64,000 nt of DNA from Tubiluchus corallicola (taxonomy: Eukaryota > Priapulida > Priapulimorpha > Priapulimorphida > Tubiluchidae): positions 1,052,066 through 1,116,065 of the forward strand of contig JAQGDQ010000011.1 in the NCBI GenBank assembly GCA_030141605.1. The letters run 5' to 3'. Shown here piece by piece: positions 1 to 64,000 of the stretch; within the stretch, counting starts at the first letter, position 1; every line of letters begins with the position of its first letter. Below the pieces are notes generated by a model that worked only from the letters and a program-made list of their open reading frames with translations, was not told the DNA's origin and made no database searches. Made by a program: the position numbers and the translations under genes.

Positions 1-3000
1 CGCTGTGCAATATCCTTGAGTAAGGCTTTTCCTTCTTCTCTAGTCTGAAACAGAAGAAAGGGGATCAGTTATGGGACAATGTCTAGTCTCTACAGTTCCT
101 TAACCTCATTCCCCAGCCTGATAACTTGAACAATTCGAACATGGCAATCACTAAAACTCCCTGTACAGATAAATGAACATCATCTGATTGGGTCTATAAA
201 TAGTCTTGTATGGTCCATCTTTCATTTGCATGCATCTGCTTCTTCAAAATCTACATGTAACTGTTATTTCATCATTTGTATCTACTCTTGTAGTACTAAA
301 TTCCATATACTGAGAAAAATTCTACATTTTTTTATACAGTATTTGAATTTTTAATACACTTGTACATATACTGGAATGCAGATTTTCTGACTTAGCATTG
401 TTTGTGCTGTTGCAATGCAATGTCATACATTTCAAATTTGTTGATAAATTGCATTAAAGGATGCAGATGCAAATTTTATGCTGCATTAATTGACATTAAA
501 TTGATATTTCAATGCACTTGTCATTTTTTGCATTTTTTAGAAAATCGTTCTTTATCACTTTCTCAATCACTTTTCTTTATGGTTGTGAATTCTTTCCACT
601 ACCGTTTCTTACAACATATTTCGTGATATTTCATATATTAAGCATTGGGTAGTCCCCTGGCATTTGGTAAACTGCTTGTAAATGTGTTTTAAATCTATTT
701 TTCTCATTCAGAATTGGCCCCTTGTCAATTGTGATCTACTTGTTTTTATAAAATTCTCGCTCAACTCAGCTTTGTGATATTCAACCGTCAGCCAATTTTG
801 TCATTTTTATACAGTTTAGTACTCCGTAAGAAATTAATGGAGATGGTTATCGACAGACAGGAACGTAGCCCATTATCAAGGACAAACCTAAAACGAAATA
901 AACTAAATTGGCAGAGATGAAAATATCACACCACTATGAAGTAAACAATCGGTGTAATAGCAAATGAAGTGTCCAGAAAAGCTTTGTTTAGCAGTCACTC
1001 ATCCAGCTAGTGTGATTTGCTTTGGCAATGGTTAAAGGAAAGGACAAGTCACAGCACATGGGGTTTATTTAACAGCTATCACTTAAACTTTGAAAAATAT
1101 AACAAAGAAATTTGCAAAAAAACTCTACAAAGCATGAAGTTAATTATACTATAACTGTATAGAAGTTTTCAGGTGCACTGGTAGCAGATATCCACGTAAA
1201 TATTATGGCATAACTGGTGGACTTTGTGACTTTTCGTAAAGACATAGTGACCTAATAGCTATCTAATTTTTTGTGAAAGCTAATACAATTGATGGAAACT
1301 GCCAGTGTGTTGCTTTTCTTCAGTCAATGAATGACGTCATTGGTTGAAAAATGGGAGCACCCAAATGTGAAATGTGAAATGATCATGACCGAAAACTGAT
1401 TTTACTAATTACATGAGGCAGTCATCATACTTTTATTAATAAATCATTCTAATATTTTTCACAAACATTGAAATAAGACTAACTTTGCAGAAGGCTTGAC
1501 CTTTCGTTCAAGTTCGGTTGCTAAGCCTAAAAATTCAGCTGTCCTGTCATTTCCTTTTCTGTAAACCTCATCACTTCTGCTAGTTCAAAATTCACGCCCA
1601 AGGAGCACCTACTTTTAATCCAGACATGAAAATTAATCCTGATTTTGATATTTCATTACTTTTTTAATGTGCCATAATTGTAAGAAAACTTTTAACTAAC
1701 ATTTACCTCTGGATATTCAGTGCACTTCTGAGCATATTTATAAGCCTCCTCAAACTGCAGTTTTCTCACGCAGTAATTTGCCAAATACCTATAAGCTGAA
1801 CTTTGCTCTTCTCGGTCTGTTACCTGAAAAAGTTCTCATACCATCAAATACACTAGCCAACATTTTTAGATAATAAACCATTGCATCTATATAACTAAGG
1901 TCTGCATAGACAAATTTAACATTCAATTGTAAGGTTTTCTGGATAGGAAACTTTTCCCTGGCAAACTCCACACAATAACATAAGCGGCATACCGACGCAG
2001 CTTCAGCTTCCCAAATATATTCAGTGTAGGCAGCTTTAGCTTGATCCTCTTCACCGAGTCTTTCGTACAACCTGAAAGGGTAATGTACGTGTAAGCAGCA
2101 AGAATAATAATGGTAGTTACTTATGAAAATTTGACTGTTAATTTAGAGTTACATAGGAAATTATGTAAGGCAAATATAATTCAGCAGTCTGCAAATGGGA
2201 CCTGGCACTCAAGAGCAAGGCCTATTTAATGCAAATGGTCATAGCAGCAATGCAATCTAACTCCGTTCTCTGAGATGAGATACTGAACTGACAAGTATCC
2301 TAAGCATGCTTGGATGTATGATACAACAACCATGGTAGCCACGGCAGCAACAAGTCTAAAATGACAACAACAATTTTTCCAATACTTGAAGCACACCAAC
2401 TTTAAAATGGAAAAATGCACATAGAAGTGCTCAACTCTTTCCAGTGGTCACATATCCATTCACTACCCGGAGTTGTAGAGTTGTACGCTAAGTTTAATTT
2501 CAAAGCCTAGCACTGTAGTTGTGAATAGCTGACAATAAACAATGGAATACTACATACCGTGCTAGCTTGATTAAAGCTATGCCTTCAACATCACACACTG
2601 AATACGCTTTCCAAAAACACTTCTTTGCCTCTAGCAACCTGTCCAACTTCTCATAATTGTCGCCAAGTGCCACTAACATCCGTGAATCATTTGGTCTGCA
2701 AATTCATTAGAAAATGTTTAAAACTTCACAAACATTGCACTAGAATTGGCTTGTTTATCTAAATCAATAAAATACTTTCAGATTAAAATGAAAATACTAA
2801 AACTGTCAAAAGTTCCATGAGTTGCTGCTCAGATAATACCTCACAAGACTGAATGCTGACCGAAACACCAGAGATTTACACACTAAATTTGAGAGTATGG
2901 TGGATTTGCAACTGGTTCAACAATATTTTGATGTATTAAATTGTTCTGTATTATTAATCATTACTTCTGAACCCCCTAGAAAAACGTTATGTACGACCCT

Positions 3001-6000
3001 GTGCATGCATTTGGCTGTCAAAATGGCCGTTGCAAAAACCAAAACATTCGTAACACTTGATTGTTTGTGACAGAAGGTTTGGTAACCTCGAGATTTCTTG
3101 ACAAGAAATGCAAAAAAACTATATTTTTTATCACAAAAGTGCATGTTTTTCTTTATTCTTAGGAAGAGCACTGAGATGTATGGATAGATCATTTTCTGCA
3201 GCTGGCACACATGCAGTGTAGGTGGCGCAAAAAAAACTGAGAAGTTTTTACCATGATATTATAAGAAAATACCAGAATCACTTGAAAATTACTGCATTAA
3301 TGTTACAGTCATTTATGTGTACACATTAAAAATTTTAAGGTCATTTCCTTAGATTTTTCCAAAAATACAGAAATTTACACGTCAACAAGGCTGTTTTTCA
3401 GTTGACGATTGTCAATACCACAATGCCTTGTAGGACATTTGCTTCCCAATATTTTTATAGTGTAAACCTCCGCACATTTTTCTGCTCCACCCGATATAAA
3501 CAGATTTATTGTAGTCAAGACAAAGTGTTATAATATTTATGACATTTAAGTTGCAGACCATGTTGTGAATAACAGAAATTTTGTGCAAAAATTCTTGGTT
3601 GAAACGTCACCGTAACAGCAAGCAACAAGCCAAAATGAACAAAGTTTCTTGCAAAACTGCAATTGTAAATCCTAAACCTCATTAAATTTTAATGTTAATT
3701 CACTTATTCATGTCCAAACAAATGCACAAAAACTGATTTATCCTTTTTTATTTGCCAACCGTGAAAAGGCAAAACAAACACAGACCATCATGTACACATA
3801 ATCAGAATAACGAAATTACAACAAATATACTAACCTCAATTTTTCTGCTTGCTGGTAGTAGTATAAGGAGTAAAAAGGCATCTTTAGAATCTCATAAGTC
3901 TGGCCTAAGCCATACCATGCCCTGTAATCCCTCCTGTTCACTTCTAAAATGAGAAAAACACTATGTGAGGTAACTTTCGTGGGGTAACTTCAAGACAACA
4001 TGCATGTATAAGAATTAGCCACCTAGGATGTGCTTTCTTAGTATGTAATAGTGTAACAAAATGCAAAATACCTATAGCGTGCCTGTATGCTTGTATTGCC
4101 GCTTGCGTGTTCTTCATTTCCATAAACTCATGACCCATCAGCGTCCAAGCTGACAGGTAATTAGGATTCAGCTTGAGAGCTCTCTGGAAACAAACAACTG
4201 CCTTTTCGTGTTGTGACCGCAAGCTATAGTAATTACCTGTCAAAGAAACGCTGACATTAATTATTTCATGACATGATATTATCTCACAGGAGCTGATTAC
4301 TCTGGTTTAAAATAACTTTTCAGAGATAAATAGAAGATCATGGTACAAGCATTAAGAAGTAATTTTTGAAAAATTTGGCACATCTGTAAATTTTACAATC
4401 AGCCAAGTTCAAAATGCAATGAACTAAGTTGGGCAAATGATTACTTTGTAGGTTCTAGCTAATGCAAAGAATTAAGTTGAGTAAATGATTACTTTGGAAC
4501 CACTAGCTAATGCAAAGAATTGATCTCAGTAAATGATCACTTTGGAACCCCTAGCTAATGCAAAGAATTAAGGTGAGTAAATGATCGCTTGGTAATACCT
4601 AGGTCACACAATTGTTTTACCTAAATAGTTTAGCCAATGGTAACGTAGTTACGAAAAAAAGAAGTTGTTAGTTAAATTAATTTACAACACAGCTAAATGA
4701 CCAATCTTTAAGTATTATAAATCAATCAGCCTCCAAAAGATGCAAAAAGTTTTTCATAGAAACAACATTTTCAAATTAGCTGGCAATTAAAGATACCATT
4801 AATCAGAGTATGACTGCAAAATCCAGAATGTTTATAAACCATTGCAGTTTACGTTACAACAATTATTACCCATTGTGGGTACTGAGTTGAAGAAAGAAAG
4901 GAGATGCTGAAAAACTGTGAACCTATATGGACTTGAACACAAGACCTGGGTTAGACCTCTCATGCTCTGCCAGCTGAGCTAGACCTCTCATGACCAGTTC
5001 AACATGATAGAATGGGCTCAAATTTTTCAGGACCCACATTATTGTAAAATAAACCACAATGGTTTATGAATATTTTGGCATTTGCAGTCATAATCTGATT
5101 AACGTTTTTCATACAATTTGCTTAAAAATTATATCTGAGCATTTGGCTGTGTGTATGGAGATTCTATTTGTAATGCTGTCCAGACGATCGTGAATACGTC
5201 TTGCAAATATGACCTACCTAGCTTACTCTGCACTGTTACCTTAGTTTACTTTTGGAGACTTGAGAAGACACCTGCAAATATCTACCACAGTACTACTGAC
5301 AGTAATTAGAAATATATCAGTGTATTGCACACTATCAGACAGTATAATTACTAGCTGTTATTAGCTTAGAGCAGCAATTTATTCAGTAAGTGTAAATGAT
5401 TAAAATTCATAATTTTCATTTCATAATTCATTCAAATGTATTTACCTATCACGCAGCAAGTCTCAACCCTATATTTGTCAACCTCGCAAACATGATGTGC
5501 TAGGCGACTCAATTCGACTCGCATTTCTTTCACATACAGCAAGTTAGAATACAAGTCCATGTTGTCGAGACGAAACGGATCGTCGCTTTGCAATTGTCCA
5601 AAAGTGGCAACAGCCTGATCCACTTCTGTAAAAAAACAAGAACTAGTTTGTCTTTTTACAAATTTTTGTAGCAAGCACCCACAGTGGACATATCATTACT
5701 CCCAGTGCAACAGATACTTCAGAAATATTTACTGCAGTAATAGAAAATGGTACTAATTAAGATCACAAAGAAAAAATGTAAAAAATATATGGTTTCTTAA
5801 CACTTTAAGCATTATGTCTCTGCATTAATTAGCACCTCTCATGTTTTGCCAACAGATGGCAGTCTGTGCTGTGATGTAACTGCTCTTGCCAAAGCCGGCG
5901 TTCTGCAGTTGTTCATAAACGTTCAAAGCCTCCTGGTTCATTTGAAGTTCGAGAAAGACGTGGGCAAAGAAAAACCACTTCATCCAGTGATCAGGTACAG

Positions 6001-9000
6001 GCAGTGATGATAACTGAAAAGAAAAAAAACATGGTAACAACTGATAAAAATTCTTGAAATTTTACTGTAGGCAGTCTAGCCTTTTTATCCTGCTCACCAT
6101 CATATCACACTTATGCAACAGATATAATAGATTAAAGGTCAACGACTTCATGTGAACGTAATGCACGATGCGTGAACCGTAATGCATATACAACAGTTTG
6201 TATTTGAACACGTGAAAGTGTTTCCATGCGCACGTAATGTGCAATCCATAATGCACTATGCGTGATCTGTAGTCGCTCAAATGTCATCGTCCAAATATGC
6301 ATCAAGCAGCAATATACAGATTGGAAACTATCCTGGGTAGGCAAATTAGACAATTTTCAAGTTTCCAGTGACCATTTTTGCTGATTGGTTTTCTGGAAGT
6401 TCTTGTTATGTGAACTTTGGTCACTTTAAAACATGCACACAATAATATTTCTTCCACTTGAGTTTTTGAGGGGTGGAAAGTGTATTATGTGTTACGAATC
6501 TAGTTACATTTCTTTCATTAAATGATGATGAATGTTGTATTGTTCTTCTCCCTGCAAAATGTTGCGCACCCAAACCTGTGCTTCCTTTTCCATCTAATAG
6601 TACAGTAATAAGCTAATGCCACCACTGTAATTATCATACTGAAATTTCGATGGGGGCATGTTTTCCAAAAATTATTAGTTTCAATTTTCACGAACAGCAA
6701 CCAAAATGGTGGTAAGAGTGTCGTGATCTTTGTTAATATGCATAGCGTTCACGGACACATGGAAACAGTCAATACGCCTCATGCATTGCGGATCACGTAT
6801 CACGCACATATGGGACCCCAGCTTAAGAATTAAAGAATTGCTCTCTCATACGAGAAATTTAAAGCAGGTCTTTCCCATTGCATTGCTAAAAATGTTTTGC
6901 AAAATCTTTAATTTTCACAACTAGTGACCAGTAGTGAGCTGACATACTGTGCAACTGCATGTTTGCTCTGAAAGTCTCTGATTCAAACCAAGCTCCTATT
7001 CATATTTTCTTCTTTCCAGTTAAGCTTGAAGGCAAAAATTCAATGTCAGGGCTTCACTTCAGGAGAGCAGAACCTTGAAATGCTGATAATAACTTTTCAC
7101 AGCAGCTTTTACCACCCTTGTGGTAGTTTTTTAGACTTGTCAATGAATGGGAGTTTACTGTGCATGACAGACAGGCAACATATCTAACTGATATATAATA
7201 TACAACTATGCAGTGCACAAGAAATTTAGTAAACAAAAATGGCTTACTGTCTCTTTGTCAGTTATCAGAGTAGCCAGCTCCATCCAACAGCCCCAGTGTA
7301 TTGGTAACTGCTGTAAAGCTTCACACAAAATATGCAAAGCCTCCTCATTGAGTTGCAGCTTCCTCAAAACAATGCCATATCTAAAACAAAATGTAATCAG
7401 TATGAATGACTTCAAACTAACAATACATACAATATCATAATAAAGGATTAGGTTATCATCTTTGGCAGATTTATATGAATTTAAATTAAGCAAAATACAG
7501 GGTGTTCCATAAGTCACTAATGATTTCTAATTTTCTTTTTAAATTTTTCTCTAATCTCAGCAAGCTCTTACATAAATCAAAAGGGGTCTTTAGCAATTCA
7601 TTGATGTATTTTTCTACTGAAACCCCCGTGGCTGTAGCGTCAACAGCAACATTAGAAATGAGGTGCAAAATCAGGCTCGCATGAGGCGGTTCTTCGATCA
7701 CCAATTGAAGTTCAGTAGTAATTCAGAGCACCATATGAACCACACTATTATCTCACTATTAACAAAGTAGTTTTTCGACAAGGTACAGCCTTTCCTCACC
7801 ACTCATGGGCTGCAAGAGACTTTTTTAACGCATGATAAATGATTTGCTATTGGATTCGCCTCTGAAGCTCTTGAGGTCTCTGAAGAAGAGGGCGAAAATA
7901 GCAAAGCCTTCTAGTACACATAAATATAGACACGATTCACTTACAAATAAAGACCATAGCCATCGAGTTCATTTTTTCCGTACTTTTTCTCTAACTCTGC
8001 TCTCAGGTCATGTAGGTAACTGGTGTCCACTTCCTGCGAAGGCACTAAAGCAAGAAAATTAAAACAAAGAACAATATAATTTAAAAGTAACCAAGAACAT
8101 TGAAGGGAGAGTATGCTTGCTATATAAATCACTGCACATAAGGACAGTGGTTGCTCAAAAACAAATGGGATCATTATACAAGCGAAAATATTAATACTGT
8201 AAACAGCCTGTTTAATAAAACTATGGATAATTATCCATATGACCATATATCCGTATCACTGTTGCATGGTTAAGTCATTCTGCAGGCATGTAAGTGAGCT
8301 GACTGCCGCGTGTTTAACTGTAAAAATATTAATTGGGTAGAAACGTTTACGTAATGCATATTGCCAAATACACACGCTTGCAACAGGCTCGATATAATAA
8401 AACTGCTTTTTATTAAGACCACTTATTGTTGGTCCCGTGGTGGTTTTATTAAGCGGCAACTACCGTACTAGCTTAGAAAAATCATTTTTTACTAATTTGC
8501 TGATGATAGGAGTATCAGTTACATTTTCTGGAAGTAAATGACGTTGTAGATAACAGAAAAACAAACTTGCAGAAAGAATTTCACAAATAAAAAGAGCAAG
8601 GAAAAATGTTTGAATTTACAAGCGGATGTACATTACTTCTGAAAATAATACATTATCATCTATACATAATTAGTGTAAATAAAATTTTGTTAACTTGATT
8701 ACATAATGAAGAAACACATAATTTAATTACCAAGCGAATCGACTCGGTCATCATTCTTCTTCTTCTCCCCAGCCTATCGATAAAGATATTTCTTAGCATG
8801 TTTTAAACGTATGTCAACGTCTGTCCTCAAACAAATACACTGTTTTAGATCTATAGCAAAACTAGCACTGTTAACACTTTCTCGGAATGCATATGTTCTC
8901 GGAGTTATTGATTTTCTTGTACAATATTGTATGTTTCAGTTTTGTATTAAATTTTCATCTCTGTGGGAATATATTTCTGCTAAGTATTGTGCCAGATCAG

Positions 9001-12000
9001 ACAGTCTAGATTGTAGAGCATACTCTAGAGAAAAAATTTTGGTTTGCCAAAAATGTGGTGTTATGCAAGGCATTATAAAGGGGGACGTCATAACAAGGTT
9101 TGACTGTACTTCCTCATTGTAACAATGCATAGTATATAAGCTATGTATATAAAAAAACAGTTCAGGCATTAAAAAAGGTGACAGAACAGACAGAAAAGAG
9201 GCAAAGTAGAGAGAGTTGTGCTGCCTCTGAGATTTGGCATAAAGAGAACCATAACTCTGTTGCCAGCAATACTTTGTTTTGGATTAGCAAACAAATTGTT
9301 TTCTCTACAGAAGTGTTTGGCAAAATAAATTAAAAGCATTCTTCATCAAGACTGCAGTTTTAAAGTCAATTCTATTAGTCTATGACATCACTTTAGGCGA
9401 GCTTTCCATGTGCATGATTTCGCATGCACTGCAGTACGTGGAAAAGTTAGTTCACTGCAGTTGTGTGACACTGTGGGTGCTTCCGCACACTGGTATTATC
9501 TCGCAGGCAGAAAAGTCGCATCAATAGTAGACTATAGTAACACAAGCAAATTATATAAATAATAAATAAATTATGAGATAAAATTCGGCTAATTTCCGCT
9601 ATGATCATCGCCACTGGCCTTTAAAGGTACTGTACCCTGCTTACAAGTCAGACCCTTGATGTCCATGAGGCTATTCATCTTCTTCCACGTGTTGCTTGTC
9701 AGAAGCTTGTTCCCATAATCAGCAGTGTCATAAATAAACTTGTGTAGTTCAGCAAGATCTATTACCCTCTCCTGCTGCTCAGTGGTGAGTTTCATACAAT
9801 GCTTCTTCCCTTCCTGAGACATATTAGTCAAGTGTTGAGAAACACGGCAAGTACAGAACAAGCCAGCTGCATTAGTTGTCAACAAAACGCGTAGATGAGG
9901 ATTTCCCGGAATTTCCTGCATGATGACCTTCTAATTCGGCGATTCCACACACGTGGAAATATATTACAACACGTGCTGAAACTTACCAGTACAAATGCGC
10001 ACATGGAAAGCACGCCTAACACAATCCGATTAAAAGCTACAATACACAGAACACAACATGATGAAACATTGAATTATGAAAGAAGTACAAGGTACAACGA
10101 CCTATAGCGGAAGCAAAAGAACTATAAGCTAGTGCCTCAGTCAATAGACAAGTTAAAAAGTAGATAAATGAAACCGAAGAACTGATGGGAAATAATAAAA
10201 AATAAGAAATATTACATAGAAGTAAATTTACCATATATTTAGAATATATGTATAAAAAGTATAGCAAATGGCTCTTTGCCGATGCTGCAAAAAATGCCGC
10301 TCGGTCATATTCTCGGAGGTCAAAGTAACTCTTTACCAAAATATACGTTTCAATTTCGCCAACCTGAAAGTGAAAGGAACATTCATGAATTTCACCAGCT
10401 ACTAAAATTTAAAAAGCGAAATAAATGAGATGTCTCAGTGTTTGCTTAGAAACCAAAGTTGAACAGTCATATTACGATATAGTTTCAACAAAATGCTAAG
10501 AAGATTTCTTGTATTACTTTAGCAGAACTAAATCATAGTTTTTATTATTGCAGAATTACTGTCAGCTGTGCTGCTCACTGCTCAGACATCTGTAATTACT
10601 GTCATCTGTAATTTATTTTGTGAAAATCACTGCAGCCTTACCAATCTGCCATGATATGAACAAAAACTGCATAAATTTGAAAAAGATTTGATTTAAAAAA
10701 ACAGCTGAAAATTCAAGAATCAAATTTGATTTGATTTAAAAAAATAACTGAAAATTGAATATTCAAATTCGATTCGGTTTTGAAAACTATACTAAACTAA
10801 GATTCAGATCTAATCCGAACTCGAAAATTATTTTAAAATTAATTCGGTTTAGATATGGATTTGGCAATTTCAGATTCATCCCATCCCTAGCAAGTGCTAA
10901 CTTACATTTCCCAATTGATGTGTATCCGTTGAAATACTAGAATCTGTTGGGAGTCCATCGATATCTCGTAATGAAAACAGGAGCTCAGATAACCTAAAAA
11001 GCAGATCACAAAGAATAATCAACAGCTTCCCTTGTGCCAATGGGAACAATGACAATAAATACTACAGTCGCTCGACCCACTTTATAATATGTAGCGGTTG
11101 TCTATTCACCAGAGTGTGCCATTGTACTTTTAAGATTGAAAGAATGTAGTACTGATGAATTTACCTAGTAATTGATTTGGAACTACCAAGGCACCAAACC
11201 ATAACCTTGTAAACTGCTTCAAAATAATCAGTGGAAACAGTAAATTCTGAAAGAGGCAGACTATTCTAGTCCTCATAGAATCATTGCTGGTCACAATTTA
11301 AAGGTGTGCATCAAACTAAACTAACAACAGAGTTTACTTGTGCAGGTATCATGTAGTTCAACGCTAGAATCATCTCTTGTCAACTATAGTTGACAGTTTC
11401 AGAAGACACATGAAAGAGGCCCGCTTACAGATAATATGGTATAGGTTATTATAATACCGATCCATTGGTTCATTAAGGCCAGTTATCTCTTTTTACAGAC
11501 AAACTAGAACGTAATCCGAAGCATTGGGTTAATTACAGGCACGCTCGTACATTTTGCTTGTATGAAAAAATGTACAAACTTTAGTATAATGGTATGCTAT
11601 GTTTCAGGAATCCCCTCTGGCCTTCAACTAAGGCATGGGTGATGCCGTTCCCTCGGTTCCTCTAAGTCATTCAAAGACACATTACATAAACAACGACAGC
11701 ATCAGATGGCGAAATAGACCGCTTTAAAGTCTTTATGGTCCTACAAGTTTACCTGGGAAGTTACTGTGGTCCATAACCTATTTCATTTAACATCAAAAAT
11801 GATAATGTAAAAGCCAGAAGTGTCCTAGCTACGTTAGTATCATTTATTTCTATTTAGAAACGTCAAAGGAAATTCGCAAGAACAGCATAAGAGGTGTTCT
11901 CTTCCGTCGCTTATATCGCCTATTTTAAAACTCTGACTAACAACTACATACCACTTTCCTGAATGTACTAAACCACGTTTACTGCAGTTATAATGTGCTG

Positions 12001-12064
12001 TATATAACTCTCTTTTAGCTTCAAGCAAATTACACGAAATAACAACACCTGAAACGTCCGCCAT
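1..12064 (-). CDS. CDC23: CDC23 / APC8, anaphase-promoting complex TPR subunit (3' end outside window)
   Basis: This is a TPR scaffold subunit of the APC/C ubiquitin ligase, which drives mitotic exit in the nucleus. Exons in transcript order: 12064-11952, 10993-10906, 10363-10232, 8773-8731, 8044-7945, 7380-7248, 6013-5836, 5625-5446, 4236-4072, 3943-3835, 2695-2558, 2071-1993, 1823-1707, 44-1. All have GT-AG borders and phases that fit, giving about 539 codons; human CDC23 has 597, so roughly the last 50 are missing. Family signatures include AGEKKKNDD (exon 4), [12 protein letters not shown] (exon 8) and the TPR block [11 protein letters not shown] to GHEFMEMKN (exon 9). The start ATG at 12064 opens an N-terminus with RGLVHSGKW, matching the human RGLLHSSKW region. 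It is divergent from EXOC6 across a 1.3-kb spacer. Introns are 0.1-2 kb and carry repeats. Identity is certain; exact borders were placed by eye. Confidence 0.96.
1170..1530 (+). repeat. Dispersed repeat family R1, copy 1
   Basis: In CDC23 intron 13 (45-1706). This stretch resembles 15880-16310 along most of its length (shared runs around ATGGCATAACTGGTGGA, GAATGACGTCATTGG-like text, and the end CAGAAGGCTTGACC). Its 3' part also matches the reverse complement of 60500-60590. Divergence is high, so it is an old interspersed element of unknown class. The remainder of this intron shows nothing I recognise. Confidence 0.55.
4413..4604. repeat. 48-bp tandem repeat, four units
   Basis: Units begin at 4413, 4461, 4509 and 4557, each starting AATGCAA and ending near TCTAGCT or CTAGGT. 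They lie in CDC23 intron 8 (4237-5445). The third unit is the most diverged in its centre. Confidence 0.85.
4803..5098. mobile_element. TTAA-flanked MITE with ~60-bp inverted ends
   Basis: A 296-bp element in CDC23 intron 8. The left arm (about 4803-4856) and the right arm (about 5042-5098, reversed) pair over roughly 55-60 bp with scattered mismatches; both begin TCAGA and share TATGACTGCAAA and ATAAACCATTG. TTAA sits immediately outside each end (4799-4802 and 5099-5102), as expected for a TTAA target-site duplication. There is no transposase ORF, so it is non-autonomous. The interior carries a tRNA-like sequence (separate entry). Confidence 0.75.
4929..4990 (-). repeat. tRNA-like sequence inside the MITE
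   Basis: Read on the minus strand, 4981-4964 is TAGCTCAGCTGGCAGAGC, an excellent polymerase III A box/D-arm. 4940-4929 is GTGTTCAAGTCC, a good B box/T-arm. Spacing is shorter than in a real tRNA and I see no proper acceptor stem. The segment AGACCTCTCATG occurs on both sides of the A box, pointing to an internal duplication. It is best read as a tRNA pseudogene or SINE head captured by the MITE. Confidence 0.7.
7497..7704. mobile_element. Possible mariner-like transposon remnant
   Basis: In CDC23 intron 5 (7381-7944). The edge reads CAGGGTGTTCCATAAGTCAC, which resembles the CAGGGTGTCCCA-type ends of some mariner-related elements. A minus-strand open stretch of about 70 codons follows inward, and I do not recognise its product. 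No second end was found, so this is a weak call. Confidence 0.3.
9589..9921 (-). CDS. Unrecognised 110-codon ORF nested in CDC23 intron 3
   Basis: A single uninterrupted frame on the same strand as CDC23, between exon 3 (ends 10232) and exon 4 (starts 8773). ATG is at 9921; an in-frame TAG lies four codons upstream and the stop is at 9589-9591. The product is mixed and non-repetitive, with a helical middle around [19 protein letters not shown] and [12 protein letters not shown], unlike the low-complexity shadow ORFs nearby. Base composition is less AT-rich than the surrounding intron. There is no signal peptide or membrane segment. It could be a small nested gene, a retrocopy fragment, or an exon of an unmapped gene. 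I do not recognise the family. Confidence 0.45.
   Translation of the reverse strand: MQEIPGNPHLRVLLTTNAAGLFCTCRVSQHLTNMSQEGKKHCMKLTTEQQERVIDLAELHKFIYDTADYGNKLLTSNTWKKMNSLMDIKGLTCKQGTVPLKASGDDHSGN
10680..10890. repeat. AT-rich repeat with ATTCGATTCGG-type motifs
   Basis: In CDC23 intron 2 (10364-10905), ending just upstream of exon 2. It contains repeated GATTTGATTTAAAAAA and AATTCGATTCGGTTTTGA-like text resembling the insides of the MITEs at 14721, 25255, 32200 and 57151. Its right edge CATCCCATCCCTAG recalls a TAGGGATG-type terminal repeat. No clean left end was found. Confidence 0.4.
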
Positions 12065-12072
12065 AGCTTAAT

Positions 12073-12078
12073 CACGTG
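12073..12078. promoter_or_regulatory. CACGTG E-box in TCACGTGAC context
   Basis: A palindromic E-box 9 bp upstream of the CDC23 ATG, in the extended form bound by USF/MITF-type bHLH-ZIP factors in other animals. Its position could be 5' UTR or core promoter. Function is inferred. Confidence 0.3.
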
Positions 12079-12174
12079 ACCGTTCTGATCATCCTTGCTA
12101 GCTGCTCAGGGCTCTACAGTGCTCGAGTCATCACAATACTTTGACGGCCGTGTAAGTTAGAGAAACCTTTCATA

Positions 12175-12270
12175 TTTAAAGGAGAAGAAAAAGGCAAATT
12201 AATGTAGCCCAGAAAATTTCCATGCACTGCTATATTGCTTAACATTACACTTACCTGCTTGCCTGTTTGA
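12175..12270 (+). repeat. Dispersed repeat family R2, copy 1
   Basis: Shares a run with 41790-41920: TTTCCATGCA, then a TATATTGCTTA/TGTATTACTTA block, then CTTACCTGCT. The class is unknown. It lies in the CDC23-EXOC6 spacer, so it may have brought sequence into the promoter region. Confidence 0.45.
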
Positions 12271-13344
12271 AGGCACTATATCAACTTCTCTGCATTTGCA
12301 GTCTTTCCTTTCAGCCTTCTTTCATTTAAGAAATTATTTTAGTAAGTTGTGTTCATGTGTTCGTTCCATAACTATTAAAGTTTTGATCATGAGGAGGTGA
12401 TAACTAAAATAATGTTCTTGCCGTTGTTGTTGTCCATGCAAACCTTACCCAAGCATAAAGCTCAGTGTCGTTTTTAATTTGTTCTGAATGAGGCGTGCAC
12501 TGCAGTGACAGGCTGATTGCCTAATTTGTCCCCTGAAAGCACTTTTGAAACTTTTGCAAATAGAGGAACATAGAATTCTTGTATCAATTAAAACAGTGTT
12601 TATAGTGCCAAATAAGGGCTTGTGAGACAATAAAGTGAAAAGGAAAACTTCCGAACGATGCACATGATCCCTTTCCTAACTTTTTATAACTATATTTGGC
12701 AGAATATTTAATACAAGAGCAAAGTAATCAAACGTGAGCTCATTAAAGTAAATATTAACTATACTAATAGCAAACCTTCACTGCATGGGAACCATAGTCT
12801 AAGTACACTCACGACAGCATAAAATTTCTTTATTATGATATGTTTTGAGCATATTTAGCTCTCTTCATCAGTCATAATAACCAGAACGACATAATATTAT
12901 GGAATAAAAGTTAACTGACAAAGCCTGTCTGATTGTTGATTGTTGCTTAGTCTTTCTTCTGTGTGCATTAGCCAAGAATTTTATATTGACATTTGTGTAA
13001 GGTGTATTGTTACTGTTGCAGTTTTAATTTTTGTTTCTTACATCAGTAAATGACTGATTGATGAGTGACAACTTGTGCTGTATACACTCGAGACTATTAA
13101 AATAAAGATTATTTTATGCCTTTATTGGCGCCTTTGTTTTTTGGACACTTATTATTAACAATATTAATATCGTTGGCAGAAATGTTTATAGGGATCTGCA
13201 AATAACAAAGCAAGTCATGAAAATAAAACAGGAAACGGCAGATGTGCTCGGTTGTGTACTAAACAAAGTAACATCAACTTGAACTGACCTGATGTGATTC
13301 GCTGTGCGCCTCAGGTATGCGGAAAACGTCGGAAATTTGCAAGT

Positions 13345-16300
13345 ATGGCTGAGTGCTGCGGTAGTGGAACTCCCTCAAGTACAAACAACTCTAAATTTGT
13401 TGCTAATCAAAATAAACCTGATAACGCTGAGGCAAAAAATTCTCATCATGAACATCTTGTTATTGAAATTGAGTCAGCTGAAGATGCGCTTGAGTCAATT
13501 GGGCCGTTATTTCGGTAAACTGGTTCAATAATTGTTGTCATGTTACTTTGTTAGTATGTAGCTGCACTAGGATTAGGGTTACCAAATGCTGTTCCAAAAA
13601 TTCGGTGATAAATCAACTATGGCGTCGAGGTGAGGCGGGGGGCTTCTGTCGTAAAATCCACAGCGGGGTACTTGCATTTATACTCAACAAGATTTAATCA
13701 GATAATTTAATTGGTTACTTGGACCTGTAGTTGTTGACATGATGCATGAAAGAAATGCCGAAACTGCCTGATAATCATAAAATATTAATATTTTACCGCA
13801 GGTAGACGTTACCAAAGCATCTTAAACGGCAAATAAACTGCGAATCACGCAATTGTACATCCATGTACTATGACATTAACATCGACGATACTGGAAGATT
13901 TGTTTATATTACACTGTTTTTATTTAGGATCTATACTGTGAAATCTAAATAAGTCAATTTAGCTTAAGTAATTTGCTAAGTTGTCTTGTATCCAGTTTCA
14001 TGGTTTACTAGGTTGTGATGTTTAATTCTAGCTTAAGTCGTTTGTTCATTCTTAAATCTGAGTTACTTTGCTCTGCCTCACCTCTACTACCAGGGTAATA
14101 AAAATAATGATTTCGTTTAGGGCATAGTCCATGGATAACACCTTAACTAACTCAATACTAAATTTCAAGATCATTATTATTCACATGTCACTTTGATAAA
14201 CCCGCATGCTTGCTGAAGAATCTGCAGTACTATTTTTTTAAGTATTTGGCATGACTCGCTCAGGAGTTCAATCTGCAACCCCTCAGGTGCTGGGATACAG
14301 GCAGCTGTCATTTCTCTCATATATTGTGCATAAAACGATAAATACTTAATTTCTCATCTTTAGAGATTTGACTTCAGTGGGAAGAATTTTATATTGCACT
14401 ATTAGAATATATTTTTGGCCATTAGTTTGATTTTTAATTTCAGGGCCATTTATGACGATGACGATCACAAACAGTTTATGGAAAAGTTGGACGAGAGAAT
14501 AAAGAATCATGATCGTGAAATTGAACGAATGTGCAACTATCATTATCAGGGATTTATTGACTCAATCCATGAATTACTGCAAGTTAGATCCGAAGCAGAG
14601 AGAGTGAAGGTGATGTGAGAATCTTCTGAACTTGGCATGCTAATCTTCATTGTTTGAATGCAGGCTTCTGTGGAGTGAAGATAAAATCACCATAGTACAT
14701 TAGTTCTTAGTCATCTTCTGTAGGGATGTCACAAAGTTCTGCCAGACCGAAGCTTTGGAACCAAATCCAAAGCTGAGCTTTGATTCAATTCGAATCCCAA
14801 TATGTTACTTTAGGTCCGACCCAATTCTGCAGAGATTCATAAATAAATTCGATTTAACTTCGACTGCAGTGAAAATTCAGTAGTGCTTTATTACAAAACA
14901 ATTATCCATGAGTTCTTTTACCCTGAAATTTTTTGGCAAAGTTAATTAATTCACTGTTGTTTTTTTTTGATAATTTTGTCTTATATAAGATATACTAATA
15001 TCCAGTTTCAGCGTGTGCCCGGGTTATGAAATCCTGCATGAAAGTGTGCACCACGATTTTCACTGTTAGTTCCAACAAAAATGCTAAGATTTCTTATTAT
15101 GCTTTAGCACAAGGCTGGACACAGTGTGGCTTAGATGAACTCAGTTTTTTGTCATCCGGATTTTTTACAATGAGTGCATGTAATAACACCCAAAGCCATT
15201 TGAACAAAATTTGGTTTAACGAAATATCTAAAAAATCCAGATTCTGATTTGATTCGGTTTCGAAAATTATTGTAAAATGAGATTCAGATTAAGATTCAGT
15301 AATTTCATATTCGCGACATCCTTAATCGTCTGCTTAGAATTTTTTTACTATTGCATCCTGACATGGCATACTTTGTGGAAAGAATTAAAACGTCTTTACC
15401 CTTTGACCTTTTGTGGTTGTGTCATTATCTGTCTTCCAGTTAATGAGCATTTTCCAGTTACCTTTGGTATTTGTCTTTTCAAATAATTTAATGTAATGTG
15501 CACAGTTTGTATGATTAACCACTATCTCTAAACTAAACACTCTTTGACAGTATAGGGAAATGTTTGGAGGACAATAAAAATATTTCTATTTCCACCTAAT
15601 TGCCCGGGTAATATTTTTTAGCACACACCCGGCTGGAAATTTTATAAATTTTTTGTACGTTCATATACTTACCTGACGCAGTTGTATAAAAACATATTTT
15701 TGTAATTTGCAATAAACACAAAATGCAATAATTATAACATTGTTGTTTTAACGAGGATGCAGCCATGTTTTTCTACGGCTAACTCCCTGCCCGGGATGCC
15801 GTTTTGCACGATGTTGATTAGTGTATTGGAAAGCTAAAATGTATCACATTTTCTGCCAAATCAGCATATTAACATATTATGGTAGTAGCTGCCATTCATT
15901 TGAAAATTATGACGTAACTGGTGGAATTCTCGACTTTTCATAAGCACATCATGGCTTTCAGTAAGCTCGCGCTCATTAAACTAATTCAAACGTGCGCAGC
16001 ATACGTAATGTTCATGCAAATGTATCACAAAATTTGCTATCTAATTTCTTGTAAAAACTTATTTTACTTTTGTTGGAAACTGACAGTGCGCTGCTTTGTC
16101 TAGACGATGAATAGCGTCATTAGTGGAAGAATGGGCGTTCAAAATAGGAGCGCTCAAATGTGAAGTGATCGCAATTTTTAAGTAATTTTACTAATTATAC
16201 GAGCGCTTATTGCACTTTTATAACTAAATCTTTCTAACATTTTTATCGAACATTCAAATGTTCACAGGCTAAATTCACAGAAGGCTTGGCCGTTCCTTTA

Positions 16301-19300
16301 AAATGTGTTGCTTAAGAAATTTTGTCTGGGTATTTCTAGACATATTCTTCATTTCTAATTTGATAAAAATGGTTTGGCACACAGCAAATCGGTATTCAGT
16401 ATAAACTTACGACAAACTTTAAATGTAATTGGTGGCAGGACTTGCTCACTCTAGGTCACTATCGAATAAAGTCCTGTAATGTGATGTACTGAGCTACCAA
16501 AAGTGTACAATGCATCTTATCGAATTGTGTATGATATGTGTTCTTAAGCTAAATATCAGGAAGGCAGTGTAGCAGATGAAACCGTCCACAATAAATTTCG
16601 TGATGGTTATGCATCCATGTACTAACCAGGCCCAACACTGCTTAATTTCGTTCGCTAAACACACATCGTGGCAACTAACTCCTTTCCTTCTTATGTGTTA
16701 TATATTTATTCCTGTCTGATCATTAACTGTGCTCAGTGATACAGTGATTGGTACAGTTTACATAATGTTTTTGTTGAATTTTAGGGTGAGATTAGAGATG
16801 TTAACACTAAACTGCAGCAGTCTGGATCATCTCTCATTGAAAAAGCCAGCGATGTCATATCAGCTCAGCAAGTACAGATGAACATCACTTGTACAATAGA
16901 GCGTTTGCAAATATGTCTTCCTGGTAAGTGATGTTTGCTAGAGCCCTGCAACTGCTGTATCAGAACTGTGGAACAACTCAACATGTTTTTATACATTCTG
17001 TATTTTGCAAGCTGCTAACCTAACACTTAATGAAGATGATTGTGGTAGGAACAAAACTCAATTCTAATCTTCTAAGGTGAAACACTGAATTGACATAGGA
17101 GTTTTAGCCTTGTTCACTTGTGCATTGAGTGTCCCTCAGCGAAATTCAGAACTGGGTGGGAGTATGGCAGATTTATCGATCTGCCATGCATTTACTGATC
17201 GGGCTTGATGTTGCCTAACTTTGGCTGTTGATCGTGCACTGTTACCAGCCCATCTATATCTAACGGTTAAATACATTAAGTGAAACTTTTGCACACTACC
17301 TGATGACTGTCTCTCAGTTTTGGTATTTGCTGACATTTTTGAAGCAGCGTCTGTAATGTCAATGACACAGCGATAAGCTAAAGTTGCCATAGTAAAATAA
17401 TTGAAGTAATTTATGTGACCTATGTGTTTTTATAATTTTGTAGACTCGTTTATTTTTACATTAAATGGCCCACACATTCAAACGATTGTTTAATTATCAT
17501 TTTAACTAAACTAAAGACAGGTTATGGTTTACCAAATTAAAAGAACACATGTTTACTTAATACATATTGTTATTTTTTTAGTTCTATCCATGTACGGAAA
17601 GCTCAAGGAACAGATGAAGAATAAAAGGTTTGAATTTACGTAATGTTTATCATAATTTAGAGAACAGTTGACTTCTGTGTGCTAACTGAGGGTCTGAATC
17701 ATGGAGATTAAAGAACTGTTTGTGTAGGTAAAATATTATCGCGAACCTGGGGCCGATTTCACAAAGCCATCATTATTACATTCACTTAACTATTAATAAC
17801 GATGTCGTCAGGTTAGTGATGGTTTTGTGAAATTGGGCCCTCATTTAAAATTAATCTACCCACACAACTTAAGGTGCACTGTAGTAATAAGTATATCGCT
17901 TGTGTAATATGGATGCTCTTTTTGAATGCATGATGACGTCTGTGTCCTAATTGCCTGTGTACCATGGTAGTTGTCATCTAGCTTGAAGACGGGGGGCATT
18001 TGGAAGTCACATCTGAAGTACAGTTTTGAATCTGTGAGCTTAAAGCCAGTGAGCTTAAAGCTTTGTGAATTTGGATTATCAGAGAATTTTGGAAAACAGA
18101 AATGACCTGGTGACTTTGAAGCTTCATACTGTTAATGACGAGAGAACAAACAGTTCTTGCCAGTTGAATGTCTGGATTTGAATATGAATCTGTCTGAGTT
18201 TCCTGTCGACAAATGAACGTTCAGAGAATCAGAAATAAATGCACGGCTTCGACACGAGAGAGTTCTATCAGCAACAACAAAAACTGTGCCATATTAACTC
18301 TTCTGTGCAAAAACTGTAACAATGTGTATTATCAAATATTTAGAGAATAATGGGGTGACCCAAAATACTAGTATAATACTTACATTAATAAAATTTTAAC
18401 AATGAAATTTTCAGCTGCAGCAAGTTGTCGCTTAACGACATTAATGCGTTCCAGCAAAACACGCCGTTAAGCGAAACGTCGCTAAATGAAATATTGCTTT
18501 CCCTAAGAAATAACGTAAAAGCATTCAATTGCATTCCAGGACCAAAAATCAATAGTGCTTGGCTAATTAAAAGGGATCAGTTACCTACAGCAGAACAAGA
18601 AGCATTTTCTATATAAAATCCTTCAGTAACATTGCAGGAGAAAAATCAATAAGGCTTAGCTCCTAAATTAACTAAGTAGATTGCTTACAGTTCTACATTA
18701 CGTATTCGTTTAACTAGAAAGCTAATGAGTAACTAAAGCATGAAAACTAAAATCATATTTGAAACATAGGTTCTGCCTCCTCTGGTGCTTTCTTTCAGTT
18801 ATTTTTTCTCCCTTTCTATCTCCTTTTTTCATAAAAATCATTGGTTGGCTGCTTAAATTTTTTTCTTTTACATCCACTTCCTTATAACACTGCATTGCAT
18901 TTGCTATGTCCCATCTTACTTTCGAGTTACGTTGTCTATCGTTTTCATTGTTGTGCTTGCCAGGTACAGCTAAAATGGAAATCAGGTAAATGCAGCTATT
19001 AACTGTTTAGGAGAGTTTTATCAACCAGAGGAATTTTATCTAAACGAGGGAAAACACTGAATTATGAAAACACTGAATGATTGTGATCTGCCTAGCTATG
19101 CATAAGTGCCCAGTCACCAGATGGTTTAGTATAGTGGTAATGCACCCACCTTTCGTCTGGGGGGTTGTTAGCTCGATACAGCAGCAGGATCATATCAAAT
19201 TCTTTGAAAATAGTACTTGCTGTTGCCCTACCTGCCGCAAGGTATTTTGAGTAAAAGTGGGGTAATAATAGTCTCTGTTATGTAATTGTAGATTGTTATT

Positions 19301-22300
19301 TACAGTCGGCCCAAAAGCACTTTGGAGTTTATGTTAATTGTTGATTCAAAAGGCCGACTTTAAATATAAATTTTTATTATTGTGATTTATTTATTTAGTT
19401 GGGCAAATTACTACCTGTCTACTAACCATACTGTGATCTGGGTTAAATGACGGGCTTCATTTGTAGAGTGGAAATGCAGTAAACAAGATTTAGTATACAA
19501 GATAAAGTTGTTGTTAAAATGAAGTATGCGACAGCAATTAATGCATTATTTAAGCATTGTAGCCCAATTTGTGAATTATCGACGTCATAATCTGGATATC
19601 AATATTAATTCTATGTCAGTGGCTGTTTTAAATATCTTATCATAATAATATAGTAACTAAAAGCATTACATTGAAAGAAGGTGTCACAGCACCCGGTTCT
19701 TTCAATGTAATGCTTTTAGTTACTACATAGTTTCAGTGTAACAATGTAATATTTCAAAATGGTCAAGGGTTGCAAAGGGCCACCCTTAATATTCTCGAAA
19801 GGGACTATCAGACCGTGAGAAAACTGTTGAGAAACAAATTTACACCCGTAAGTGCAAGGTTCGGCTAAAAAATGCCTTTTGGCTGCCAGACTAAAGACTA
19901 GTACATTTATGATAACAGATGTGTCTAGCAACCAACAGGGTAGTATACTCTTACACGTGCTGAATCAATTTCTTGCTGTTAATTTCTTTTGCTTGTGCGT
20001 AATGGCTTTGATTGTGTTGAAACCTCCTTTATGAGGCACAGACCTTGTGAACCCAACACCTTCATTTTTGTGCATGGTGCTAGTGAAGCAAACAAAGCTG
20101 TCTAAGCCAGTGCATACCTCTGACAAAATTTTCAAAACTAAGCTGCTCATGTGATGCTTTTGCATTGCACTTTCGCATTTTTGGCGTATTATAATAGATT
20201 GTATAATGTAATGTAGCTAAAACAACAAATTGTTTTCATACCTCATCTTTTACCTTAAATTCTCTCTTGACAATAGCATGTATGTTAATCTTTTTGTCTC
20301 ATTAATGGTTTGCTCATTGTTGTGTTTTCTTCTGCTGAAACAGTTGTAGCGAAAACAATAGATCCTATTTGAAAACGTCATAATTTTATCTTTTTTGTGT
20401 AGAATTTACCACTAATCTTCTTATCTTGTTGTAACAGTCTACATCAATGTATGTAATCACATTTTTAAGTTAATCTTTGAAAGACTGTTTTGTTTGTGGA
20501 CATATTATTGCTTTACTAGGAATGACATAGTCAATATGACAAACATTCTTATTTATAATATGTGATCCAGTTTTTACTATTCAAAACTTGTCAATATTCA
20601 CAATAATAATCTAGTTTGCTGTGTCTTATTAGTTTCTGAAAAGCATATATACTGGCTAACAGTTTTCGTTTTACTTCACGTATGTCGCCTCAACGTCGTT
20701 TTGAATGTGGAAGATACTGAAAGGAGACACACCTGGCAGTTGCTTGTTGACACAACAAATGATACACAAGATGAATATGTAATGAAATGCAGTGTCTGTT
20801 ATTTACTTTACTGATTCTCTTAATTATCAGTCAGTATGCCAGTTGCCCTCTTTTTTATATATAATTATGTGCATGGTGCATGTGTTGCAAACTTGTGAAG
20901 CATCTAAGCATCTTGTAATAAGTTGCGCTTTCCAGTCAAGTGATGTGGCAGAATACATTTTTACATCAACTGATAAAAACTGGGAATACAGAAAAACTAG
21001 GTAAAATGTCATAATTGGAAATATTTGCCTATAAGACTGCTTACTCTTTCAGAGAAATATTTTGTCCCAGAAAAGATTAGACTGAGCTAAAATAAATATA
21101 GGTGATTATGTGCCTTAATGCACATTATCGTTATGAGAAAAGAAGATTAATTGTTCATTTTAGACTGAAAAGGCAGCTTACAATAAAACAATGATGTGAT
21201 GTGCGAAAACAACCTTTTTAGTGATGCTATGACATATTGCTGAAAATGTGAAAGCGCAGTGATTGCCATTTTATCAAAGCTTTATTCTAAGCAAGGTTCA
21301 CTGTTGAAGTTTTATAAATCTCAGGATGTCATTTCTTGTAACAACTAATTCTATGGATGTTGGCAGAGAGAGCAGCACAATTGAACATAAACTTGGTCCA
21401 TCAGTTTAGTGTAACCAAACAGTAGATGACAGACATCCTGAAATGTATTTTATTAACGGATCCTTTTAAGAATTGACATTGGGAAAACTTCAAGTGTAAT
21501 AGTTTGAAGTAATAGACATTTCGGATTAAGAACATGAATATGGAAGGTTCGGCTGCTGCTAATCTATCTTTTGATAGCAGTTATAGTCTAGGCACCAGCT
21601 CATTTTTAAAAATAATAGCATCGCTTTTGCTGCTCACAGATTTTGCCATTGTCGTAGGTAACTTACTTGTATTGATGACAGTTTACAAGTGTGAAGAATT
21701 ACAGACAAGAATGAACATGCTTATTGTGTCACTAGTATGTGCTGACCTATTGGCTGGTCTGGCAATTCCTATTGAAGTTGCTGCTTTACTGAGACCGAAT
21801 GATCGACTTCAAGTTGGACTCTATAGTGGGATTTTTGCAGCTTGGGCTTGTGACACAAGTCTGTATCATCTGTATCTAATAGCCGCTGAAAGATATGTGG
21901 CAGTTGTACATCCTTTTAAATACTATTATGTGACAAAGAAACTGTTGGCAATGTTAATATTTTGTGCATGGATAACTGCATTAGCCGGATCACTTGTACT
22001 TTACTTGCTGCAAGATCCGAAACAATCAGTATTGTTCCTTAACGTGTATTTCGTTTTTTTCTTCTACATACCCGCAGTAATAATGGTAATTTTATATGTG
22101 TTGATATGGAAGACAGCCAGAAGACTTGTTCTACAGATTCATCCAGAAGATCCTCAAAGTGGTGCAACCATAAGAGAAATGAAAGCAACAAGAACCGTTG
22201 GTATAATCACAGTGGTGTTCTTCATCTGCTGGTGTCCTCTTTTGCTCTATCCATTTATATTATCATTTCTGAGAACTTGTCGGGATCATACTTGCTACTC

Positions 22301-24734
22301 ACATGAAGGCGTCATCTTGGTTTGGCTTGCTTACACGAATAGTGCACTGAATCCACTTATTTATGGAGCATCAAATAGTGCATTTAGAAAAGCATTTAAA
22401 AAGATTTTAAAATACGGTTAATCTGTGGTCATATTCTTATGTCCATTGATTTTAGTAAGTCTCTGTACTGCATAGTGCAGACCAAATTGTAGAACATTAC
22501 TCAAGAGCTAGCAAGACTAATTTGACAACTTAGAATTCAACTTGAAGAACCATAAGTTGAAATCTTCATATGCATGAATAGTTAGCAAGTGTGTGGCATA
22601 CAATACACGTGTATTTGTTAAATTATTAAAATTTAAATAACTTTCTGTTACTAGTGTGTTAATCATGTCTTTTGAAGGTTTATCAATATTGTGTGACGTT
22701 ACTAAACTTTCTGCACAGTTGTTAAAATAAATAACGCTGTTGTTGTTGTTGTTGCTGTTGCTGTTGTTGTTGCTGTTGTTCTTGTTGCTGCTGCTGCTGC
22801 TGCTACTGTTGTTGCTGTCATTGTTAGGTCCCCTGTTGTTGTTGTTGTTGCTGTTGCTGCTGCTGCTGCTGCTACTGTTGTTGCTGTCATTGTTAGGTCC
22901 CCTGACTTTCCAAGTCGTGCCGTCATGCAGTGTTCGTCGTTCGTTCACCATTTGCATTTAAGCCAGTTAAACATGAACCACTTACGGTGGCTTTGAGTTT
23001 TTTGGTATGGAGTAGCTTGGGGACAAAATCATGATCAAAGTCAAAGGTCATGGCAAGGGCATATCCAGGACAGAGGTAAACACACAGAATCTCAACAAGC
23101 ACGGTAATGATGGATCTAGTGGACTGATCTGATTCAGGTCAATGCAAGAAATTAAAGTGGGACCTCTGACCTGCTGATGACACCTATAGACAATTTTTTT
23201 TTACCCCTCTCTTTGGTGGATTCAGGAGTTAGAAGAGTTTGAGTCAGCTAATTGCGACAATCCAACAATGACAAAAGAATTTTAATCCCTCTCCCAGAGA
23301 GAGCATATATGGGATTCTGGCAATTGCAAGTATAGCGTTATAAAGGCAAGTTTTGTCCCGCAAAATGTCAAGTATATATGTTAGGCGATGGTGTAGAACT
23401 TTTGGGTAATTCCATTTAGTGACCATGTGACAAAGATATGACTGTCGAATGGGGCCAAAAACATCAACTGCGTGAAATTTGGACACGAAAATTATTTGAC
23501 CCTGTTTGACCTGGAAGCGCTGCTGGGAAATTATTTCTTTGCCTACCTTTATTGCCTATGAGAATTTGTGAACTAGTGAAAAAATGAATTAGGTCAGGTG
23601 CTAGGTAGCTGTTATAACTGTTACTATTACAATAGCATGGGCTGCTAGGTGTTGTCACAGGTGTACACAAATGCATTGTCTGGTACACTCAAGGCTTTTT
23701 CATGATCAGCATCAATCTCTTGAACTGTGAAAAGGTTTATTATAAACATTTTTCTTATTACTGTCTTTATTAATATTGCACATGATTAAAGCCGTGTTTA
23801 CTAGACGACCAATGTTATTACATATGTAATTTGCATTCTATACATAAAATCACATTATATAGTTTTTAACACACCCGGTTATCACACCTCTGTTATTGTA
23901 TTCATGTTATTGTGTATTGGAGCTTAGGGATGCAGAAAAACCTCAAACTCTCTGTAAGTGATTCTGCCAAAGGGTCTTCGGATAAAAGAGATACAAGACT
24001 ACAAAATACTATTGTATGGCGATGAAGCAGCCTTGATTAAATAATATGTATTCCATTCCACATGTCTGGTAAAATCGCAAACGTAATTTACTTTTGAGGC
24101 TATTTCACAAGTGTTTTTATGCACCCCGATTGATTAAATAACCCATACGCACAATAACACTCATACAATCTGATACTCTAGAAAATGCGGTTTAGCAGTT
24201 TGCTTGTATAAGCTTAAACATAAAACTTTATAACATTAACATTATACATAAAACTTATCACTAATTTCTTTGATTAATACTAGTTACACGAAAATCACAT
24301 GGAAATACAATTTGGCTTTGTGAATAGATAAATTAAGGGCTTCTGTATTTGCATTATTAATATATGGTTTAATAAAATCATGTACATTTAATTTATGTGA
24401 CATTTGCTATTACTGACCTCTAGTGATCCACTTCAGTATTTTAAATTAGACCAAATCATGTGTTTCGAGTATTATTAATAACAGAGATAATGCACTTATA
24501 TATTAGATGACATAAGACACTGCATAATAAAATTTACAACTCATGCAGATGTTTGGCATATGGAAAAGTACTAGGATTCATTGGTAAAAAATTAATATCT
24601 GTATGTCATGATAAGCAAAAATTACTTAATCCCCACAGTATTTTACCAATCTAGAATCTAGTCTTTATATCAAAGCTTGGTAGTCAATATACGCAGAATG
24701 ATAAGTTACCATTGTATTACATTTAAATCAGTAG

Positions 24735-24789
<55 letters not shown>

Positions 24790-27700
24790 CCACTGTGACC
24801 TGGCCCACCTGAGTTGTTAAAGAAATATTTTCTAGATAAATATTGGACATTGAATTTGGGATACTTATTCTTTGTAAATTTTATGCACATGCTTTAATTT
24901 TGGTTCCATATTCTTACTCAGTTGTATTCACATATACGCATACAAAGTTTTCCACATACCTAAAGCATCATTTGTGTTTAAGGGAACTAATAAGCTTAGA
25001 TCGTCTGCATATACCCAAATGTGCCACAGAAAACTCCAGCAATATATTACAACCTTGACCTGATATTTGCAACTGCCTAAAGTTGCAATAATGCTGAACA
25101 CAATAAGACAATAACAAGTTTTGTAATTTATACCTGCGACAGCATGTTAGCATGAAGTGAGCCGGCTATTGTACTTCAAAATATGAAAAGGACTTTGTGT
25201 ACAAGAAAGGTACAAAGATATACTGAGTTACATGAACAATTAAAAGGCTTAGTATCAATCATATGTTCAAATTTGATTCGAATGAGTTTGTTTAGTTCAA
25301 ATTCGATATGAATCTAAATTTATAGATTCGAATAATTCAGCATTTCAGCCACATACATTCTTTATCATTAAAATGTTTGAAACAGCGTGCAATTTTGCTG
25401 CAGTTTCTGTGCAGAATTTTCAACACACTAATAGTTTTCTTACTGCAGAACACAATCAAATAATACGCATAATCTTTCTTTACTAGTCTTTACTAGTGGT
25501 TCGAAAACTTGTTCGGAAATCTTTCAAACTCAATTCGAATTTGATTCGGTTTCAAAATACCAAAATTCAGTTCGATTCGAATTCAAAAATCACAAATTCG
25601 ATTTGATTCGAATTTGCCTTCTGGTAGAGTAACAGCTACAAGCCTGCAACTTGCAAAATAGCTGCAGCTAAATGGATGCGTGGAAACAACCATGTGATTT
25701 CACTGTGAAATAAACTGTCTTGCTGTATGAGATCTTGAGAAAAAGTGACAAATTTTCTGATTTGCTGACAGCAATTCCATGCATCATTTTCCTTGCATAC
25801 TCACTGTGAAATGGGCATTATTTTTATAAGTCTCCATACTGCAAAGTGCAGACTAGGTCATAGAACATTACCTACCTAATGGCTAGCAAGCCAAATTCTA
25901 CGACTAACAAGTTTGCTGTTTCTAACTTGAAGAACTATAAATTGAAATCTTCATGTGCATGAATGGTTAGTAATGTGTGGCAAACAATACACATGTATTT
26001 GTTTAATTATTAAAATTTAAATAACGAACTTTCTATCAGTAGTATGCTAATCGCGACTTCTGAAGATTTTTTGACGTTGTCAAACGTTATTAAACTTTCT
26101 GCACAGTAGCTTAAATAAATAATGTTGTTGGTGTTTTTTGGGGACCTTATCCCATCATGCAGCATCTGTCGTCTGTTCACAATTTGTGTTCAAGCCATTT
26201 GTACCTGAACCACTTTGGGTGGCCTTGAGGTTTTTGGCCTAGAGTAACTTTGAGACAGAATCATAGTCAACGTCATAGGTCATGCTGAGGGCATATCCAG
26301 AATATGGGTAACATGTAGAAACCTCAACAACTGCACAGCAATGATTGACATAGTGGACGGATATGATTCAGCTTAATGCAAGAAATTTAAGTAACCTCTC
26401 ACCTACTGACAACCCAACATAGATAAAAAGAATTTTACCCCTCTTCTTAGTGGATCAGGAGTAAAGAGTTGAGTCTGCTCAGAGCAAGAATTAGAATGAT
26501 GTGTCGCCGGTTGACAATCCAACATTGATAAAAATCGTTTAATCTCCTCTCCTAACCGGATTCTAATGGTTGCAAGTATAGCGTTATAAGGGCAGGTTTT
26601 GTCCTGCAAAATGTCAAGTGTAGTTGTTGGCGATGGGCAAGAACTTTTGGATAATTCCATTCAGTGACCGTGTGACAAAGGTAAAAATGTCAGATGTGCC
26701 AAAAACACCAGCTGCATGAAATTTGGACATGAAACCATTTTACTCGTTTGACCAGGATTGCTGCTGGGAAATTAGTTCTCTGCCTGCTTTTATTGCCTAT
26801 CAGAATTTATGAACCAAATTTGACCAAAAAGGAATGATTTTGTGTCAAACGTCAAGACGGTCTAGGTATCAAACATGAGAATCAGGGGACCTAGAGCATC
26901 ATTGATGCTCTGGTTGTTGTTGTAGTTGTTGTTGCTGGTAAGGGCTGCCTAGCAAAAATGGTTTCAATTATAAACATTGTTCTTATTATCATCATTATTA
27001 ATATTGTACCAGTTTAAAGCTACGTTTACTAGACGACCGATGCTATTGCTTATGCGATTTGCATTATAGATATAAAATCAATTTATATTATTTTTAATGC
27101 ACCCGGTTATCACACCTCCATTATTGTATTCGTGTTATTGTGTGTTGGAGCTTAGGGATGCAGAAAATCCTTTTACTTTCTGGAAGGGCTTACAGAAAAA
27201 GATCATAAAATGCTTTTGCGCATCTGTGAAAATCTAATCTGTAACTAATCACAAAGTTTGGTGATCGTAACTCATAATAAGCAGAATAAAAAGTTTCCAT
27301 TATATTACACCTAAGTAATATAATGTATTTTCACAGGTGTAGCTAAAACAATAGATCCTTTTTGAACGTCATGATTTTATCTTTTGTGTGTAGAATTTAC
27401 AATAATCTTCTTATCTCATTGTAACTGTCTACATCAATGCATGTAATCACATTTTTAAGTTAATCTTTGAAAGACTGTTTTGTTTGTGGACATATTATTG
27501 CATTACTAGGAATGACGTAGTCAATATGACAAACATTATAATATGTGATCCAGTTTTTACTATTCAAAACTTGTCAACATTCACAATAATAATCTAGTTT
27601 GCTGTGTCTTATTAGTTTCTGAAAATCATATATACTGGCTAACAGTTTTTATTATGTATGTCGCCCTAGCATTATATGTGATGTGCCAGACACTGAAAGG

Positions 27701-30700
27701 AGACCTAACTGGCAGTTATTGGCTGAAATAACTAATGATATCCAAGATGTAATGAAATGAAGTGTCTATTATATTACCTTACAGATCCTCTTAATTATCA
27801 GTCGGTATGCCAGTTGCCCTCTTTTTTATATATAATTATGTGCATGGTGCATGTGTTGCAAACTTGTGAACCATCTAAGCATCTTGAAATAAGTTGCGCC
27901 TTCCGGTCAAGTGATGTGGCAAAATACATTTTTACATCAACTGATAAAAACTAGGAATACAGAAAAACTAGATAAAATGTCATAACTGGAAATATTTGCC
28001 TATAAGACTGCTTACTCTTTCAGAGAAATATTTTGTCCCAGAAAAGATTAGACTGAGCTAAAATAAATATAGGTGATTATGTGCCTTAATGCTATGAGAA
28101 AAGAATCGTTACCATTATGAGAAAAGAAGATTAATTGTTCATTTTAGACTGAAAAGGCAGCTTACAATAAAACAATGATGTGCGAAAACAACCGTTTTAG
28201 TGACGCTGTGACATATTGCTGAAAATGTGAAAGCGCAATGATTGCCATTTCATCAAAGCTTTATTCTAAGCAAGGCTCACTGTTGAAGTTTTATAAATCT
28301 CAGGATGTCATTTCTTGTAACAAGTAATTCTATAGATGTAGGCAGAGAGAGCAGCACAAATGAACATAAACTTGCTGCATCAGTTTAGTGTAACCAAACA
28401 GTAGATGACAGACATCCTGAAATGTATTTTATTCACAGATCCTGTTAAGAATTGACATTGGGAAACTTCAAGTGTAATAGTTTGCAGTAATAGACATTTG
28501 TGATTAAGAACATGAATATGGAAAGTTTGACTGCTGCTAATCTATCTTTTGATAGCAGTTATAGTCTAGGCGCCAGCTCATTTTTAAAAATAATAGCATC
28601 ACTTTTGCTGCTCACAGATTTTGCTATTGTCGGCGGTAACTTACTTGTATTGATGACAGTTTACAAGTGTGAAGAATTACAGACAAGAATGAACATGCTT
28701 ATTGTGTCACTAGCATGTGCTGACCTATTGGCTGGTCTGGCAATTCCTATTGAAGTTACTGCTTTACTGAGACCGAATGATCGACTTCAAATTGGACTCT
28801 ATAGTGGGATTTTTGCAGCTTGGGCTTGGGACACAAGTCTGTATCATCTGTATCTAATAGCCGCTGAAAGATATATGGCAGTTGTCCATCCTTTTAAATA
28901 CTATTATGTGACAAAGAAACTGTTGGTAACGTTAATATTTTGTGCATGGATAACTGCATTAGCCGGATCACTTGTATTTCACTTGCTACAAAATCCGGAA
29001 CAATCAGAATTGTTCCTTAATGTGTATTTAGTTTTTTTCTTCTACATACCTGCAGTAATAATGGTAATTTTGTATGTGTTGATATGGAAGACAGCCAGAA
29101 GATTGGTTCTACAGATTCATCCGGAAGATCCTCAAAGTGGTACAACCATAAGAGAAATGAAAGCAACAAGAACCGTTGGTATAATCACAGTAGTGTTCTT
29201 CATCTGCTGGTGTCCTCTTTTGCTCTATCCATTTATATTATCATTTCTGAGAACTTGTTGGGATCATACTTGCTACTCAGATGAAAGCTTCATCTTGGTT
29301 TGGCTTGCTTACACTAATAGTGCACTGAATCCACTTATTTATGGAGTAGCAAATAGTGCATTTAGAAAAGCATTTAAAAAGATTTTAAAATGCGGTTAAT
29401 CTGTGGTCATATTCTTATGTCCATTGATTTTAGTAAGTCTCTGCACTGCATAGTGCAGACCAAATTGTCAAACATTACTCAAGAGCTAGCAATGCTAATT
29501 TGACAACTTACAACATTACCCAAAAGCTAGTAAGGCTAATCTGACAACTTACAATTCAACTTGAAGAACCATAAGTTGAAATCTTCATATGCATGAATAG
29601 TTAGCAAGTGTGTGGCATACAATACATGTGTATTTGTTAAATTATTAAAATTTAAATAACTTTCTGTTACTAGTGTGTTAATCATGTCTTTTGAAGGTTT
29701 ATCAATATTGTGTGACGCTACTAAACTTTCTGCACAGTTGTTAAAATAAATAACACTGTTGTTGTTGTTGTTGTTGTTGCTGGTGCTGCTGGTGCTGCTA
29801 CTGTTGTTGCTGTCATTGTTAGGTCCCCTGACTTTCCAAGTCGTGCCATCATGCAGTGTCCGTCGTTCGTTCACAATTTGTGTTTAAGGCAGTTAAACAT
29901 GAACCACTTAGGGTGGCTTTGAGTTTTTTGGTATGGAGTAGCTTGAGGACAAAATCATCATCAAAGTCAAAGGTCATGGCAAGGGCATATCCAGGACAGA
30001 GGTAAACACACAGAATCTCAACAAGCACAGTAATGATGGATCTAGTGGACTGATCTGATTAAGGTCAATGCAAGAAATTAAAGTGGCCTCTCACCTGCTG
30101 ATGACACCTATAGACAAAATTTTTTTACCCCTCTCCTTGGTGGATTCAGGAGTTAGAAGAGTTTGAGTCAGCTCTATGCGGCAATCCAACAATGACAAAA
30201 GAATTTTAACCCCCTTTCCCAGAGAGAGCGTATATCTGATTCTGACAATTGCAAGTATAGCGTTATAAAGGCAATTTTTGTGCCGCAAAATGTCAAGTAT
30301 ATATGTTAGGCGATGGTGTAGAACTTTTGGGTAATTCCATTTAGTGACCATGTGACAAAGATAAAACTGTCGAATGGGGCCAAATACATCAACTGCGTGA
30401 AATTTGGACACGAAAATTATTTGACCCTGTTTGACCTGGAAGCGCTGCTGGGAAATTATTTCTTTGCCTACCTTTATTGCCTATGAGAATTTGTGAACTA
30501 GTAAAAAATGAATTAGGTCAGGTTCTAGCTAGCTGTTATAACTGTTACTATTACAATAGCATGGGCTGCTAGGTGTTGTCAGGTGTACACAAATGCGTTG
30601 TCTGGCACACTTAAGGCTTTTTCATGATCAGCATCAATCTCTAGAACTGTGAAAAGGCTTATTATAAACATTGTTCTTAATACCGTCTTTATTAATATTG

Positions 30701-31686
30701 TACATGATTAAAGCCGTGCTTACTAGACGGCCAACGTTATTACAAATGTAATTTGCATTTTATACATAAAATCACATTATATAGTTTTTAACACACCCGG
30801 TTATCACATCTCTGTTATTGTATTCATGTTATTGTGTATTGGAGCTTAGTGATGCAGAAAAACCTCAAACTCTCTGTAAGTGATTCTGCCACGGGGTCTT
30901 CAGAAAAAAGAATACAAAATACTATTGTATGGCAATGATGTCGTCTTCTTCAAAGCATGAGTGCAATGAAGCAGCCTTGATTAAATAATATGCATTCCAT
31001 TCCACATGTCTGGTAAAATCGCTTGCGTAATTTATTCTTGAAGCTATTTCACAAGTGTTTATATGCACCCCGATTGATTAAATAACCCATACGCACAATA
31101 ACACGCAAATCTGATACTCTAGAAAATGCGGTTTAGCAGTTTGCTTGTATAAACATAAAACTTTATAACATAAACATCATACATAAAACTTATCACTAAT
31201 TTCTTTGATTAATACTAGTTACACGAAAATCACATGGAAATAAAATTTGGCTTTGTGAATAGATATATTAAGGGCTTCCGTATTTGCATTATTAATATAT
31301 GGTTTAATATAATCATGTACATTTAATTTATGTGACATTTGCTATTACTGACCTCTAGTGATCCACTTCAGTATTTTAAATTAGACCAAATCACGTGTTT
31401 CTAGTATTATTAATAACAAAGATAATGCACTTATATATTAGATGACATAAGACATTGCATAATAAAATTTGCAACTAATGCAGATGTTCGGCATAAGGAA
31501 AAACTTAAGTACTAGGATTCATTGGTAAGAAATTAATATCTGTATGCCATGGTAAGCAAAAATTACTTAATCCCAATATTCCCCACAGTATTTAACCAAT
31601 CTAGAATCTAGTCTTTATCACAAAGCTTGGCAGTCAATATAAGCAGAATGATAAGTTACCATTGTATTACATTTAAATCAGTAGAT

Positions 31687-31738
<52 letters not shown>

Positions 31739-34700
31739 CCACTGTGACCTGGCCCACCTGAGTTTTTAAAGGAATATTTTCTAGATAAGTATTTGACATT
31801 GAATTTGGGATACTTATTCTTTGTAAATTTTATGCACGTGCTTTTAATTTTGGTTCCGTATTCTTACTCCATATTATTCACATATGTGCATACAAAGTTT
31901 TCCACATATCTAAAGCATCATTTGTGTTTAAGGGAACTAATAAGCTTAGATCGTCTGCATATACCCAAATGTGCCACAGAAAACTCCAGCAATATATTAC
32001 AACCTTAACCTGATATTTGCAACTGCCTAAAGTTGCAATAATGCTGAACACAATAAGACAATAACAAATTTTGTGATTTATACCTGCGACAGCATATTAG
32101 CATGAAGTAAGCCGGCTATTGTACTTCAAAATATGAAAAGGACTTTGTGTACAAGAAAGGTGCAAAGATATACTTAGGTACATGAACAATAAAAAGGCTT
32201 AATATCAATCGAATGTGAAATTCGATTCTAATGAGTTTGTTTAGTTCAAATTCGATTCGAATCTAAACTTATAGATTTGAATAATTCAGCATTTCAGCCA
32301 CATACGATCTTTATCATTAAAATGTTTGAAACAGCATGCAATTAGTGCAATTTTGCAGTAGTTTCTGTGCAGAATTTTTAACAAACTAATAGTGGTTTTA
32401 CTGCAGAACAAAGTCAAATAATACTCATGATCTTTGTAAGACCAGTCTTTACTAGTGGTTCGAAAACTTGTTCAGAAATCTTTCAAACTCATTTCGAATT
32501 TGATTCGGATTCAAAATACCGAAATTCAGTTCGATTCGAATTCAAAAATCACAGATTTTATTTGATTCGAATTTGCTTTCTGGTAGAGAATGCTCACTAC
32601 TAATTGACAGTACGTGTAATGTGTCATTTAATTGGATTAACTTCAATGATGATTACCGACTCATCCAATGACTACAGCATAGAAAATCATCATTTTACAA
32701 GCTAATGGCATCATTAATTACCCTAATCATTTATAGTCGGCTTTTTGGTGAACATTTAACATAAGCTAGTTTTTGCCACCGACTGTAAATAACAAAATAC
32801 AACTACATAACAGAGACTACTATTGTCCCACTTTTACAACTAAATAGTTGTCCACGCCCCAAGCAGGACAACAGCAGGTACCATTTTTAAAGCCTTTGGT
32901 ATGACTGGCCGCTGTATTGAACTCATGACTCCCAAACAGAAATGTAACAGTCAGAACAACTTGTTTGTGTTGATGGCAGTTTACAAGTGCCCCAAGGGCA
33001 TGATATTGAAACCATAGCACATGCATCATTTCTTGGCCAGCTGAGATCAGATTCAACAAATCCATTCCACTGGCATTCCTTTCAAAACTCGAAGAAATCG
33101 CAAGCTTCAAAACTGATTTTCAGAATGTGGAGCATGGGGACACTTCTTATGCTAAACAATGCCGATAGGCTAGAACAATGTACAGTGCTTCTCTCCACGG
33201 AACAAATGAATGTCGACTTCGCATGCCTTGAATGAAACCAGTCTCTCAAGGGAAGAGAAATTTGAGGAGAATACCTCTGGATATATTATTTTGAGAAAGA
33301 ACAGAACAAAAAAGAATAAGTGAAGGAGTTAGTTTGCCATCAAATTCAATATCATTCCTGACTATTAGTTACCATTCATAACCATCAAAGGAATGCATGA
33401 TAACCCGGATCAGATTATTCTGTAGGCTAGGATTATCCACAGGCTGCAGCTTGGAGCCCTTCAAGCTTTGTTAACACTTGACAAAAAAAATCTGTTTTTT
33501 CACTATGGTTGTGTTGAAATATGTGCTAATTTTTGTTCTCAGCATTGTGCACTGTAAAGTCTTTTATTGTTTTTAATGCATCAAATTTCCTGTGTACATT
33601 TGCATTAATTTGTTAAATGGCAATAGATTGGATCATTATAGGTATTATAAGGACATTTCTTCTGTAATAAAAAGTCTTTTTTGTTTAATGGTGCCACTAC
33701 CAGTCTGCTAGAACATGTCTCAGAAATTTCCGCAGTCTGTGAGTCATGTTCATCATCAAAAATGGTACTTTCTTTCATTTGCAATGGTTACTGATACATT
33801 TTACATATGGATTATGACCTTTTCGGGCCCTTAGGTTAATGAAATGATAGGGCCTCCTCAAATGGAACCACCTTCTGACTCGCGTGGACCCGTCTTGTAT
33901 ATTTTTTACTCCAGATATATTTTTCGACATTTACATAACTTGAAATAAACTTATTGCAAATTCTTCAAATAAACTAGAATAGTTTTTTCTGTCAGTAAAA
34001 ATATTGTTTAAGAAATACCACTGTTTTACTATTTATGCTAACCAAATTAGCACATATTTTAACACAACCATAGTGAAAAATCGATTTTTTAACCAATGTT
34101 ACCAAAGCTTGAAGGCCTCCAAGCTTAAGGGTCCCCGGGCCACAGCCTATACTAGCCCATATGATAATCCCGCCCTGTATACTTCACAGTGCCAATCAGT
34201 CATGATTTCATTACACATCTACATTGTAAAGTGTGATATGGAAGTTTTTCCAGAAAACAAAAACAGATTATTGATGTATTTCTCAAGCAAACAGCGAAAT
34301 CCTGTGTGCAGATTTTATTGTATAGTAACATGATATGTCTAAAACGTGTTTTTCGCCTTTTAAAATCCCAAAGCTAGTACATAGCTGCTCAAAACATCAT
34401 TTTTACTTTGATACCCAAAGGACGTAATTTATTGTTAACTCGGTCAACCCGGTACCTTAATGCAACAATTGTCTAAAAATCTGTATTGTTTGTCTGTGTG
34501 CATCTTTAGCTGTTTAGTAGTTAGAGCATTAAGACAAATGCACTAGGCCTATTATAGTCATTCACATTTGGACGTTTAACAATCAATTCCCATTTTAGTT
34601 AAAGGTATTAAACGTCTTGAAATCTATGATAAAACAAATTTGAAGCAGAAATAGACGTTAATACTGAGCACATTAAATGATCGAATTTGCATCAGAGCAT

Positions 34701-37700
34701 TATCACAAATTAAAGCTAGCTTTTGAAAAGAGCACCGTGTTTTCAAGACATGTCAGTGATGAGCTTAATGTCAAATTATATTTCGCAATGCCTTTAGTAA
34801 TTCGAATGAATGGATAATTTTCCTTTTGCTGCGAGAATAATGTGAAGTTCGGTGCACAGTGTTAGGCTCTATCTGCATATTGAAAGACTGCAGAAAGATT
34901 TTGTATCTAATTTGTGTAGATACATAAAACTTTCATCTTGAAGACTAACAATGGAATATTTAAATGCAGAAACTTCGACAATGATTACCAATTCAAGTTA
35001 TTACCATAATGTAGAAGGATATTCATTTTATAATGTAATGGCATCATTATTCATGCTGTCAGAAGTTGCTCTTATCGGAGACAACTTGCTTGTGTTGATG
35101 GCAATCTACAAGTGTGAAGAATTACAAACAAGAATGAACATGCTTATTGTGTTACTAGCGATTGCTGACCTACTGCGGAGTTTGGTGTACAACGCACGGC
35201 AAAAAAGTTCGTTTCTAATTTCAAGCTTGAAGTTGAAATTGATATTGTTGATTTTTAACTACTAACACAATTTTATTATATAATATGATAACTGCAAAAC
35301 ATAAGTCTTTCACAAGCTACTAACAGCACTACTAAGCTAACTAAATACAATAGTAATGTTTTATAAATCGAGATGGCTGCTAGGTGTGACCATTATGGTC
35401 TTTGCCATCCCGTCTCAATGCAATTATAATTAACAGTGTGTAATTAAATAGTATATAAGCATATGGAATAAGACAAATAAACTAGACCGATATTGACAAA
35501 GATTAGTTTTATTTTCGCTGCATTACCATAAGAATTAATTTTAATATTAAGTAATATATAAGACAACATTGTAGTCGGAATTAGTTTTTCAAGCAACTGA
35601 CTAATGTACTGTGATTTTGTCAGCAATACAGGGGTTTACTGAAAATACATGGCACATTATACATGAACAAAGCTGTCTCTTTCATTTACTGAATTTATTA
35701 CAAGTCTTTGACATGCACTCATACACAATGAATTAATCTTGTGCTGTGGCCATTTGTTTATTTATAATGCCTGAAATTGTGCTTAATCTACCATTATGAG
35801 ACAGAGCATTCTAGTTAGTATGTTTAATCTGTTGAAACATATCTTTCAGTTTTCCATATTTGTGTGAATAAGTTTAATGATTACTGAATGAAAATGTAAC
35901 ATATGAAAAGAGCATTAATGTACAAGAACAAAGAGAAGAAATTCAAAGAAAATATGCTAAGATATTCCAACAATGATAAGCTTAATGTGACATTAACTAA
36001 AATTTAATGTAGAGATTTATGTACCTATACTACTTACCATTGTTTGAGCAAGAGCAGAGAAGAAAGTAAAGATAAGGCTGTTGCAAGACAAGGTTGTGCG
36101 GAGTTTGGTGTACAATGCAAGCCAGAAAAGTTCATTTCTAATTTTAAGTTTAAAGTTGAAATTGAAATTGAATAATACCAATAATAGAGTATTCAAATGA
36201 AGGAATTTCAACAATGATTACAAATTCAACTTATAACTATACTATAAAAGATCATTCGTTTTACAAGCTAATAGCATCATTGTTCATGCTGTCAGAATGT
36301 GCCATTATCGGAGGCAATTTGCTTGTGTTGATAGCAGTTTACAAATGTGAAGAATTACAGGCAAGAATGAATTTTCTCATTGTGTCACTAGCATTTGCTG
36401 ACCTATTGGCTGGACTGGCAATTCCTATTGAAGTCACTGTTTTATTGCTACCCGATTATTCCAGAATTAGGCTGATTCTTGAATGGTGTGTAAATCTTCT
36501 TTCCGACTGTAGCTGGATTGCGAGTGTGTATCATCTATATCTGATATCCATTGAGAGATATTTGGCTGTCGTGCATCCTTTTAAGTACTATATATACATA
36601 ACAAAGAGAGCTCTTGTTATTACAATAACTGCTGCTTGGATTAGTGCTCTTACTGGATCTGTTTTAATACATGTAATAAGTTTAATTAATTATATTAATT
36701 TAATTAATACATTTAATACTAGAGCCGGAAGAAGTGGAAATATATTTCAATTTTAGTTTGAATACTAGAGCTGGAAGAAGTGGAAATATATTTCAATTTT
36801 AGTTTGATTGTGTTTTTCTACATACCTACAATAGTAATGGTAATTCTGTATGGATTAATGTGGAAAACTGCTAGACAGCAAGTATTACGCATACACTCCA
36901 GCCGTGGTGAGCATAGTGCAACCATAAGAGAAATGAAGGCGACAAGGACTGTAGGTGCAGTAACAGAGACTTTTCTTGTTCTTTGGTGTCCATTCATGCT
37001 TTTGCCATATATGGGGAAAATTCCTAGCCATTGCTTGCTGGCACCCAGATGCTTTCCGCATTATGGTTTAATTTTCATTTGGCTTGCTTACACTAACAGT
37101 GCAATGAATCCACTTATTTATGCTGCATCAAGTAATGCTTTTAGAAAAGCATTTAAAAAACTTTTGAAATGCTGAAGTTGGTAGGCCGTGTTAGAGTGGT
37201 CAAAACCAATCTTGTTCAGGGACATATTATGCTTCATGCTTCCATTTCAGAATTACGTCCCGGGAGTCTCTCAATGTTACCTCGTGCTAATCACCAGTTA
37301 TTTCTAAAATGTGGGTATGTGTATCCTTGCGTGTGCTTTATTACATGATACCCAGTTGAAAATATGACAGGAGACCAATTTCAAGAAGTCTGGAAAAGAC
37401 ATACCATACCAATAATGCCAGATAATCGGCATTTCTATTTGATTGTTTTGCCTGCTACTTGATTAACTGAGTATTGATTTTCGTTATTTAATGAATCTTA
37501 TATGTGTTGACTTCCGTTGTACTTTAATTATTAATTATTACGTTAACTTTAAATGGGCCACACTTAAGCCAAAATCCACGTAAGTGACATGATAGTGGCT
37601 TACATACTCCTTTTTCAAAACCTCTTTTCAGTCTCTTTTGTCTTCTCCCAGACCAGCCAGTTCCTTACTGAGGCTAACTCTAAGCTCTTCCGTACTCGAC

Positions 37701-40700
37701 AAGCCATTTTCTCTCTTCAATAGCTTTATGCAATTTGCGACCTCAGGACCCCGATGTCTGATGTCTACACCAAACCTCTTTCTCTTTTTGAAATAGCTGC
37801 TACCGTCTGCAAGCTCCTTTCAGCTCGAATCTCTGACAGGATTTGCATTACTGCAAAAATATTGAAGGCACCTCTGAAACCCTCTCTCCCCGGCTTTCTC
37901 TCATTAACAGATTGATTAGGTCTTGCGTCTCTGTTCCTAACGATTGACATTGTTGCCTTATCACCTCTTTTTGTAAAAACAAAGGAGCTGTGGTAAGAAG
38001 TGCTTTCAGGAGCCTGGCAAAGGTCTGCTGCAACAAAGACTGACTGACTCCCGAACTACATCTTTTCCAACATTTGTGGGCTGTCAGTCATTGCAGTGAG
38101 ATGTAGATCCAAGCTGTGAACTCCCTCTGATACCCGGCCTCCTTTCATCAAAGTCGCCTGTGTGTGTTATGCTTGACATCTTCTGGTTTCATTTCGCCAC
38201 CAACAGAGACCTGTACCAACGTCGTGCAACATAACACTAGTGACCACCGAGTGCTTCTCATGTCTCCTTGGCCAAGAGGAGTGTCTGGGTGAATTCATCC
38301 TAGCCAGACAAGTTGTCTCTGTTGCCTTCCGTTCTCTTCCTTCAACTGGTTCTCTCCTTAGGTCACTCTCCTCTCAACTGCTTCCAACAGTGCTATACTG
38401 TCTTCTTTGCTGCCTCCTTGTGAATATTGTGAATACGCTAAACCCACTTCATCCCTAAGTATAAGCCCCCAGTTAATGATATGGTGGCAGGGTTTCTTTA
38501 AACACTATTTTATTCATCACTTTTCAATTTAAAGCAAAACCGGACCCAATCTTAAACTGTAGGTCAAAACAATATACTCCTTAAAATATTGAACAGGAAC
38601 ACACTATTTTTTCAAAAATGACTTACTAAAACTAGGCATGTTTTAAGATAAAAATTCAAATTTCAAATTTACTGCTGTGCTCACTCATGAGCTGTCAAAC
38701 GTGCATAGTTCGTCAGAAACTAACACAGCTGAACTGAGAGGTACATTACCTGTTTTTGTATAATGCGTTTCTGAAACATGTGCAATTATTTACTTTAATT
38801 TTTTTGCCACTATATAAAATCACACTTGTTCGAAATTAAATTAATATTATTATGACTCGTTGATTTACTTAAAAAATTGCAAATAATATGGACAATTTTG
38901 TACATTTTTATCCTGCTCAAAGTTTTCTGTATATTATTAACTCAAGGCTTTTAATAGATTTGACATCTGCAAGTATATGGAAATGTAGATACACGTAATT
39001 TATTGTATGATTCGATTTACCTTTGTGGTTTGCAAATCATTTTTGCAATGTTTTAAAACAAACTATTTTGTTTTGATTACCAATTATTTGTTTTGATATA
39101 TATACAAGTATCTTTAATTTGTAGATATTACCCAGCTCTAAAGACTCTTGAACAGCTAGAACACACGTATCTTCCTCGGGTCAGCGAATATCGGTTTACC
39201 AAACTTATGTATGATCAAATACCTAAGTTACGAGAGAACATAAAGAATGCTTCCATGTCAGACCTAAAGGATTTCTTGGAGAGCATTAGAAAATATTCCA
39301 GCAAAATCGGGGAAGTCGCCATGCGTCATGTAAGCTTTGTTAAATTTCTTTGAACGCCTATAACAGCATTAATTTCGAGTGAGTTCACTTAAGTTTAGAT
39401 GCTTGACTAGTTTGCTTAAGTGTACAGCAGCATTAAGCTGGAGTGTGTTAACTTAAATTTAGATGTTTGACCGGTTTGCACAAAGTCTTAGCAGAGCTTT
39501 CACCTTTGTCTTCAGAGATAGAATATTTAATCAACTTTGACTCCCCAGATAGAATAGAATTGATTCAATGAAATTTTGTTCGCAACTGAAAATTGTTTTG
39601 AGAAAACTGCCTGAAAGTCACTATTTCTTCAGACGAGTCTTAATCTGATGAACATCAGCTTTATGTGTGCATAGGGCACGAGCTTAGTTGATAGACTTAA
39701 ATGATGTGCAGTTACTTGTATAAGGCTGCTGTCTGTTGTACTACATGTATATATAAGTTAGTGACCAAGCACACTTATTTTGGTAATGAATATTCTTGCT
39801 AAACTTAATAAAGGGTGTTCTTAATCCAATTTAGTGATGTTGCTAGTTATTTAATATCAAACTAAATAATTTCAGGCAGCTGAACAGCACAGCATAGATC
39901 CAGGTCTGGTTAAAATGGTCCGACGAAAACGCAAAGCTCCACCTCCACCTAATCCGTTTACTGGCGAAGTGCCAAGTCAGTCAGATCCTGAACCGGATTT
40001 ATACGACGACCAAGACGAGGAATTGAGTGCTCAAGATCTAGTTGACTTTAGTCCAGTGTACCGCTGCTGGCATATATACACTGTACTTGTAAGTAGACAT
40101 TTTGCTGGCTAAGTGGTCTAACGCTTTTGAGTTTGAGATTGCTTAACTGGTTTGAAATTACTCTCATTTGATCTTTATCACTGTAGGTACAGTATGTCCT
40201 GCTTAAATAGTAAATATTTGATATAAATAACTCGTAATTAGGATTACTTCCTGTCAAATTCTTCCCTCATCACTTGGTTTTCTGATTAAATTAAAATAAG
40301 TGTTTTTGCTACTTCATACTTCTTCACAAAAGTGATATAGAGATGATCAGAGATGAGAATAGGTGTGTGTTTAGCAAGTTATATTTAAGCACTTTCACCA
40401 ATATCATCTTTATCGCCTTATTTCAAAATTAGTTTTATTTTGTGTGGTATGATTAAAAGAATAACAGCAATCTTTTCTGCAAGTTTTGCGCACGGTTTTG
40501 GCTATTGACATTTTACAACCTTTATAATAACTCTTTTGCCAATAGAGGACAGCGCCACTGTTTATTTTCACTAGTCAGATATTTGAAGTGTGCCTGGCTT
40601 TTGCAGGTATCATTGCTACTGGCATACACATCAATTAATTGCCATATTAAACATGACAGTAAAGTCTCATCATACTTTCCAGTCAGAATACCATTTTATG

Positions 40701-43700
40701 ACAGAAGATTCTCATCATGGAGGCAGAAATGGTTAATAAACTCGTTTCTAATTATCTTAAATAGCTTTTATAGATGATTCCAAACAAACTTTCTTTTTTA
40801 AAAAGGGTGCTGGTGAAGAATTTGAAGGTTACTATAGGAAACAGCGAAAGAAACAAGCTAAACTCTGTCTACAGCCAGCAACGACAATGGTTAGTCATCT
40901 CAACTATTTATTAGTCGTATCTGTAGAATTAATAAACCTTCTCTATGTACATGTATCAATCATCTATAAAATATGGCTAATTCACTTTTGTACATGGAAA
41001 AAGACTCATAAAAGTTAATTAGCAGAAATTGGTATATTTAATGTAAATTTTGATTTTCCGAAGCAATAAAATCAATAACTACTAGATTTACCAGACAAAT
41101 ATGTGTGTAATATAGCTTCCCACCAAAAGTTGTTCCCATCGTCATCATCATCATCAGGCATTCATGTTGCGCACACTATTTGCAAAGTGCTTAATTTATG
41201 TAATTTTTCTTTTTTTCAGCATGAAACCTTAAACGGTTACAAAAAGTACTTTCATGAAATAATAGGGTAAGATTTCTTGATTTTTTGTTTCGTATTTTGC
41301 CTAAGGCAGGTTGAAGTTATGTCATTGACTCAATTTCTGAGTATATTCTGTACTTGTACATGCTGAACTTCTAAGGCACATAACTTGATTTAGCTGAACA
41401 AGACAAGTCTTATATGAACAACTTCGTCAGGCATGTACAAATGCATTCTGATTGTCTGTTCTGGGGCTAATGGTCCAGAACATACGGCAGCAAACGTTTG
41501 TTAAGCAAAAATCAATAAGAACAGTTCATGTGCAACTGCGTAACTGGTGCCAGTAGATGAACTGCACTGCTGGACTGTTAAAGACAAAGGTTTAAATGGA
41601 GAAAATAAAATGCAAAGTTGCAAAAACGTGCCTTCAACAAAAACAAAAATGCTGATCTAGCTCTAAGCAAAGTTTGGATTTAATAAACAGCGTATTTTAC
41701 TAGGTTAAAGTTCTTATACAGTTCCGTTCCAGCCATAGTGGCCATAGTAAGTGGCTGGATTTATTATCCGTGGATTTATTAAAGGACAAGAAAAGGGGTA
41801 AAAGACATGACGTCACCCATGCAAACGTAAATCAGGGGACAAAAAGACAATGTTAAATTATGTCCCAAAAAACTTTCCATGCAAATCTGTATTACTTAGC
41901 ATTTCGCTTACCTGCTGGAAAAACTTATGTAACTAGATATAATAATTTAAAATGTTTATGCCAATTGGTAAAATGTCGATGGCTCACCCATCAGGGTGCG
42001 CCACACACTAACCAAAAAATGCATTTTTAATCTTATTGACAAGATACAGTAATTTAAAATTTTACTTGGTTTAGTTACATGTATGCTACGCATGCTCTAA
42101 TTAAAATGGCTGCGTCTAACGGTCATTGTGGCAGTTTAAATTTACAAGTTTTTTACAGCGTTACTGTCAACACAAGCCCTTCTTGAAATAAGGCAGTATG
42201 GAAGTTGTGTAGGGTTACAAGATGAATTTTTTAAGCTTTATATAAGTGAAGGGCTGTCTTGTGTTTTAAGCAGATTCAACTGTGCAATGAAACCTTCTTT
42301 TACCGCCTACTTTGGCACTGCAAAAAAGTTTGCCTTGAACGAGTTTGGCATTATAAACATATATACAAGTATGTGTATGCAAATATAGACATTTTGTTTT
42401 GGCAAAAATTTGGACGTTTGACATTATAAGAGGAATGGGCATTATAACTGTGTCTGACTTATTATTACAGTATTTGCCAGAATAACATCGGCAGAATAAT
42501 AATGTAATTCTTAAAGGAAAACTGGACAATTGATTAGCCTCAGTCTCATTTTAATTTACTGTCTAGAATACACATTTTCATGCTTATAAAAGTTAGCAAT
42601 TGTTTCTAATATTTGAATTATTACGTTAGAAAGTATGAGGCAGGTTTACTGTGTTGACCAGTTCACTGTGAGCTGTCCACCAGGTAATTCATAGTCATTA
42701 TTGTTTTATTTTAGGTTTTTTGTAGTAGAAGATCACATATTGCACACAACTAATGACCTAGTAAGCAAAAGTTACCTAGACGAGCTCTGGGATATGGCTT
42801 TATCAAAAATCGTTGCAGTACTCCGAACACATTCGGTAAGAGTATACTTTCCTTCATCATCTGAACTTGCTAAATGTTTCCTAAATGTATTGGCACGTCA
42901 ATTCAGATGATTTTGTGGAATTTATAGAAAAACTTTTGAAATTAGAGGAAGACTAAATCGGGCAATTATATAACTCCCATTCCAAAAAAGAGACCCTAAA
43001 CACTACTCATGGAAATTAAGCTTCGAGGTGTAGAATGCTGCAAGTTGCGTAACCATCATATTCAATATATATATATGGTGGTAGAACTGATTGATCTATC
43101 TGAGATTTTATTTTCAGTTATCACTTCCAATACAAATGGATTGTATTACGATTTTTAACTTTTTTTGGAAAATCTATAAAAATGCAGAAAAAATATTGTG
43201 GCCATTGCAGTAAAATCAAGTAATATGGCACTACCGTTGCACAGGTTAATTAACTTGTTGGCATCACCACTTAGACGCTAAGGTTTCTCATGAACACAAA
43301 TACGTGGTTTTCATGTGACCCTGCCTTCTCACATGAACCCTCGTTCTCGCAAAATATCCCGAAAACTGATTATAATTGATTATCGAATTGGTTTTGTATT
43401 TGATTAATCGATTATGAAAATGCAACCAATGTCCCACACTAACTAACGAGTCACCTTTTGACCTTGTAAAATGTTGCAGAATTTATAAGACCACAAGGCT
43501 TTCAATTACTAGAGCCATGGCTTAGAGACTCTAGTTCATGTGTTCTTACTTTCGAAGACACAAATAATTGTGTTTTTTGTCTTTTTCAGGCATATTGCAC
43601 AGATCCTACTTTAATGTTAGATATAAAAAACTTGATTATTCTTTTCTGTCACACACTAGAGGGCTATGGCTTTCCAGTTACACGACTGTATGGACTTCTT

Positions 43701-46700
43701 ATTGAAATAAGGTAAAAACTCTTAGAACTTATATTTCTAGTAATGGGTTTTTAAAAAAACTGCACAGTGGTAGAATTGTTTTTGGCTCTGCATAGTCACT
43801 AGGTTACTAATAATGAAATGAACTTATATTTATTAAATCTTTGAATCCAAGCTTTACTAAAAGGAAAGAAATGTGAAAAAGTCGATACCAAACCTGGATT
43901 TGAACTGGGAACCTTTAAAACCAGACCATCAGATGTCCGTATTTATTGAAATTTGAACCCAAACTTGATAAAAAACGAATGAAATGTGAAAAAGTCGATA
44001 GCAAGCCTGGATTCGAACCAGGAAATTTTAAAACCAGAGCTTGAGATGTCTACACCTAGAGTAAAATATCTCGTTCTAATTCAGGGACCGACTGTTTGTT
44101 ACAGGGACCAGTACAATGAGATTTTAATGAAACAATGGAAACAAGTGTTTATGAATATATTTGAAGAAGACAACTACACTCCGATAATGGTCGACTATCC
44201 CGCAGAATATACCAGTATAGTTTCTGTCTTTCCTTTCAAAGATGATTTTGTAGAAAAGGTTTGTTTTAAAAAAAATATAGAAGTTTAAAATAGGTACAAA
44301 GTGGCATTTAAAGTTGAACAATATTCACTAACCAAATGTGATAAAAAAGAAAAACAGTATCTCGTAAGAGCATGAAGTTGCCAATCATAGTAAATTTTTC
44401 TAGAGTTTGCCTATATAACTGTTCAAGGACTGTAGTGACTGAACTTCACTTACGTTGGTCTGATTACTAGACAGCATTGCCTCATCTAACAAGTACAAAA
44501 TTATTCCATTTTCCTGTATCATGATTGGCCATGATGTGCACATTGGCTACTTCTAATTTATTTCATATGTTGCTTTGCAATTTTTTTTAAGGATAGAAAG
44601 TGGTTAAATTAAAAAACAATAAAATATTGTGATTTTCGTTTTCAAGAGTATATATACACTTAGAAGTCCAGAAAGAGGAAAGCACAAAAACACAAAATTT
44701 AATACTTGAAATTCTCATACTTTTATTCTAGTCACCATTTCCTAAGCGATTCCCATTCTCTCAGTTTGTGCCCAGCGTATACGGTCAAGTGAAGGAATAC
44801 ATCTACGCATGTCTGAAATTCTCTGAAGATCTATACCTCAGGTGAGTGTTACATTGTATTTATTTTCAGTTAACATATGGTCGCAGGTAAGTGTGCGGTG
44901 TGTACCAGTAAGTACCTTGTGCAACGTGTGCCATGTTCGTATTGAAGCAGATTATGATTAAGGCTGGGATTAGGGTTAGGGTTAGGGTTAGGACTGGGGT
45001 TGGAGTTAGAGTATTTAAATTGTGTGGTGAAACCTCCTTCCACTAATACTTGTAAATTAGGTGCCGTTGTACTTATCCTACTCCATTTTGCTTCTACGTC
45101 AGAAGAATTCTTTATCAAAGCTTCATGGAAAAAGCTAACTTTTGTGTGTGCATATTCTTTAAATTTTTCTGTATTTGATCAACAGAAAATTCTAAGAATT
45201 AATGAAAGCTATTACCCAATGACTGTTGCTGCACAACAGACTTTTTGAGAATTCCTAGCAGAGAATATTTTACTGTGGTACCTGAGCAGCACTGCTGGGT
45301 GTTTTAAGATTAAGAAGCGGGCATTCTCACATATCTTAGTTTCCTTCAAGACTCCAAAACCAAGATGAAAACCTGATGATCTTGATAATAACGGCTTTTA
45401 TGAGTTACATGATGATTAAAAGCAGACTTGACAAGTTTTTACAATATGTGTTGTTTGTTTTTAATCAGAATGCATGAAATTTTAAATGTAACAAGCGCCC
45501 GTTCATATATTTAATGATGAAATATGCCCTGACTGGGATAGCTGTGTAAATAACTCATTGAACTGAAAGCTTTGACCACCTTCCCTCCCAGTCACGTTGC
45601 TATGGGAAATCTATTTGCTGAGAACATTGTTTATATGCTTCATAACTGAACAAGATTTTATCATCATTTTCTATAGCCAAGTGGAGATTGATGACATGGT
45701 GCGGAAATCCACTAACTTCCTCCTCACACGGACACTGAGTGGGTGTCTTTCATCATTAATACGAAAACCAAACTTGGGCTTGTCACAGGTAAGTGTCACA
45801 GGTGATGGTGATGCTGAATGTTTTCATAATTATGTGTTTTATTTTTATTCAATTATCTTTATTGGTTGGTTCAACCAGGTGGAAAAAATAACACTTTTTC
45901 AAAAGTACAGCACTTGAGTTGAAATTTATAATTGTTAAACTTGGACCTGTAACAGGTGAATATTATTTACTCTGTACTTACCATGTATAATCATAGAATA
46001 CAATCATCAGTTATTGAAAAGATTCTGATGGTTTATTGTACGTACCAAAATCGAATTTTGACAAGAAGAGATGTCATTAAAACTAGGTACCCTGTGGCCT
46101 TTAAAGTTGAACTATATTCAACAGCCAAATGTAATAAAAAACAAAAATAGCATCTCACAAGAGTGTTTTTGTATCTGCTTTTAGTGTTTATCTATATAGC
46201 TGGCCAAGGGCAGTAGTGACTGAACTTCAGTTACATTGGGCTGACTACTAGGCAGCAAGCCTCATCTAAGAAATACTAAATTAATTGATTTTGCTCTGTC
46301 ATGGTCCGGTATAATGTACACATTGGCTACAGCAATATTTGTACACAATTAGCTGATTAACTAAATTTTAAGACCTCTTCCACAATGACTTGATGCACTA
46401 AAATATGACTAGGTGTGCCAGATCACTGCTTATAAAAAATTACAAAATTCGGTCATGCATTGTAATTGCATAAAGGCAGATAAATTTGCAATGAAGAAAA
46501 TCGTTTAATTTTTGTAGTACATCTGAGTAGTTACGAAGTTAATAGATGTTTGGTTAGCAAATAATAGGCGGCCGTGCGTAAATGTGCTTCTGGCAGTTTT
46601 TGGTTTAGTCCGGCTATTTATTCCATTTAGTCAGGACGTTTTGACATCTGAAGGTGATTAAGAAACTTCTGCCACTTGAGAGTCTGAAGATTTCTGAATT

Positions 46701-49700
46701 ATGCTCATTTGTGTTGTAATTTGACAAACCCTTAAAACTGTTATCACTACTTAACTGACCTACCAACTTTCACCAGTAATTCAGAATGTTATCACACACA
46801 GAACTATGACAGTGCTTATGACAGCTTTTATGGTTTGTCAAATTACCACATAAATGAGTATAAATCCATAATCGTCAGATAGGTGGAGAAACTTGTTCAC
46901 AATTGCTGAACCTAGCTGAAAATTTAGTACCATTTTAATATCTTATCAAAGCAGAAAAAGTAAAAATATAAAAAAGTTTTTTCACCACACCCTGGTGTAC
47001 AGTATCCTTCTTGGCAGTGTGAAACTGTAATAAAAGTTTGATGATTCGAGTAAATTTCTGCTTTTCATGGGAACTAATTGTACAGTGCAGCTGTTTTTCT
47101 TTGCAGTTAATTCAGATTGCTATTAATACTGAATACCTGGAAACGGCCTGCGTTCACCTGGAGGATTTTATATCTAGCATAACAGGGTAATATTCTTGAG
47201 TCAACATGAGATGCAGTAATAATAGCTTTTAACATCAATTTGATTTAATAATGTTCCACAAAACCACTGATAAAATTCCAATTTATTGTCGGGACAGAAG
47301 GCATTACTGCCACATTTGTATTTACGAAGATCGTAATTAGTTAGCTTCTTGTTAACAAACTTTTTTGCTTTGTTAAACAATCACCAACTTTAGTGCAAAC
47401 TTCTCGAAAATTAAGTTGCTGGTTCTAATTGCTGTGCTGGACTCCTCATAAATTTAGAATTTTTGTTTATTAATAGCTTAGGCAAATTATCGTTTATTTC
47501 GACAAAATTGTCACATATATATTACACTTTACGAACTCTCTGCCTTGTCTTCCTGCTATACACAAATGGCTGTTGTTAACTTTCTATAATACTTTTGAAT
47601 TTGTGAAACTTTGAGGTTGGTAAACAATCGGTGTATTAAAATACCTGCAGTTACAGTGAGCCTCAACTACAGTAGAATAGACTCTAGACAGAGTAGAATA
47701 GAAAACTGCAGCCGCTTAATAGACTCACTTTGGGATGAAAGTGTTTTGACCCAATTACCTGACTTAATCTATTAACCGATGGGTGTAGTGTTTCTCGTAT
47801 AGAAGTTGAGTCATCACTCATCAGATTAGCATGCACTGCGAAGACTTTAAAAGAATTTTATATACGAATTAATTTCAAAATTCCTATGTACAATTATTTA
47901 GATAACCATTTATATGAGTGAGTTAATAATAAAAGGAAATAAAAAAATGAAAAAATCTGAATGTTACTGCTAAATATTACAAAAATTCGTGCAAAGTCGG
48001 TTACTTAATTTTTTTTACCAAGAACTTGGCTAATGAAATTCTCATACTGATAAAAACATTGAAAATCTGTTGCTATAGCTGTCCATATTTATAAAAAATG
48101 CCTAGTCGCCTAGTGCATGAGCTGCAGTTGGTGATGACCTTGTTTCCCCTGTGAAAAGCAGTCGTGGTGCCCCTGCTTCAAAAAACAAACCACTTGGCCA
48201 ATTGATTAAATGTTTAGCTTTCAGAAACAATAAGATTAAATGCCGTTGACGAGCAGGTGACAGATTCAGCAATACTGCTATTCTACTATATTAGTGCATT
48301 ATAAACACACCTGCTCACAAACAAAGTTGTACTGAACAGGACTGTTTTTACATATATTATATTGCACGAAACCAAAGCACAAATGGTGTAAAAGTACTAA
48401 AAGTTTTTGGTCACACTCAAATGTCTTATTTTTAGTATTGATGCTCAAATATTAAATTAATAATGAAGAGTTTTTTGAGTCAATTGCCGACAGTTTTTAA
48501 TACACTTGAATAGGATCAGCCAGACCAGTCGTTTTTGAGTCAATTAGGTGACTGATTCTATTAATCGCGAGTCTAATAAATGGCTGCCTGCTGTATATCA
48601 AATGTTGATTCTGAATTAGTACATTGCATTTGACATTATTCTTATGTATATGTTATATTAATTCAGATAAGAGACTTTCTGCTGAAATTAAAGCAATTAA
48701 GTAAAGCATTTTATCCCTATTTAGGGCATCTAGGGAATCCAGTCACGTCGCAAAGCTTCAGGGTAAGAACATGTTCAAAGACGCACGATCGCATGCCGAA
48801 CAACAGATATACAGAGCGCTGAACAACAAAATAGACGAATTTTTAGAACTAGGCAAGTTGGCTGCACTGACAGTTTTCTTCATTATTAAATGAATACTGA
48901 TTTGTAATAGTTTAAATTTTCTTGTCACCAAATGTTACCACATTGCACAATTATCAGTCACTGCTGCTGCCATCTGTTGAAAATATTTTTAACTTAATGC
49001 GCTTTTATTTTATTTTATGTACTATTGATTGGCGTGTTTAATTAATATTAAGCACTTTAATTTCATTGATTTTTTAACAGCATCATATGATTGGCTATTA
49101 ACTGAGCCTAAAGGTCATGCTAGTGGGTATTTGATGGATCTCGTAGCATTTCTGCAGTCAACTTTTCTGTCATTCACGAATCTTCCGGTGAGTGTTCATT
49201 ATTTTATTTATTGTTTTATAGAAGAATTGTATTGTGCAACTGTCCAAACTTTATGCATTAAAAAACTAAATAGTAAATAGTCAACAAAAATATTGGTTTA
49301 CATGGAACTGTATTTGAAGGTTTATTTTTTCTCCGTTTGCAAAATGCAAAATTTCTATTACATTGTGATCATTAATTAATAATGTTTTATTCGTAAAGGA
49401 ATTGACAGTTTCATAAGTTCAATTTAATTGTATAATTGTAAAAAATCATTTTTGCGCTCTTAAAAATTCCAGTATCAGTGTGTGTGTGTGTGAGAAGATT
49501 CACATAGTGAACGGGATGAAATTTCTGAAAGTTTTATTTGACATTTTATCATTCTGTCAAAACAAAAATTTTTATTGCTCTTTGTTTTTTTCTGCACATA
49601 TGCGTAGCAAAATTGTTATTGTCATCCATTCATTCAAACTGGAGGAATTCTGTCTTTTAAGATTGTCTCCTAAAAACTCACAAAAATACATTTGCCACGT

Positions 49701-52314
49701 GTCGACTTGCTTAACTAACGAATCTTCTACTTCAGTTTCAATATGACTCAGTTTTACAAAATTATTGAAGCCATAAAATAACGTGTGCTAGCTCAGCAAA
49801 AACATCCGGAAGTCGGCAGTTGAGCTTTTTTAGTTATTCACATATCCTGAATCTCTATTTTATGGCGATGGCTTTGATACCATGCTCATCACTCTATGTT
49901 ATTTCTAAGCTGAGACAATTGACGTTGAAGTTGAGTTGCAGGCTGCACACTGGAAAACATAACTCAGAAAATCACTGTTAAAGCTTCACTTTACTTTCTG
50001 TTGTTCTTCTACAAAAACACTTAGCAATCGTATGAACACGTGGTTACTATGGATTTTGCAAGAGCAAGTAGAAGTTAAATACAGAAGATGGCTCTTCCAA
50101 ACGAAGATCTGGGTTTGGCACTTGAAAAAACTGCAAGCAAAATAACAGCTTCCACGAGCTACTATCAGAGTTTCAAAACACGAGTTTTTGACAAATGCAG
50201 TACTAGTTTTTATGCAGAGAAGTTAGGAAGGAATTATAAATTTAAATTTTTAGTATTTTCTAAACAAATTTTCGACGTTTTGGTGCTAGAATATAAAAGT
50301 TCAATATATTTAGTGTTTGTTTTTGTAAAAAACAAAAAAATATGTTCAACTCAATTTTTGATGCATTTTACTAAGAAGTATCTTACAACAGTTTTAAAGT
50401 TGTGGACGGTTTTGATTTGCAAGCACACTTCAGAATTTCAGAAAATATATTTTAACAATTTTAAGGCTACTGGGCTCTGCAGGTTTAAACAGCATGCTGA
50501 TCAAATTGCCTTTTATCCTAAGAACAGCTAATGTAAATTTATATTTGTAATTATTCTGAACACCATAGATAAAACTTGTAAAAGTTTTGTCATTTCTATT
50601 GTGGTATCAACTCCTTAGAACAAAGACATTAAAACTACATGTCAAAACAATCATGTGTTGCTGCAATCTGGTTCTGAATTCTGCTTTTGTTTTAATAAGG
50701 CTGTTTTAAGCCAATTAGACAGATTTGTTCAAACTGGGCCTCGTGTCAAGGGGGGCCCCATGCACATGCTCGAGCAGATGATGCAATGATGAGTTAAATG
50801 AATGTTAAGTGTACACAAAGTTTCTTGATACTGTGAAGGCACTGAAACAATTCAATTTGTCCTCGTTTATCTATGTTTCAATGTTTTTTGCTGCTTGTTT
50901 TTTATTTGTTTTGCAATTTAAGTTTATCTGTCACCATTTACTTGTTTAGAAAAGCAATTTTCGAGCTCTATGTGAATTATTTAGATCGTCATTGGATTTT
51001 AATCAACTAATTTGTACACGATATTCAAACCTTCAACACAAAAAGAGCGCTGTTAATGAGATTACGTAACCTAAAGCTTGTAATGTAAAGTTATGTTGTT
51101 TGTTAAATATGTCCAAAGCGGTTATAATGTTCTGCTGCATCTGTGGATTAGAAGGCCCCACTATCAATTTCTAATTGGGCCCCTCATTTCCTAGTGTTGT
51201 CCCTGGTTTTAGTGGAAATTTTAGTGGAAATTTGACGTTTGGTTTCTGCATTATTATGGAATTGCTGCCTTGAACGGTGATGTTGTTTTTGGTGTTTTAG
51301 GATAAAGTAGCCCAGACAGCGTGCATGTCAGCATGTAAACACATTGCCGAGTCTCTCACAGCATTCTTGTTGGACGTCAACATCAAGAATATATCAACCG
51401 GTGCATTGCAACAATTTAACTTAGACGTGATACAGTGTGAACGTAAGCCATTTTCATCCGTTGCGAAAGATAAACTTAACTGCTCCTCTGTTTATGTAGA
51501 GGAAAAGAAATCACTTTACTAACAAAAGCTAAAAAATTCGTTTTTAAATTGCATATCACTTAAATGCTGTCTTATTGCATACAGAGCTTGCATTAGCATT
51601 AACACTATATCTAGCTAATTGTTAATGGTAATCTTCTTATGTGAGACACTGAACCAGAAGAGGTATTTTTACCACATTCATTTGTGTCTCCATCTTCCCA
51701 CAAAGAGAGAAGTAGCTGTGTGCAATGTGACAGTAGAAACTACCTAAAATCAGTATTCCTGGCAGTAATTTATTCATTTACTGAATAGGCCTGGTAATGG
51801 TAGCACAGTCAAAGGTAAAAAAATGATTTAAATTTGATTCCATTTTCGTTTTTCTAGAATTTTCGCACTCTGATCCGGTGCCAGGATTCAAAGATGGTGC
51901 TCTGCAAATGACGTTTTTAGAACTCAGACAGGTGAGATGGTTTTTGCTTTTTGTCTGCTTTATTTTTCAGTGCGAAATATGATGAACTCGTGTTAAAATA
52001 CACTTTTTTGTTGAATAATAACAAACATGTCACCAAATTCAATGAAGCAGCTTGGCAAAGAAAAGCCTTCTGCAGGATTTAGGTAGAAATGAGTGTTTTA
52101 CTGTGTGATCAATGCAGTCCACACTGTGGCCACATCTTGTATACTGCTGGGCTGGCTGTGTCGACAGAATTAGTGACAGTGTGGGCCTATAGGCAACACA
52201 GCTATTCACGGTAGGACCAACCTACTGAAGGCATTTTTGGAAAGACTGAAACTTAGATTTTATGATAGATAATTTTCTGTGTACTTTATGTAGATGGCAA
52301 CAAAATTTATACTG

Positions 52315-52355
<41 letters not shown>

Positions 52356-55300
52356 CCTCTCTTTCTCTCTCTCTCTCTCTCCATCTCTCTCTCTCTCTCT
52401 CTGTCGCTCTCTTTGCCTCAAACTTCAGAAATCTACACGAAAAATGTGTCTCAGGTTTCAACTACATATATCATTTAAATCCTGAAAAACCAACAATTAC
52501 CTATGATAGCTTATTCCTCGTCTAGCGTGTGTTGATACCAAATGTGTAAGTGCAGCCTGTGCAGTCATTTACCATTTTTATAACTATTTATGCACCAAGC
52601 TAAAACCACTTGTGCTGGACCCAGATTCATGTACTGCACTTACGACGGTTTTGTTGTCTTTAGTGGGGTCTAAGTTCATGGAAATATTTGTCTCCAGTTC
52701 ATGTAGACATCCTATCTCCTTAGTTAGGAAAGTTAAGTGAAATTTAAGTAGACGTCTTATATCGCATTTAGTAGCGCCTAACTTTGCACGTCACGTACTC
52801 AGTGAATTAGGATGGGATTCGTTAAGCAAAATGTTATCTCAGCTGGGACAACACATCGGGAGCTGCCGTAACTGGTTGAATAGTGTTGTTTTTATTGTCT
52901 CAAAATCATATTGGTCTATATTTTGGAAATGCTGTAATCACGAGAGCTACTAAAAGTTGGTAGTCATCTTCTCTTCTCTTTGCTTTTCTTTTCTCTTTCC
53001 TTTTCTTTTCTTTTCTGTTCTTTTCTTGTCTTCTCTTTTTTCCTCTTTCCCTTTCTTTACTTTATTTTCTTTTCCTCTCTTCTCTTCTCTCTTTTCTTTT
53101 CTTTTCTTTTCTTTTCTTCTGTTCTCTTGTCTTATCTTCTCTTTTATTTTCTTCTCTTTTTTCTTCCCTTTATTTTCCTCTCTTCTCCTCTCATTTCCTC
53201 TTTTTTCCGCTCCTCTCTTCTGAACTACTTTTGAGCCCCTCTCTTCTTTTCTCTTCCCTTCCCTTCCCATTCCCTTGCATCCGTGTTGCACATCTTCCAT
53301 ATCCCTTCCCTTCTCTTTGCTTCCTTTTTCTTCGTTTTTCTCCTCTCCTCTTCTATCTCTTCTCCTCCCTGTCTCTGCTTTTCTCTTCCATTCTGCTCTT
53401 TTTTACTTCGTCTCTCTACTCCTCTTCTCGTCTCTCCTCATGTCATATTTGTTACATTAAACAAATTACTAAAGGGTTTGCATTGTTAGGCAGCATGTCA
53501 ATGCTGACTTATTCAGCTCGGTAAAAGCTGCTTTAGGCCCACATCACACAAAAAAAGCCATAATCCTTTATCCTTAAGCCGTAAGGTGTCTTCCATCATC
53601 CGTAAGGCACATGTCGTAATCCGCGGCATACTCCTTGCTCTGTGTAACCAGTAAGGCATTTTACCATAATCTGTTTTTTGCCAGGAGGCACGATTCTACT
53701 ATATTTTAATATAATAGATACTATAGTTTAATAGTTAATGTAATTTTACTCATTACGGAATGACAGATGTCAGTCACATACATTGTATGGTCTGCTGCCT
53801 CTTGCATGTAGTATACGTTTCTTATGTGCGTTGTAGCTAGCACCGCCCAGCGTGTCTTCGGCTAAGATGAACTTTTTGATCAAATTCAAGTAGCGGACTT
53901 AAGTGACCCCTACGACAGTTTTATGAATTTCAACTAATAGCGAAGTTACGACAACCAGCAAGATGGACTAAGTGCACCCTAAGACTGCTACATGGATACG
54001 ATTTACGACACTGTCTTACAGATGTCGTAACACAATGCACTTAAGTGCACAAATTAAGTGCTTAAGCACATGGCCTCAGGGGTTTACTATGCGATTTCCA
54101 AAAAAACGAACTCTCTGTGCTGGATCTGCTTTTGGCTAACTTGAAACCGTGATTCCTAATAGTAGGTCGTTGAACATCACCAGTCCTCTTGGATTTCGGC
54201 AACAATGAAGAAATAAAAGTATCATAGCATCCATGCAAAAATTTCCAGACTTCAAGAGGTCACCTTGTTCGTACCTGTGCCTCATACTGGTCATCATGGA
54301 CAAGCAGAGCCTCAATTCATAGGTCTTATCTTTAAAGCCCGGTATTCGTTTTGTTGCTCTATGAAGAACATTTTCAGTCGTCCGCTGATCACCAAGAGAC
54401 CTTTGTCGAACACTAGTGAATAAACAAGCTTACATTTCATTCTAGAATGATCTAAATCAGTTATACGAATATTTCACATTACCATCAGTACGGATCAGAA
54501 CTTGATAGCTGTTTGCTACATGTATGTTTCTTTTCTTTTAACAGTTGTTAGATCTGAGTATGACAGATGACTGGTCATCGTATTTACTGGACTATGGTCG
54601 AGATCAGCAAAAGTACAGCCTGGTCACTCCACATACTGCTGTGATACTAGCGGAAAAGTAAGCATTGCTGTCAGCACAGTTATTTCCAAACCTTTAGCTA
54701 GTTTGGTTGCATTTTACATCCGTTTTTCGACTTTCTTCAAATCTAACCTTTTCCCATTTTAACTCCATTTATTTTGATATTATATTATATTCTGGTTTGG
54801 TGTTTACAAATTTTTACGTTGTCATTTAAATCCAAATGCTGGAAAAATAAGATTTTTGGAGCAGAACTTTTGAAAACTTTTACTTTCATGTTTGATTTCA
54901 CATCATGTAAGCTTATACGCTAACACTAAATGTATATTAGTCTCGCTTACTGTACAGTCTTTGTAGCTGTACTGTTTGTTCATGTGTTATAGGTGTCACA
55001 AATGTGATTTTGTACTCATAGACTGTGTTTATGAAATAAAGCTCCAAAATTTGCAGAAAAACAAATGATCTTTTAAGCAGTTCATGCCTAGCTGACCTCC
55101 ATAAATTTCCGTATAATTAAATCAAATTTAGAGCTGGAATGGGATATTCTACCTGGACACAAGTTTTCCACATTAACCTAACAAATTGTGAGTGTTTAAT
55201 TTACCTTGTCGTAGGATTTGCAAAAGTAGTATGGATTAATCGATTTTTTTGTTTCTTGTTGTAGAATAAATAATGGCATGAAGAAATCGGGAATGTTTAC

Positions 55301-55403
55301 GTCATTGAAGAAGCAGGAGAAAGAGAGGAAGAAACAGTTGGAAACGGCCATGAAACAGCTGAGAGTTCTGGTGACAGCCTCTTGCATGCCGTCGCAGTGT
55401 TAG
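13345..55403 (+). CDS. EXOC6: EXOC6 / Sec15, exocyst complex component 6 (complete, 20 exons)
   Basis: Sec15 is the exocyst subunit that binds active Rab GTPases (Rab11 type) and brings secretory vesicles to the plasma membrane. Exons: 13345-13514, 14444-14609, 16785-16923, 17582-17627, 39125-39329, 39876-40088, 40806-40889, 41220-41266, 42715-42835, 43590-43711, 44105-44258, 44732-44841, 45677-45788, 47107-47186, 48725-48852, 49081-49187, 51301-51442, 51858-51931, 54545-54657, 55265-55403. They total 2,472 nt or 823 residues; human EXOC6 is 804. Hallmarks include FMEKLDERIKNHDREIERMC (exon 2), SMSDLKDFLESIRK (exon 5), VDFSPVYRC (exon 6), YYRKQRKKQA (exon 7), FFVVEDHILH (exon 9), FEEDNYTPI (exon 11) and GALQQFNLDVIQCE (exon 17). 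ATG 13345 is chosen over the upstream in-frame codons because MAECC aligns with the human start. Residues 243-285 form a basic, proline-rich insert. Intron 15 uses a GC donor. Intron 4 is 21.5 kb and hosts the receptor cluster. Confidence 0.96.
14721..15324. mobile_element. ~600-bp MITE with TAGGGATGTC ends
   Basis: In EXOC6 intron 2 (14610-16784). The left end is TAGGGATGTC and the right end GACATCCTTA, inverted apart from one base. Both ends flow into AT-rich, ATTCGAATC-like text. There is no coding capacity. It is related in style to the TAGGGGTGAGCA family below but has different ends. Confidence 0.5.
15880..16310 (+). repeat. Dispersed repeat family R1, copy 2
   Basis: In EXOC6 intron 2. 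Resembles 1170-1530 throughout (shared TAACTGGTGGA, GCTATCTAATTT, ACAGAAGGCTTGGCC). Unknown element class. Confidence 0.55.
17749..17840. mobile_element. Short foldback/MITE with GGGCC...TTTCACAAA arms
   Basis: A 92-bp element in EXOC6 intron 4. The left arm contains GATTTCACAAAGCCATCA and the right arm TGATGGTTTTGTGAAATTGG; reversed, the two pair over about 24 bp with a few mismatches. The centre is about 45 bp of unrelated sequence. Confidence 0.6.
18420..19110. other. Intron 4 stretch with no gene recognised
   Basis: The first 70 bp (CGTTAAGCGAAACGTCGCTAA and the related TCGCTTAACGACATTAATGC) look like the edge of an old transposon with short internal repeats. The 64-codon open stretch there is not convincing as a gene. 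The rest shows nothing. Confidence 0.3.
19120..19365 (+). mobile_element. tRNA-derived SINE, plus orientation
   Basis: In EXOC6 intron 4. A degenerate A box (TTTAGTATAGTGGTAATGC, 19124-19142) and B box (GTTAGCTCGATAC, 19167-19179) lie at tRNA-like spacing. They are followed by a body that shares AGTCTCTGTTATGTA and TTATTTACAGTCGG with the reverse complement of 32735-32945. Two copies with a common body indicate a SINE, not a tRNA gene. Confidence 0.65.
19651..19725. repeat. Perfect 29-bp inverted repeat with 17-nt loop
   Basis: The left arm 19651-19679 and right arm 19697-19725 are exact reverse complements over 29 bp. The loop, 19680-19696, can pair further (GGTG with CACC). The whole hairpin is 75 nt, lies in EXOC6 intron 4 and would be transcribed with that gene. 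It may be a small foldback element, a recent local inversion-duplication, or a small-RNA precursor. Confidence 0.85.
21534..22421 (+). CDS. Intronless rhodopsin-family GPCR 1, nested in EXOC6 intron 4
   Basis: A 295-residue seven-helix receptor for an unknown ligand, expected at the plasma membrane and coupled to G proteins. Helices lie at roughly residues 25-51, 61-84, 98-121, 138-160, 168-192, 222-246 and 258-279, then an amphipathic helix 8 (281-293). Class A marks: GN43LLVL in TM1, D71 in TM2, E119-R120-Y121 in place of DRY, W146 in TM4, P180 in TM5, CWCP 232-235 in TM6 and NPLIY 273-277 in TM7. N10-L-S is a glycosylation site. The cysteine pair normally joining TM3 to the second outer loop is absent; C249 and C254 in the third outer loop could form an internal disulphide. 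The short second loop and HTC/TNSALNP region recall melanocortin/EDG/cannabinoid/adenosine-type receptors, but that assignment is inference. About 91% identical to receptor 2. Confidence 0.92.
   Translation: MNMEGSAAANLSFDSSYSLGTSSFLKIIASLLLLTDFAIVVGNLLVLMTVYKCEELQTRMNMLIVSLVCADLLAGLAIPIEVAALLRPNDRLQVGLYSGIFAAWACDTSLYHLYLIAAERYVAVVHPFKYYYVTKKLLAMLIFCAWITALAGSLVLYLLQDPKQSVLFLNVYFVFFFYIPAVIMVILYVLIWKTARRLVLQIHPEDPQSGATIREMKATRTVGIITVVFFICWCPLLLYPFILSFLRTCRDHTCYSHEGVILVWLAYTNSALNPLIYGASNSAFRKAFKKILKYG
22726..22731 (+). terminator. Poly(A) signal candidate for GPCR 1
   Basis: AATAAA about 305 bp after the stop codon. The equivalent hexamer is kept in unit C (29745-29750) and in the receptor-less middle unit (26114-26119). 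Confidence 0.45.
22737..22905. repeat. TTG/CTG trinucleotide microsatellite, internally duplicated
   Basis: Mixed TTG and CTG triplets. A block ending TGCTGTCATTGTTAGGTCCC appears twice here but once in unit C (29757-29825), so the tract lengthened after the large duplication. The Asn/Ser-rich minus-strand ORF across it is an artefact of the repeat. Confidence 0.9.
24733..24787. repeat. (TA)n microsatellite, unit A
   Basis: About 50 bp of pure TA. The counterpart in unit C is at 31684-31735. Confidence 0.95.
25255..25630. mobile_element. MITE copy at the end of unit A (hAT-like family)
   Basis: AT-rich text full of ATTCGATTCGAATT motifs, ending TTCTGGTAGAG. In unit C the same element continues into ATGCTCACTAC, the family end. 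Here the terminal dozen bases are missing, so the unit A/middle unit junction cuts the element. Confidence 0.5.
25800..27330 (+). pseudogene. Middle tandem unit that lost its receptor
   Basis: Colinear with 22440-24740 of unit A. It starts with the receptor 3' flank (TGCAAAGTGCAGACTA against TGCATAGTGCAGACCA), keeps AATAAA at 26114 and the TTGGAGCTTAGGGATGCAG block, and ends near the TA-microsatellite position. It is shorter by about 0.7 kb of internal deletion. No receptor codons remain. It shows that the array once had at least three units. Confidence 0.8.
28512..29399 (+). CDS. Intronless rhodopsin-family GPCR 2, nested in EXOC6 intron 4
   Basis: 295 residues from the ATG at 28512, which aligns with the start of receptor 1; the open frame extends four codons upstream but without an ATG. 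All class A marks of receptor 1 are kept: N43, D71, ERY, P180, CWCP and NPLIY. I count about 26 differences by eye, clustered at the extreme N-terminus, the second outer loop (DPKQSV to NPEQSE), the third outer loop (RDHTC to WDHTC, HEGV to DESF) and TM3 (C106 to W). The signalling face is almost unchanged. Receptor 2 ends KCG where receptor 1 has KYG, so only this copy keeps a C-terminal cysteine that could be palmitoylated. Candidate poly(A) signal at 29745-29750. Confidence 0.92.
   Translation: MNMESLTAANLSFDSSYSLGASSFLKIIASLLLLTDFAIVGGNLLVLMTVYKCEELQTRMNMLIVSLACADLLAGLAIPIEVTALLRPNDRLQIGLYSGIFAAWAWDTSLYHLYLIAAERYMAVVHPFKYYYVTKKLLVTLIFCAWITALAGSLVFHLLQNPEQSELFLNVYLVFFFYIPAVIMVILYVLIWKTARRLVLQIHPEDPQSGTTIREMKATRTVGIITVVFFICWCPLLLYPFILSFLRTCWDHTCYSDESFILVWLAYTNSALNPLIYGVANSAFRKAFKKILKCG
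29757..29825. repeat. TTG/CTG trinucleotide tract, unit C
   Basis: The shorter counterpart of 22737-22905, with a single TGTCATTGTTAGGTCCC block. Confidence 0.9.
31684..31735. repeat. (TA)n microsatellite, unit C
   Basis: Counterpart of 24733-24787 at the same place in the duplicated unit. Confidence 0.95.
32200..32601. mobile_element. MITE copy at the end of unit C (hAT-like family)
   Basis: AT-rich body with ATTCGATTCGAATTC motifs and a right end TCTGGTAGAGAATGCTCACT that matches the 3' ends at 57462 and (reversed) 62475. The left end is indistinct. It lies in unit C at the same place as 25255-25630 in unit A, so it inserted before the large duplication. Confidence 0.55.
32735..32945 (-). 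mobile_element. tRNA-derived SINE, minus orientation
   Basis: The reverse complement matches the body of the SINE at 19120-19365 (AGTCTCTGTTATGTAGTTG, TTATTTACAGTCGG) and has a B-box-like ATGAGTTCAATAC. It abuts the receptor fragment at 32958. Confidence 0.6.
32958..32990 (+). pseudogene. Eleven-codon GPCR TM1 fragment
   Basis: Encodes NLFVLMAVYKC, equivalent to residues 43-53 of the intact receptors (NLLVLMTVYKC). The match breaks off sharply on both sides, into a SINE on the left and unrelated sequence on the right. Confidence 0.65.
32991..34950. other. Intron 4 stretch with no gene recognised
   Basis: Short ORFs (32987-33235 and 34004-34333) lack any recognisable motif. Positions 34730-34800 resemble 35905-36000 (shared GAAAAGAGCA and AAGCTTAATGTGACATT-like text), so receptors 3 and 4 appear to share upstream sequence. 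Confidence 0.35.
34951..35265 (+). pseudogene. Truncated GPCR 3
   Basis: ATG at 34951 opens a receptor N-terminus (NSSYYH, a glycosylation site), TM1 (DNLLVLMAIYKC) and the first part of TM2 (AIADLL). Homology stops at about 35171. The frame continues for about 30 unrelated codons that match a repeat also present at 36094-36180, then stops. TM3-TM7 are absent. It cannot make a working receptor; a short membrane peptide is possible but unlikely. It is closer to receptor 4 than to receptors 1 and 2. Confidence 0.85.
35172..35262 (+). repeat. Junction repeat J, copy 1 (truncates GPCR 3)
   Basis: Starts TGCGGAGTTTGGTGTACAA and is about 85% alike to 36092-36180. It forms the false C-terminus of receptor 3. 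Confidence 0.75.
35266..36091. other. Spacer between GPCR 3 and GPCR 4
   Basis: About 830 bp, AT-rich, no gene recognised. Its right part (35905-36000) resembles the sequence upstream of receptor 3. Confidence 0.35.
36092..36180 (+). repeat. Junction repeat J, copy 2 (just upstream of GPCR 4)
   Basis: Same sequence as 35172-35262. It ends within about 10 bp of the codon equivalent to the start of receptor 3, which here reads ATA. Confidence 0.75.
36214..37175 (+). pseudogene. Broken GPCR 4 (frame lost after TM4)
   Basis: The first frame, 36214-36756, encodes the N-terminus (NSTYNYT, two glycosylation sites), TM1 to TM4 with N in GGNLLVL, D in AFADLL, and ERYLAVVHPF. The second frame, about 36780-37175, encodes TM5 (FFYIPTIVMVIL), the third inner loop (SATIREMKATRT), TM6 (LWCP) and TM7 (NPLIYAASSNAFRKAF). 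Between them a 46-bp tandem duplication (36715-36760 and 36761-36806) adds stops. Removing one copy would still leave the halves out of frame, so a second indel exists, probably in the TTAATTAAT-rich run before it. The ATG used by receptor 3 is ATA here, leaving M36214. Most of the receptor is well conserved, so the break looks recent. Confidence 0.8.
37600..38460. pseudogene. GC-richer coding-like relic, identity unknown
   Basis: Clearly higher GC than the flanks and with several long but interrupted frames on both strands. The minus-strand stretch around 37755-37650 reads with GVDIRHRGPEVANC and LSSTEELRVSLSKELAG, which looks protein-like. Neighbouring frames (37765-37950, 37848-38036) are offset. 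It is probably a decayed mobile-element or retrocopy ORF. I recognise no catalytic motif. Confidence 0.4.
41790..41920 (+). repeat. Dispersed repeat family R2, copy 2
   Basis: In EXOC6 intron 8. Matches 12175-12270 around TTTCCATGCA and CGCTTACCTGCT. Confidence 0.45.
43833..44052 (-). mobile_element. Two tandem tRNA-derived SINE heads
   Basis: Two ~113-bp direct units (the marker GAAATGTGAAAAAGTCGATA occurs at 43868 and 43981). Read on the minus strand each has a strong T-arm/B box: CCCAGTTCAAATCCAGG in the first, CTGGTTCGAATCCAGG in the second. The A box is poor. The pair ends about 50 bp before the acceptor of EXOC6 exon 11 (44105), antisense to the gene. Confidence 0.65.
44293..44560 (+). 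repeat. Dispersed repeat family R3, copy 1
   Basis: In EXOC6 intron 11. Resembles 46085-46345: shared TTTAAAGTTGAAC, TAGTGACTGAACTTCA, CCTCATCTAA and ACATTGGCTAC in the same order. Element class unknown. Confidence 0.65.
44970..44992 (+). repeat. Interstitial telomere-like (TTAGGG)n
   Basis: Three and five-sixths exact TTAGGG units followed by degenerate ones (ACTGGGGTTGGAGTTAG), in EXOC6 intron 12. Confidence 0.9.
46085..46345 (+). repeat. Dispersed repeat family R3, copy 2
   Basis: In EXOC6 intron 13, direct orientation relative to 44293-44560. Confidence 0.65.
48853..48858 (+). other. GC-AG 5' splice site of EXOC6 intron 15
   Basis: Exon 15 must end after the G at 48852 for the frame to join exon 16 (A-S-Y-D-W, human A-D-Y-D-W). 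The intron then begins GCAAGT, the standard strong context of GC donors, and ends TTAACAG at 49080. No GT donor nearby fits. Confidence 0.85.
50088..50531 (+). CDS. Doubtful 147-codon ORF in EXOC6 intron 16
   Basis: Starts AAGATGG, a fair initiation context. The first ~45 codons (around LGLALEKTASKITAS) look protein-like; the remainder is Phe/Lys/Ile-rich as expected from AT-rich noncoding DNA. No domain was recognised. It could be a chance ORF or a decayed insert. Confidence 0.2.
   Translation: MALPNEDLGLALEKTASKITASTSYYQSFKTRVFDKCSTSFYAEKLGRNYKFKFLVFSKQIFDVLVLEYKSSIYLVFVFVKNKKICSTQFLMHFTKKYLTTVLKLWTVLICKHTSEFQKIYFNNFKATGLCRFKQHADQIAFYPKNS
52317..52414. repeat. (CT)n microsatellite
   Basis: Nearly pure CT over about 95 bp in EXOC6 intron 18. 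The Arg/Glu-rich ORF on the minus strand and the Ser/Leu ORF on the plus strand are artefacts of it. Confidence 0.95.
52590..54080. repeat. Repeat-rich part of EXOC6 intron 18 with a ~480-bp polypyrimidine tract
   Basis: From about 52968 to 53450 the plus strand is almost all C and T, with CTTTT-type units. On either side lie fragments that look like decayed MITE ends (52600-52700; 53840-54080, with AAGTGCACAAATTAAGTGCTTAAG-like palindromic text). ORFs across the tract are composition artefacts. Confidence 0.75.
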
Positions 55404-55720
55404 CATGATGCATAATTTAATGCTATGGCATGCTATGTTTATATCAAGTAATGTTAGCATAATGTAATGATATCATGTTGCATTTTATATGTAATGTAAG
55501 CCTGGCATGTTATCATGTAGTTCAAGTCTGGCTTCTTGTTTTCCCTCGCAAATTGTTTTTCCCATATTCACCTGTTATGTACTTTTGCACGCTCATGTAA
55601 TTCTAGTACCTGGTATGATTAATATCCATGATATGATTTGCGTTTATTGTTAACATTTTAATTATGTTATAATATTATTATCTACCTAAATAATTTATGT
55701 GGCGATATATAAGTTTTTTA

Positions 55721-55726
55721 AATAAA
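55721..55726 (+). terminator. Poly(A) signal candidate for short EXOC6
   Basis: AATAAA 317 bp after the stop codon, the first canonical hexamer I see downstream. Confidence 0.5.
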
Positions 55727-57150
55727 TTTTTGTCACTATATAGTTTGTTAATTTATTACCTCAGAATTGGGATGTTACATTGTCCCTAAAGTGTCTAAAA
55801 CCAAATTCAATTAATAATGGTGCTTATGTTTTTAAGCCGACAGTTTTCTTTCTTTGATTGAACTTTGTAATGATTTTTCAGTTGGTATCCATATTATCAC
55901 GGAGTATGCAGTATTTTTAATTAAGCACTATTGTGAAGTAACACTGAAACAGAACTTTTGGGGACGGTTTTGACAACATTAATTTTTCCGCATGTTTTTA
56001 CCATGTCACTTGGGGCAAGAGTATAATCAAGTTCTGTTAGTCTCCATTAGGAAGTATGAAATTAAAATCTAAATTGTGTAGATTAATTCCTTTATATGTA
56101 ACTGTAACACACACTGAGAAGCAGTGACCCAGATTTTCCTTTCTGTCTTAATCCTTTCACTATGGAAGGCAGCACACTGATGCCCATGTTTTCGTATAAA
56201 GGACAGTGAGGTAGACTGCCGCACTAGCTCAACACTGAGTGCAATTGCCCAGGTCTGCTCATTTCGCTGCTGGCTCTGCAAACACGTTGTCGAAACACTT
56301 AGCTGCTGTGAAATTGAGGTTGCTTTGCAACTTGTAAGGCTAACCATTAACCAGCCAATCAGCATCTGAAGCCAGCTGTATTCTACAATACTGTACTGTA
56401 TGATACATTCTCATCCAAAATTACTTGCTGGTAGTTGGTGAAACATATGTTTAGTGGCTTGTTCTGCATTTCTTATAAAACGACTGCATATTATGAGTTA
56501 GTGTTATCACTTTTGTGAAAATTGGTTTCTAAATGTAAGTACAATCAAACCTCTTTATACCAATCACGTTTGGACTCCAGAAAAAGTTGGCATTAGAGTG
56601 AGGTGCATTAATACATGCATGCCTATGCAAATATAGACGTTTTATTTTGTGAAAAGTATGGGCGTTAAGCGAAGCTGGCATTATAAATGGGGCATTATAA
56701 CAAGATTTCACCATACATACTGGTGTGTATGGATGAGTGTATCTGCATGCAGGCAAGTGTGAGTGTGTGCATGCATGTATATACATGCGGTCATACAAAT
56801 TAAACTATTATTCACTATAGGTGTTTCATAACAAATGACTATTTGTTTATTTACAAGATTTCATTTTAGTAACACACCTTAAGATGTCATCGTCAAATGC
56901 GTAATTTAAGTCAATGCAGTCTAGGCAAAAAGTGAATGTGCAGTGCATGCATAAGTTGTAATCTGATGTGCATGCTATGTTGCATGCTTTTGTGAACTGC
57001 ATGTCACGATCATGCATACTTGTTAGCTATATTTGTATTACACCATAAAATAGATTAAAAACTCAACACCACCCTTAAGTTAATGGCAGTTATAACCTAT
57101 AAAATAGTTCAATACATTAAAATGGTAAATGTATGCACTAAACCCACCAG

Positions 57151-57462
57151 TAGGGGTAAGCATTGAATGTTCGAGTTTGATTTGAACAAATTTTTTTCAT
57201 TTGAATTCGCCACTTCAGCTATATACGTTCTTTATAATTAAAACATTTGAAACATCATACAGTCAACACAATTTAACTGCGATTTCTCTGCACAATTTTT
57301 TAACTAATTATTGGTGTTTTACTGCATAGTAAACTCAAGTAATACGCATGATTTTTGTAAGACCGCCTTTAAAACTGAATTTGAATTCCAAATCTTGAAA
57401 TTCAGTTTGATGTGAGTTCGAAAAACAAAAATTCAATTTCTGATAGAAAATGCTCACCCCTA
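57151..57462. mobile_element. hAT-like MITE, 312 bp
   Basis: The left end TAGGGGTAAGCATT and right end AATGCTCACCCCTA are inverted repeats with one mismatch. The TAGGGGTGAGCA form resembles hAT-superfamily ends. The 8-bp flanks CCCACCAG and CTCATCAG agree at 6 of 8 positions, compatible with a decayed 8-bp target duplication. The body has ATTCGA-type motifs and no ORF. Confidence 0.65.
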
Positions 57463-58287
57463 CTCATCAGAGATGCATTCTTTCAATTTATGTCTCAGGA
57501 CCTGCATTAATTTGAGGAAGTTTCACTTTGGATTTTCTGAGTTTTCGTTGAAAACAAAATTTACTAAATTATAATTTGTTTCTGTTGCTGTAGATTTATA
57601 AAAATAACTTATTAAATTAAAACAAATAGTCATTATAATGTGCTGTATTATATTGGCCTCAAAGTGAAGATTGTTTAACATTTTCTTAATTATGCTCGTT
57701 AAATTTTATATGATTTGTATAAAATATAGTTTTAATTTGCAATGTTCGACTTGCGTGAATTTCACAAGAGTGTCATAAAATATTATGAATAGAGAAAATT
57801 TTTAATAAAATTGCTGGTTTTGTTTGTATTTTTTGCATTATTAAATTTTTCCGATTTTTTCTTGCCATTTTGACAATTTTTACTTTAATTCTCAGTTGTT
57901 TAGCAGTTTTTTAATTAAAAACAAAAACAAAGATTTGAAACAGACTTGTTAAGGCCCTTTTGGCATTCTTAATTTTTCCACTAAAACATTCTAAGGAAAG
58001 CAACCATTTCGAGAGGCTTCAAATAGAAGCAACTCTGTAAAAACCAGCATGGCAGGAAACTGGTCTTTATGTGCAAAATTGAAAAACAGTCAAGTACAAG
58101 AAATTAAAAAATGTTTTTTTAATTAACTTTGTGCATTTCAAAGTTTTCCTTTGTAATTTGTAAGATAAAAAAGACTTGCTGGTTTGGATATTCATGTGTT
58201 ATGAGCTTCTACATGTACTACTGCAATGCCTTGTGGCTTTCTCTGTATACTGATAAACACAGATTTATTGATTTATTTCCTTAACAG

Positions 58288-58383
58288 GACAAACAGGAAC
58301 GGGAACTCGCACTGGAAAGGAAAAAGGTGCAAATGGAGGAAGAACTCAGGAAAAACCAGGAACTGATTAATGCAGCTCAGTGA
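58288..58383 (+). CDS. EXOC6: Alternative last exon of EXOC6
   Basis: Preceded by TTCCTTAACAG. Inside exon 20 a GT donor after 55370 (TTCTG|GTGACA) leaves phase 0, and this exon opens in phase 0. The join replaces the last 10 residues (VTASCMPSQC) by 31 highly charged residues beginning DKQEREL and ending LINAAQ, predicted to be one helix that extends the Lys/Glu-rich helix of exon 20. That isoform would be 844 residues. The human C-terminus (RSLVNGMSQHM) resembles the short form, so this exon is an addition. It could instead belong to an unrelated gene, but no other exon of one was found. Confidence 0.6.
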   Translation, partial: DKQERELALERKKVQMEEELRKNQELINAAQ

Positions 58384-59417
58384 TACAGGTAAAAACAGCA
58401 GCTTCCGAATTGCAAAGGTTGAAGGTAGCGGCGTCTGCGTCACAAGTTCTAGTCATAGCAGTGCTATTTAGACATAATAGGACAAATATCTAGACTGGCT
58501 TTGAGATAAATGCATTTTTACACATACCAACTTCGGTCTTCTTGTGGTTTATACATTTCTAAATGGCTTTAGACAGCTCTGCTGTGCGTCAAAATACAAT
58601 GGTGACTTATTACTGTGGGAAAATTCCATTGCGACACTGGTAAAAAATTTTCCATTAAAATAGATGAGCTGTATAAAAAAATCGGAATTTAACTCAGTAA
58701 TTGCAACTTTTAAGTAAATACCAATGGAAAAAAAACTTGACACTTTTCTCATTCTAAGAAACATTTCTAGGCATTTTATCTAGTTTGCAACAATAGAAGG
58801 ATTCTTATCTATTTGAAACTGTAAGAGAAATGCCCGGATTAGAATTTGGGAAAGCTCGAAACTAATCAAGTATTTAATTTCATGTCCCGCCAAGTGTGAT
58901 GGTTTGCGTTAAACTATCATGCTGAAATAAGCTGACATATTTGCTCAATACGTCATTTACGCTGCATGTTCATTGTAATAACGTGTATTTGGTAATTAGG
59001 TTACTTATAAAACTATGTCGAGGATGATGAAAGGTGTCTTTTTGTGCTGCAGATTAGGATGTAAAACTTTTTCTATAACTTTTTCCTGTTTTTGCCATGT
59101 TTAATTTGGTAAAATATGATTTGGCATATTTTAGCTGTATAAATCATGTATAGATTGCCACTGCACTTATTTTAAAATTTGTAAATTTAGTTCGTGCATA
59201 TCAAGGTGCTTTATGCAAACATGTTTGTTTATAAAATAATCTTTTTTAATCAAAGTTTAGTGTTCTGTCTTTATAGGCAGCTCTATGAAATAACTGTCTG
59301 AGAAAAATGTTTTACAGCCAAAATGGTAATGATAAGAGCATTCAGAAAACAATCAAAAACATTGCATGTCTATCATATATTTCAAAAACAATTTCCTCTT
59401 CACATGTTTCAAAACAA

Positions 59418-59490
59418 GGGAAGGAAACAAAGAGAGACAGAGGAGAGAAGAGAGAGGGGGAGAAAAGGAGAGAGAGAAAAAGAGAATGAA
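59418..59490. repeat. GA-rich tract
   Basis: Almost pure A/G on the plus strand (GAGAGAAAAAGAGAA-type). The charged ORFs across it are artefacts. Confidence 0.85.
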
Positions 59491-60202
59491 TTGATGTTGA
59501 TAAACGAAAAGAAATTATAAGGGTGACATCTCACACTGCACATCACAACACTACAAAGAAATACATAAAAACTACAACTTCTTTAACTCTGGACGGATTC
59601 CATGTTTCATCACAAGTATTATTATCACAGGAAAACATATATATATATATATATATATATAAGTACAGCAATGTTTCATAACCTGAAAGATAAAACCTTA
59701 ACGACAAAATTCAGAGCACTTAAGTATGTTTTGCAATCTGTATCTCACTTGCATGCATTCAAAGTGCTCACAAAAACTCTGTATAAGTAACGTGAAATTG
59801 ACCCCTGTGAAATAAACTAGTGCCGCTGTGATGAACATACATGAGACTTTTAAAACCTGCCTATAGCAAAAATAAACGAGATTAAATTTGAAGGCCTGCA
59901 AATGACAAAAGGTATGCGCCAATTTTTTTCTCAAAAAATCTCCGTTTGTCACCAAAAACATCTAGCAACTGACCACAAACACAATAAAAAAAGCATACTT
60001 AGAATAATGTCATAAAAAATGAGAACACATTTGCTGCACCAAACAAATGTATATAGTTTGTTTTACAATGTGTGTGCGTGTCAATTTTTTGGAAAATGAG
60101 ATGAAAATTTAGGTACATCAGTTTCTGCTTTGGCTCAATCTTTTTCCTTTATGTTTTCAATACTTCCGTATGCACAGTACAAAAATTAGAAGCTTGGAGA
60201 GC

Positions 60203-60359
60203 AGTTTTCCAAAATACTTCACATGACTCAAAGTTCTTTCACTTTCCACTGTTTGTAGAGACAAAAGAGCCCAAATATGGCTCAAAGTTTTCCAAAATAC
60301 TTCACATGACTCAAAGTTCTTTCACTTTCCACTGTTTGTAGAGACAAAAGAGCCCAAAT
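60203..60359. repeat. 74-bp exact tandem duplication
   Basis: 60203-60276 and 60286-60359 are identical over 74 bp (start AGTTTTCCAAAATACTTCAC), with a period of 83 bp. Confidence 0.92.
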
Positions 60360-60499
60360 CTGCAAATCTAGTACAAATGACAGTAGATTTCAGTCATAAA
60401 CTGTGATGAAAACTGCAGAACACTTCATCTAAATCATGCTTTCGTGCTTTTATGGTCTAACACTGACAAAAATGGAAGCATTGAGCAATAACCGACAAT

Positions 60500-60590
60500 A
60501 AGTAAAGATCAAGACTTTTGCGAAGTTAGGCGTATTTCAATGTTTGCGAAATATATTAGAAGGATTTAGTAATAAAAGTGCTTCCTTTAA
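60500..60590 (-). repeat. Dispersed repeat family R1, copy 3 (partial, reversed)
   Basis: The reverse complement contains GCACTTTTATTACTAAATCC and CAAACATTGAAAT, matching the 3' parts of 1170-1530 and 15880-16310. Confidence 0.55.
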
Positions 60591-60795
60591 TGGCGACTAC
60601 TGCACAACTGGATGCAAATTCATCAGATATAGCTAATCAACAAACTGTTTGTTTACAGTTACTGAGTTGCTGTGATAGAGGTATTCATAAATTACGAGAC
60701 AGAAAGAAAACTTGCAACTTTTGACTGACGCTACAATGCACATTGTAATATTACATGAGCACATGAGATTATCACATGAGAATGAAAAATGAAAC

Positions 60796-60801
60796 TTTAT
60801 T
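60796..60801 (-). terminator. Poly(A) signal candidate overlapping the IFT88 stop codon
   Basis: The last codons read CCA GAA TAA followed by A, so AATAAA spans the stop codon. If used, the 3' UTR would be only about 10-30 nt. No other AATAAA was noticed on this strand in the next few hundred bases. Confidence 0.35.
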
Positions 60802-63051
60802 CTGGCAAAAGGTCTTCCCCAAGTTCCTCATCATCAAAGTTATCTTGGACTTCGTCCTTGCGCCGGGCAGCTGTACGAGGACGTTCCGCCTGCGGCCCTA
60901 GAGGATCCAAGTAACTTGCATCTAAGAAACAAATTATAATCTCACTGTCAACTTTGAATTTGTATTTTTCGAATTAGAAACGCAAAAAACGGGTATGAAA
61001 GCCAAGGAAATATAATGACAATAAGGATAGAGGCTGGAATTATGATAATATGGCATGGAAAACTGCAAAAAAACATTAGTATCAACCAATAGACTCTTGG
61101 ACTAATGCAACTATGAGTTAAAATGGGTAACATAAGAATGGATTACAAATTTGTGAATATACAGCCTCGTTTTCTTACCTATGTCCTTCTGAGAAGGATA
61201 CTCATATGGACCGCTGCCGGATAAATCAAATTTTTCCTTCTCCGAACTTCTAGGACGAGATCTTCCACTACTTCGCTCTATAAAAAAACAAAATATGCAA
61301 TCATTGTAAGCAGACAAACAAATTGAATGATTTTTCACAACAAAATGTAAAAATAAAAGCAAGAGACACTTTTTCTTAGTATTTAGTTCAGAAATTACAG
61401 TCCTATTAACAGCTAATACTTTAATCACATACGAACGGGCGGAGCAGACACAGCGTGTGCTTTAATGGCCAAAATTGAACAGCTTTTAAGCAAACATTGC
61501 TTCCAGATAGTTCCACCAACTAAACTACACAATGGCCATATTTCTCATTACAAGTATGCGGATCCAATCGTGGCTACAGCACTTTTCCAAGTTTGATGCC
61601 TCATCTTAGAGAATTCTCAATGATAATTTGTATAGATACCAATCCTGCCACAAACACAAGGTACCATCACTGCCAATGAATGCTGGATGACAGTGAAGCT
61701 AAATAATATAAGAAACTCTCAATATCAGTGGTTATTACAAATAACTTTGTGCATCACAGTTGTTAAATTTAAATCAGAAACAGGCGGATTAGTTAATAAA
61801 TGACAAAAAGGGGAGACCGTTATCACTGCTTAGAGAAATTACGCTCAATAAATGCTTAGGAAAACAATAAATTGAGCCCAATGCCATCTGAAGCCGATTC
61901 AGCATTGGTTTATAAACGTAAATGTGTACCACTTTCTGCTGATGTAGCGCGTGAACCGCCTCTGCTGCTTCCCGGGCGTCTTCCGCTGTGTATCCGCTGA
62001 AATAAAGACAAGTCTTAGCTGTAAAGCAAACAAAATTTGCCTCAGGTGTCATCCATGTACATTTTCTACTAATATAATAGTCACCCCATCAAAATCCAGG
62101 GTGGAGTCACAAAAGTTAACAAAACATTACTGACATCTTTTATCAACTTATAAATTTAAATGCATTTTTGAATGTGCTAAATTTCACTACAATACTAACT
62201 TAGCTTTTTTCGATATCCCTGAGACCGGGAAACTGTATTAACGTAAATGTAAAATTATTGTCTTAACATTGTAATACATTATTTATTAAATCATGAAAAA
62301 TCCACGTCTATAATTAGCATTCCAATAGGCAGGTCATGCTTTTCTTCCCAAATGTTTTGTATTACCTTTCTTTGATGTCCTCTTAATTCAAATAACTTTT
62401 AGTTCTTAATTCACATTACTTGTAAATCTCACAGGTAATGCAGCAGCAACATTTTTCAGATGGTCTGTTAAGTCGGGATGAGTATTCTCTACCAGAAAGT
62501 CAATTTGAATCAAAATGAATTTAAACTTGAAACAAAACAATTTAAGCATTTTCGAATCTGACTCTAATTTAAATTTAGTTTTACACATTTTGGAATAAAT
62601 TTTTGAATTGCTGGTAAAAGCAGTCTCACATTGATCATGCATATTACTTGATTTTGTTCTGCAGTAAAAATGCAAATATTTTGTTTAAACGTTTTGCGCA
62701 GAAACCACAGCTAAATTGTGTAAATTACATGATGTTTCAATCTTTGTAATGGCAAAGAATATATGTAGATGAAGTGCTGAATTATTAGAATTTATAATTT
62801 AGGTTCAAATCAAATTTGAACTAAAAAATTCAATTCGAATATTCAAGCTTGAAGATTAAATGCTCACCCCTACTGTTCATGCAAACAAGTTTTTGTAGCA
62901 ATCCAAGAATATGTGTTTCTTTAAAATTATGTCTACATTCTTACCTGGTCCCTCAATTCTTTACTTTTCTCTGCTTTTTTCAGTTTATTCGCGTATTCCT
63001 GAGCCTCGTTCAATCCCATGTCAGTACACAACCGTACCAGAAACTTCAAAC
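60797..63051 (-). CDS. IFT88: IFT88 (polaris), C-terminal five exons
   Basis: IFT88 is a TPR subunit of the IFT-B core that carries cargo into cilia. Exons in transcript order: 63051-62945, 61996-61930, 61459-61433 (27 nt), 61277-61179, 60921-60797 with the stop codon. Phases join throughout, giving about 140 residues. FLVRLCTDMGL and QEYANKLKKAEK match the last helical repeat of human IFT88 (FLVRLCTDLGL, EYARKLKRLEK). The middle is a basic Ser/Arg/Gly linker (HSGRRPGSSRGGSR; human IKSGRDGSGGSRG). The tail DASYLDPLGPQ, ERPRTAA and DDEELGEDLLPE is almost the human C-terminus. The frame of exon 61996-61930 is set by its neighbours; the other frame (YTAEDAREAAEAV) is a misleading shadow. Upstream exons, including most TPRs, lie beyond 64000. 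Confidence 0.95.
62475..62872. mobile_element. hAT-like MITE in IFT88 intron
   Basis: The left end GGGATGAGTATTCTCTACCAG and right end AAATGCTCACCCCTA are diverged versions of the TAGGGGTGAGCATT family end; the CTACCAGAAAG segment matches the TTCTGGTAGAGAATGCTCA ends near 25630 and 32600. It lies in the intron between exons 63051-62945 and 61996-61930. Confidence 0.6.
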
Positions 63052-63607
63052 CTAAAATATGAATGAACAGTAATATGTCATTTTGTACTATATGCGAAAT
63101 TCAGTACAGGTTGATTTAACAACCACAATCGTTTTTGAAGAATTGATCATAAGATGACTTGCATGCAAGTTCAACTGGTCAGCATGTACATGTAATATCT
63201 TGTATGTTTACAAACACTGAGTACAATAGCACCTACGGATCAATTTATCACAACAGATAGCCATTTAGAGTTATTTTTTAAAAAAGAGAAGGAGGCAAGA
63301 GTTACAATTCGTTTTGAATAATTAATTACGTTGTGGCTGGATTGTAGAATCATACAGACATAAGTTGGATAGGTCGCACGTCTACAACTACATGTACTGT
63401 ACTACTCATTACAAATAGTTAATACCAATATTATTAATTAATAATACAATAATTCATAATTACTAATAGTAGGTTTTTGTCAATATTTCAGAAGCCACTT
63501 AAATTTGCAACCAAGTTATTTTCAATACTACAAAAATTTTGTCCTGCTTGACTGTCTGGTTTTGCAAAACTTTTATACAGGCACTCACGTAGTGTTATTA
63601 CAAAAAG

Positions 63608-63767
63608 AAACAACTTTTATTAAAAGCTTTAAGTTATAAAATGTTAAAAACATGCAACATACGTTTTCAACGCAGCCTGCAGTCATCATCAGCGATAGCT
63701 GCAGTTGAAATGTATGTGACATGCTTTTTAACATTTTATATCTTAAATCTTTTACTAAAACTTGTTT
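63608..63767. mobile_element. 160-bp foldback element (64-bp inverted arms)
   Basis: The left arm 63608-63671 and right arm 63704-63767 pair with about 85% identity by eye (shared core TATAAAATGTTAAAAA), around a 32-nt loop containing TGCAGTCATCATCAGCG. It is in an IFT88 intron. The rest of 63052-64000 shows no IFT88 exon and nothing else recognised. Confidence 0.75.
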
Positions 63768-64000
63768 TCTTTTTCGAAAAATTATTTCAAATTATTTAAA
63801 TTGAACAGTCATTCAAATTTTTATCTCAGATAAGAACAGAAGCTTCGGTAACCACTGGCTCTTTGAAAAGCAAATATTATTTCACTCTGTCGACATTACT
63901 TTACATGCCAACAAAGTAAATAAAATAATAAACTTAAACTTCTCTTAATTAAATTTCATTTGTCAGTGTACAGGTTTGTCCAAAAACTGCCACTATGATA

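Follow-up and report, generated by a model that had tools for sequence, protein, structure and literature searches.

Intron 4 of EXOC6 holds five intronless class A receptor copies (R1-R5), all on the same strand as the host gene. We give a probability of about 0.72 to the reading that the copies belong to a large class A family of self-contained, single-exon receptor genes, which landed or grew in this intron by segmental duplication and are nested there and spliced over by EXOC6. DNA-level duplication would have placed the array in the intron or enlarged it there. Each intact copy would begin at its own promoter in a duplicated 1.2 kb 5′ flank and end at an aligned AATAAA about 0.3 kb past its stop codon; the EXOC6 pre-mRNA would be transcribed through the array, with the 21.5 kb then spliced out, and the functions of receptors and host would be unrelated.

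The host gene and the nested copies

Coordinates refer to the window, the whole stretch of 64,000 nucleotides that was analysed.

13345..51931, + strand: EXOC6 (Sec15) host gene, coding exons 1-18, chained
17628..39124, + strand: EXOC6 intron 4, 21,497 bp, donor AAG/GTTTGA, acceptor TTTGTAG/A
21534..22421, + strand: R1, intact single-exon class A receptor, 295 aa, 7tm_1 E 2.1e-41
28512..29399, + strand: R2, intact single-exon class A receptor, 295 aa, 7tm_1 E 2.4e-40
about 32602..32990, + strand: R5, remnants of a decayed receptor (N-terminus, TM1 region), interrupted by a repeat
about 34941..35184, + strand: R3, broken-off 5′ half of a receptor, reaching TM2, sub-threshold 7tm_1 match
36172..37175, + strand: R4, full-length receptor, interrupted by a 46-bp tandem duplication at 36715-36807

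The 18 coding exons of EXOC6, chained through GT/AG junctions, extend from 13345 to at least 51931, the edge between exons 15 and 16 (near 48872/49053) being automatic and doubtful. Open frames seen by eye outside the chain, near 54.5 and 55.2 kb, are probably additional terminal exons. The spliced product matches Drosophila Sec15 (2a2f, E 1.3e-88) and yeast Sec15 (5yfp, E 2e-17), and because the yeast alignment crosses the exon 4/5 junction, exons 4 and 5 belong to one protein. The 16 other introns measured span 180-2,175 bp, with a median of about 735 (by hand).

R1 and R2 lie whole within this one intron, between exons 4 and 5, and so are nested by position; they are 91% identical. Both pieces of R4 pass the 7tm_1 cut-off, while R3 scores 23.6 bits against a cut-off of 30.5; R5 was recognized by its match to the start of R4 (blastn E 1.1e-12). 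The preliminary description had counted two intact copies, two broken and one fragmentary, all on the EXOC6 sense strand inside a 21.5-kb intron 4, and every part of this held: five of five copies share the strand, and the intron was measured and its flanking exons joined by Sec15 homology as above. An AlphaFold model of R1 from a five-row alignment has seven helices in order, with a mean pLDDT of 44, too weak for a fold search.

Duplicated units

The two intact genes sit in aligned units, beside an older copy of the 3′ flank.

20340..25629, + strand: receptor unit copy 1 (1.2 kb 5′ flank, R1, 3.2 kb 3′ flank)
27333..32588, + strand: receptor unit copy 2 (holds R2), aligned to copy 1
25816..27186, + strand: older 3′-flank copy without receptor body, 74-83% identical to units 1 and 2

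The units are 94.7% identical; of the 26 indels between them, none falls in the coding region. Non-coding flank (1.2 kb 5′ and 3.2 kb 3′) is common to both, which fits duplication at the DNA level and not retrocopying. The closest relatives found elsewhere, R6 (on contig C1453) and R7, have open reading frames and lie on contigs without an EXOC6 match. R6 is 78% identical to R1 and 80% to R2; its 5′ flank also matches the window unit (80.3% over 732 aligned bases), as do several 3′ blocks. A recent retrocopy origin is ruled out, both flanks having been copied with the gene, a test that concerns copies at the level of R1, R2 and R6.

Intron 4 owes its size to the in-place duplication of a 5.3-kb receptor unit next to older copies; its length reflects growth of the receptor array and shows one route to intron ballooning, tandem receptor duplication.

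The two units might instead represent both haplotypes of a single unit that the assembler placed one after the other. Their 5.3% difference fits such an error, and contigs C1312, C1073 and C2053 share 2.0-3.5 kb blocks at 92-97%, a similar divergence, so uncollapsed haplotypes may exist in the assembly. We nevertheless consider the error unlikely, since the 1.7 kb between the units copies neither outer flank and holds the older paralogous 3′ flank, and since EXOC6 was found at a single locus (16 of 16 matches on C2110), with no second contig.

Candidate poly(A) signals and a possible effect on EXOC6

22726..22731, + strand: AATAAA after R1, followed by a GT-rich tract, 305 bp past the R1 stop
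29745..29750, + strand: AATAAA after R2, with a GT-rich tail, 346 bp past the R2 stop

The hexamer is aligned in four 3′ flanks, those of R1 (22726) and R2 (29745), the old flank copy (26114) and R6 (on C1453). For R6, the aligned AATAAA follows an insertion and stands 1,312 bp past the stop; a nearer one occurs at 705 bp. ATTAAA is likewise aligned in three 3′ flanks of the window (22625, 26009, 29644), and AATAAA is therefore not the sole candidate signal. Of the 20 sense-strand AATAAA in intron 4, the three at receptor-unit 3′ flanks are followed by the highest GT fraction (0.90, 0.88, 0.65; at most 0.62 at the other 17), by a measure picked after inspection and with a GT-rich tract that is a trinucleotide repeat. 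As a side observation, the hexamers at 22726 and 29745 lie near the transcript ends that had been expected beforehand.

Coupling of the receptors to EXOC6, or truncation of EXOC6 by them, is possible. Were receptor transcription to interfere with the host, EXOC6 would be cut short in intron 4 after about 173 residues, the product of exons 1-4 (521 coding bases, counted by hand). The shared strand and the alignment of the receptor-side AATAAA between copies favour this, and precedents exist: nested transcription of Mcts2 drives intronic polyadenylation of its host H13 (PMC13309782), and 7 of 31 tandemly arranged human nested genes, plus two on chromosome 18, were predicted to disturb their hosts (PMC3192792). 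We nonetheless judge interference improbable. On the sense strand of intron 4 neither AATAAA (20 seen, 22.1 expected) nor ATTAAA (22 seen, 23.5 expected) departs from chance; the 5′ flanks are CpG-poor (CpG observed/expected 0.42 for R1 and 0.35 for R2), unlike the CpG-island promoter of Mcts2; and were the receptors switched on in few cells, EXOC6 would hardly be affected. A far-reaching version, to which we attach very little credence, is that in sensory cells expressing R1 or R2 EXOC6 ends early, leaving a Sec15 N-terminal piece of about 173 residues and altered secretion; if true, receptor choice and exocytosis would be linked through genome layout.

The receptor family

A search of the same genome with R1 gave 133 scored matches on 34 contigs (hand count; 903 first-look candidates). 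Contigs C1770 and C2114 hold 20 each, and about 104 of the 133 (by hand) fall on 13 contigs with at least three each, that is, largely in tandem arrays. Many single-exon paralogues in tandem make this an expanded chemoreceptor-type array, of which the copies in intron 4 look like an outpost. The preliminary description depended on homologous receptors existing elsewhere, and they do: 131 of the 133 matches lie on contigs other than that of EXOC6, and there are also matches to solved structures of adrenergic, dopamine, serotonin and histamine receptors.

This distribution bears on the idea that the receptors rely on EXOC6 transcription or on common enhancers. Such dependence would agree with their orientation and with the co-regulation suggested for Gpr52 and Rabgap1l (PMC4372774). 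The locations of R6 and R7 on contigs that gave no EXOC6 match, together with the 131 matches elsewhere, indicate that the family needs no EXOC6, and in the single join made by hand, which links exon 4 to the AG immediately upstream of R1, the reading frame runs into a stop; we judge this dependence quite unlikely.

R1 and R2 are class A receptors by their 7tm_1 matches and core motifs. Positions N1.50, D2.50, R3.50, W4.50, P6.50, N7.49, P7.50 and Y7.53 are kept in 31 of 31 aligned family members, and P5.50 in 24. Asp3.32 occurs in none of the 31 (Glu stands there in three), which rules out the label of amine receptor even though the best solved relatives are aminergic. The Cys3.25-ECL2 disulfide is also lacking, with Cys at aligned 3.25 in 0 of 31 members and a short ECL2 in the alignment. 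Some receptors of the MECA grouping (melanocortin, EDG, cannabinoid, adenosine) are without Cys3.25. R1 lacks it too and might belong with them, though its best solved relatives are aminergic. The echinoderm OR motif LxxPxYxxxxxLxxxDxxxxxxxxP, checked by hand in R1, is absent: L56, L67 and D71 fit, R59 and N61 occupy the P and Y positions, and the final P is shifted by one residue. The family is probably chemosensory, to judge from its architecture.

In an early tree (31 members plus the R3 and R4 pieces) the window receptors formed one clade. With R6 and R7 added, no group unites R4, R1 and R2 without also taking in R7 and R6; movement among the EXOC6, C1453 and C1822 loci could have run in any direction. 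A single arrival followed only by local growth was dropped, as R6 and R7 break the window clade.

Selection on R1 and R2

Compared at the codon level with R6, which lies on another contig at 78-80% identity, R1 and R2 show the signature of purifying selection, omega being 0.33 (0.21-0.47) for R1/R6 and 0.28 (0.18-0.40) for R2/R6. The R1/R2 pair alone gives an omega of 0.65 (0.34-1.45), which does not fall clearly below 1. Their 888 coding bases contain no indels where 5.4 were expected from the flank rate (P 0.004); the lack of stops is by itself a weak signal (P 0.11), and amino-acid differences (26 against a neutral mean of 33.0, P 0.11) are not clearly fewer. That all copies including R1 and R2 are out of use, as three broken copies of five and the R1/R2 omega might suggest, is hard to square with the omega values to R6, the intact coding frames and the kept core motifs, and seems to us a poor prospect.

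Comparison with known systems

Intronic receptor genes are already known from other animals, and the arrangement is not new. The EXOC6 array does offer a tidy natural example of receptor genes nested, on the same strand, inside a trafficking gene. The locus could test host gene tolerance of terminators inside an intron, because two near-equal copies each carry an aligned poly(A)-type signal.

P2RY12, P2RY13, GPR82 and CXCR6 are presumably all class A. In humans P2RY12 and P2RY13 lie in MED12L, GPR82 in CASK and CXCR6 in FYCO1 (PMC3933685); like the EXOC6 array these are receptors within host genes, and MED12L holds two, but section 14 of that source lists the pairs as different-strand and does not describe them as fresh tandem copies with broken ones. 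Vertebrate Gpr52, a single-exon class A receptor in an intron of Rabgap1l in the same orientation (PMC4372774), resembles R1 and R2 in all three respects. It differs in being one receptor with no array, and Gpr52 and its host are reported to be functionally linked.

Mouse Mcts2 runs in the same direction as H13. Like R1 and R2 it is nested in the fourth intron of its host; it differs in having arisen by retrotransposition, in its imprinted CpG-island promoter and in not being a receptor (PMC13309782), the R1 and R2 5′ flanks being CpG-poor.

The echinoderm ‘surreal-GPCR’ and OR-like receptors form expanded tandem arrays of the rhodopsin-like type; in sea cucumber most of them have a single exon (PMC7042368, PMC5442662). 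They resemble the R1 family by description, as expanded rhodopsin-like receptors in tandem; they differ in the OR motif of PMC7042368, which R1 does not show, and the word intron is absent from both main texts. A literature search for nested, intronic and same-strand GPCRs together found none, which says little, as Gpr52 surfaced otherwise.

Other features of the window

Rfam (gathering thresholds) and ARAGORN scans of the window gave no match, nor did Pfam searches with the antisense ORFs at 22517-22957, 23244-23555 and 30091-30480. The repeat that splits R5 (roughly 220 bp, 32729-32945) recurs at 19148-19365. The antisense ORF at 22517-22957 is largely a trinucleotide repeat in reverse reading.

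HOST GENE AND NESTED ARRAY

At a probability of roughly 0.7, we read R1 and R2, two of five intronless class A receptor copies (R1–R5) inside the fourth intron of EXOC6, as nested, self-contained genes that EXOC6 would splice over, a reading from sequence that accounts for the observations. The principal features are:

13345–51931, +, EXOC6 (Sec15), 18 coding exons
17628–39124, +, EXOC6 intron 4, 21,497 bp
20340–25629, +, receptor unit 1, holding R1
25816–27186, +, older receptor-unit 3′ flank without receptor body, between units 1 and 2, 74–83% identity
27333–32588, +, receptor unit 2, holding R2

The EXOC6 model chains open frames via GT/AG junctions; its exon 15/16 edge is doubtful. Its spliced product matches Sec15 of Drosophila (2a2f, E 1.3e-88) and yeast (5yfp, E 2e-17), the yeast alignment crossing the intron 4 site with residues from both flanking exons covered. 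All 16 EXOC6 matches in the 343.5-Mb assembly fall within the window (contig C2110). Intron 4 has the 21.5-kb length claimed in the preliminary description, and the 16 other introns measured are far shorter (180–2,175 bp). Upstream, on the minus strand, are CDC23/APC8-like exons (1789–10408); four pieces scanned gave two ANAPC8 matches (one below cut-off), one TPR match and one without a match.

The array spans 20340–37175, 16.8 of the 21.5 kb. Its described make-up of two intact, two broken and one fragmentary copy, all on the EXOC6 sense strand, was borne out: R1 and R2 are intact class A receptors of 295 residues each (91% identity), R3 is a receptor 5′ half, R4 is interrupted by a 46-bp tandem duplication, R5 is fragments broken up by a repeat with a second copy at 19148–19365, and 5/5 copies share the host strand. 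The R4 break looks recent, since the duplicate copies are 97% alike; omega is 0.41 and 0.37 for its first piece against R1 and R2, and 0.23 for its second against R1 (dS 0.8–1.4). The repeat copies (~220 bp; 19148–19365 and 32729–32945, one within R5) are inverted and 74% alike.

GROWTH OF THE ARRAY

An alignment of units 1 and 2 covers 5,143 bases at 94.73% identity and contains 26 indels, all of them outside the coding region. They are unlikely to be two haplotypes wrongly joined in tandem by assembly, because the sequence between them differs from the outer flanks and is no copy, although contigs C1312, C1073 and C2053 do have common 2.0–3.5 kb blocks at 92–97%. Retrocopying is disfavoured, since the flanks were copied along with the receptor, which speaks for growth of the array by DNA-level duplication.

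The receptor arrays on those three contigs (L009–L015) may be uncollapsed haplotypes or recent segmental duplication, and C2311:60125–78549 carries two mirrored receptor pairs of equal score, like an inverted duplication or assembly palindrome. An interspersed element of up to ~370 bp (25276–25629, 32225–32596, 57169–57371, 62479–62840) ends both receptor units 3′; unit and distant copies are 70–75% alike.

CODING CONSTRAINT AND FLANKING SIGNALS

Omega for R1/R2 is uninformative at 0.65 (0.34–1.45); against R6, a relative on contig C1453, R1 gives 0.33 (0.21–0.47) and R2 gives 0.28 (0.18–0.40). When R6 serves as the outgroup, 13 amino-acid changes can be assigned to R1 and 6 to R2, and 7 are ambiguous. 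Under neutral simulation of R1/R2 the missing coding indels are unlikely (P 0.004), while the absence of stops (P 0.11) and the amino-acid changes (26 versus 33.0, P 0.11) are compatible with neutrality.

An aligned AATAAA is common to the 3′ flanks of R1, R2, the older flank copy and R6, where it lies 1,312 bp past the stop, a different AATAAA occurring earlier, at 705 bp. Intron 4 holds 20 AATAAA against 22.1 expected, at chance, so the receptor-side motifs are distinguished by position and context only. Directly after AATAAA in both units comes a CTG/TTG repeat (22736–22904, 29756–29839), which yields a GT-rich tail and long, probably spurious antisense Asn/Ser ORFs. The 5′ flanks are CpG-poor (R1 0.42, R2 0.35); across 1–64000 observed/expected CpG is 0.55 and TpG 1.31, methylated-genome-like.

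THE RECEPTOR FAMILY

Own-genome counts are lower bounds. The 7tm_1 search gave at least 164 matches (147 of 1,297 candidates scored), and the R1 search at least 133 scored matches from 903 first-look candidates. Two are R1 and R2 themselves; at least 131 lie on other contigs, with at least 20 each on C1770 and C2114, so the lack of homologous receptors elsewhere that the preliminary description named as counting against it does not hold. Among the matches listed, R6 (C1453, 78%) and R7 (C1822, 64%) are nearest to R1 and all further relatives reach at most 47%. The window receptors form no clade in a tree including R6 and R7. R6 shares flanks with the EXOC6 receptor units and lies ~3 kb from an open frame matching DOMON and cytochrome b561 weakly, below cut-offs.

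Eighteen fetched stretches gave 29 more full-length R1-like ORFs; 31 of 39 proteins were retained (≥250 aa, BLAST E ≤1e-20), R1 and R2 among them. In columns that we take to correspond to class A position numbers, N1.50, D2.50, R3.50, W4.50, P6.50, N7.49, P7.50 and Y7.53 are conserved in 31/31 aligned members and P5.50 in 24; Asp3.32 occurs in 0/31 (Glu in three), as does Cys at 3.25, and ECL2 is short. Aminergic receptors are the best solved relatives, but the amine-binding Asp is missing, and the family is therefore called orphan, probably chemosensory.

PUBLISHED PARALLELS

Gpr52 is described within Rabgap1l in vertebrates, nested in its host in shared orientation, as are the EXOC6 receptors (PMC4372774). 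Unlike these, P2RY12 and P2RY13 in MED12L, GPR82 in CASK and CXCR6 in FYCO1 appear in a different-strand listing (PMC3933685). Human protein-coding nested genes are reported as tandemly arranged in 53 of 158 cases, 31 upon re-evaluation (PMC3192792). In H13/Mcts2 an effect that is conceivable for EXOC6 too has been shown, namely that transcription of a nested gene can make its host's transcripts terminate prematurely (PMC13309782).
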